Source: a virus. Taken from it: 32,077 nucleotides of DNA. The position numbers were made by a program, and so were the translations under genes. Where the stretch lies: positions 1 through 32,077 of the IMG/VR virus record IMGVR_UViG_3300009428_000036; one strand, given 5' to 3'. A model generated the notes under the pieces. That model saw only the letters and a program-made list of their open reading frames with translations. It was not told the origin of the DNA and searched no databases. Shown piece after piece: positions 1 to 32,077 of this stretch (the stretch's first letter is position 1; each line of letters begins with the position of its first letter).

Positions 1-1
1 A

Positions 2-451
2 TGGGAAATGATATTAAAGTTTGCTGATTTCTGGAGAACACATAAACCTGAACTAATATCAGCAGAAGACTTTGTATGGTCAGACGAACACAAATATGCA
101 GGCACAGCAGATTTAGTAGTTAAAATGCATGGTGAAATATGGTTACTAGATATAAAAACATCTAACTCAGTACATAAATCTTTCGATTTACAGCTCTCTG
201 CTTACGCTAAAGGATTAGAAGAAGCAAAAGGGGTAAAGGTCCAACGTACAGGTATAATTTGGTTAAAGGCCAATTCAAGAGGTCCTTCAAAACAAAAGAA
301 TGTTATTCAAGGTAAGGGTTGGAAAGTTTTACAGATAGATGAAATAGAAGAGAACTTCGAACTGTTTAAAATGATATATAAACTGTACTCTTTAGAGAAC
401 CCTAATACGGAACCTATTTATAATAGTTACCCAACAACACTAAAACTATAA
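2..451 (+). CDS. PD-(D/E)XK (RecB/Cas4-like) nuclease, 5' end cut by the window edge
   Basis: The reading frame is open to the left edge, so the first ATG (position 8) is probably internal and the true start lies outside the window. Numbering from that ATG, the visible part has the core of a PD-(D/E)XK nuclease: GTADLV with metal-binding D35, then LLDIKTS with D48 and K50, then QLSAYA (62-66), the QxxxY helix motif of RecB-like and Cas4-like exonucleases. The expected role is Mg-dependent DNA cleavage or end resection in phage recombination or replication. It is followed after 3 nt by the lipoprotein gene. The fold family is a confident call, but the substrate (exonuclease or structure-specific nuclease) cannot be read from this fragment. 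Confidence 0.75.
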   Translation, partial: WEMILKFADFWRTHKPELISAEDFVWSDEHKYAGTADLVVKMHGEIWLLDIKTSNSVHKSFDLQLSAYAKGLEEAKGVKVQRTGIIWLKANSRGPSKQKNVIQGKGWKVLQIDEIEENFELFKMIYKLYSLENPNTEPIYNSYPTTLKL

Positions 452-454
452 TTT

Positions 455-1318
455 ATGTTAAAAAAAGGATTGTTATTAATTATTACTATTATACTTACTA
501 GCTGCGGAGCACAGTGGAAATACACAACTATAAACCATGCTAGTCATACACAGCAATTTACAACAGTCCCGGATTTTGGAGTTGAAGTTGATACCTTAAC
601 ATTTTCACAAGTCAGATGGAAACTTAGAACAGACTTTAACTTTAGGTATGATTTAGCACAGTATGCATTAAGCCAACCAGCTTCTTTTGATTGGAATAAT
701 AGACTACTAGGTAATAGGTACAACTACAATAACACTTACTTAGGATATAACTACCATTGGGATAGAACACAAATGTGGAACGATTGGGTATGGGGGTATA
801 ATGGCTGGAATTCTTGGGGGCAACCTCATAGATGGTCACCATTTGGGTATGATAGATGGGGATATAATATGCACTATGGTTGGAATAATCACGGATGGGG
901 ATACAATAACTGGATGGGCAACGCTCATTATGGCTGGAACAGCGGATATGGACACAACAGTGGGTTCTACAGTAGGTATAGAGGTACAAACGTAGCTTAC
1001 CACACTAGTAGAAGGAGGTATACACCAAGAGGTACTAGTTCTAGCCGTATTGTGAATAGAAAAAGAACAACTAATTATAATAAACAACAAATACCAAGTA
1101 AAAATGATAAAACTGTTAGAATTACTAAGAGAAGACCTATCCAAACCCAAAGCAGTAGTAATGGCAGGAGGAGCAGGAGCAGGCAAATCATTCCTAATAA
1201 AACAATTAGGACTAACAGGACTCCCAATGTTCAACCCAGACAAGTACGTAGAAGACCCAGCACATCCATTCCACAACAATCTAGGAGCAGCAGCAGGTCA
1301 AGTAAACAAAGACGTTGA
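455..1318 (+). CDS. Trp/Tyr/Gly/Asn-rich lipoprotein with basic C-terminal tail
   Basis: The N terminus is a classic lipoprotein signal: MLKK, a hydrophobic stretch, then lipobox LTSC with C17 as the lipidation residue. Residues about 85-175 are extremely rich in W, Y, G, N and H, with repeated GWN and WGYN units. From about residue 178 the protein is rich in R and S. The last ~71 residues are encoded in DNA that also encodes the N terminus of the downstream P-loop kinase in another frame. Similar aromatic-rich lipoproteins occur in Bacteroidota, so this may be a host-derived surface protein. Phage lipoproteins can act in superinfection exclusion (for example T5 Llp), but nothing here shows that. 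The signal peptide is a confident call; the function is unknown. Confidence 0.75.
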   Translation: MLKKGLLLIITIILTSCGAQWKYTTINHASHTQQFTTVPDFGVEVDTLTFSQVRWKLRTDFNFRYDLAQYALSQPASFDWNNRLLGNRYNYNNTYLGYNYHWDRTQMWNDWVWGYNGWNSWGQPHRWSPFGYDRWGYNMHYGWNNHGWGYNNWMGNAHYGWNSGYGHNSGFYSRYRGTNVAYHTSRRRYTPRGTSSSRIVNRKRTTNYNKQQIPSKNDKTVRITKRRPIQTQSSSNGRRSRSRQIIPNKTIRTNRTPNVQPRQVRRRPSTSIPQQSRSSSRSSKQRR

Positions 1319-2045
1319 AGCAGCATCGGAATTAGGTAAGTCTTTTATATGGGATACCACAGCATCTAATCCTTCTAAAATAAATGCATTAATAGACAAA
1401 GGGTATGATGTATATATGGTTATGGTATATACTCATCCAATGATAGCTTTTATAAATAACTTCTCAAGAGAAAGGAGAGTTCCAAAAGCAGCAGTATTCT
1501 CTACTTGGAGAAATGTATATCAACTACTAGGTCAATATAAACAAACTTTAGGAGACAACTTTTCTTTGTTTATTAATATGAGAGAAAATAAGTTTGCTAA
1601 AGAAGTTGAAGAATTCAATAAATCTGCAGAAAAAGGTCCTCAAGGAGTATCCGATTATTTGGAAAGATATATGGAAGCTAATGGAGGTAAACAAGCATAC
1701 GGTTCATCTTTTAGATCTGACTACGAACTACCATCAGAAGTAGCAGTAAAAGCATTTGAAGAAGAAATGAGAAATATAGAGTTCGATAGAAATAACGAAT
1801 CTATAACAAAGGAACTTAAGAAATACTGGATTAAATTTTACGACAAAAACGGAGCCGGACCAGGTGACGTTAAAATGAAAAGTAAAATAAACACAATCCA
1901 AAATAGAAACTTAAGAGATAAGGATAAAGCAAAAGAAGTACTTGACGTTATAGCAAGTATGGTTGTCGATAAGAGATTCCAAGAAGAACTTAAACACTCA
2001 GACGCAGCTGAGATAGATAAAAAAGTACAAGCATTCTTAAAATGA
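1104..2045 (+). CDS. Zeta-toxin-like P-loop kinase
   Basis: The Walker A motif GGAGAGKS covers residues 22-29. It is followed by NPDKY (D46), FIWDTTASN (81-89) and an arginine-rich SRERRVP segment (121-127), the arrangement of zeta-toxin/polynucleotide-kinase-type P-loop kinases. It would phosphorylate a small molecule or nucleic-acid end; the substrate is unknown. The first 215 nt, including the whole P-loop, overlap the lipoprotein gene in a different frame, and even the alternative ATG at 1161 lies inside the overlap. The N terminus (LLELLRED) contains an LxE site like those of the head proteins. The gene ends in an ATGA overlap with the nucleotidyltransferase gene, so the two are probably translationally coupled. 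No epsilon-like antitoxin is nearby. Confidence 0.72.
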   Translation: MIKLLELLREDLSKPKAVVMAGGAGAGKSFLIKQLGLTGLPMFNPDKYVEDPAHPFHNNLGAAAGQVNKDVEAASELGKSFIWDTTASNPSKINALIDKGYDVYMVMVYTHPMIAFINNFSRERRVPKAAVFSTWRNVYQLLGQYKQTLGDNFSLFINMRENKFAKEVEEFNKSAEKGPQGVSDYLERYMEANGGKQAYGSSFRSDYELPSEVAVKAFEEEMRNIEFDRNNESITKELKKYWIKFYDKNGAGPGDVKMKSKINTIQNRNLRDKDKAKEVLDVIASMVVDKRFQEELKHSDAAEIDKKVQAFLK

Positions 2046-3352
2046 TAGCATTATACCCAGGAGCATTTAAACCACCACATAGAGGCCACTTTGAAGTAGT
2101 AAAGAAACTTCTTAATGGAAACCACGGAGGAAAAGTATACGATATTAATTCATACGCTGACGCTGGAACAGGCGTACTTAATGGTAAAGGTGACGAGCTA
2201 GATAAGATAGATAAGGTATACGTATTTATTGGCGGCGGTACAAGAAACGGAATAACTAAAGAAGAATCAATCGCGGTATGGAACATATACGCTAAGTACC
2301 TACCTGGACTAGTAGTGATGGATGGAGAAAAAAATCCAATGTTTGCTGCTAAGGACTATGCAAAAGCTAATCAAAATAAAAAGTTTTATGCTATTACAGG
2401 GATTAGAGCACAAGAAGATCTTCCGGATTTAAAAAGGGTCACTACATTTAAGAACAGGGAGAACGTAGAAGGATTAGTAATACCAGCAGGCACAGACTCT
2501 AACGTAAGAGCAACAGATTTTAGAAATGCAATACTCTCAGGTAACTTAGACGATGTACTTGACTTTTTCCCTCAAGAACTATCCAAAGATGAGATACTAA
2601 AAATAATGAACATGTTAAAAGCAAGTATTATAGCAGAGATAATGCAAGAAGATCTTGAAAAAAAGCTAAATGAAATGTTTAACGTAGAGGATAAAATCGA
2701 ATGTGAAAATTGCGATTGGAGCTGGGATATCTCAAGCGGAGGTGATGATTTATATATGTGTCATAAATGTGGACACAATAACGAACCAGCAAATAGAGCC
2801 TTAGAAGAAGGTTCTTCCGGAACAGCTATAGCTCCAAAAAGTGTTATGAGATCAGCAGATAGAGTTAAACTAGTAACTTTATATAATAGGTTGAGAAACA
2901 CTATTGGAGACCAGTACTATGAAATAGGTTTTCATCATGATCATATTATAATAAAAAATAAAGACGAAGATCAGAGAGTAGGATTTGATTATACTCCTTT
3001 TATGGGCTCTATACTTGAATATATGATAGATGAAGGCATGAAAATAACTCCTCTACCAGAAGTAAAGATTAAAAAGGATATAGCAGAATCTTCTAATTTC
3101 TTCGGAAGAACAGCATACTACGATCCTAATAAAAAAGAAGTTGTTTTATACGTTCAAGGAAGACACCCTAAAGATGTAATGAGATCATTTGCACATGAAA
3201 TGGTTCACCACAAACAAAATTTAGAAGGTAGACTAGGAGCAATAGGAACTACTAATACAAATGAAGATAGTAATTTAATGGAACTAGAAAAAGAAGCCTA
3301 CCTAGAAGGAAATATAACTTTTAGAAATTGGGAAGATTCTGTTAAAAATTAG
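2042..3352 (+). CDS. Nucleotidyltransferase - zinc ribbon - metallopeptidase fusion
   Basis: Three modules are visible in 436 residues. Residues 1-190 form an HxGH nucleotidyltransferase: YPGAFKPPHRGH (H13, H16) and a second signature GTDSNVRATDFR (150-161), as in NMN/pantetheine/cytidylyltransferase-like enzymes that transfer an NMP to a phosphorylated acceptor. Residues 221-243 form a zinc ribbon (CENC, then CHKC). The C-terminal third has HEMVHH (385-390) with downstream glutamates (ELEKEAYLEG, E414-E422), a zinc metallopeptidase signature. The junction (191-215) contains LxE-type sites (IMQED, LNEMF) that could be processed. The start overlaps the kinase stop (ATGA), suggesting a kinase/nucleotidyltransferase pair. 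Domain calls are good; the true substrates are unknown. Confidence 0.75.
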   Translation: MIALYPGAFKPPHRGHFEVVKKLLNGNHGGKVYDINSYADAGTGVLNGKGDELDKIDKVYVFIGGGTRNGITKEESIAVWNIYAKYLPGLVVMDGEKNPMFAAKDYAKANQNKKFYAITGIRAQEDLPDLKRVTTFKNRENVEGLVIPAGTDSNVRATDFRNAILSGNLDDVLDFFPQELSKDEILKIMNMLKASIIAEIMQEDLEKKLNEMFNVEDKIECENCDWSWDISSGGDDLYMCHKCGHNNEPANRALEEGSSGTAIAPKSVMRSADRVKLVTLYNRLRNTIGDQYYEIGFHHDHIIIKNKDEDQRVGFDYTPFMGSILEYMIDEGMKITPLPEVKIKKDIAESSNFFGRTAYYDPNKKEVVLYVQGRHPKDVMRSFAHEMVHHKQNLEGRLGAIGTTNTNEDSNLMELEKEAYLEGNITFRNWEDSVKN

Positions 3353-3399
3353 TTGCTTTATTGAATTATTATTCGTATATTATGTATATAAAAACGGTT

Positions 3400-3786
3400 A
3401 TGGATATACATTTAATACAGGAAGTAGTTAAGGAAATATTACCAAAGGTAATTAAAAAGTACGGGTATAGTAAATTTACAGAATGTACTCCTTATGTAGA
3501 ATACGAAAAGAGCATTTACGCAAGACTTGCAGGAGAAGAAGACGATGGAGAATTAGGAGAAGAATGTCCTGATGCTGAGTACGATCGTATCGATAATTCA
3601 ATTATATTTTACTACCCTCAAATGACTAGTAGAAAACATATAATAGAAACACTAATACATGAATATCAACATTACCTTCAGTCTCCAAGCTGGATGACTA
3701 GGTACTATAATATGGGGTACAGGTACGATAACCACCCTTACGAATTAGCAGCAACATCAGAAGAAGTAAATTGGAATAAGATATGA
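3400..3786 (+). CDS. Small HExxH zinc metallopeptidase-like protein
   Basis: HEYQH gives the zinc ligands H87 and H91 and the catalytic E88, numbered from the ATG at 3400. The helix ELAATSEE (115-122) may supply the third ligand. A preceding Asp/Glu-rich loop (46-60) leads into a hydrophobic strand (IIFYYP). The frame is open further upstream (TTG at 3361, ATG at 3382). I prefer 3400 because it leaves a 47-nt gap like the other transcription-unit gaps here, with an AT-rich TATATAAA-type stretch, and gives a compact helical N terminus. This is the second HExxH protein in a row; the C-terminal domain of the preceding gene is the other. The end overlaps the next gene by ATGA. The substrate is unknown. 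Confidence 0.65.
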   Translation: MDIHLIQEVVKEILPKVIKKYGYSKFTECTPYVEYEKSIYARLAGEEDDGELGEECPDAEYDRIDNSIIFYYPQMTSRKHIIETLIHEYQHYLQSPSWMTRYYNMGYRYDNHPYELAATSEEVNWNKI

Positions 3787-4328
3787 AAAATAGCATAGTA
3801 GAATTACTAGAGGCACATCCTCTACCGGAAGAAAAAGAAAAACCACCATACAAAATATACTGTGATATGGATGGAGTACTGACTAATTTTGAATCTAGGT
3901 TCGAACACTACTCAGGAATGGCCCCTAAAGAATATGAAAAGGCTAACGGCCAACCTGCTTTCTGGAACCTTATAGATGTGGAAGTAGGAGTTAAATTCTG
4001 GGCTGGAATGGACTGGATGCCTGAAGGTCAAAGACTATGGAACTTTATATCTCCATACAATCCCGACTTATTAACATCTCCTTCTAGAGATAATAATTCT
4101 AGACTAGGTAAGAATATATGGGTTAAGAATAAATTATCTCCTAAACCCAAAGTAATATTTGCTTATTCAAAAAGTAAACAGAGGTATGCTAATGAAAATA
4201 GTATACTAATAGACGATAAGCCATCTAACATAGACGAATGGGCAGCAAGTGGAGGAATAGCAATAAAATGTAAAGACGGTGATGTAACTTCTGTAATTAG
4301 TAAACTAAAAGAATTAGGATATGAGTAA
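3783..4328 (+). CDS. HAD-superfamily 5'(3')-deoxyribonucleotidase-like phosphatase
   Basis: Motif I is CDMDGVL, with nucleophile D28 and acid/base D30. Motif II is LLTSPS (T98/S99). A lysine-rich segment at 110-132 supplies motif III, and LIDDKPSN (142-149, D144/D145) is motif IV. Size (181 aa) and the 'xMDGVLTxFE' start fit the NT5C-type deoxyribonucleotidases that many large phages use to adjust dNMP pools. The start overlaps the metallopeptidase stop by 4 nt (ATGA), and the end overlaps the next gene by 8 nt. The N terminus (IVELLEA) carries an LxE site, but this could be chance in a Glu/Leu-rich helix. The family is confident; the exact nucleotide is inferred. Confidence 0.8.
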   Translation: MKNSIVELLEAHPLPEEKEKPPYKIYCDMDGVLTNFESRFEHYSGMAPKEYEKANGQPAFWNLIDVEVGVKFWAGMDWMPEGQRLWNFISPYNPDLLTSPSRDNNSRLGKNIWVKNKLSPKPKVIFAYSKSKQRYANENSILIDDKPSNIDEWAASGGIAIKCKDGDVTSVISKLKELGYE

Positions 4329-4899
4329 TGAATCTCTACTTAAAAAAGAGTTCAAAAAATCGGATGTAGAAAGAGTACGAAACCTAGTAAATAAGGATTT
4401 TACAGCAGGTACTAAACAGCAATCAGGTTATAAAAAGTCTATAAAAAAATATGTTGAAGGAGATATATGGGAAGACGGAGGTAGACAGTGGACTATAGAA
4501 AACGGAGTAAAGCAGAACATAACAAAACTAGACTCAGCAAAAAAAGCTTTAAGAATACCCCTTAGATGCCCAAAATGTGGAGGACCTATGAAGCATCACC
4601 TAGCAAAAAAGATGTATAAAATACATGGTTTTTGTTTTGATCCATGTACTGTTGAAATGGAAGCTAATTTAAGAAAAGCCGGCTTGTATGATAAATATGA
4701 AGAACGTATGATGCAAGGTAATATGAAAGCTTTTGCATACGATGTAGAACAGTGGGCTATAAACTTAGTAAATTCTAAAGATACTTTTGTTACCGAAGCA
4801 GGGGATATAGAAGATTGGCAATCCAATAAATCAAAAGATAAGGATATTTTAAAAAATGTTCGTCAGTACGTCTCCCATCTTACTAAACATATAAAGTAG
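4321..4899 (+). CDS. Conserved-type phage protein with CxxC/CxxxC zinc-binding centre
   Basis: I do not recognise a function. The protein is basic, with an N-terminal helical part (residues 1-45). A central putative zinc site has CPKCGG (C83, C86), HH at 92-93, and C105 plus C109 in GFCFDPC. The C-terminal part (111-192) is helical with acidic patches. The start overlaps the nucleotidase gene by 8 nt, so it is probably in the same operon. A promoter-like palindrome lies immediately after its stop, so it closes this transcription unit. A nucleic-acid-binding or structural zinc protein is plausible but unproven. Confidence 0.6.
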   Translation: MSNESLLKKEFKKSDVERVRNLVNKDFTAGTKQQSGYKKSIKKYVEGDIWEDGGRQWTIENGVKQNITKLDSAKKALRIPLRCPKCGGPMKHHLAKKMYKIHGFCFDPCTVEMEANLRKAGLYDKYEERMMQGNMKAFAYDVEQWAINLVNSKDTFVTEAGDIEDWQSNKSKDKDILKNVRQYVSHLTKHIK

Positions 4900-4902
4900 G
4901 TA

Positions 4903-4914
4903 TATTTATAAATA
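4903..4914 (+). promoter_or_regulatory. Late-promoter-like palindrome TATTTATAAATA
   Basis: A perfect 12-bp palindrome containing TATAAATA (4907-4914), identical to the T4 late promoter consensus. It lies in the 37-nt gap before the 4937 gene, 22 nt upstream of its ATG. The same 12-mer recurs at 12630 and 22401. Confidence 0.6.
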
Positions 4915-4936
4915 TACAAATAACCTACATTTAGTA

Positions 4937-5293
4937 ATGACACAAAAGCAATTATTAGAATCCGTACTTACTGAGCTTACTTCCATAAAAAAGCATATGC
5001 CTAATGGGGAACTTAAGCAAATGCAAAAAGACATGGTAGATCTTAAAGACGACATATCGGACCTTAAATACACTTTACTTAACCCAGACAATGGAGTTAT
5101 AGTAAATACGAATAAAAACTCTGAATTTAGAGAGATAATGCAAGCTGGAGATAAAGAGTTTCAACTTAAATTGCTTGAACTACAGGAATTAAAGAGGTGG
5201 AAAGAAGGAGTTACTAAAGCTTTATGGATTCTATTTACTGGTCTAGCAGGTGTTATAATTAAATTACTAACAGAGGCAGTTAAGAATGGCTAA
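4937..5293 (+). CDS. Coiled-coil plus C-terminal transmembrane protein (XhlA/holin-accessory-like layout)
   Basis: In 118 residues there is an N-terminal heptad-like helix (5-48, with regularly spaced L/I and charged residues), a short polar linker, a second charged helix (63-90) and one hydrophobic segment (about 92-111, ALWILFTGLAGVIIKLL) followed by a short polar tail. This layout matches XhlA-type haemolysin/holin-accessory proteins and other small tail-anchored phage membrane proteins. No endolysin gene is seen next to it, so a lysis role is only a possibility. A strong late-promoter-like box lies 22 nt upstream, suggesting late expression. The start is the first ATG after the box. Confidence 0.6.
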   Translation: MTQKQLLESVLTELTSIKKHMPNGELKQMQKDMVDLKDDISDLKYTLLNPDNGVIVNTNKNSEFREIMQAGDKEFQLKLLELQELKRWKEGVTKALWILFTGLAGVIIKLLTEAVKNG

Positions 5294-5304
5294 AAAGAAA
5301 TAAT

Positions 5305-5940
5305 ATGAAGTTAGCAGAATTAAAACAACTAGTACGAGAAGGCCTCTGGGCTAATATCAATGCTAAGAAAAAAGCAGGTAAGAAATCTTCTCATAAGAAC
5401 TCTAAAGCGTATAAGGCAGCATCAAAAGCCGGGAATGCACTAGAGAAGACAAAGAATGAAACTGCCCTCGCTCTAGATAAACTGACAGTACTGAGTGTAA
5501 TTGACGGAGATAGGAACTTGGACAACGAACACTTACGTAAATTATTTGCAGATTCTGTTGGCACTTTCTACATATATACCAATGAGGAGGGAGAGTATGA
5601 AAATACTAAAAAAATAAGCAAACAAGATGCATATAAGTATGTTGACTACTATAATGCTAGATTGAAAAGAAAAAAAGATAAAGTAGAGAAATTAGGAGCT
5701 GAATTAGGAGTTTTAGGAGTTGAATCAGAACTACAATTCAAAGTAGGTGAACTATCAGCTGACCCCTCTACATTTTCAGCAAACGAAGGAGATCATAAAC
5801 CAATGAATCCCGGAATACTAAAAGATAGGTTAGGTAAACTATCCTGCAGTAAAGTAAGAACAGCGAAAGGAAAGTTAGAAGATAAGGGTACGACCTATGC
5901 TAAAGCTCTCCAAAGGTATTTAAACTACCATTGCCAATGA
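5305..5940 (+). CDS. Lysine-rich protein with capsid-targeting-like N terminus
   Basis: I do not recognise the family. The first 14 residues (MKLAELKQLVREGL) closely match the starts of the genes at 9475 and 15478 and end in a VxE|G site resembling the T4 prohead protease signature. This is followed by a very basic stretch (KKKAGKKSSHKNSKAYK, 21-37), a mixed domain and a C-terminal segment with two cysteines (SCSK, YHC). Basic internal head proteins of T4 (IPI-III) carry the same arrangement: a short targeting peptide, a cleavage site, then a basic body. I infer that this protein is packaged in the head. It overlaps the next gene by 4 nt (ATGA at 5937). Confidence 0.6.
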   Translation: MKLAELKQLVREGLWANINAKKKAGKKSSHKNSKAYKAASKAGNALEKTKNETALALDKLTVLSVIDGDRNLDNEHLRKLFADSVGTFYIYTNEEGEYENTKKISKQDAYKYVDYYNARLKRKKDKVEKLGAELGVLGVESELQFKVGELSADPSTFSANEGDHKPMNPGILKDRLGKLSCSKVRTAKGKLEDKGTTYAKALQRYLNYHCQ

Positions 5941-6563
5941 TATTAACAGGAAGTACACTCAACAGAGACGCTTATTTTGTTAATGCGACAGAGGAAACTA
6001 GTACTCTTAAGGATAGAGGCTGTGTAGACCTATTCGATCAGAACGGATACCATTTGACTAAGGCCGAACAAGCTTTTCTAGGTTATAATGGATATAACCC
6101 CGTAGAGAGGAGACATGAAGATTGCTTAAGGTACGATTGGTTGGTTTGGGACAAAAGAGAAGGAGCACATATTAATCATTCAGACTTATTTGAAAGAAAA
6201 GGATTCAACGACCATGCTAGAGAGCAATTATTAGCTTTAGCAACTGTTAACCCTATGTTACATAAGTTAGTTAAAATGAAACCAAAATGGGGCATAGACA
6301 TTTCTATAGATTACGTATCGGTAGATGCAGTTTTTGAAGTATTTCATTATGAATGGGATTCTTTTGATTATGATACATTATTAGAGAAAAAGTTGGAATT
6401 AGAGCAATTTATTCTTAACTTGGACTGGGATGATGTAGCTAAGACTCTATGGAAAAAGAAAGATGAATGGTACAACTTAGATTTTTTCGCTCAAACTCAA
6501 TGGAGAACAGATTATTTCGGATTATCACCAGAAAAGTTTAAAAACGTTATTTGGGAAGAGTAA
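5937..6563 (+). CDS. Hypothetical phage protein, aromatic-rich, acidic
   Basis: No family is recognised. I place the start at the ATG at 5937, which overlaps the upstream stop as ATGA, in preference to the in-frame TTG at 5931. The protein (208 aa from this start) is rich in W, Y, F, D and E: several Trp-Asp pairs ([28 protein letters not shown]) and no signal peptide or membrane segment, so it is likely a soluble cytoplasmic protein. Helical sections are likely around residues 70-100 and 140-185. It ends its transcription unit; a promoter-like TATTTATA box follows before the 956-aa gene. Confidence 0.55.
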
Positions 6564-6569
6564 TCTATT

Positions 6570-6581
6570 TATTTATATAGC
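6570..6581 (+). promoter_or_regulatory. Late-promoter-like TATTTATA box (variant)
   Basis: TATTTATATAGC in the 34-nt gap before the 956-aa gene. The TATTTATA core ends 20 nt before the ATG at 6598. It differs from the palindromic form in the last four bases. Confidence 0.45.
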
Positions 6582-6597
6582 TATACAACATACACAT

Positions 6598-9468
6598 ATG
6601 ATGACTTATCAAGAAATTAAAGACCGTTTATCTAAATGCGAATTAGCATTATCTACGATTAAAAACGGTACACACCGTAATTCTACTTCTATAAACTTAA
6701 TTAAAACTAAAGAATCATTAGAAGTTCTTAAAGAATCGCTAACTAATCAATTGACCTTAATAAAAGAAGAAGACATGGGAGACGATGGATATGTATCCAC
6801 TGACGATGAAGGAGCAGCAGAAGATTTAGCAAACAAGGGTGTTAAAGTGAAACTTACTAAAGAGAACGAACAAGTAGAATTCTCAGCTGATGAAGTAAAA
6901 TTACTTGCAAAGGATGTAGGAAAAGCAGTAATAACAGCTCTTAGACAGGCAGGTGATGAAATAGACAGTATTAAAGCACATGATTTTGATATAAATACTT
7001 TTGAGATATACGTAAAGTACAAAAGTGATTTTGAAGATGAATTTGTATTTAATATTATAGGTGCTAAATTACACTTAGTAGATTTTACTGTAGATAAGGT
7101 AGTAGGAGACGTAGGAGTTAAACCTTCAGGAGAACCATTTATTAACGTAGATGTAGTAGCTAATGAATTAACTAAGCATTTTACGTCTCTTAATGAACAG
7201 ACTATTACTGAAGAAGAGAACGATAGACAGAAGTACTTACGAATGCTCGATATGTACAAGAGAGCTGCAAGAAATGATAGAAAAGACTTACGTCCTAAAT
7301 TAGAGAAAGCTGCTAAACAGCTAGGAATTAAATTACAACTCTCAGAAGCAGCAGAAGGAATATTCTATTTAAAGGTAGATATTAGAGATGCTAGAAGAGC
7401 TATAGAAATATTAGACGATAGGTACAGAAAACAAGTTGAATATAGCGGTTCAGATACATACTACTTTGGAGATGAACAAACAGCATACGATGCTATGATG
7501 GACTTCTCAGCCAATGATGTAGTAGTATCAGATACAAACTTAGACTTATTTGCAGAAAATAAACAATTAACGGAAGTTGAGGCAGTCACTTTTGGGTACG
7601 ATTTAGATAATATACAACAAGTAGTTGACCATTTACAGAAGAACTACGAAGAGGAAGTAGACTACGAATTACATATAGGAAGAGGAGATGACTTACCTAA
7701 CGCAGTTACTATAAAAAATCCTGCATTACAAAAAGACTACGACTTAAACGATATGCTTAATGCAGCTCAAAGTGATGAAGAGAGGTACGATGCATATACT
7801 AAAGAAGGAGCTGAACACCCTGAAGGTGGAGATTTAGACGTAGGACATCAAGATGATGAGCCGAGTATGCTTAAAAAAGATTTATACGATATAGCTGTTT
7901 ATGCTTCTAAATTATATAAGCAATTAGATAAGTACGATAAGATGGATGGAGAAGTAGATTTTCCTCATTGGTGGCAAAAGAAAGTTACCTTAGCTAGACA
8001 GTATGTATCTTCAGCACAACACTACTTGGAAGCAGAAGAAAAGCAACCTATGATAGATGCATTAGCCTTACAGGAAGGTGTATTCGATCAATTTGATGCT
8101 TTACCTCCAGGTAGAGGTAATTTAGATTTTAACGACATACTATACCTTAGAGGAGCAGTTGCAGACCTTAAAGACGAAATAGCTCAGATATATAGAGATA
8201 TGGAACAGGAAGCTGAACCAGAAGGAGGTCCAATGGCAGACATGTACGGAAATCTTTTAAATAAGGCTGAAGTAAAATTACATAGAATGCAAAAGCAAAT
8301 TGCAGACTATGATATGAACGAAGGAAAGCAGACAGAAGCAGAATTAAAAGATAAGTGGAGAGAGTGGAATAAAAAACACCCTAAAGATCAAATTGACTGG
8401 AATGAATATAGAGAAGAGCATGAAGATGAGCTAATAAATGAAATTAATATCAACCCTGAAGCAGAAAAATACGTAAAAAGATTTATAAAAGGAGTTGCAC
8501 AGAAATACGGCTACGGTGAAATGGATGCTGTTCATTTAATCTACCAAGTACTTTCCAATACAGGGTACTTGGATATGAGACTTGAAGGTAAAAAAGATAA
8601 AGCACTCTTGAGAGAATATACAGACAATTCATTCAAAGGATCAGAATTAATAGACGATGCTAATAAGAGAGGACCTGATATGTTCGGTAAAGGTATATTT
8701 GCCGACTTACTTCCTAAAGGTGTAGCTAGTGAAAATGCTGCCGTAGAAGCTTTAAAAGCTCATGATAAGAGTCCTATTAAAGCTAGAATGGGAAGATATG
8801 CACCAATGTTTGTTCACGTTCAATACCATACTTTAGAGCATGAAGGTGAAGACTATAGAATGCATCAAACACAGTACTATAATAGCAACTTTAAAGACAA
8901 AGATCCAAACTTTAATCCTGGAGTATCTGAAATTACCTTATTTAAAGTTCTTGAAAAAGCTACTTCTCACAGAGAAAGAGGTAAGGATGAAAATTTAGGG
9001 ACTATTATTGTTAAGACCGATCAATATGTACAGGATCTTAGAGATTTACCTGGACTAGGTAAAAGACATATGGAAGAAGCAGTTAAGGAAGGAACCGGTA
9101 ACGAAAAAGAACTTAGAGGTAAAGAAATGGTTGACTATATCATGAAAAGATGGAATTGGTCAGAAGAAAAAACACTGAAATTTCTTGCAGATAAATTTGG
9201 GAATAGTCAAGAAATTAAGGAAGGAAGAGGAGATTTACAGGCTATCATGAAAGTAGTTGATGACATGGCAGCAGAAGATGGAATAACAACTAAAGACGCA
9301 GCAGAAGAAATAATCCACAATCTTAGAATGACCTACGACTTAGATGCCATGGATGAATCATTAGTTAACGAAGAAGCTACTTGTTGCGGTAAATGCGGCA
9401 GAGTACATATTAAAGGTAACTGTAAAAGACCTTTTCTAAAAGGAAAGTCTCACTGCAGAACTAAATAA
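6598..9468 (+). CDS. 956-aa multidomain phage protein with C-terminal zinc-binding module; possibly processed head protein
   Basis: The largest complete ORF here. The family is not recognised by name. Visible parts: a helical N terminus (1-58); an acidic alpha/beta domain (~85-200); a basic helix (208-245); an alpha/beta domain (253-320) and another (327-385); a helical domain rich in Y/W (420-480, with PHWWQKKV); coiled coil (510-575); a long C-terminal domain (616-915); and a terminal Cys cluster (CCGKCGR 929-935, C942, C953) likely to bind zinc. [L/I/V]xE motifs fall between several segments (E200, E250, E326, E493, E615, E925), so maturation by the prohead protease is possible but unproven. 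Two ATGs (6598, 6601) are equally good starts. Net acidic, no membrane segment. Confidence 0.65.
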
Positions 9469-9474
9469 GAATCT

Positions 9475-10086
9475 ATGAAAGTAAAAGACTTAAAAAAATT
9501 AATTGAAGAAGCTTATATACAAGTTCTTAAAGAAGCTGATGAACCTACCCCGGAAGATCCGGTAGGTGATGAAAAAGCATCAGAAGAGACAGTATTAGAA
9601 GATGCTACGGATACAATGTTAGAAAAGTTTCCTACTCTTAAATCAACGTTAGTTAAACTAATGACAGGAGACTACAAAGAATTTGTGGACACTATTGACT
9701 GGGTATCACCCAAACCTACAACATTCAGAGTTAACCTAGTAAACGGCCAAGACTTTTCTTTAAAGTGGACAGGAAAAAACTTCCAAGCTCATATATTAGG
9801 TAAAAGGTATATGTTAGGGAACATTAATGACTTCCAACAAGCTTTAGATAAACTAGCTAGACTCTATCAAGAAGCACCTCTTAAAGGAGCAGGTGAAGAA
9901 GGTGAAGGAGGAGAAGCAGGAGAAGCAGACTTCGGAGGCGGAAGCGGTGGAGGAGACTTCCCCGGAGAAGAAGGTGGAGGAGCAGCAGGCGGTGAAGCCG
10001 GTTCTGACGATGCCGGAGGAGCAGAAGAACCAGCTGATACATCAGGAGATATAGATTTCGAAGCAGGAGAAGAACCAGAAGCATAA
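9475..10086 (+). CDS. Capsid-targeting-like N terminus with Gly/Glu-rich acidic tail
   Basis: It starts MKVKDLKKLIEEAYIQVLKE, nearly the same amphipathic peptide as the genes at 5305 and 15478, with IEE|A as a possible prohead-protease site. Residues ~38-140 form a compact alpha/beta domain (KPTTFRVNLVNGQDFSLKW, then GKRYMLGNINDFQQALDKL). Residues ~143-203 are almost entirely G, E, A, D, S and P, probably disordered and highly acidic. I infer a head-associated or scaffold-like role from the N terminus, the acidity and the position upstream of the terminase. It follows the 956-aa gene by 6 nt and precedes the nuclease-like gene by 12 nt, so it is probably cotranscribed. The family is not recognised. 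Confidence 0.6.
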   Translation: MKVKDLKKLIEEAYIQVLKEADEPTPEDPVGDEKASEETVLEDATDTMLEKFPTLKSTLVKLMTGDYKEFVDTIDWVSPKPTTFRVNLVNGQDFSLKWTGKNFQAHILGKRYMLGNINDFQQALDKLARLYQEAPLKGAGEEGEGGEAGEADFGGGSGGGDFPGEEGGGAAGGEAGSDDAGGAEEPADTSGDIDFEAGEEPEA

Positions 10087-10098
10087 TAATAACAGTTT

Positions 10099-11040
10099 AT
10101 GAATATTGTAGATAAATTATATACAGAATGGGCTTGGAGAACTAAATCAGGAATTCCCGATATGAGTAATCCGCAAGATAAAGCTATATTAGATAACATT
10201 ATTTTTGAGACATCAGGAAAAGTTTTAAACGAAGTAGCTGTGGAGTATGATAAGTACCTAGTAGATAATGGGTTTCCAATCATACCTCAAGCAAAAGGTA
10301 AATATAGCCAACCACAAGGCTCAGGAGATATTAAGGTACATCCTGATGATTTAGCAACATACCAAAAGATGTTCCCAATGAATGCAGGAGATCAGACAGT
10401 AGGTCCAGGAGAAATAGCGCTTTACTGGTTATTTCAGCATCAAAAAAACCCTGTTACATGTACGGATAATAGAGGAGGGTCTGAACCAGACTTAACTATC
10501 GGATCAGTAAAAGCAGAAGTTAAGGCATATAAGTCACATAACGGGAAAATAACATTAGGCAAATTCGGCAGCCAGAAGACCAATCTAGTTCTATTAACAG
10601 TAGTTTTCGGAATACAGGCATTAAGTTCTGTGTTAAATATGGAATCAGGAGATAAAGTAGTTAGGCCAACTAGTTTTACTAAAAACGAATTAATAAGGGC
10701 TTTTGAATTTTATTTTAAAGTAAAAAACGCACCAGGATTCCTAGCAGCTTCATCTCAATTCGATTTTATTAGATCGTTGAAAGAAAAAATTGATATGGTA
10801 GATAGAGTTTTACAGAACCCTAAATCAGCTGAAGAAGCAGCCTCTAAAACATTAGGTAGGATAGCTAAAGAGAAATTTAAAGTTAAACCAGGATTTGGCA
10901 ACTATATAGCATCTACTTTAAAGAGCGGAGACATACACTTCTTTCACGTAACTGAAACAGCATTAGATGTTAATTTACTAGACTATGTTAGTATATCAGC
11001 AGGTGAAGTAAAGGTGGACTATATGGCACTATTTGGCTAA
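10099..11040 (+). CDS. PD-(D/E)XK nuclease-like protein upstream of terminase
   Basis: The core EPDLTIGSVKAEVKAYKSH holds D131, then E140-V-K142, the PD-(D/E)XK active-site pattern on two strands, with E105 in a preceding helix (GPGEIALYWLF) as a possible extra ligand. The N terminus (LYTEWAWRTKSGIPDMSN) is a helix plus Pro/Asn turn. The C-terminal half is helical (SLKEKIDMVDRVLQN) and ends in a beta-rich part. Such a fold often serves in restriction-type or repair endonucleases; acting with packaging or on host DNA are both possible. It sits 10 nt upstream of the large terminase gene, after the 203-aa protein. The nuclease fold is inferred from motif spacing only. Confidence 0.55.
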   Translation: MNIVDKLYTEWAWRTKSGIPDMSNPQDKAILDNIIFETSGKVLNEVAVEYDKYLVDNGFPIIPQAKGKYSQPQGSGDIKVHPDDLATYQKMFPMNAGDQTVGPGEIALYWLFQHQKNPVTCTDNRGGSEPDLTIGSVKAEVKAYKSHNGKITLGKFGSQKTNLVLLTVVFGIQALSSVLNMESGDKVVRPTSFTKNELIRAFEFYFKVKNAPGFLAASSQFDFIRSLKEKIDMVDRVLQNPKSAEEAASKTLGRIAKEKFKVKPGFGNYIASTLKSGDIHFFHVTETALDVNLLDYVSISAGEVKVDYMALFG

Positions 11041-11050
11041 AAAATAAGTT

Positions 11051-12625
11051 ATGGCAAGAGACATAAAAAAAATAATCGCACAGGAATACATCAAGTGCGC
11101 TAAAGATCCGGCGTACTTCATGAAGAAGTATTGCCATATACAGCACCCTACTAGAGGTAGGATTCTTTTTAATTTATACCCTTTTCAATCAGAAGTACTA
11201 CACCTATTTAGAGATCAACAGTATATAATTACTTTAAAGTCTAGACAGTTAGGTATTTCAACTTTAGCAGCTGCTTATAGCTTATGGTTGATGTTATTTC
11301 ATAAAGATAAAAACGTACTAGCTTTAGCAACTACACAGGCAACTGCAAGAAACCTTGTTACAAAGACAATGTTTATGTACGATGAACTACCTAAATGGTT
11401 AAAACTTCCAGCATTAGAGAAGAATAAACTATCATTAAGGTTAAAAAACGGATCTAAAATAACAGCTAAGTCATCAAATGCAGACGCAGCAAGATCAGAA
11501 GCAGTATCACTACTTCTAATAGATGAAGCAGCATTTATCGATAATATTGATGAAACATTTGCGGCAGCACAACAAACACTAGCAACTGGTGGACAGTGTA
11601 TGGCTTTATCAACTCCCAACGGAATTGGTAACTGGTTTCATCAAACATGGGATAAAGCAGAAGCAGGGGATAATTCATTTTTACCCATAAGACTCCCTTG
11701 GACAGTACATCCAGAAAGAAATGATGAATGGAGAAAACAACAAGATAGGGACTTAGGACCTAGGATGGCAGGACAGGAATGTGACTGTGATTTCTTAGCA
11801 TCTGGTGATACAGTATTTGAACCAGAAGATTTAAGTTTCTACGAACAAACGTACTTAAAAGAGCCTGTAGAAAAAAGAGGTATAGATGGTAATTTATGGA
11901 TCTGGGAGCAACCAGACTACTCTAAATCATATATGGTTGTAGCAGATGTCGCTAGAGGAGACTCTAAAGATTACTCTGCATTTCACGTTTTTGATATAGA
12001 AACATGCGTACAAGTAGGGGAATATAAAGGAAAATTATCTCCTAAAGATTACGGAAATGTCTTAGTAGCTATAGCAGCAGAGTATAACGATGCGCTACTT
12101 GTAGTAGAGAATGCAAATATTGGATGGGCTACAATAGAGCAGATATTAGAAAGAGAATATAGAAATCTATACTATAGCGCTAAGAGTCAAATGGATACAG
12201 TAGAATCATATATGTCCAAATATGAAAGAGATCAGCTAGTGCCAGGCTTTACAATGTCGGTAAGAACAAGACCGCTAGTGATAGCTAAAGCAATGGAGTA
12301 TGTACGTGAAAAAGCTGTTACAATACAGTCTAAACGTACTTTAGGAGAGATGAGAGTATTTGTATGGAAGAACGGTAAACCACAGGCACAGATAAATTAT
12401 AATGATGATTTACTCATAGCACTTGCTACTGGACTGTATGTAAGAGATACTGCATTGAGGTTACGGCAACAGGGAATGGACCTAGCTAGAGCACAATTAT
12501 CATCATTTACTAACCTTAATGCAAAAAACCAAGCTGTTATATCAACAGTTGCTTCCCAAGCAAATAATCCGTATATTGTTAAAACACAACACGGCCAAGA
12601 AGATATCTCTTGGTTAATTGGATAA
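11051..12625 (+). CDS. terL: Terminase large subunit (T4 gp17-like), packaging ATPase/nuclease
   Basis: This is the DNA-packaging motor. The ATPase domain has YPFQSEVLHLF (Q-motif-like adenine-binding region, 43-53), Walker A SRQLGIST (64-71, with Ile where T4 has Lys), Walker B LLLIDEAA (D158, E159) and the coupling motif STPNG (187-191). The RNase H-fold nuclease domain has D299 (VVADVARGD), E353 (LLVVENAN) and D452/D453 (NYNDDLLIAL), the expected acidic triad. Length is 524 aa against 610 in T4; the shortfall is mostly at the N terminus. The start follows an A-rich leader with no Shine-Dalgarno. The portal gene comes next after 26 nt, without the sheath and tube genes found there in T4. 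No small terminase is recognised in the window. Confidence 0.95.
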   Translation: MARDIKKIIAQEYIKCAKDPAYFMKKYCHIQHPTRGRILFNLYPFQSEVLHLFRDQQYIITLKSRQLGISTLAAAYSLWLMLFHKDKNVLALATTQATARNLVTKTMFMYDELPKWLKLPALEKNKLSLRLKNGSKITAKSSNADAARSEAVSLLLIDEAAFIDNIDETFAAAQQTLATGGQCMALSTPNGIGNWFHQTWDKAEAGDNSFLPIRLPWTVHPERNDEWRKQQDRDLGPRMAGQECDCDFLASGDTVFEPEDLSFYEQTYLKEPVEKRGIDGNLWIWEQPDYSKSYMVVADVARGDSKDYSAFHVFDIETCVQVGEYKGKLSPKDYGNVLVAIAAEYNDALLVVENANIGWATIEQILEREYRNLYYSAKSQMDTVESYMSKYERDQLVPGFTMSVRTRPLVIAKAMEYVREKAVTIQSKRTLGEMRVFVWKNGKPQAQINYNDDLLIALATGLYVRDTALRLRQQGMDLARAQLSSFTNLNAKNQAVISTVASQANNPYIVKTQHGQEDISWLIG

Positions 12626-12629
12626 ACCA

Positions 12630-12641
12630 TATTTATAAATA
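12630..12641 (+). promoter_or_regulatory. Late-promoter-like palindrome TATTTATAAATA
   Basis: The same perfect 12-bp palindrome as at 4903 and 22401, containing TATAAATA at 12634-12641. It lies between the terminase stop (12625) and the portal ATG (12652), 10 nt upstream of that ATG, so transcripts from it would have a very short leader. Confidence 0.6.
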
Positions 12642-12651
12642 AACCACATAG

Positions 12652-14574
12652 ATGGCAGATACTTCACTATTTAAAAGACTAGGTAGACTTTTTTCTTCCG
12701 ATGTAATAATAAGAAACATCGGAGGAGACCAACTTAAAGTTGCCGACGTAAACCAGATACAAACAACAGGTAAGTATCAAACTAATTCTCTAGTTGATAG
12801 ATTTTCTAGACTATATATCTACAATAATAAGAATATATTTAATCCAAATCTAAATTACCAAACACTACGTATACAGTTATACTCTGATTATGAAGCAATG
12901 GACACTGATCCACTTATTGCTTCTACTTTAGATATATTGGCAGATGAAGCTACACTAAAAAGCGATATGGGAGAAGTACTCTCGATTAAATCCTCAGATG
13001 AGAATATACAAAAGGTACTATATAACTTATTCTACGACGTTCTTAATATAGAGTTTAATCTCTGGTCATGGACTAGGAATATGTGTAAATACGGTGATTT
13101 CTTCTTAAAATTAGAGATTGCAGAAGATTTTGGAGTATACAACGTTCTTCCGTATACAGTTTACCATATGTCAAGACAGGAAGGAACAGACCCAGAAAAT
13201 CCTAGTAGAGTAACTTTCCAATTAGACCCTGACGGATTAGCTTCTTCACAAGATCCTAACTATCTGCCAAAAAGTAATAAAAAAGTTGTAGAGTTTGACA
13301 ACTACGAGATAGCACACTTTAGGTTAATATCGGATACAAACTACCTACCCTATGGTAGATCTTTCGTCGAACCGGCTAGAAAGATATTTAAACAACTTAC
13401 TCTAATGGAAGATGCGATGTTAATACACCGTATCATGAGAGCTCCGGAAAAGAGAACATTCTATGTCAACGTTGGACAGATACCTCCTAACGAAGTTGAG
13501 CAGTTTATGCAAAAGACTATTAATACAATGAAAAAAACACCGTATGTTGATCCTGCTACAGGGGATTACAACTTACGTTTCAATATGATGAATATGATGG
13601 AAGACTTCTACCTACCAGTAAGGGGAGGAGATACATCAACAAAGATAGAGACTACGAAAGGTCTAGAATACGACGGTACAAATGATATAGAATACTTAAG
13701 AGATAAGATGTTCGCTGCTTTAAAAGTTCCAAAGGCATATTTTGGATACGAAAAAGACTTAAGCGGTAAAGCAACTTTAGCAGCAGAAGATATTAGATTT
13801 GCCAGAACAGTAGAGAGAATACAGAGAATTTTAGAATCTGAATTAACTAAGATTGCATTAGTGCATTTATATACCCAAGGGTTTAAAGGTGAGTCGCTTA
13901 CTAACTTCGAAATAAACTTAACTAACCCGTCAATAATATTTGAACAAGAAAAAGTAGCACTGCTTAAAGAAAAAGTAGATTTAGCATCACAAATGCTGGA
14001 TACTAAATTATTTCCTACAGACTACATATACGATAATATATTTAAACTATCAGAAGACCAGTACATGGAAATGAGAGACTTGGTAGCTGAAGATAAAAAG
14101 AGGTTATTCAGAATTACACAGATAGAGAACGAAGGAAATGATCCGGCTAAGTCAGGTAAGTCCTACGGTACTCCACACGATTTAGCGTCACTATACGGAC
14201 GTAGACAGGGTGAACAAAAAGGTATGCCATTTGGTAAAGTTCCTCCTGGATACGAAGATGATACTCCAGGCATAGGTAAAATAGGACCAGAAGGAGGTAG
14301 ACCAAGAGTTAAAGCTTCACACTATGGAACAAATGACGGCCTAGGAGGAAGAGATCCTCTTGGAAAACACGGCATGGAAGGTGGATTTGATTCTGATAAT
14401 GAAAATGTTAATGAGCAAGATACGGGAACTAGGGTAGATAAGACACTAGCTAGATCACTTTTCTATCAAAATAGAGATATTTTCTCGGAAAAGAAGCAAA
14501 TTATCTTTGAAAGTAAGGAAAAAGAAGAGGATAAGTTACTTGATGAATCACAAATCAAGGATTTAGATAATTAA
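12652..14574 (+). CDS. 20: Portal protein (T4 gp20-like)
   Basis: The portal forms the dodecameric vertex through which DNA is packaged and on which the prohead is nucleated. Diagnostic gp20-type segments are RNIGGDQ near the N terminus, then YGRSFVEPARKIFKQLTLME, MLIHRIMRAPEKRTFYVNVG, and GLEYDGTNDIEYLRDKMFAALKVP in short blocks, then FARTVERIQRILESEL. At 640 aa it is longer than T4 gp20 (524 aa). The extra length is a C-terminal Gly/Pro/Asp-rich, probably disordered tail of about 120 residues (from about 500), ending in an acidic Lys/Glu segment. A late-promoter-like palindrome lies 10 nt upstream. Order terminase-portal-(core proteins)-protease-scaffold-capsid supports the call. Confidence 0.93.
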   Translation: MADTSLFKRLGRLFSSDVIIRNIGGDQLKVADVNQIQTTGKYQTNSLVDRFSRLYIYNNKNIFNPNLNYQTLRIQLYSDYEAMDTDPLIASTLDILADEATLKSDMGEVLSIKSSDENIQKVLYNLFYDVLNIEFNLWSWTRNMCKYGDFFLKLEIAEDFGVYNVLPYTVYHMSRQEGTDPENPSRVTFQLDPDGLASSQDPNYLPKSNKKVVEFDNYEIAHFRLISDTNYLPYGRSFVEPARKIFKQLTLMEDAMLIHRIMRAPEKRTFYVNVGQIPPNEVEQFMQKTINTMKKTPYVDPATGDYNLRFNMMNMMEDFYLPVRGGDTSTKIETTKGLEYDGTNDIEYLRDKMFAALKVPKAYFGYEKDLSGKATLAAEDIRFARTVERIQRILESELTKIALVHLYTQGFKGESLTNFEINLTNPSIIFEQEKVALLKEKVDLASQMLDTKLFPTDYIYDNIFKLSEDQYMEMRDLVAEDKKRLFRITQIENEGNDPAKSGKSYGTPHDLASLYGRRQGEQKGMPFGKVPPGYEDDTPGIGKIGPEGGRPRVKASHYGTNDGLGGRDPLGKHGMEGGFDSDNENVNEQDTGTRVDKTLARSLFYQNRDIFSEKKQIIFESKEKEEDKLLDESQIKDLDN

Positions 14575-14578
14575 TCAC

Positions 14579-14590
14579 TATTTATAAAGG
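14579..14590 (+). promoter_or_regulatory. Late-promoter-like TATTTATA box (variant)
   Basis: TATTTATAAAGG in the 52-nt gap between the portal stop and the ATG at 14627. The TATTTATAAA part matches the palindromic boxes; the final two bases differ. A small hairpin (TGTAC/GTACA, 14596-14610) lies between the box and the gene, so it would be in the leader. Confidence 0.45.
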
Positions 14591-14626
14591 TAAGGTGTAC
14601 TTCGTGTACAACAAAACAATAGAATA

Positions 14627-15481
14627 ATGCGCATTAAACACAGTAAGTATAAAAATACCGGGCTAATATTTGAATTGCTTGTCAAGCAGATTGCAGCAGA
14701 TACCTTAGATAAAAAGGACTCTGCAGCTGTAAGCATATTAAAAAATAACTTTACAGGAAGAACAGCTTTGGTACGTGAATTCAAATTGTATGAGTTTATT
14801 CTCAAAAACAAATCAGTATCACAATATAAAGCAGAGTCTATCGTATCGACTATTATCGAAGTAGCTCGCACAATAGATAGAAAGGTACTTAAAAAACAAA
14901 AATATAGTCTAATAAGAGAAATAAAAGAGAGCTACGACTTAGATGAGTTCTTCTCTATTTCGGTTAAAGACTATAAACCATTAGCAGCTTTGTTCTGTTT
15001 AATGGAGGCTCATGAAGTTACAGATGTAATAGATCCTAATTTCCTAGTTGACAATAAAACTACTATATTAGAGCACCTAACTAAAGAGCAACAAAACAAA
15101 AAAGAAGTAAGAGATACACTTATCGAAGAGTATTCGAAATACGATAAAGATTTAAAACTTCTTACATTTAAAATACTATTAGAGAAATTTAACTCTAAAT
15201 ACGGTACACTACTTCCAGAACAGAAAAACATATTAAAAGAATTTATTACTTCAGTTGATTCATCTACAAGATTAAGAAACGTAGTTAATGAGGAATTTAA
15301 GAAACTAAAATCTGCACTAGATAAAATAAAAGCATCCGTAGAAGATGAAATCGTCTCTATTAAGCTACAGGAGATTACTAAAGCAATTAAACCAGTACCC
15401 AAAACAAAAAAAGTAACTGATAATCATCTAGTAAACATAATGCAGTACTACGAACTGATTAAAGAACTAAAGGTACTATGA
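14627..15481 (+). CDS. Hypothetical head-cluster protein, lysine-rich and helical
   Basis: No named family is recognised. It lies between the portal and the 88-aa core-like protein, the part of the T4 map that holds small prohead core genes (67, 68), but at 284 aa it is larger than either. The N terminus (MRIKHSKYKNTGLIFELLVKQ) is basic then amphipathic. The rest is almost all helix with many K, E, L and I, likely coiled coil around 190-250 (KKLKSALDKIKASVEDEIV). There is no cysteine-rich site, membrane segment or signal peptide. It ends in an ATGA overlap with the next gene. A structural or assembly role in the head is inferred from position only. Confidence 0.6.
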   Translation: MRIKHSKYKNTGLIFELLVKQIAADTLDKKDSAAVSILKNNFTGRTALVREFKLYEFILKNKSVSQYKAESIVSTIIEVARTIDRKVLKKQKYSLIREIKESYDLDEFFSISVKDYKPLAALFCLMEAHEVTDVIDPNFLVDNKTTILEHLTKEQQNKKEVRDTLIEEYSKYDKDLKLLTFKILLEKFNSKYGTLLPEQKNILKEFITSVDSSTRLRNVVNEEFKKLKSALDKIKASVEDEIVSIKLQEITKAIKPVPKTKKVTDNHLVNIMQYYELIKELKVL

Positions 15482-15744
15482 AAGTAAGCCAACTTAAGGA
15501 ACTTATTAAAGAAGTACTACAGGAATTAAATGAAATAAGTGCTACCAATGCAGGTGGTGCTTCTTTTACACCCGGTACAGGAGCGCAATATGCGACTCCT
15601 AATGCTTTTTCTAAGAAAGGAAAAAAGAACAATGCAACTAAGTATGCAGAGAAACTTGGGTATAAAGTAGCTAAAACAAAAAAAAGACCACATAACACTA
15701 AAATGTTTGACTATCTAGATGAGAACAATACAAGAAAAATATAA
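15478..15744 (+). CDS. Small prohead-core-like protein with capsid-targeting-like N terminus
   Basis: The 88 residues start MKVSQLKELIKEVLQELNE, the best example of the shared amphipathic N-terminal peptide, with IKE|V as a possible prohead-protease site. A Gly/Ala/Thr/Pro linker follows (GGASFTPGTGAQYATPNAF, 26-44), then a basic body (KKGKKNNATKYAEKLGYKVAKTKKR). Size, position between portal and protease, and basic character resemble T4 gp67 (80 aa, prohead core), but T4 gp67 homology cannot be shown by eye. It overlaps the upstream gene by 4 nt and the 740-aa gene by 26 nt. Confidence 0.6.
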   Translation: MKVSQLKELIKEVLQELNEISATNAGGASFTPGTGAQYATPNAFSKKGKKNNATKYAEKLGYKVAKTKKRPHNTKMFDYLDENNTRKI

Positions 15745-17941
15745 CGCAATACTAGAGGGTAACTTCTCTAAGTCTCAATTTGTTAAAGATGCAAAGAGAG
15801 AATTATCTCAATTTCTATCTCCATTTAATGGATATGAAGATACAGTAAGTATCCTTAAAAGTAAAGGAGTAATATTCGAAGCTGCAAAGAAAGAGGTACC
15901 GCACTACGACAAACCAGAACCTGGTTACTCTATCGAAACTATCGAAAGAGGAATAGATTACGAACTAGAAGGAATGGGACTAATGTCTCAAGAAACAGTA
16001 TCAGAAAAGGATTACGCTAAGGCTAAACAAAAAGCTGAGAAGAATCTGAAAAAAGATCCTAACCACTACTTACATTTATTAGCAGGAGAATCTAAAAAAG
16101 TAGACAAACATGATCAAATGGTTCCAGTAAAAAAGAACAACCATGTAGATACTATTAATGGATTAAAGAAAGCTGAATTAAGAGAGGCTATAGACTATAC
16201 GCTAGATCCTTATGAAGATAGAGATGAAATACTTAAACAAGTAATGTCTCTTTTAGTAAGAGAAAAAGGAGCAAGCAGAGAAGAACTTAAAGGCTTTATC
16301 AGCACTCATATGGAAGACATTTTAAATGCACCAGATGAAGCAGCAATCGTAGATGAATTCGAACAATACATATCAGTTAATAGTGATTATGTAGACGAAA
16401 AGAACGGTAAAGATCACGACGGAGATGGAGACGTCGATGGAGATGATTATATGGCTGCTAAAGATAAGGCCATCAAAGGAGCAATGAAAAAGAAAGAACC
16501 TGCTCAACAAGTATCAGGTAAAGCTAGTAGAGATACAATGTCTGTTGGTAGTATGAAAAGATTAAGAGGATTTGATGATCAGTTTGATGAATCAATAGGA
16601 GGACCAGATCATCAAAAACTAGAAGATTTGGGATATAGTGTTGGAGAAAAAGCATTTATGAGTATAGACGATGAAATCTTCAAGCATCCGAACTTTGATA
16701 GTTTTGTAAGTGGTTTTATGAAAGGCTTTAAAGACAATATGGAAGCAAGTCAGGACTATGCAGCACATTATGTTAACGAAGGTAGACGTAGAAAAATGAA
16801 AGGCGGTAAAGTCGTAACAGAAAATGATTACGAAACCGGAGGATATGTAGAATCTATGGGACCTATGTTAGATAAAGTACTCAAACAACTTATATCAGTA
16901 TGGGATGAATGGAAAGACGGCCCAGCTACAGAACCGGCGATGGTTCCTTTTGCTAAAAAAGACTTAGTAAGTTATATTGACAGCAAAATAACAGAAGGAG
17001 AGGATATAGTAGAGGATAGTATTGAAGAGCATCAAGAATTAAAAGAAGCTTTTAAAGCTATTATATCTAAAGTACTTCAAGAAGAAGTTATAACAGAAGC
17101 AGCAACAGGTAACTTATCTAGAGTAGCTACTTCTTATGACGATTTCGAAGGAATGCAAACAGCTGTTAACAGTTTAGAAAATGTAGTAACAGAAGTTGAG
17201 TCATTTTATTCTAAGACAAAAGAAAAGATACAAAAGGTATACGATAGCTTTAAAGATATTAAGAACGTAGAAGGATTAGCAGTTGGAGCTATGTTAGGAC
17301 CAGCTATTGAATCTGCTTTTAGAAAAGATTTAATGCCGGTAACAGAAAAAGGATTTACTAGAGGGTTAGAAATGCCTAAAGTAAAAATGTTAGAAACAGA
17401 CGGTATAGCAGAAGAAGAGTTGGATGAAAAGGAAACAGTTTTTACACCTATTAACGAGGCATTAAATAAAGAACTTAAAGATTTTGGACCTGATTTAATG
17501 AAGAGATTAAAAACTGCAGGATTTCAAACAGGGTTATTTAAAGGACAAGGAATGGTTCCACCAGAAGCTCAAAAGAAAATTAAAGCTAACCCAAAATTAG
17601 CAGGTATTGCATACAGAAGATATCCTGACGGGTATGAATTCCTTGAAGTATCAGTTCAAAGAGAAAAAGGAGAAGAGTTAGAAAAAGTTGCAAAATACTT
17701 TTCAACACCAGAAGGCCAATATGGACCAGATAAAGATGCGGGATGGGTAATCAAAAACATTCGTAACGTAAATACTGGAGATATATACAGAAGTAACATT
17801 GGTGGAATGAATGGTTTAGCTACTATTACTTACTTTAGAGCAGAAGAAGCAGATAGTGGTAGATATGGCACGGAAAAAATAACGTCTAGAGATACTTTAG
17901 CAGCAGAAGGTAAGAAGTATAAATACTCTAAAAGAAAATAA
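15719..17941 (+). CDS. 740-aa head-cluster protein with EF-hand-like calcium loop
   Basis: The family is not recognised. It sits between the core-like protein and the prohead protease, so it is probably a head-assembly or internal head protein. The start at 15719 (26-nt overlap with the previous gene) gives MRTIQEKYNAILEG, with ILE|G at residues 11-14, a prohead-protease-type site. Residues 232-243 (DHDGDGDVDGDD) form an EF-hand/dockerin-like calcium loop. A second amphipathic helix (FKAIISKVLQEEVITEA, 445-461) resembles the N-terminal targeting peptide of neighbouring genes and ends in ITE|A. The C-terminal domain (about 580-725) is alpha/beta (GIAYRRYPDGYEFLEVSVQ). A multi-part, possibly processed protein is plausible. 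Confidence 0.62.
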   Translation: MRTIQEKYNAILEGNFSKSQFVKDAKRELSQFLSPFNGYEDTVSILKSKGVIFEAAKKEVPHYDKPEPGYSIETIERGIDYELEGMGLMSQETVSEKDYAKAKQKAEKNLKKDPNHYLHLLAGESKKVDKHDQMVPVKKNNHVDTINGLKKAELREAIDYTLDPYEDRDEILKQVMSLLVREKGASREELKGFISTHMEDILNAPDEAAIVDEFEQYISVNSDYVDEKNGKDHDGDGDVDGDDYMAAKDKAIKGAMKKKEPAQQVSGKASRDTMSVGSMKRLRGFDDQFDESIGGPDHQKLEDLGYSVGEKAFMSIDDEIFKHPNFDSFVSGFMKGFKDNMEASQDYAAHYVNEGRRRKMKGGKVVTENDYETGGYVESMGPMLDKVLKQLISVWDEWKDGPATEPAMVPFAKKDLVSYIDSKITEGEDIVEDSIEEHQELKEAFKAIISKVLQEEVITEAATGNLSRVATSYDDFEGMQTAVNSLENVVTEVESFYSKTKEKIQKVYDSFKDIKNVEGLAVGAMLGPAIESAFRKDLMPVTEKGFTRGLEMPKVKMLETDGIAEEELDEKETVFTPINEALNKELKDFGPDLMKRLKTAGFQTGLFKGQGMVPPEAQKKIKANPKLAGIAYRRYPDGYEFLEVSVQREKGEELEKVAKYFSTPEGQYGPDKDAGWVIKNIRNVNTGDIYRSNIGGMNGLATITYFRAEEADSGRYGTEKITSRDTLAAEGKKYKYSKRK

Positions 17942-17944
17942 AAT

Positions 17945-18523
17945 ATGGCAAATGTATTAGTAAATGTTACACCATTTAAATCTATCCTTAAAGAATCTAA
18001 GGAAAGACCGGGAGTATATGAAGTTGAAGGAGTAATGCAACGAGCTGGTGCAAAAAACCAAAACGGAAGAATATACGAAAAGGACCTCTTAATGAGAGAG
18101 GCTAAGAAGTATGTTGATGAATTCGTTAAAAACGGAAACGCTTTCGGAGAATTAGATCACCCGGAATCAGCAGTAGTATCTCTTAAGAATGCTTCACATG
18201 TAGTTAAAGACCTATATTGGAATGGAGACGACTTAATGGGTAAAGTAGAACTACTAAATACACCAGCAGGAAATATAGTAAAAGAGATAATTAAAGCAGG
18301 ACATACTATAGGAATATCCTCTAGAGGTACCGGTTCAGTACAACAAACAAACGAAGGGTACTTAGAAGTACAATCAGATTTTGAATTAGTATGTTGGGAC
18401 TTTGTATCTAATCCATCTACACACGGAGCTTTTATGAATCCCGTATCACTTAACGAAGGTACTCAACAATTAGACAAGTACGGAAAGGTACATAGTATAA
18501 TTAACGACATACTAAGAGCATAA
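17945..18523 (+). CDS. 21: Prohead core protease (T4 gp21-like)
   Basis: This is the serine protease that matures the prohead by cutting scaffold, capsid and internal proteins at (L/I)xE sites. Key segments are NQNGRIYEKDLL (39-49), GELDHPES with catalytic His72, and GISSRGTGS with Ser125 or Ser126 as nucleophile; ELVCWDFVSNPS is the downstream conserved block. Length is 192 aa against 212 in T4. Its own N terminus has ILKE|S (residues 15-18), a candidate self-cleavage site. The ATG follows the 740-aa stop by 3 nt. A hairpin terminator follows its stop, separating it from the scaffold/capsid unit. Confidence 0.93.
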   Translation: MANVLVNVTPFKSILKESKERPGVYEVEGVMQRAGAKNQNGRIYEKDLLMREAKKYVDEFVKNGNAFGELDHPESAVVSLKNASHVVKDLYWNGDDLMGKVELLNTPAGNIVKEIIKAGHTIGISSRGTGSVQQTNEGYLEVQSDFELVCWDFVSNPSTHGAFMNPVSLNEGTQQLDKYGKVHSIINDILRA

Positions 18524-18546
18524 GCAAAACTACATAATAGACAAAG

Positions 18547-18575
18547 ACCTTTACAGAGATGTAAGGGTTTTTTTT
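18547..18575 (+). terminator. Rho-independent terminator after the prohead protease gene
   Basis: A 9-bp stem ACCTTTACA/TGTAAGGGT (one T-G wobble) with a GAGA tetraloop is followed by eight T's (18568-18575). It ends the unit that includes portal to protease and insulates the scaffold/capsid unit. Confidence 0.85.
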
Positions 18576-18593
18576 GGTTTTGTAAAAAGTATA

Positions 18594-18605
18594 TATTTAT
18601 ATACA
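18594..18605 (+). promoter_or_regulatory. Late-promoter-like TATTTATA box upstream of scaffold/capsid
   Basis: TATTTATATACA, 19 nt after the terminator's T-run and 91 nt before the scaffold ATG. It shares the TATTTATA core of the other boxes. Its position just after a terminator supports it as a promoter for scaffold and capsid. Confidence 0.5.
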
Positions 18606-18608
18606 AAT

Positions 18609-18673
18609 ATACAGTTCCTTATACTGTATTAGATAAAGAAAAAAAACTTCACATTACGATTGCAATAATCGTA
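18609..18673 (+). promoter_or_regulatory. Structured leader of the scaffold/capsid transcript (two inverted repeats)
   Basis: Two perfect inverted repeats lie between the promoter-like box and the scaffold ATG. The first is ATACAGT/ACTGTAT (18609-18629, 7-nt loop). The second is TACGATT/AATCGTA (18655-18673, 5-nt loop). Neither is followed by a T-run, so they are leader hairpins or operator sites, not terminators. Confidence 0.45.
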
Positions 18674-18696
18674 CGAACACACAAAATTTATTAAAA

Positions 18697-20007
18697 ATGG
18701 CAAACAAAGATTTATTCAAGCAAGCTATTGCTGAAGCTAAATCTGTAAGAGAAGCTGCTATTGCAAACGCTAAAGAAGCTTTGGAAGAGACTTTAACTCC
18801 TCATCTTAAAGACATGTTAGCTGCTAAACTTCAAGAAATGGATGATTCATCTAAAGACGAAGAAGTAGTTAAAGAAGTCGAAGGAGAGGTAGAAGAAGCA
18901 ATGGACAAAGACAAAAAAGACGAAGCAATAGAGGAAGATTTTGCAGCAGAAGCTGAAGAAGTAGGAGCTGAAGAAGAAGCGGACATTGATTCAGAAGAAT
19001 CTGAAGAGGAAGCTGAAGAAGAGGTAGAGGTAAAGGACATGGAAGTGGACGACCTTAAAGACCTTATCCGTAATATTATATCTCAAGAAATGGGAGCTGA
19101 AGGAGAGGAAGAGATTCCTGGAGAAGAGCTACCATCAGACGATATGATCGGAGTGGAAGACGAAGAAGAAATTGATTTAGATGAATTACTAAGAGAGATT
19201 ACTGAAATGTCTGACGAACACAATGACGAATCCATAGCGGATGAAGGAATTGAAGAAGTAGTTGACCCTGTAACAGTTGGTGCTGGTGTTGCTGCCATAT
19301 TTGGCGGTGCTGCTGGACTATCACACTTAATGGACAAACTTGAAGCTGGAGAATTTGGAGACAGAGGAAAAAAATTAGCTCAAGGATTACGTAAAGCAGG
19401 AGGAGCTGCAGCAAGCGTTACTCAACACAGAAATGAATCAGAAATCTCAGAAGAAGAGATTGAAGAGGTAAGACCTGGATATGCAGTAGGAAATTTTGGA
19501 GACCCAATGGAGAATGACTTAATAAAAGCTGTAATGTTCTTAGCCAAACATGCAAAAAAAGCAGGCAAGAAAGTTGGAGATTTTGTTAAAGATATCGAAG
19601 TAGGATCTATGACCAATCAGATGAAAGAAATTGAATTAGAAGAAACTAGTGAACTAGAAGAAGCTATGACAACAATCGAACAACTGAAAGGACAGTTACA
19701 AGAAGTAAACCTTCTTAACGCTAAGTTACTTTATGTAAATAAAGTTTTCAAATCAAGTAGTTTAACTGAATCGCAAAAAGTAAGTGTTATCGCTGCATTC
19801 GATAAAGCCGAAACAGTTAAAGAAGTAAAATTAGTATTCGAAACTGTATCTGATAACGTAGTTGGAAAAACTACTAAAAGTACAATTAAGGAAGCTAGAT
19901 TAGGTATGGCAAGCAAAGCAACTGGAACAACAGCTTCTAAACCAGAAGTAATTTCAGAAGTAAGTGATGCTGTAAGAAGAATGCAAAAATTAGCAGGAAT
20001 AATTTAA
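18697..20007 (+). CDS. 22: Prohead scaffold/core protein (T4 gp22-like)
   Basis: This is the major internal scaffold around which the capsid assembles. It is later cleaved to peptides. The N terminus has AIAE|A (10-14), a canonical protease site. Residues ~48-190 are overwhelmingly Glu/Asp, typical of scaffolds. The C-terminal part (LNAKLLYVNKVFKSS, LTESQKVSVIAAFDKAETV) matches the conserved C-terminal block of gp22 in marine T4-like phages. Two oddities: it is 436 aa against 269 in T4, and residues 190-242 form a non-acidic Gly/Ala-rich insert with a hydrophobic stretch (VTVGAGVAAIFGGAAGLSHL) and a basic helix. It is cotranscribed with the capsid gene 25 nt downstream. Confidence 0.9.
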   Translation: MANKDLFKQAIAEAKSVREAAIANAKEALEETLTPHLKDMLAAKLQEMDDSSKDEEVVKEVEGEVEEAMDKDKKDEAIEEDFAAEAEEVGAEEEADIDSEESEEEAEEEVEVKDMEVDDLKDLIRNIISQEMGAEGEEEIPGEELPSDDMIGVEDEEEIDLDELLREITEMSDEHNDESIADEGIEEVVDPVTVGAGVAAIFGGAAGLSHLMDKLEAGEFGDRGKKLAQGLRKAGGAAASVTQHRNESEISEEEIEEVRPGYAVGNFGDPMENDLIKAVMFLAKHAKKAGKKVGDFVKDIEVGSMTNQMKEIELEETSELEEAMTTIEQLKGQLQEVNLLNAKLLYVNKVFKSSSLTESQKVSVIAAFDKAETVKEVKLVFETVSDNVVGKTTKSTIKEARLGMASKATGTTASKPEVISEVSDAVRRMQKLAGII

Positions 20008-20032
20008 TAAATAAAAAAGACAAATTTTAATC

Positions 20033-21601
20033 ATGGAAATTAATCAATTATTAGAAGGGTCTCAAAGTAACTTCAAAAACTTGCAAGCAGATGCTTCTCG
20101 TTTAGCGGACAAATGGACTCAATCAGGACTCTTAGAAGGATATTCTAACGAGATCGAGAAAAACAACATGGCTATGATTCTTGAGAATCAAGCTAAACAG
20201 ATTGTATCTGAAGGATCAACAACTGGAACTGGATCATCATTTTCTGCCTCTGGTGGAGAGCAGTGGGCAGGAGTAGCTTTACCATTAGTACGTAAGGTAT
20301 TCGCTCAAATCGCAGCTAAAGACTTTGTATCTGTACAACCAATGAACTTACCTTCAGGACTTGTATTTTACCTAGACTTTAAATACGGTACAACAAAAGA
20401 TGGATTCACAGTCGATGACAATATGTACGGAAACGTATCTACTGCTAACGATAAGATGGACGCAGACCAAGATGCAGCAGGTGGATTATACGGCGCTGGT
20501 AGATTCGGATACTCAATCAATGCGAAGGCAGCAGCAGGAGCAGCAGTAACAGTAGCAAACGCAACTTCTGCATCTATCAACTTTGATGATAGCTTAGCAA
20601 TAGCATCATTTGATACAGTATCTATCGCTTTACCTGCAGATGCAGACAAAGAAGGAGTAAGAGCTTTCGGCCTTGCAGGAATAGCAGTATTACCTCAATA
20701 CACGAAAATTGTAGGATCTAATGTAGTATTCGTAGTAGTAGACTCAGCAGTAACAAATGCCGCTACACACGTATTAAACTACCACGTTGCACCAAATGAC
20801 AATACAAGAGGAGACTTTGAAGATGCTAACGCAACTCCAATTTCTATTCCAGAAATCAATGTAGAACTTGCTTCTGAAGCAATTGTAGCTAAGACTAGAA
20901 AGTTAAAAGCACAATGGACACCAGAATTCTCTCAAGATCTTAACGCATACCACAGTATTGATGCTGAGGCTGAGTTAACTTCTTTATTGAGTGAGTATAT
21001 CTCAATGGAGATTGACTTAGAGATCTTAGATATGTTAATTCAAGGAGCTGTAACAACTGAACGTTGGTCAGCTAAATCTAACAAAAACTATTCTGCAGCA
21101 GGCGTATGGGAAACTAGCGGAGCTGGAGAAGGCGGATTCTATAATACTCAAGGACAGTGGTTCCAAACATTAGGAACTAAAATCCAAAAAGTATCTAACA
21201 AGATTCACCAGAAAACATTAAGAGGTGGTGCAAACTTCCTAGTATGTTCTCCAAGTGTAGCTACAATCCTAGAATCAATTCCAGGATATGCTGCTAACAC
21301 AGACGGTGATAAAATGGATTTTGCTTTTGGAGTACAGAAAGTTGGTTCATTAAACGGACGTTACAAAGTATATAAGAACCCTTATATGACTGAAAACACT
21401 ATCCTTACAGGATACAGAGGTTCTCAGTTCTTAGAAACGGGTGCTGTTTATGCTCCTTACGTGCCATTAATGATGACACCTCTAGTATACGATCCAGCTA
21501 CCTTCACACCACGTAAAGGTATCATGACTCGTTATGCTAAGAAAATGATCAGACCAGAATTCTACGGAAAGATTTTCGTTAGCGATTTAGCTACTGTATA
21601 A
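20033..21601 (+). CDS. 23: Major capsid protein (T4 gp23-like)
   Basis: This is the HK97-fold shell protein. Length (522 aa) is almost exactly that of T4 gp23 (521). Diagnostic blocks include GGEQWAGVALPLVRKVF, LPSGLVFYLDFKYGTT, KLKAQWTPEFSQDLNAYHSI, LTSLLSEYISMEIDLEILDM, and near the C terminus YKVYKNPYM and TPRKGIMTRYAKKM. The N-terminal ~60 residues form the removable propeptide: LLE|G at 6-9 and again at 33-36, ILE|N at 49-52 and VSE|G at 58-61. The last is closest to the T4 cleavage position (residue 65) and is followed by a Gly/Ser/Thr-rich start of the mature chain. It is followed by a strong terminator. Confidence 0.96.
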   Translation: MEINQLLEGSQSNFKNLQADASRLADKWTQSGLLEGYSNEIEKNNMAMILENQAKQIVSEGSTTGTGSSFSASGGEQWAGVALPLVRKVFAQIAAKDFVSVQPMNLPSGLVFYLDFKYGTTKDGFTVDDNMYGNVSTANDKMDADQDAAGGLYGAGRFGYSINAKAAAGAAVTVANATSASINFDDSLAIASFDTVSIALPADADKEGVRAFGLAGIAVLPQYTKIVGSNVVFVVVDSAVTNAATHVLNYHVAPNDNTRGDFEDANATPISIPEINVELASEAIVAKTRKLKAQWTPEFSQDLNAYHSIDAEAELTSLLSEYISMEIDLEILDMLIQGAVTTERWSAKSNKNYSAAGVWETSGAGEGGFYNTQGQWFQTLGTKIQKVSNKIHQKTLRGGANFLVCSPSVATILESIPGYAANTDGDKMDFAFGVQKVGSLNGRYKVYKNPYMTENTILTGYRGSQFLETGAVYAPYVPLMMTPLVYDPATFTPRKGIMTRYAKKMIRPEFYGKIFVSDLATV

Positions 21602-21628
21602 TCTGAATTAGATTTCAATTATATTAAG

Positions 21629-21653
21629 AGAGGCCTTCGGGCCTCTTTTTTTT
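21629..21653 (+). terminator. Rho-independent terminator after the capsid gene
   Basis: A 7-bp GC-rich stem AGAGGCC/GGCCTCT closed by a stable TTCG tetraloop is followed by a run of eight T's (21646-21653). This is the strongest terminator in the window, placed 28 nt after the capsid stop. Confidence 0.92.
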
Positions 21654-21676
21654 GGTTATATAACAAATTTTTCCTA

Positions 21677-21688
21677 TATTTATAGATA
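21677..21688 (+). promoter_or_regulatory. Late-promoter-like TATTTATA box upstream of phoH
   Basis: TATTTATAGATA, with TATAGATA differing from the T4 late consensus at one base. It lies after the capsid terminator and 21 nt before the PhoH ATG (21710). Confidence 0.5.
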
Positions 21689-21709
21689 AGAACAATAACG
21701 TTATTATAT

Positions 21710-22396
21710 ATGCCTTCAAACCACCATACGGACGAAGTATTCGTTCCAAAGAGAAGACCAAAAAAACCAATCAAGTTCAACGTTCAGTTAAATGATGAAC
21801 AAAAAATAGCAAAAGCAAGTATATTAGAATCCCCTATTACAGTTGTCAAAGGAATGGCAGGTTCAGGTAAGACGCTAGTAGCTACACAAGTAGCTCTAGA
21901 TATGTTATTTACCAAACAGGTAGAAAAGGTTATCATAACAAGGCCTACTGTGTCTAAAGAAGACATAGGGTTTTTACCAGGAGATATAAAAGAAAAAATG
22001 GACCCTTGGTTAGCACCAATCTATCATAATCTTAATATGCTCTATAACAAAGAAAAAGTACAGAAACTACTAGATCACGAAACAATAGAGATAGTTCCTT
22101 TTGCATTTCTAAGAGGAAGGACATTCGTGAACTCTTTTGTAATAGTAGATGAAGCTCAGAACGTAACCCATTCACAAATGGAAACAGTAATAGGACGTCT
22201 GGGTAAAGGATCAAAGATGGTAATTTGTGGAGATATGGCTCAAATAGACCTAAAAGATAAAAGAGAAACAGGATTTTCTTTCCTAGCTAGAATAGAAGAA
22301 CAGGTAGAAGGATTCAGAACTGCAACTCTAGAATATAATCACAGACATCAAATAGTTGCACCAGTCCTAGAGGTATATAAAACCTTCAGGGATTAA
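21710..22396 (+). CDS. phoH: PhoH-like P-loop ATPase
   Basis: A short N-terminal extension (1-27, Lys/Pro-rich) precedes a single PhoH domain: LNDEQKIAKAS (28-37, adenine-recognition glutamine), Walker A GMAGSGKT (48-55), TRPTVSKEDIGFLPG (78-91), Walker B VIVDEAQN (144-151), GDMAQIDL sensor region and a C-terminal YNHRHQIV with arginine. Such proteins are very common in marine phages. Their role is unsettled (RNA-related ATPase or helicase-like; a phosphate-regulation role is based mostly on the name). It sits directly after the capsid unit, as in several marine T4-like genomes. Length (228 aa) is typical. Confidence 0.93.
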   Translation: MPSNHHTDEVFVPKRRPKKPIKFNVQLNDEQKIAKASILESPITVVKGMAGSGKTLVATQVALDMLFTKQVEKVIITRPTVSKEDIGFLPGDIKEKMDPWLAPIYHNLNMLYNKEKVQKLLDHETIEIVPFAFLRGRTFVNSFVIVDEAQNVTHSQMETVIGRLGKGSKMVICGDMAQIDLKDKRETGFSFLARIEEQVEGFRTATLEYNHRHQIVAPVLEVYKTFRD

Positions 22397-22400
22397 CAGC

Positions 22401-22412
22401 TATTTATAAATA
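22401..22412 (+). promoter_or_regulatory. Late-promoter-like palindrome TATTTATAAATA
   Basis: Third copy of the perfect 12-bp palindrome, with TATAAATA at 22405-22412, in the 28-nt gap after phoH. It lies 12 nt upstream of the ATG at 22425. Confidence 0.6.
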
Positions 22413-22424
22413 AACTATTCCAAG

Positions 22425-22865
22425 ATGCCTAAATATGCAAATTTTACATACTTTATCAGAGAAAGAGTAAAACTCCAAGGAGTTGAGCGAGGAACTAACG
22501 TAGAAGTAAGAATTCCTAGTATAAGCTTTGCTGATAATAGAATAATGAACGTACCTTCTGGGTCAGTAACAGAAGTAATGAATGTCGATAACTTACCGGG
22601 AGCAGGTCAATTTGTTTCCTCTAGTATTAAATATGCTAGAATTACTAACTTATCAGACGATAGTATTGACCTACACATATCAGGTTCATCATCAGAACAA
22701 CATTACTTACTGAGTCCAAGCGGCAGTTTCATGTTTAGTTCGGAATATGTTAATGAGACCTTTAATAACTTCGAATACGGAGACCTAAGATCTATAAAAG
22801 CACAGTCAATACACACATCGGGCTCTACTATTGGGTACTTTATAGCACTAACAACAGAAGACTAG
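22425..22865 (+). CDS. Hypothetical virion-associated protein, beta-rich
   Basis: I do not recognise a family. The 146 residues are rich in S, I, V and N and look all-beta: repeated short strands (NVEVRIPSISF, SVTEVMNVDNL, SIKYARITNL, SIDLHISGSSS, GYFIALTTED) joined by Ser/Gly turns, without cysteine, signal peptide or membrane segment. This composition is typical of phage structural decoration, neck or fibre-attachment proteins. It is the first gene behind a palindromic late-promoter-like box and is followed after 6 nt by the neck protein gene, so expression with the structural genes is likely. Confidence 0.5.
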   Translation: MPKYANFTYFIRERVKLQGVERGTNVEVRIPSISFADNRIMNVPSGSVTEVMNVDNLPGAGQFVSSSIKYARITNLSDDSIDLHISGSSSEQHYLLSPSGSFMFSSEYVNETFNNFEYGDLRSIKAQSIHTSGSTIGYFIALTTED

Positions 22866-22871
22866 TAAATT

Positions 22872-24074
22872 ATGGCAGATATTCAAATATGGGATGGGAC
22901 TACCGACTTTATTGCCGGCGAAGCAACTCCTTTCGGATTTTATGACGATGACTTATCATTTCAGGAAGATGCTCCTAAGGTTGCAAGATATTGTGCCGAA
23001 AAATTAGGTTGGCCTGTATTAGATATAGAACTAAATGAAAGACAATTTTATACTGCCTTTGAAGAAGCAGTTACTGCATACGGAAAAGAAGTAATAGAGT
23101 CTATAGCATCATCTACTATGGCAAGTACTATAGGAGGTTCCGCAAGTGGAGAAGCAGTTAATGCAACTATTTTTAAACCAAGTCTACAGAGCGTTATAAG
23201 AGCAAGTGCTCAATACGGAATGGAAGCAGGAGTTGGAGGAGACGTAGATTTAAAGAGTAAAATGATAGACCTAGTAGGAGGTCAACAGGAATATGATTTA
23301 GAGTCTATTATCGGAGACGGTAGTATAGAGATTCGCAAAGTATTTTATGAAGCTCCTCCAGCAATATTAAGGTACTTTGATCCTTATGCAGGAACAGGCA
23401 CAGGAGTACAGTCACTTATGGATGCATTTGATTTCGGATCATTCTCGCCAGGAGTTAATTTCTTACTTATGCCTGCATCATTCGATGTTTTAAAGACTCA
23501 AGCTATAGAATTTAACGATCAGATAAGAAAATCAGCATATACTTTTGAAATAAACAATAATAAGCTTAGAATATTTCCAGTCCCTAAGGGAGCTGGTAAA
23601 TTAAAGATACAGTATTATAAAGTATCGGATAAAACTAATGCTTATGTAGATGATTCAATACTTGTAGAAGCATCGTCATCATCAAGCGGTGGAGTTAACG
23701 GAACCGGAGGAGGAACATCTTCATCAGGAACAACAACTAACTTATCAAACGTAAACGCACAAAATTTAGTTTATGCCGAAATTAATTCAATAGGAAGACA
23801 GTGGATTTTTAAATATACAGTAGCAACATGTAAAGAAATGCTTGCGTACATTAGAGGAAAATACCAAACAGTACCAGTACCCGGTTCAGAAGTTACTATG
23901 AATGCTGCAGACCTATTAGCTGATGCTAGAGAAGAAAAAGTATTTTTAGTTGAAGATTTAAAAGCAACTATGCAATCTGCTTCTCTTACTAACCAGTTAG
24001 AGCTTGCTGCTACACAGACAAAGTTTATTAATGACACAATGCAAGGAATACCGATGCATATATACGTAGGATAA
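22872..24074 (+). CDS. Neck/head-completion protein (T4 gp13-like)
   Basis: The N-terminal block FGFYDDDLSFQEDAPKVARY, followed by CAEKLGWPVLDIELNERQFY and TAFEEAVTAYGKEV, is what I recall of the neck or connector protein of marine T4-like phages, usually equated with gp13, which seals the filled head. Residues 150-260 are beta-rich. A Ser/Gly linker of ~20 residues (about 267-287) separates the C-terminal part (NLVYAEINSIGRQWIFKYTV and ADLLADAREEKVFLVEDLKA). The linker and total length (400 aa against 309 in T4 gp13) suggest an extra domain. The end overlaps the next gene as TAATG. The neck role is moderately sure; the gp13 equation is less so. Confidence 0.68.
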   Translation: MADIQIWDGTTDFIAGEATPFGFYDDDLSFQEDAPKVARYCAEKLGWPVLDIELNERQFYTAFEEAVTAYGKEVIESIASSTMASTIGGSASGEAVNATIFKPSLQSVIRASAQYGMEAGVGGDVDLKSKMIDLVGGQQEYDLESIIGDGSIEIRKVFYEAPPAILRYFDPYAGTGTGVQSLMDAFDFGSFSPGVNFLLMPASFDVLKTQAIEFNDQIRKSAYTFEINNNKLRIFPVPKGAGKLKIQYYKVSDKTNAYVDDSILVEASSSSSGGVNGTGGGTSSSGTTTNLSNVNAQNLVYAEINSIGRQWIFKYTVATCKEMLAYIRGKYQTVPVPGSEVTMNAADLLADAREEKVFLVEDLKATMQSASLTNQLELAATQTKFINDTMQGIPMHIYVG

Positions 24075-24379
24075 TGAAAATAAAAGATCTAATACTAGAA
24101 ATAGAATTCTCAGTCTACCAGGCAATGGTAAGAATAGGACATAGCGAGGAAGTAACAGTACAGGATATCGGAGAGATGTTAAGAGCTATGCCCGGAGTAT
24201 TGACAGTTGGACAGGTTTCACATAACGGTGACAATAATACCGCTATTATGAAAGTTAAATTATTAACAACTAAACCGGCTAGTGAAGCATACGCTTCTTT
24301 TAAAACAACCTCTTTGGAAAGAATTCCTGAAGTTAAAAAAGTAGAAGTAGCTGAAAAAACAATAGAAAAGAAAAAATAA
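24074..24379 (+). CDS. Small hypothetical protein with ACT/ferredoxin-like alpha-beta pattern
   Basis: The family is unknown. The 101 residues suggest an alpha-beta fold: helix 1 (IKDLILEIEFSVYQAMVRI), helix 2 (VQDIGEMLRAMPGV), strand (LTVGQVSHN), a long strand (TAIMKVKLLTTK), a helix (SEAYASFKTTSLERIP) and a strand (VKKVEVAEKT), ending in KKK. The order resembles ferredoxin-like domains. The N terminus (MKIKDLILEIE) resembles the shared capsid-targeting-like peptide with ILE|I, but it also fits simply as helix 1. It overlaps the gp13-like stop by one base (TAATG) and precedes the gp14-like gene by 3 nt. A connector-complex partner is possible. Confidence 0.5.
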   Translation: MKIKDLILEIEFSVYQAMVRIGHSEEVTVQDIGEMLRAMPGVLTVGQVSHNGDNNTAIMKVKLLTTKPASEAYASFKTTSLERIPEVKKVEVAEKTIEKKK

Positions 24380-24382
24380 CAT

Positions 24383-24871
24383 ATGCTATTCGGTAGTCAA
24401 AAAGATTTTAATGCACTTTCCACTCACATTAGTAGAGAGATACTAAAAGATATAGTAGAACAAGAAATTGGCTACTATAAATTATCATTGACCGATACTC
24501 AAGCAAACCTATACGGGGAAGCTTTAGATAAAATATACCTTAACCCAGTTAAACTAAATTGTTTGATTACGAGAGGTGACCAAGTAGTTACTGTAGATGA
24601 ATTTGGACCTGATTTAGGTAGAGAAGCTTCTTTTGCTTTTACCAGACAGGATTTAGTAGATGCAGATACTGTACCTGAAGTAGGGGATATAGTAATGTGG
24701 CATGAAGATTATTATGAAGTTGATACAGTTAGAGAGAACCAGTTATTCGCTGGTAGAGACAGTAGTTATAACTTAACAGACCATGGCAGCAGATTCGGTT
24801 CTTCTGTATCTATCATAGTAGACTGTCATTTAACAAGAACAGACAAAGTAGGAATCACAAGAGCAAGATAA
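24383..24871 (+). CDS. Neck protein (T4 gp14-like)
   Basis: The block VPEVGDIVMWHEDYYEVDTV, then RENQLFAGRDSSYNLTD, is what I recall of gp14-type neck proteins of marine T4-like phages. It lies in a beta domain with an N-terminal helix pair (ISREILKDIVEQEIGYYKL). Gene order gp13-like, small protein, gp14-like, then a probable gp15-like gene repeats the T4 order 13-14-15, which supports the call. At 162 aa it is shorter than T4 gp14 (256 aa). It would join gp13 at the head-tail interface. No processing site or membrane segment is seen. Confidence 0.65.
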   Translation: MLFGSQKDFNALSTHISREILKDIVEQEIGYYKLSLTDTQANLYGEALDKIYLNPVKLNCLITRGDQVVTVDEFGPDLGREASFAFTRQDLVDADTVPEVGDIVMWHEDYYEVDTVRENQLFAGRDSSYNLTDHGSRFGSSVSIIVDCHLTRTDKVGITRAR

Positions 24872-24874
24872 TAA

Positions 24875-26137
24875 ATGGCTAAGAAGACTAAAATACTACC
24901 AAAAAGACAGTCTCAATTGTCACAAGCTGCAATTGATACCTATAATAGTGCACAAAAACACACTACACCGGATACAATCCGAAACAATAGAGGGTATCAA
25001 CGTTCAGTTAAAAACGACGATGTTAAACAATTTAGTATAGGATTAAGGGATATAGACGAAACTATTATATACTACTTCAACAACGTTATAAAACCATCAG
25101 TTATTCAGAATGGTAAGAGATTAAACGTACCTGTAATATACGGATCACCAGAAAGATGGGCAGCTGTACAGAAAGATGGCTTTTATAGAGACAAAAACGG
25201 TAAAATACAGACACCTCTTATTATGTTTAAGAGAGATTCGGTTGAAAAAAATAGAACTCTAGGTAATAAGATGGATGCTAATAATCCTAACAACTTTGCT
25301 ATCTTCCAAAAAGGGTATTCTAAGAAGAATGTATACGATAAGTTCTCTACACTTAATAATAGAGAGCCAGTTAAAGAACTATATGGCGTAATAATACCAG
25401 ATTACGTTAATATTACCTATTCTTGTGTGGTATTTACCGAATATGTAGAACAAATGAATAAAATAGTTGAATCTATTAACTTTGCATCAGATGCATACTG
25501 GGGAGATCCGGAAAAGTTTAGTTTTAGAGCTATGATTGATTCGTATACTACCACAACAGAGGTAAATCAAGGACAAGATAGAACAGTAAAGACTAATTTC
25601 CAAATTAATATGATGGGACATATAGTTCCAGACAGTATTAATACGTCGATTGCTAATATGAATAAGTTCTACAGTAAGTCATCCATTAAATTTGGCTTAG
25701 AAACTGCAGGAAGTAAGGAGATACTCCAAGGTAAAGCCGATTCCCCTGCTTCTACAAGCACTAAAGGAAGATTTTACGATAATTTAACAGGTAAATCAGA
25801 GGTTAACATTAACTTTAGTGGTATGACAGCAGAAGAAAGAAATTACTTAGCACTTTCCAATACTGTTGACACTAATAACAATAGTTACGTAATAGATAAT
25901 ACTGAAAACAGCATTACTTATGCTAATGTTACCTTAGCAACACCACCAACTAACTTTCCAGACCATGAAATAGATGATTTCCTAGTGACTATAGGAGGAT
26001 TGAGCATAGAGCCATCTGCTATAGATAGAATAATACAAGAAGGAGCTGATTTAGTAGTAGATTTTCATAATTCTAACTTGGGATACACAATCACAGAGGG
26101 AATGGAGATTACTATAACTGGAAAACTTAATGGATAA
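24875..26137 (+). CDS. Tail-completion/connector structural protein, possibly gp15-like
   Basis: Residues ~55-135 (DIDETIIYYFNNVIKPSVI, VPVIYGSPERWAAVQKDGFY, PLIMFKRDSVEKN) form a block I recall from structural proteins of marine T4-like phages. The middle (VNITYSCVVFTEYVEQMNKI, ESINFASDAYWGD, FRAMIDSYTTTTEV) is reminiscent of T4 gp15-type tail-terminator proteins, and the position after the gp14-like gene fits. At 420 aa it is longer than T4 gp15 (272); the extra ~130 C-terminal residues are a Thr/Asn-rich beta domain (NFPDHEIDDFLVTIGGLSIE). The stop overlaps the next ATG (TAATG). Structural is sure; the gp15 equation is tentative. Confidence 0.55.
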   Translation: MAKKTKILPKRQSQLSQAAIDTYNSAQKHTTPDTIRNNRGYQRSVKNDDVKQFSIGLRDIDETIIYYFNNVIKPSVIQNGKRLNVPVIYGSPERWAAVQKDGFYRDKNGKIQTPLIMFKRDSVEKNRTLGNKMDANNPNNFAIFQKGYSKKNVYDKFSTLNNREPVKELYGVIIPDYVNITYSCVVFTEYVEQMNKIVESINFASDAYWGDPEKFSFRAMIDSYTTTTEVNQGQDRTVKTNFQINMMGHIVPDSINTSIANMNKFYSKSSIKFGLETAGSKEILQGKADSPASTSTKGRFYDNLTGKSEVNINFSGMTAEERNYLALSNTVDTNNNSYVIDNTENSITYANVTLATPPTNFPDHEIDDFLVTIGGLSIEPSAIDRIIQEGADLVVDFHNSNLGYTITEGMEITITGKLNG

Positions 26138-26424
26138 TGGCTCAGGTATTTTGGAACCAAATAAACAACCAATTACCTGAAATAGGGGAATACCTATCAG
26201 GATCCCTTAATGTATCGGGTTCTTTTAGTACTTCTGGTTCATTGACTATAGATTTAAATGGTGTTGACGATGTATTTAGTATAAAAGTAGAAGGAAAAGA
26301 ACAGTTAAAAGTAAATAAGGAAGGTATAGTGCAATTTACATCACAGTCTGTAACTCCATCAGCAGTAGCAGGTGGATTATTCTACAGTGCCAGTAATGAT
26401 TACTACTTCGGTTATTCAAATTAA
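26137..26424 (+). CDS. Small fibre-type virion protein
   Basis: The 95 residues have the composition of a short fibre or fibre-tip module: repeated SGS units (LSGSLNVSGSFSTSGSLTID), a strand pair (VFSIKVEGKEQLKVNKEGIV) and a C-terminal GGLFYSASNDYYFGYSN, a motif seen in phage fibre and appendage proteins. It begins at a TAATG overlap with the preceding structural gene, so it is translationally coupled. It is followed by a promoter-like box and the 319-aa fibre-type protein. It is probably a minor appendage of baseplate or tail, though no specific T4 counterpart is evident. Confidence 0.5.
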   Translation: MAQVFWNQINNQLPEIGEYLSGSLNVSGSFSTSGSLTIDLNGVDDVFSIKVEGKEQLKVNKEGIVQFTSQSVTPSAVAGGLFYSASNDYYFGYSN

Positions 26425-26428
26425 AGCA

Positions 26429-26443
26429 TATTTATTATAAATC
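26429..26443 (+). promoter_or_regulatory. Late-promoter-like box (TATTTAT-TATAAATC)
   Basis: TATTTATTATAAATC in the 39-nt gap before the 319-aa fibre-type gene. It has TATTTAT and TATAAAT separated by no extra base beyond a 1-2 nt shift from the palindromic form, ending 20 nt before the ATG at 26464. Confidence 0.4.
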
Positions 26444-26463
26444 ACAACTAAGAAGATTATAAC

Positions 26464-27423
26464 ATGGCGCAGTGGAAAAAATTACTGATTTCCGGATCAG
26501 ATATATCACAATTAAATAACGACTCGGGATACTTACCTGGCTTAGGCAGCGGAATAATATCCTCATCAGCACAAATAGATCACGATCAGACTACTAACTT
26601 TGTAGCAGCAGAACACTTTTTACAATCAGCAATTGTAACTGTTGGAACAGTAACAACAGGTAATGTAACAGCAATACTGCCATCTAACACAGTTTCTGGA
26701 TCAGCACAAGTAGATAGCCAGTCTACTACCAATCCAGCTGCAATATACGACAATAGTGGTACACCTACTTTAAGAAGTGGTATAACACAAGCAGAACTAC
26801 ACACTGCATTAGGAGTAGATCCAGCTGGTACAGATAATTCTACTAATGTTACATTAGATACATCATCTCATAATTACCTTTCTTTATCAGGACAGGCAAT
26901 TACACTAGGTGAAATAGACATATCTGACGATACTAACTTAGGAGTTACAGATACCAGTGGACAGACCGGTATTGACATGTCCCTAACAGGGGATAATATC
27001 TCAGGAGTACTAGCAGGATTAGGAACAGGAGCTTCTCCACAATTTGCAAACTTAACCCTATCGGGGAATCTAACTGTAGAAGGAGACACAATTAATGCTA
27101 ATGTTACTAACTTAGATATTGAAGATAGATTCATACTTCTTAACTCAGGTTCAGCTACAATAGGAGATTCCGGAATAGTATTCGGAGGTACAAACGGATC
27201 TGCACAAAATGGAGCAGCTTTTATATGGGATGCTAGTTACAAAGGTAATGATGGTCGTGCAGCGATTGTTAACGATATGGCTTCTAATGCAACAGGAGAT
27301 CAAACACCAAGTTATCATTTAGCAGGTGTATTTGAAGGAACAACTGCAAATGCAGCAACAGCACAAGCAGATCACGTAGGTAACATAAGAGTAGAATCAA
27401 ATGAAATCTATATTTACGTATAG
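26464..27423 (+). CDS. Tail-fibre-type structural protein (319 aa)
   Basis: The N terminus MAQWKKLLISGSD is nearly the same as that of the giant fibre gene (MPNWKKLIVSGSD), so both probably dock on the same virion site. The body is a Thr/Ser/Asn/Gly-rich beta protein with repeated SSAQ(I/V)D and SG-x-A segments (IISSSAQIDHDQTTN, TVSGSAQVDSQSTTN) and a strand-turn region ending in NLTLSGNLTVEGDTINA, a fibre-shaft type repeat. The C-terminal domain (DRFILLNSGSATIGDSGIVF, AAFIWDASYKGNDGRAAIV, HVGNIRVESNEIYIYV) looks like a capping beta domain. No enzymatic motif is seen. It follows a promoter-like box. Confidence 0.65.
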   Translation: MAQWKKLLISGSDISQLNNDSGYLPGLGSGIISSSAQIDHDQTTNFVAAEHFLQSAIVTVGTVTTGNVTAILPSNTVSGSAQVDSQSTTNPAAIYDNSGTPTLRSGITQAELHTALGVDPAGTDNSTNVTLDTSSHNYLSLSGQAITLGEIDISDDTNLGVTDTSGQTGIDMSLTGDNISGVLAGLGTGASPQFANLTLSGNLTVEGDTINANVTNLDIEDRFILLNSGSATIGDSGIVFGGTNGSAQNGAAFIWDASYKGNDGRAAIVNDMASNATGDQTPSYHLAGVFEGTTANAATAQADHVGNIRVESNEIYIYV

Positions 27424-27456
27424 TAAGCAATAATTAAAAATAAGTTATAGTACATT

Positions 27457-27630
27457 ATGGGATTATTAGAAAAAGCTATGCCTAAAAAGGCAAAAGACGA
27501 AGGTCTTACCAAAAAAGAAGCAGAATTCATACTAGCAAAACTAAGAACTGCTACCTATACAGGAAACGAATTTGAAATATTTGTAAAAGTATTTGCCAAA
27601 ATCGGAAAACACATAGATTTGATAAAATAG
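27457..27630 (+). CDS. Small 57-aa conserved-type phage protein
   Basis: An ATG at 27457 opens a 57-codon frame that ends at TAG 27628-27630, just before a terminator hairpin. The protein has two likely helices: a basic linker (MPKKAKDEG), LTKKEAEFILAKLRTAT, then TGNEFEIFVKVFAKIGKHID. Charged/hydrophobic periodicity and the tight fit between the 319-aa gene and the terminator suggest a real gene. Short proteins of this type (LTxxEAxFIL...TxxGxEF) occur in many tailed phages; the function is unknown. There is no Shine-Dalgarno, as for the other genes here. Confidence 0.6.
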   Translation: MGLLEKAMPKKAKDEGLTKKEAEFILAKLRTATYTGNEFEIFVKVFAKIGKHIDLIK

Positions 27631-27635
27631 TAGTT

Positions 27636-27655
27636 AAGGTCCTTCGGGACCTTTT
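27636..27655 (+). terminator. Hairpin terminator after the 57-aa gene
   Basis: A 7-bp stem AAGGTCC/GGACCTT with a TTCG tetraloop (same loop as the capsid terminator). The T-run is short (TTTT, 27652-27655, partly in the stem), so termination may be partial. Confidence 0.65.
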
Positions 27656-27657
27656 GC

Positions 27658-27669
27658 TATTTATACGTA
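27658..27669 (+). promoter_or_regulatory. Late-promoter-like TATTTATA box upstream of the giant fibre
   Basis: TATTTATACGTA immediately after the terminator and 62 nt before the fibre ATG (27732). It has the TATTTATA core seen in the other eight gaps. Confidence 0.45.
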
Positions 27670-27670
27670 T

Positions 27671-27721
27671 ATTATTGGCCCGAAAGGGAAGTGGGCAGGC
27701 AAACCTGTAACCAACCATAAT
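27671..27721 (+). promoter_or_regulatory. Structured, GC-richer leader before the giant fibre gene
   Basis: An outer pairing ATTAT/ATAAT (27671-27675 with 27717-27721), extendable through GG/CC, encloses two hairpins: CCC-GAAA-GGG (27679-27688) and CAGG-CAAA-CCTG (27696-27707). It is noticeably richer in G and C than the flanking DNA. A folded 5' UTR element is likely; no known riboswitch class was matched. Confidence 0.4.
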
Positions 27722-27731
27722 CTAAAGACAT

Positions 27732-30700
27732 ATGCCAAATTGGAAAAAACTGATAGTTAGTGGTTCCGACGCTAACTTGAACTCGCTTAACATTACAAAC
27801 GATCTAACTGGATCAAATGCACTTATTACCAACGATTTAGATGTACTAGGAAACGTTGGTATTGGAACGACTAGTCCTACTGCTAGGTTGGATATACTAA
27901 CAAATTCAGCAACCGGTACTAATAGTATTGATAGGCACGTTAGATTTAGAGCTGATAATGGTGAACAAAGATTTGACTTCAATATTGGAAGAAGCGGAAA
28001 CTCAGCATTACTGGGGATGTACAACGAATCCGAAACAGAGGCAGTTAGAGTTGCTACAAATGGCAATTCTTACTTTAACGGAGGCAACGTAGGTATAGGA
28101 ACTACTAGTCCTGATGCAAACTTAGAGATAGCAGACACTACTCCAACCCTAAGGCTGACAGATACTAGAAACTTAAATGTAGGAGATTGGGACGATGTTA
28201 GTTTAGGTAAACTACAATTCAAAACATCCGATACCACCTCCCCAGGAGCAAGAGTATTATCAGAAATTGAAGCCTACAGTAATGTAGGAGCTGCATCAGG
28301 ACCAAACTCAGACTTGAGATTTAAGACTTCTGGAATTACTGATTCTTCTGCACTCACTAGAATGACTATCAAATCAGACGGAAATGTTGGAATTGGAACA
28401 AATAGTCCTACGCAAAAACTTCATATAGATGGAAATGCTCTTATTAGTGCAGAAAGATATTATTATGTAGCAGGTGGTGGTTCTGGTTTTGGTTCTGATG
28501 CTAGTGGTAATTTTAAAATAAGACAAAATGGTTCAGATTTAATATTTGGTTCTGGAGACAATGTTGGAATTGGAACAAGTAGTCCTGCAGATAAACTACA
28601 AGTCATAAGTAGTGATAATGTAAGTACAACAAAAATTATAAGTGCTTATTCATTAAGTCAATCACAAAACACATCTCTTGGTTACAATAGTTTAATGGCT
28701 AGCTATTCATTAGATATTAAAACACTAAGCACACAACCTATAAGATTTTTTCCAAACAGTTCTGAAGCAATGCGATTAACGTCAGATGGCAACGTTGGAA
28801 TTGGAACTACTAGTCCAGGTTATAAATTTGAAGTAAATTCTGGGAATGCAAACAATGTAGCTAAATTTGTAAGTACTGATGGAGGTGGTACTATTACAGT
28901 AGCAGATTCTGGAGGAGAAGTAGGTTTTAGTAATATAGGTAATAATATATATTTTAAAACATCTTCTTCTCAAATAAATCAAATGTCTATTCTGAACTCG
29001 GGAAGAGTGGGAATCGGCACTACTTCACCGAGTGAGAAGCTACACGTTTTTGGAGGAGCTGCAGCTATTAAAATAGATTCTACAACTAACGAAGCCTCTT
29101 TAAAATACGACAATTCAACCACAACAGCTACTATAAAGTTAGCTAACAGCGATTTAAAAACTGAGTTAGGTGGTTCTGAAAAAATGAGGATTATTGCTAA
29201 CGGAAATGTTGGTATCGGAACAACATCTCCTAGAGCAAAACTAGCAGTATCTTTTAACGGTGGTCATACAACAGGTACTATTGGTATAGGAAATTCTTCA
29301 TTTGATTTATTTAATCCTTTAGAAGCAAACACAGACGAAAAAGGTTCTATATTAACATTTAGTGACAATTATTTTGATGGTACTAATTATAATCCCACAA
29401 CAAGAGCAGCATTAAAAGGTGGAACAGATAATACCGGTAATACGGCAGACGGATTTTTAGCGTTTTATACAGACTCATCAGGTGCAAACACAATGCCTGA
29501 GAGAATGAGAATTGACCATGATGGTAACGTAGGTATCGGGACATCTAGTCCTAATGTACCTTTAGAAGTAAACGGAGTAAATACAACATCTGGTCATGGA
29601 GAAGGGTTAAGAGTTACTAGACCAGGGCTTAGTTCACAGTACATAAGCATTGATGAATCCGATGGGTCTAAGCATAGAATAAGAGCAGTAGGAGATAAGC
29701 CTTTACACATACATTCTAACTCAAGTACTTACGGTATTAATTTTTATACAAACAGTACTGAAAAAGTAACAATTCTTGCAAATGGCAACGTTGGTATAGC
29801 AACTACTAGTCCAGGTCAGAAACTGCACATAGCCGGTAACATGAGGCTAGAGAATCAGTTGTACGATTCATCAGACTCGCAAGGTTCTGTTAACCAGGTG
29901 CTTAGTAAAGTTGCTGCTGGTACGAAGTGGGCCAACGTTTCCTCCCTATACACGGAAACAGACACACTAGACTCAGTAACAGATAGAGGAGCAATAACCA
30001 CTAATAATATAGCTGTTGGGAACTTAGAAGTAAACAGTAATATCTCCACTCCAAATAATACATCACTAAGACTACAACCTAGCGGCTCTTCAGGATGGGT
30101 ATTCTTAGGTAGTCCAACAGACGGTACTAAAATATACCATTATAGCAGAGGAGATAACGGACAGAACACAATATTCGATTTTGATGCTGGTTATTATAAA
30201 ATTAATACAACTTCTACAAGCGGATTTAACTTAACTCAAGACACATTAATATCAGGAGATTTAACAGTATCCGGAGTACTTGCCTTAGGAAGCGATGTTA
30301 CCTTATTTAGAGATGGAGTTAACATTTTAAGAACAGATGATACTTTCCATGCAAATAATAGTATACATGTAGGAGGTGCTGGTAAATTGTACGATAGAGC
30401 TAATACTAGCAACTATATAGAATTAGCTGATACAATTAATATCTCAACTGATACCTCTATTGACGGCGATTTAACAGTAACTGGAAAAGTAACCGCACAG
30501 GAATTCCACACAGAATTTGTTTCTGCTTCTATTATGTATGAATCAGGTTCTACCAAGTTTGGAGATACATCAGATGATACTCACGACTTTACAGGAAGTA
30601 TAAACATAACAGGAGATACAACGGATTTAATTCACCTTAAGACTACAACAGCAAATGTAGGAGGCCTTAAATTAGAAAGTACCCATATCTCTAGAATCCG

Positions 30701-32077
30701 AATGAAGAGTGGAGCTTCTACTGGAGAGATTTTTATGGATGGAGTAGGTGGAGCTATATCCGGTGGTGGATACATATTTAATACCCCTACTACCAGAAAT
30801 ACCTACCACTTTATGGTAAATAGTACCCCTGAGATGTCGCTAGTAGCAGGCAGTTTAGGAATAGGAACAGGGTATCTACATAATGCAGCACCTAAAGATA
30901 AGTTAGACGTTAGTGGAAGTATAACAATCAGAGATATAGGTGCTACAAGAGGTATAAGACGAGATAACGATGCTTATGATCTGAGGTTGATGGGAGGTAC
31001 ATCTCTTACCGATGGAGCTTATATATCACTTAGTGGAGATATAAGAGGTGGAGTAGGAAATGCTGTAGCAGGTAAGGTTTCCATAGCACAAGGTGGAGCT
31101 GCATATGCAACTAGATCCGCTATATCAAGTAGCATGGCTTTTAATGCTGTGTCAAATGCAGATACCACCACAGACATGTTGATACAAGGTTCAACAGGAA
31201 ACGTTGGTATAGGGACGACTAGCCCTTCAACAAGATTAGAAGTTGCGGCTTCAGCAACTACGAGTGTAGATATAGCTCATTTTTCAAACTCAAATGATGT
31301 TGTTAAAATAAAACATGCTTTAGATGGAGTAGGTTCAGGTATAACATCTATTTTTGATGCCTCTAATAATGAAGACATCAGATTAAGCGCTCAATCTAAC
31401 AGTTGGTTTAACGCCGGTAACGTCGGGATCGGGACGACTAGTCCTAGTGCTAAATTAGAGGTAGATGGAAATGTTAAAATAGGAGACGCAGCCACAGGGG
31501 CAATATTTGCTAAATCAGGAAATGATTTTTTAATAACAGGAGTAGATACAGGAGGAAATGCGTTTAATTCTATTAATTTAAAAGCAGATTCTTTAGATAC
31601 AGGTTTATACATTCAAAAAGACACAAACAACGTCGGGATCGGGACGACTAGTCCTCAATCAAAACTACATATAGAAACAGGTAGCGGAGGCACTTACAAT
31701 CCAAACGCAAATCACGATGATGTAACTATTGAAGGTAGTGGAAATATTGGGTTGCAATTATTTAGCCCTAATACTTCTTACCAGTATATAGCTTTTGGAG
31801 ACCCTAACAGTGTTAACGCAGGTTATTTAAGATATTATCACGGAGCCAATGAAATGGTTTTCAGAACTAATGGAAGTGATAATATGGTTATTAATTCAGC
31901 GGGCAACGTTGGTATTGGAACGACTAACCCTAGAACTAAGCTAGATGTAGGTGTAACTGGAAATTTAGGAGCTGTTACTAATAAAGTAATATCTGCTACT
32001 TTTGATGGTGGTTTTTCTACAACAAATTCATTACAATATAATGTAAATGCTTTTATTGGAACAACTTTTGGAACAAC
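27732..32077 (+). CDS. Giant repeat-containing tail fibre, 3' end beyond the window
   Basis: Codon-by-codon reading from the ATG at 27732 shows no stop to the right edge (at least 1448 codons), so the gene is truncated by the window. The N terminus MPNWKKLIVSGSD matches that of the 319-aa fibre protein and is likely the virion anchor. The body has 14 copies of a GNVGIGTTSPxxKLxV-type motif (two of them degenerate), spaced mostly 150-320 nt. Between 29,814 and 31,196 the motif is almost absent. That part carries other fibre modules: QGSVNQVLSKVAAGTKW (29,880-29,930), two GDLTV(S/T)G strands, and TAQEFHTEFVSASIMYESGS. Such proteins usually end in an S74-type chaperone, which would lie outside. 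The role is host recognition. Confidence 0.88.
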   Translation, partial: MPNWKKLIVSGSDANLNSLNITNDLTGSNALITNDLDVLGNVGIGTTSPTARLDILTNSATGTNSIDRHVRFRADNGEQRFDFNIGRSGNSALLGMYNESETEAVRVATNGNSYFNGGNVGIGTTSPDANLEIADTTPTLRLTDTRNLNVGDWDDVSLGKLQFKTSDTTSPGARVLSEIEAYSNVGAASGPNSDLRFKTSGITDSSALTRMTIKSDGNVGIGTNSPTQKLHIDGNALISAERYYYVAGGGSGFGSDASGNFKIRQNGSDLIFGSGDNVGIGTSSPADKLQVISSDNVSTTKIISAYSLSQSQNTSLGYNSLMASYSLDIKTLSTQPIRFFPNSSEAMRLTSDGNVGIGTTSPGYKFEVNSGNANNVAKFVSTDGGGTITVADSGGEVGFSNIGNNIYFKTSSSQINQMSILNSGRVGIGTTSPSEKLHVFGGAAAIKIDSTTNEASLKYDNSTTTATIKLANSDLKTELGGSEKMRIIANGNVGIGTTSPRAKLAVSFNGGHTTGTIGIGNSSFDLFNPLEANTDEKGSILTFSDNYFDGTNYNPTTRAALKGGTDNTGNTADGFLAFYTDSSGANTMPERMRIDHDGNVGIGTSSPNVPLEVNGVNTTSGHGEGLRVTRPGLSSQYISIDESDGSKHRIRAVGDKPLHIHSNSSTYGINFYTNSTEKVTILANGNVGIATTSPGQKLHIAGNMRLENQLYDSSDSQGSVNQVLSKVAAGTKWANVSSLYTETDTLDSVTDRGAITTNNIAVGNLEVNSNISTPNNTSLRLQPSGSSGWVFLGSPTDGTKIYHYSRGDNGQNTIFDFDAGYYKINTTSTSGFNLTQDTLISGDLTVSGVLALGSDVTLFRDGVNILRTDDTFHANNSIHVGGAGKLYDRANTSNYIELADTINISTDTSIDGDLTVTGKVTAQEFHTEFVSASIMYESGSTKFGDTSDDTHDFTGSINITGDTTDLIHLKTTTANVGGLKLESTHISRIRMKSGASTGEIFMDGVGGAISGGGYIFNTPTTRNTYHFMVNSTPEMSLVAGSLGIGTGYLHNAAPKDKLDVSGSITIRDIGATRGIRRDNDAYDLRLMGGTSLTDGAYISLSGDIRGGVGNAVAGKVSIAQGGAAYATRSAISSSMAFNAVSNADTTTDMLIQGSTGNVGIGTTSPSTRLEVAASATTSVDIAHFSNSNDVVKIKHALDGVGSGITSIFDASNNEDIRLSAQSNSWFNAGNVGIGTTSPSAKLEVDGNVKIGDAATGAIFAKSGNDFLITGVDTGGNAFNSINLKADSLDTGLYIQKDTNNVGIGTTSPQSKLHIETGSGGTYNPNANHDDVTIEGSGNIGLQLFSPNTSYQYIAFGDPNSVNAGYLRYYHGANEMVFRTNGSDNMVINSAGNVGIGTTNPRTKLDVGVTGNLGAVTNKVISATFDGGFSTTNSLQYNVNAFIGTTFGT
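27849..31931 (+). repeat. VGIGTTSP-type coding repeats in the fibre (14 copies)
   Basis: 30-nt cores start at 27849, 28083, 28380, 28557, 28788, 29001, 29202, 29523, 29784 (VGIAT variant), 30849 (degenerate LGIGTG), 31197, 31416, 31626 and 31902. Each begins a strand-turn unit, usually followed by KLxV or a similar strand. Copies at 31416 and 31626 share 27 identical nucleotides (31419-31445 and 31629-31655). Confidence 0.9.

What the first reader, a model, noticed from the sequence alone, without database searches (positions are those of the whole stretch)
1104..3352. Kinase plus nucleotidyltransferase-zinc ribbon-metallopeptidase fusion
A zeta-like kinase is coupled by ATGA to a protein joining an HxGH nucleotidyltransferase, a CxxC/CxxC ribbon and an HExxH peptidase. 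Kinase plus nucleotidyl transfer is a known pairing in cofactor synthesis (as in NadR), but the added protease domain does not fit that and the substrates are unknown. It may be an uncharacterised modification or effector module.
Basis: partly seen in the sequence, partly recalled or inferred. Interest (0 to 1): 0.6.

Follow-up and report, generated by a model that had tools for sequence, protein, structure and literature searches.

The report
Phage enzyme cassette tagged for packaging
A marine bacterial virus carries a kinase and a fused nucleotidyltransferase-metallopeptidase that look like enzymes packed into its head and injected with the DNA, the kinase bearing a head-targeting tag like that of phage T4; this is inferred from sequence, with mass-spectrometry support only for relatives.

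Summary
In detail: a P-loop kinase (1104-2045) is coupled by ATGA to one protein (2042-3352) joining a PPAT-like nucleotidyltransferase, a CxxC/CxxC ribbon and an HExxH zincin. It is no artefact: the window is a fragment of a T4-like phage, and homologs of the fusion lie in at least 593 viral contigs and in Flavobacterium phage immuto. My reading differs from cofactor synthesis. The kinase N-terminus (MIKLLELLRE|D) resembles the T4 capsid-targeting propeptide (IPIII MKTYQEFIAE|A, gp24 MAKINELLRE|S). Its [LI]xE is present in 88 of 88 distinct homologs, and hydrophobic positions match those mapped in T4 IPIII. The phage encodes a gp21-type protease (37% identical to T4's). Where homologs fuse a second peptidase, the junction carries [LIVM]xE|G in 18 of 18 distinct proteins. 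Cyanophage homologs of the nucleotidyltransferase found in virions by mass spectrometry start with the same kind of tag (three read here). Best explanation: a head-packaged, injected enzyme cassette related in concept to polyvalent proteins, with prohead-protease sites as connectors. Against it: the window's fusion protein has no N-terminal tag, the motif does not predict virion content generally in two cyanophages, and substrates are unknown. The ribbon is an optional mobile module.

The parts
1104..1133 (+). T4-like capsid-targeting propeptide of the kinase (MIKLLELLRE), predicted cut after E10
   Evidence: E10 invariant in 34 of 34 aligned kinases; [LI]xE in 88 of 88 distinct N-termini; residues 1-11 have pLDDT under 50; hydrophobic E-6, E-3, E-2
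1104..2045 (+). P-loop kinase, zeta/PNK-like
   Evidence: Pfam Zeta_toxin E=3.9e-10; PDB profile hits PezT, zeta; Foldseek PNK E=1.7e-6; VIA Z 13.4
2042..3352 (+). fusion protein: PPAT-like nucleotidyltransferase, zinc ribbon, zincin metallopeptidase
2042..2635 (+). PPAT-like HxGH nucleotidyltransferase domain (residues 1-198)
   Evidence: VIA-align Z 16.8 to PPAT over residues 1-197; invariant G15, H16, R161
2615..2638 (+). LKASIIAE segment at the end of the transferase domain, possible internal protease site (weak)
   Evidence: E199 at least 90% conserved in 25; I[IVK]xE in 97 of 112; lies in a predicted helix
2702..2773 (+). optional zinc ribbon CxxC...CxxC
   Evidence: read directly; present in 12 of 188 NT-MP ORFs of the two plain architectures; the same module in other proteins
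2801..2809 (+). LEE|GSSG site before the peptidase
   Evidence: E before the xSSG motif in 58 of 60 proteins that have the motif, of 112; hydrophobic P3 in only 42 of 60 (I, V, L, F)
2810..3352 (+). zincin metallopeptidase domain MP1 (HEMVHH, downstream E416)
   Evidence: invariant H385, E386, H389, H390, E416 in 25 of 25; weak Pfam DUF6782 and Peptidase_M91
3361..3786 (+). second HExxH protein (HEYQH)
   Evidence: Pfam SprT-like E=0.028, below cut-off; homologs downstream of the fusion
3783..4328 (+). 5'-nucleotidase-like HAD protein with N-terminal LLE|A
   Evidence: PHROG 2643 E=2.1e-22; [LI]xE in 90 of 92 distinct N-termini
4937..5293 (+). small protein with targeting-like N-terminus
   Evidence: [LI]xE in 81 of 81 distinct N-termini, but control residues 25-46 also have it in 36 of 78
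5305..5940 (+). protein with N-terminus MKLAELKQLVRE|G
   Evidence: family only 20 of 41
17945..18523 (+). prohead maturation protease, gp21 type
   Evidence: PHROG 207 E=4.7e-52; 37% identical to T4 gp21 over 154 columns, E=5e-32
20033..21601 (+). major capsid protein with LLE|G near its N-terminus
   Evidence: PHROG 138 E=8e-75; sequence read

Best explanation
The kinase and the fused transferase-peptidase belong to a swappable set of enzymes that this T4-like phage loads into its prohead and injects with its DNA. The kinase (and probably the HAD nucleotidase) carry a ten-residue T4-type capsid-targeting propeptide that the gp21-type protease removes. Fused homologs use [LIVM]xE sites between domains as connectors that the same protease could cut. 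Once inside the cell the enzymes act before phage genes are expressed: the kinase phosphorylates a small molecule or nucleotide, the PPAT-like domain transfers a nucleotidyl group to a phosphorylated acceptor, and the zincins cut host proteins or finish processing. Shown: domains, conservation, protease gene, sites, and published virion detection of cyanophage transferase homologs. Inferred: packaging and cleavage in this phage, injection, and all substrates (chemistry about 0.3 likely as stated).
For: Kinase E10 invariant in 34 of 34, like the Walker A lysine; [LI]xE in 88 of 88 distinct N-termini against 1 of 80 at residues 25-46, and 0 of 81 in the unrelated neighbour family g4321. Conserved hydrophobics at E-6 (42 of 43), E-3 and E-2 (43 of 43) are the IPIII positions 4, 7, 8 and 10 mapped by mutation (passages of PMC9026906, which also gives gp21 specificity L/I-X-E). 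Motif enrichment in residues 4-24: T4 control 8 of 10 known gp21 substrates v 26 of 185 other genes, p=1.4e-5; immuto genes 175-204, 18 of 28 v 27 of 168, p=3.6e-7, none at 25-46 or 47-68. Junction MP1-MP2: [LIVM]xE|G in 18 of 18 distinct fusions. gp21-type protease present. Virion mass spectrometry of transferase homologs: S-SM1 T4-GC190, S-CREM2 ORF154, S-SCSM1 ORF91, S-SZBM1_140. Three were read and begin MKKFSAFLNE|A, MKNFSSFLTE|A, MKSFLQFLKE|A; E10 in 29 of 29 distinct cyanophage N-termini. The NT profile finds S-SM1_190 at E=4.6e-7 with Z set to 1000.
Against: The window's fusion family has no N-terminal [LI]xE (0 of 35), nor has the immuto protein; its packaging is by association or by an internal site only. 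HTVC008M's transferase reads MKTLKELLRK, without the Glu. In the stretch of S-CREM2 read, the motif is in 3 of 9 virion-detected and 5 of 30 other genes (one row, gp144, was read out of frame), and in S-SCSM1 in 1 of 7 and 3 of 18, so it does not predict virion content generally. The authors of S-CREM2 and S-SCSM1 warn that the enzymes could be contaminants. The stricter seven-residue motif finds only 4 of 10 T4 substrates. NT-MP1 junction sites are weak: P3 is Lys in 11 of 60. Sequences counted are related, not independent.
Confidence: 0.58

Rival explanations
1. A cofactor pathway made during infection, not packaged: the kinase makes a phosphorylated precursor and the PPAT/NMNAT-like domain makes a dinucleotide such as NAD or dephospho-CoA, for instance to counter NAD-depleting defence; the peptidase is a passenger.
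For: Kinase beside transferase also in HTVC008M; PPAT fold with NadD next; authors propose NAD synthesis for cyanophage homologs.
Against: Kinase nearer PNK/zeta than nicotinamide riboside kinase; kinase replaced by a Pol-beta-type NTase in immuto and a few contigs; does not explain the conserved unstructured N-terminus or the junction sites.
Confidence: 0.2
2. A core or scaffold role: these proteins enter the prohead as assembly parts and are chopped up, so the enzymes matter little after infection.
For: The same N-terminal motif occurs in scaffold, protease and capsid protein; T4 core proteins gp22, gp67 and gp68 are destroyed by gp21 (passages).
Against: Catalytic residues are strongly conserved, and cyanophage homologs survive in virions.
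Confidence: 0.12
3. A nucleic-acid repair set: PNK-like kinase, HAD phosphatase and nucleotidyltransferase heal RNA or tRNA cut by host defence.
For: Foldseek best hit is bacterial PNK; HAD protein weakly matches PHROG 415 polynucleotide kinase, E=0.0016.
Against: No ligase seen among the genes scanned; HxGH transferases usually act on small molecules (recalled); metallopeptidases unexplained.
Confidence: 0.08

Closest known systems
T4 internal proteins and Alt (capsid-targeting sequence, gp21 processing)
   Same: Ten-residue N-terminal propeptide ending [LI]xE with matching hydrophobic positions; gp21-type protease encoded
   Different: Cargo is kinase, PPAT-like transferase and zincins; sites also lie between fused domains; packaging not shown here
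Virion-associated cytidylyltransferase/NMNAT-like proteins of cyanophages (T4-GC190)
   Same: Homologous transferase domain (S-SM1); detected in virions in four phages; same kind of N-terminus in the three read
   Different: No fused peptidase in the three read; window copy lacks the N-terminal tag and is coupled to a tagged kinase
Polyvalent proteins (Iyer 2017, PMC5512222; abstract, passages and the Peptidases section read)
   Same: Multi-enzyme chains with zincin metallopeptidases and Pol-beta NTases, predicted to be injected
   Different: Modest architectures; processing sites fit the head protease; no polyvalent MPTase Pfam match at E<=1
Zeta toxin / PezT kinases and bacterial PNK
   Same: P-loop kinase fold and Walker A
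   Different: No antitoxin partner recognised; extra helical C-terminal region; N-terminal propeptide
Phosphopantetheine adenylyltransferase (CoaD)
   Same: Fold and [HT]xGH, C-terminal Arg motif
   Different: About 20% identity, phage context, substrate unknown

Membership tests
T4 capsid-targeted internal proteins | N-terminal about 10-residue propeptide ending [LI]xE | tested here: met
   Kinase: 88 of 88 distinct N-termini
T4 capsid-targeted internal proteins | Same propeptide on the fusion protein 2042-3352 | tested here: not met
   0 of 35 distinct N-termini
T4 capsid-targeted internal proteins | gp21-type protease in the same phage | tested here: met
   37% identity to T4 gp21, E=5e-32
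T4 capsid-targeted internal proteins | Protein present and processed in the virion | not testable with these tools
   No virions; published detection only for cyanophage homologs of the transferase
Polyvalent proteins | Two or more disparate enzymatic domains in one chain | tested here: met
   Transferase plus zincin; up to transferase, superoxide dismutase, zincin, HAD in L074
Polyvalent proteins | Injected with DNA | not testable with these tools
   inferred only
Polyvalent proteins | Zincin of the described polyvalent clades | tested here: inconclusive
   No such Pfam model at E<=1 for the window protein; weak DUF6782, M91 in homologs
NadR / NMNAT plus ribosylnicotinamide kinase | NMNAT-type transferase | tested here: inconclusive
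   PPAT Z 16.8, NadD Z 13.3
NadR / NMNAT plus ribosylnicotinamide kinase | Kinase of the riboside kinase type | tested here: inconclusive
   PNK Z 13.4, NRK1 Z 10.0
Zeta toxin | Pfam PF06414 match above cut-off | tested here: met
   39.9 bits, cut-off 22.3
Zeta toxin | Cognate antitoxin and UDP-GlcNAc kinase activity | not tested
   No antitoxin searched for; activity needs an assay

The most novel reading that the evidence does not exclude
T4-like phages of marine Flavobacteria and relatives build their injected arsenal as cut-to-length polyproteins: capsid-targeting tags and head-protease sites serve as universal connectors, so enzymes (kinase, Pol-beta NTase, PPAT-like transferase, two zincins, HAD nucleotidase, even superoxide dismutase) can be shuffled, joined or split without losing delivery, and the head protease frees them inside the prohead.
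Probability: 0.35. Interest if true: 0.8.

Novelty: new variant of a known kind. Interest (0 to 1): 0.6.

Why it matters
Nucleotidyltransferases keep turning up in cyanophage virions and it is open whether they are cargo or contamination. A T4-type targeting tag on the virion-detected homologs gives a simple, testable answer, and would help predict the cargo of uncultured T4-like phages. If the junction sites are cut, polyvalent-type proteins gain a defined processing mechanism.

Tried and rejected
NadR-like cofactor synthesis as sole explanation: ranked below, see rivals. Assembly artefact: rejected. Ribbon as a defining part: rejected. A universal rule 'motif means virion': rejected by S-CREM2 and S-SCSM1. 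MP2 N-termini (16 of 18) and g4937 were not counted as strong evidence because start choice is uncertain in the first and the control region also scores in the second. The exonuclease row (5 of 77) is not usable: the window copy is cut at its start. Fold search of the peptidase: the model's second half is barely tested, as the transferase fills the list; no fold match is claimed for it. HAD protein had no PDB sequence hit at E<=0.1. Genome contigs gave 4 loci only, one labelled Winogradskyella. Literature: capsid targeting sequence with T4-like and marine, 4 papers listed, capsid targeting with cyanophage, 1 paper, none of which as listed reports this cassette; searches likewise; only the held open-access library was searched, so absence elsewhere is not claimed.

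Samples: one search used 196 immuto genes of 70 aa or more out of 238 CDS (shorter ones, and minus-strand ones I did not enter, were left out); one search used 195 T4 genes from bases 1-150000 of 168903, leaving out short, spliced and internal-start ones. One search's 43 kinase ten-mers were chosen because they hold [LI]xE; the unconditional counts are those. Loci overlap, so distinct sequences were counted where said.

Full report
What is there. The window is itself one virus record of 32,077 bases. It holds T4-like head genes: terminase, portal, gp21-type protease and major capsid protein. At 1104-2045 lies a 313-aa P-loop kinase and at 2042-3352 a 436-aa protein, joined by ATGA. The kinase matches Pfam Zeta_toxin (E=3.9e-10). 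Its model (mean pLDDT 88) is closest to bacterial polynucleotide kinase (Z 13.4), with zeta/PezT and AvrRxo1 also in the Foldseek list. The 436-aa protein has a PPAT-like transferase (Z 16.8, residues 1-197), a ribbon and a zincin; mean pLDDT is 77 with pTM 0.49, so the domain arrangement is not reliable.

How widespread. In the loci fetched, the census has 176 ORFs transferase-zincin, 12 with the ribbon, 25 with a second zincin fused on, 4 with a Pol-beta-type NTase in front (one of them with ribbon), and 2 with the HAD nucleotidase fused on. Flavobacterium phage immuto has a 907-aa version with Pol-beta NTase, transferase and two zincins. L074 is a 1014-aa chain with a superoxide dismutase inside (Pfam E=4.4e-30). 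Order around it is conserved: exonuclease, kinase, fusion, HAD nucleotidase.

The N-terminus. Aligning 34 kinases, including HTVC008M's, shows E10 invariant although residues 1-11 are not part of the fold. The pattern is hydrophobic at E-6, E-3 and E-2 with variable residues between. In T4, the first ten residues of IPIII suffice for packaging; positions 4 and 7 matter for targeting and 8 and 10 for processing; gp21 cuts after L/I-X-E (PMC9026906, passages seen). T4 gp24 begins MAKINELLRE and the window kinase MIKLLELLRE. As a control the loose motif in residues 4-24 marks 8 of 10 T4 substrates and 26 of 185 other genes. In immuto it is concentrated in genes 175-204 (18 of 28 v 27 of 168); with the stricter motif, genes 175-194 give 10 of 19 v 8 of 168, p=2.4e-7, and the whole cluster gives 0 of 28 at offsets 20 and 40 and 1 of 28 at 60. 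By family: kinase 88 of 88, HAD nucleotidase 90 of 92, but lipoprotein-like g455 0 of 39, g4321 0 of 81 and the fusion itself 0 of 35.

Link to virions. The transferase family extends to cyanophages: tblastn with HTVC008M's protein matches 531 phage records, and the profile built here finds S-SM1_190. That protein (T4-GC190) was detected in purified S-SM1 virions (PMC3037559, passages). Homolog-type enzymes were also detected in S-CREM2 (PMC10665884, passages and one section), S-SCSM1 (PMC9602691, passages) and S-SZBM1 (PMC9146016, passages). The S-SM1, S-CREM2 and S-SCSM1 proteins each begin with a tag of ten residues ending FL.E|A; in 80 cyanophage loci all 29 distinct N-termini have E10. 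I did not test by profile that the S-CREM2, S-SCSM1 and S-SZBM1 proteins are homologs; that rests on annotation and reading.

Junctions. In 18 of 18 distinct proteins with a fused second zincin the linker has [LIVM]xE|G, with variants MAEG, VNEG, ITEG, MNEG, VAEG, INEG, LSEG, LNEG: the middle residue drifts while Glu and the hydrophobic stay. Where the transferase has a leader, all 7 cases listed show [LI]xE before it. L077 joins transferase to Pol-beta domain through TLLVE|GGNVF while immuto's separate gene 181 starts MGGNVF. The transferase-zincin junction is weaker: Glu before xSSG in 58 of 60 of those with the motif, hydrophobic P3 in 42 of 60.

Interpretation. I favour head-packaged, injected enzymes. 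This joins three known themes: T4 capsid targeting, cyanophage virion transferases and polyvalent proteins (PMC5512222, abstract, passages, Peptidases section). What is not known is the substrates, and whether the window's fusion, lacking its own N-terminal tag, enters by binding the kinase, by its internal LKASIIAE segment, or not at all.

Limits. Sequence counts are of related proteins. The motif is short and did not separate virion from non-virion genes in the parts of S-CREM2 (3 of 9 v 5 of 30) and S-SCSM1 (1 of 7 v 3 of 18) examined. Published detections may be contamination, as their authors say. No experiment on this phage exists in what I read.

Noticed in passing
455-1318 and 1104-2045: The lipoprotein-like ORF 455-1318 overlaps the kinase gene by 215 bases in another frame, and its relatives do so in many contigs (e.g. 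L001, L002, L008) but not in all (L015, L030). The overlap holds the kinase's targeting tag; a possible overprinted gene end.
   Followed up: partly
2702-2773; L032, L052, L061, L065, L068-L072, L078: The CxxC-W-W...CHKCGH ribbon is a mobile module placed in different proteins, sometimes right after a targeting-like N-terminus.
   Followed up: partly
L218, L212 linkers: A basic module (NINAKKK...SHGNSKA type) of the 5305-5940 family is inserted in the linker between the two zincins.
   Followed up: no
L074:2880-5924: A superoxide dismutase domain inside a 1014-aa transferase-zincin-nucleotidase chain.
   Followed up: partly
L084 (immuto 18607-36971): Immuto carries 7-deazaguanine DNA modification genes (QueC, QueD, QueE, FolE, DpdA, QueF as annotated).
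   Followed up: no
L084-L086: Immuto genes 3, 41, 102 and 156, far from the cluster, have the same kind of N-terminus and may be further packaged proteins.
   Followed up: no
27732-32075: A very long repetitive structural-type ORF with NVGIGTTSP repeats runs off the window end.
   Followed up: no

Follow-up and report, generated by a model that had tools for sequence, protein, structure and literature searches.

Interchangeable N-terminal peptides on unrelated proteins of T4-like phages, one matching the scaffold tail, as probable capsid-targeting sequences

Overview

In a fragment of a T4-type phage (a 32-kb contig of 32,077 nucleotides, here called the window) and in its relatives, we found short peptides that recur at the N-termini of proteins with unrelated bodies and are exchanged for one another on homologous bodies. 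One class of these tags has the sequence of the C-terminal tail of the phage's scaffold, and the tagged genes cluster near the head genes and are associated with the S77 prohead protease. We take the peptides to be interchangeable capsid-targeting sequences (CTS) of the T4-type prohead that are later cut by gp21, and give this reading a probability of about 0.78. The class A tag, an amphipathic helix, would resemble the N-terminus of a small core protein, and the class C tag would be a copy of the scaffold tail RMQKLAGII. Either tag most likely docks its protein in the prohead core in the manner of the scaffold tail and the core helix. The S77 protease would then cut the tagged protein at an [LIV]xE site, within the tag or behind it, while degrading the core and trimming the capsid protein, and the freed body would stay in the head, travel with the DNA and probably be injected along with it.

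Capsid targeting by a phage-specific signal had been proposed in the initial annotation of the window. The T4-type head, the shared peptide on unrelated bodies, the [LIV]xE sites and the proximity to head genes all speak for targeting, as does the identity of class C with the scaffold tail; the parts that had to be given up are the phage specificity, the membership of a protein starting at 24074 and, probably, the role of protein 15478 as cargo.

The contig and its tagged proteins

The window, which also encodes a large terminase and PhoH, has as its closest cultured relative the Flavobacterium phage immuto (MW353175, host Flavobacterium sp. LMO8), with a capsid identity of ~70%. Its prohead protease, portal and major capsid protein match PF03420, PF07230 and PF07068 far above the cut-offs (Table 1), as would be seen in a T4-type CTS system. 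The scaffold and the small core protein were assigned on the basis of gene order, and the scaffold has no Pfam gp22 match. An internal class A-like helix lies at 17036-17101 in the 740-aa protein, whose immuto counterpart is a protein of 360 aa with MKKAELKEGFKKLIKKVLSEE.

Table 1. Head genes, tags and tag-like starts in the window, with the evidence for each
Feature	Coordinates (strand)	Evidence or remark
T4-gp24/CTS-like start MIKLLELLRE before P-loop (zeta-toxin-type) kinase	1104..1133 (+)	suggestive only
Start MKNSIVELLE before 5'-deoxyribonucleotidase	3783..3812 (+)	suggestive
Start MTQKQLLESVLTE with two L-x-E sites	4937..4975 (+)	class A score 5.1, below cut-off
Class A N-terminal tag MKLAELKQLVREGLW of 211-aa protein	5305..5349 (+)	profile score 15.2
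211-aa predicted cargo protein	5305..5940 (+)	
Class A N-terminal tag MKVKDLKKLIEEAYIQVLKEA	9475..9537 (+)	profile score 9.4
203-aa predicted cargo protein	9475..10086 (+)	
Portal gp20	12652..14574 (+)	PF07230 E 5e-69
Class A N-terminal helix MKVSQLKELIKEVLQELNE of small conserved protein	15478..15534 (+)	profile score 24.6
88-aa probable prohead core protein at gp67/gp68 position	15478..15744 (+)	position by gene order
740-aa protein between core protein and protease	15719..17941 (+)	ILE near N-terminus
S77 prohead protease (gp21 family)	17945..18523 (+)	PF03420 E 2e-34; phrog_207 head maturation protease
Scaffold at gp22 position, between gp21 and gp23	18697..20007 (+)	synteny with T4 and relatives
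Internal scaffold helix MEVDDLKDLIRNIISQEM resembling class A tags	19039..19092 (+)	weak
Scaffold C-terminal tail VISEVSDAVRRMQKLAGII	19948..20004 (+)	recurs in relatives as class C N-terminal tag
Major capsid protein gp23	20033..21601 (+)	PF07068 E 1.5e-82

Three proteins, here named 5305, 9475 and 15478 after the positions at which their genes start, had been singled out as beginning almost alike, with peptides ending in [I/V]xE. All three ORFs exist, the motif is present in them as VRE, IEE and IKE, respectively, and their N-terminal likeness goes beyond chance when scored with a profile trained on the four class A tags of immuto alone (class A being an N-terminal amphipathic helix; scores in Table 1). 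The N-termini of 9475 and 15478 read MKVKDLKKLIEEAY and MKVSQLKELIKEVL. The likeness is one of peptides, for the DNA of the three tags shows many synonymous differences. The protein starting at 24074, which had been put forward as a looser match, scores -5.4 and is not a member; its immuto counterpart starts MRKLVNEVTF and the similarity runs on into the body.

The tag of 5305 is kept in relatives (for example MKKSELRQLIKEGLW in locus L339). Tag and C-terminal module (5803-5937, RLGKLSCSKVR..YAKALQRYLNYHC) are conserved in this family and the middle is variable, the same module being common to other class A-tagged proteins with differing middles. The tag of 9475 is the lowest-scoring of the three, yet it too is kept in relatives, in which the linker between tag and body ranges from ~10 to >200 aa; in immuto the body follows an 841-aa protein as a C-terminal fusion that still includes the helix. 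AlphaFold2 placed a helix at residues 3-23 of 5305, with low confidence, and its model of 9475, of modest confidence, has a helix at 3-20, a disordered stretch at 22-44 and a folded body at 45-133. Foldseek returned no significant match in the PDB for either protein, and among viral models it matched 9475 to two uncharacterised proteins only.

The third protein appears to be of a different kind. Orthologues of 15478, which have a YxTPxAF motif, sit in the relatives between gp20/284-aa and gp21, the place that gp67 and gp68 occupy between gp20 and gp21 in T4, and we therefore read 15478 as probably a head-core protein rather than cargo, with 5305 and 9475 as the predicted cargo. No Pfam or PHROG match was found for 15478, nor any sequence match to gp67 or gp68. 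The core protein of immuto has 73 aa.

Unrelated bodies and exchange of tags

Four unrelated immuto proteins start with a class A peptide (MKKSQLRQIIKEAL and similar); a second tag set of this phage, class B, starts MENFDLKKFLVENKLT, and its class C start is MKKQILSEQFRRMQKLAGIITES. Across all loci, classes A and C together comprise 376 tagged proteins, and beyond the tag these form 169 body clusters that blastp does not connect (40 such clusters for the first 78 tagged proteins collected), so that a short N-terminal peptide is carried by unrelated bodies as in the T4 CTS. Searches of Pfam and PHROGs gave almost no matches among 132 tagged representatives. An ADP-ribosyltransferase assignment considered for the paralogous proteins of locus L205 was not confirmed.

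Homologous bodies carry different tags. The immuto protein 102294 has the class A tag MKKSELVKLIKEEL, and its body has homologues with a short class D tag in L029 (MKLSSIILESFDD, E 3e-25) and L069 (MKLQNILFENKEE, E 1e-21) and a remoter one with a class C tag in L171 (E 2e-5). One protein of L097 bears class C followed by class A. The tag classes are thus interchangeable on homologous bodies.

The class C tag and the scaffold tail

The class C tag, MKKQILSEEFxRMQKLAGIITE, starts 121 of 3,300 proteins of the relatives. Searched with a degenerate DNA pattern for RMQKLAGIIxE, viral contigs yielded 117 stretches and ~85,000 prokaryote genomes none; the conservation of RMQKLAGII and the following E among the instances is fixed by this search pattern, which leaves the N-terminal position and the upstream LxE free. 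Within the first 80 loci, 76 of the 88 class C instances were N-terminal, 6 C-terminal and 6 internal, and the core of the N-terminal ones usually begins at residue 7-12.

The scaffold ends in the same sequence. For 68 motif hits in the first set of loci, RMQKLAGII forms the C-terminus encoded by the gene between protease and capsid. Of the 69 distinct genes located upstream of gp23, at least 61 have products that end in R[MFWI][QK][KRV][LI]AG or a near variant, the others comprising looser variants (RMRELAGLKK, RWALLAGIK), T4 gp22 and one mis-assigned gene. The tag of class C is thus the C-terminal tail of the protein at the gp22 position. Scaffold tails vary (RWQKLAG, RFKKLAG, RMRELAG), whereas the tags found keep RMQKLAG, a uniformity that is partly due to the search pattern. 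Of 44 non-redundant scaffolds, 43 have an [ILV]xE in the 16 residues that precede the tail, to be compared with 59% for stretches taken at random from these proteins.

For class A, the corresponding comparison gave no phage-specific match: tags scored 32.3 with the core protein of their own phage and 30.1 with those of others (mean rank 0.45), a result that speaks against strict mimicry of the phage's own core protein. Class C tags were compared with their own scaffolds by eye alone, a comparison biased by the search pattern. The internal scaffold helix that resembles class A is found in part of the relatives and often scores within the shuffled range, and the idea that class A might be a copy of it is a weak one.

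These relationships bear on a different reading, under which the peptides would be core-assembly helices and the tagged proteins additional components of the prohead core that are either broken down or stay behind in the head, without being delivered. The orthologues of 15478 at the gp67/gp68 position carry the same helix as the tagged proteins, and class C is the scaffold's own tail, both as this reading would have it. However, the 169 unrelated body clusters, mostly without a Pfam or PHROG match, look like accessory cargo, their copy number near the head genes is variable, and the same logic serves injected proteins in T4 (PMC12373910). We regard this reading as unlikely, though not to be neglected.

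Association with head genes and the prohead protease

In immuto, tags are borne by 9 of the 32 genes of the head-proximal 25 kb and by 2 of the 201 other genes, a contrast whose P value is optimistic because the tag classes were first recognised in this phage. An [LI]xE near the N-terminus is likewise found in 62% of its head-proximal genes and 16% of those elsewhere. In the 484-kb phage LR756508, 17 of the 55 ORFs of the head region have class A starts, whereas none of 103 in a distant region does. The S77 protease was detected in 17 of 19 tagged contigs of at least 60 kb and in 2 of 7 contigs of this size drawn at random (Fisher P 0.006).

Sites of the gp21 type, [LI]xE, lie within or at the end of the tag in 245 of 255 class A proteins (23% of random viral ORFs by the class A measure), and an LxE precedes the core in 104 of 121 class C tags. 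As had been supposed, such sites occur in head proteins as well as in the tags: [LIV]xE is found in the scaffold, with AIAEA near its N-terminus, and in the capsid protein, and ILKE stands near the protease's own N-terminus. The T4 capsid protein is cut at FLTE|A, and the sites aligned with it are IVSE in the window and in immuto, LISE in Mel-JY01 and LLKE in LR756508; cleavage of gp23 in the window is accordingly predicted after the IVSE that ends at 20212.

Weaker [LI]xE matches had also been pointed out at the starts of a kinase, a nucleotidase and the protein at 4937 (Table 1). They are enriched as a set: in the block from kinase to capsid, 10 of 19 genes (53%) have an [LI]xE within residues 4-18, to be set against the ~21% that shuffling predicts and the 14% of random viral ORFs. 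Single matches are not callable one by one. The start of the kinase resembles that of T4 gp24 (MAKINELLRES), and the immuto orthologue of the nucleotidase has MKKVMGNLADLLLEE before the same domain.

The amphipathic nature of class A would also suit anchors to the tail, the baseplate or the host membrane, and a class A-like immuto protein, 81525, adjoins baseplate genes. This reading leaves unexplained why class C equals the scaffold tail, why classes are exchanged on homologous bodies and why [LIV]xE sites are present, and we consider it very unlikely.

Conservation at the peptide level and departure from chance

The likeness could in principle reside in the DNA or RNA, in an element common to the 5' ends that acts in regulation, recombination or translation and is coding only incidentally; the tags always lie at the 5' end of genes, and the tag DNA of some neighbouring pairs is near-identical (61 of 63 bases in L116). 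Such an element is most improbable because the conserved residues use mixed codons. Neighbouring tags are often synonymously different, those of L147 at 7 of 20 identical residues, and the same peptide is found at the 3' end of scaffold genes.

With the immuto profile, 91 of 1,952 N-termini of loci outside the window and immuto scored at least 16, many of them orthologues of one family, that of 15478; at the same threshold there were 0 in 50 shuffles and 8 among ~456,000 internal windows. A broader class A profile picked out 255 of 3,300 proteins of relatives against 0-2 in shuffles, counts that, like those of class C, differ from prevalence in that some loci were fetched for holding a tag. 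The comparison of an N-terminal profile with shuffled N-termini, which had been proposed as a check, thus shows a strong excess of class A. A scrambled control DNA pattern gave 0 hits against 47, and control contigs were therefore drawn by a random 15-mer; their ORFs contained class A in 1 of 827 and class C in 0 of 827. Chance likeness of lysine- and leucine-rich N-termini, residues that are common in AT-rich genomes, is therefore refuted for classes A and C and of negligible probability as a general account, although it may account for individual weak LxE matches in the contig.

Terminase large subunits that score as class A (for example the L197 entry) are probably false positives, owing to the conserved terminase N-terminus. 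A short-peptide tblastn search of GenBank phages, a method too insensitive for such peptides, found classes B and C only in immuto and class A in none. The signal had been thought to be phage-specific, which is wrong because the tags recur in many distant T4-like phages.

Comparison with known systems

The internal proteins of T4 have diverse bodies with only the CTS in common (PMC3012670), by which they associate with the core (PMC5694885); IP1-3 are injected and inhibit GmrSD enzymes (PMC12373910). The tags are like the CTS of IPI-III and Alt in being short N-terminal peptides on unrelated, mostly orphan bodies (PMC3012670, PMC5694885, PMC12373910), and the T4-type head, the gp21/S77 protease and the [LI]xE sites are further points of agreement. 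However, the T4 CTS MKTYQEFIAEA (IPII/IPIII) matches neither class A nor class C, and packaging here is inferred from sequences. Unlike T4, there are several exchangeable tag classes, dozens of bodies and up to 17 tagged ORFs in 42 kb, and whereas T4 gp22 ends in VYAKVASRF, the scaffold tail here is the class C tag. The short class D starts alone resemble T4 gp24. The likeness to the propeptides of gp24 and gp23 extends to the kinase start (MIKLLELLRE, compared with MAKINELLRE of gp24) and to the capsid IVSE aligned with FLTE|A, but the putative propeptide-like starts of the window precede enzymes, the kinase and the nucleotidase.

In the head proteins of SPN3US and phiKZ, the prohead protease cuts N-terminal regions thought to be head-targeting, and two paralogues have 15 N-terminal residues in common (PMC5694885). 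Those propeptides are mostly >100 residues long and confined to few proteins, whereas the tags here have 10-25 residues and occur on very many. The N-terminal 30 residues of P1 DarB suffice for the loading of a reporter into the capsid (PMC9024508). In P1 a single signal serves few proteins and a separate scaffold was not found, whereas the class C tag has the sequence of a scaffold tail.

Scaffold tails are known to bind coat protein in other viruses: the C-terminal peptide of the P22 scaffold does so, and its fusion to foreign proteins loads them in engineered capsids, and in herpesviruses the scaffold tail binds the coat protein and is cut off by the assembly protease. Cargo fusions in those systems are man-made, whereas here the tail has apparently been placed by nature at the N-terminus of the cargo.

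Several exchangeable tags on >160 unrelated bodies, one of them the scaffold tail, are best explained by capsid targeting as a variant of the T4 CTS system, broader and more specific than first proposed. In the open-access journal literature we found no description of such a tag system, and no published virion proteomics of immuto.

Implications

Host defence is blocked and the cell taken over by proteins that phages inject, but we know of no sequence rule by which to find such proteins except in T4, P1 and a few model phages. That widespread T4-like phages load accessory proteins by interchangeable copies of the scaffold tail (class C) or of the core helix (class A), cut by gp21, is a proposition to which we give even odds. 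If it holds, the entry of a protein into the prohead by means of a short peptide would find an explanation in the match to the scaffold tail, one that the papers cited here do not give for the T4 CTS, and the tags would furnish a ready-made label for the loading of phage capsids. If the tags are loading signals, >160 unrelated protein families, nearly all without a known function, become candidate head-delivered effectors. As interchangeable, gp21-cut modules, the tags would therefore make it possible to catalogue, by a single profile search, the effectors that hundreds of uncultured phages deliver.

A second shared module in tagged proteins

Besides the tag, proteins of the 5305 type share a second module, which was found again across a large number of viral loci, where 5305 has 374 relatives, and which nearly always lies at the extreme C-terminus, usually with a class A tag, the short shared N-terminal helix, ahead of it. 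The class C tag, a copy of the scaffold C-terminal tail RMQKLAGII, starts each of five consecutive genes with different bodies in another viral locus (L195, 4618-7226).

Coordinates of modules and reading frames in the window and in related viral loci
Feature	Location	Length	Character
C-terminal module	window 5803-5937; also L339-L418		KDRLGKLSCSKVR..YAKALQRYLNYHC
Lipoprotein-like ORF	window 455-1318	287 aa	Arg/Ser-rich end
Kinase ORF	window 1104-2045
436-aa protein	window 2042-3352	436 aa	nucleotidyltransferase-like start, zinc ribbon, HEMVHH metallopeptidase-like part
956-aa protein	window 6598-9468	956 aa	module phrog_23411
Open-ended ORF	window 27732-32075	>1,400 aa	NVGIGTTSP..KL repeats
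Terminase large subunit	L197 894-3602	903 aa	in tagged contig
Paralogous proteins, five to six	L205 25784-31663 (LR756508)	250-280 aa	YRGT/MRGT motifs

Tagged and tag-like proteins in related viruses

The paralogues of phage LR756508 are encoded immediately downstream of gp23, the major capsid protein, and have N-termini of the MRLKEILLEN type; by eye they resemble ADP-ribosyltransferases, a likeness for which Pfam gave no confirmation. The tag-swapped body family of Flavobacterium phage immuto gene 102294 (L082 2294-2869) and its homologues contains two hydrophobic segments resembling membrane helices, a feature atypical of a head-packaged protein. One scanned tagged protein, which matched both terminase and Hint/intein models, is probably the terminase large subunit of L197.

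Other proteins of the window

The lipoprotein-like and kinase ORFs have 215 bases in common in different frames, and the early start of the latter is required because its P-loop depends on it. The immuto relative of the 436-aa protein is 907 aa long and annotated as NadR. The repeat-bearing open-ended ORF is probably a tail fibre. The phrog_23411 module recurs in L029 (3929-4717), where the protein carrying it has a short LxE tag, and the immuto counterparts of 6598 and 9475 are joined as one fusion. The 956-aa protein looks like a multi-module cargo protein.
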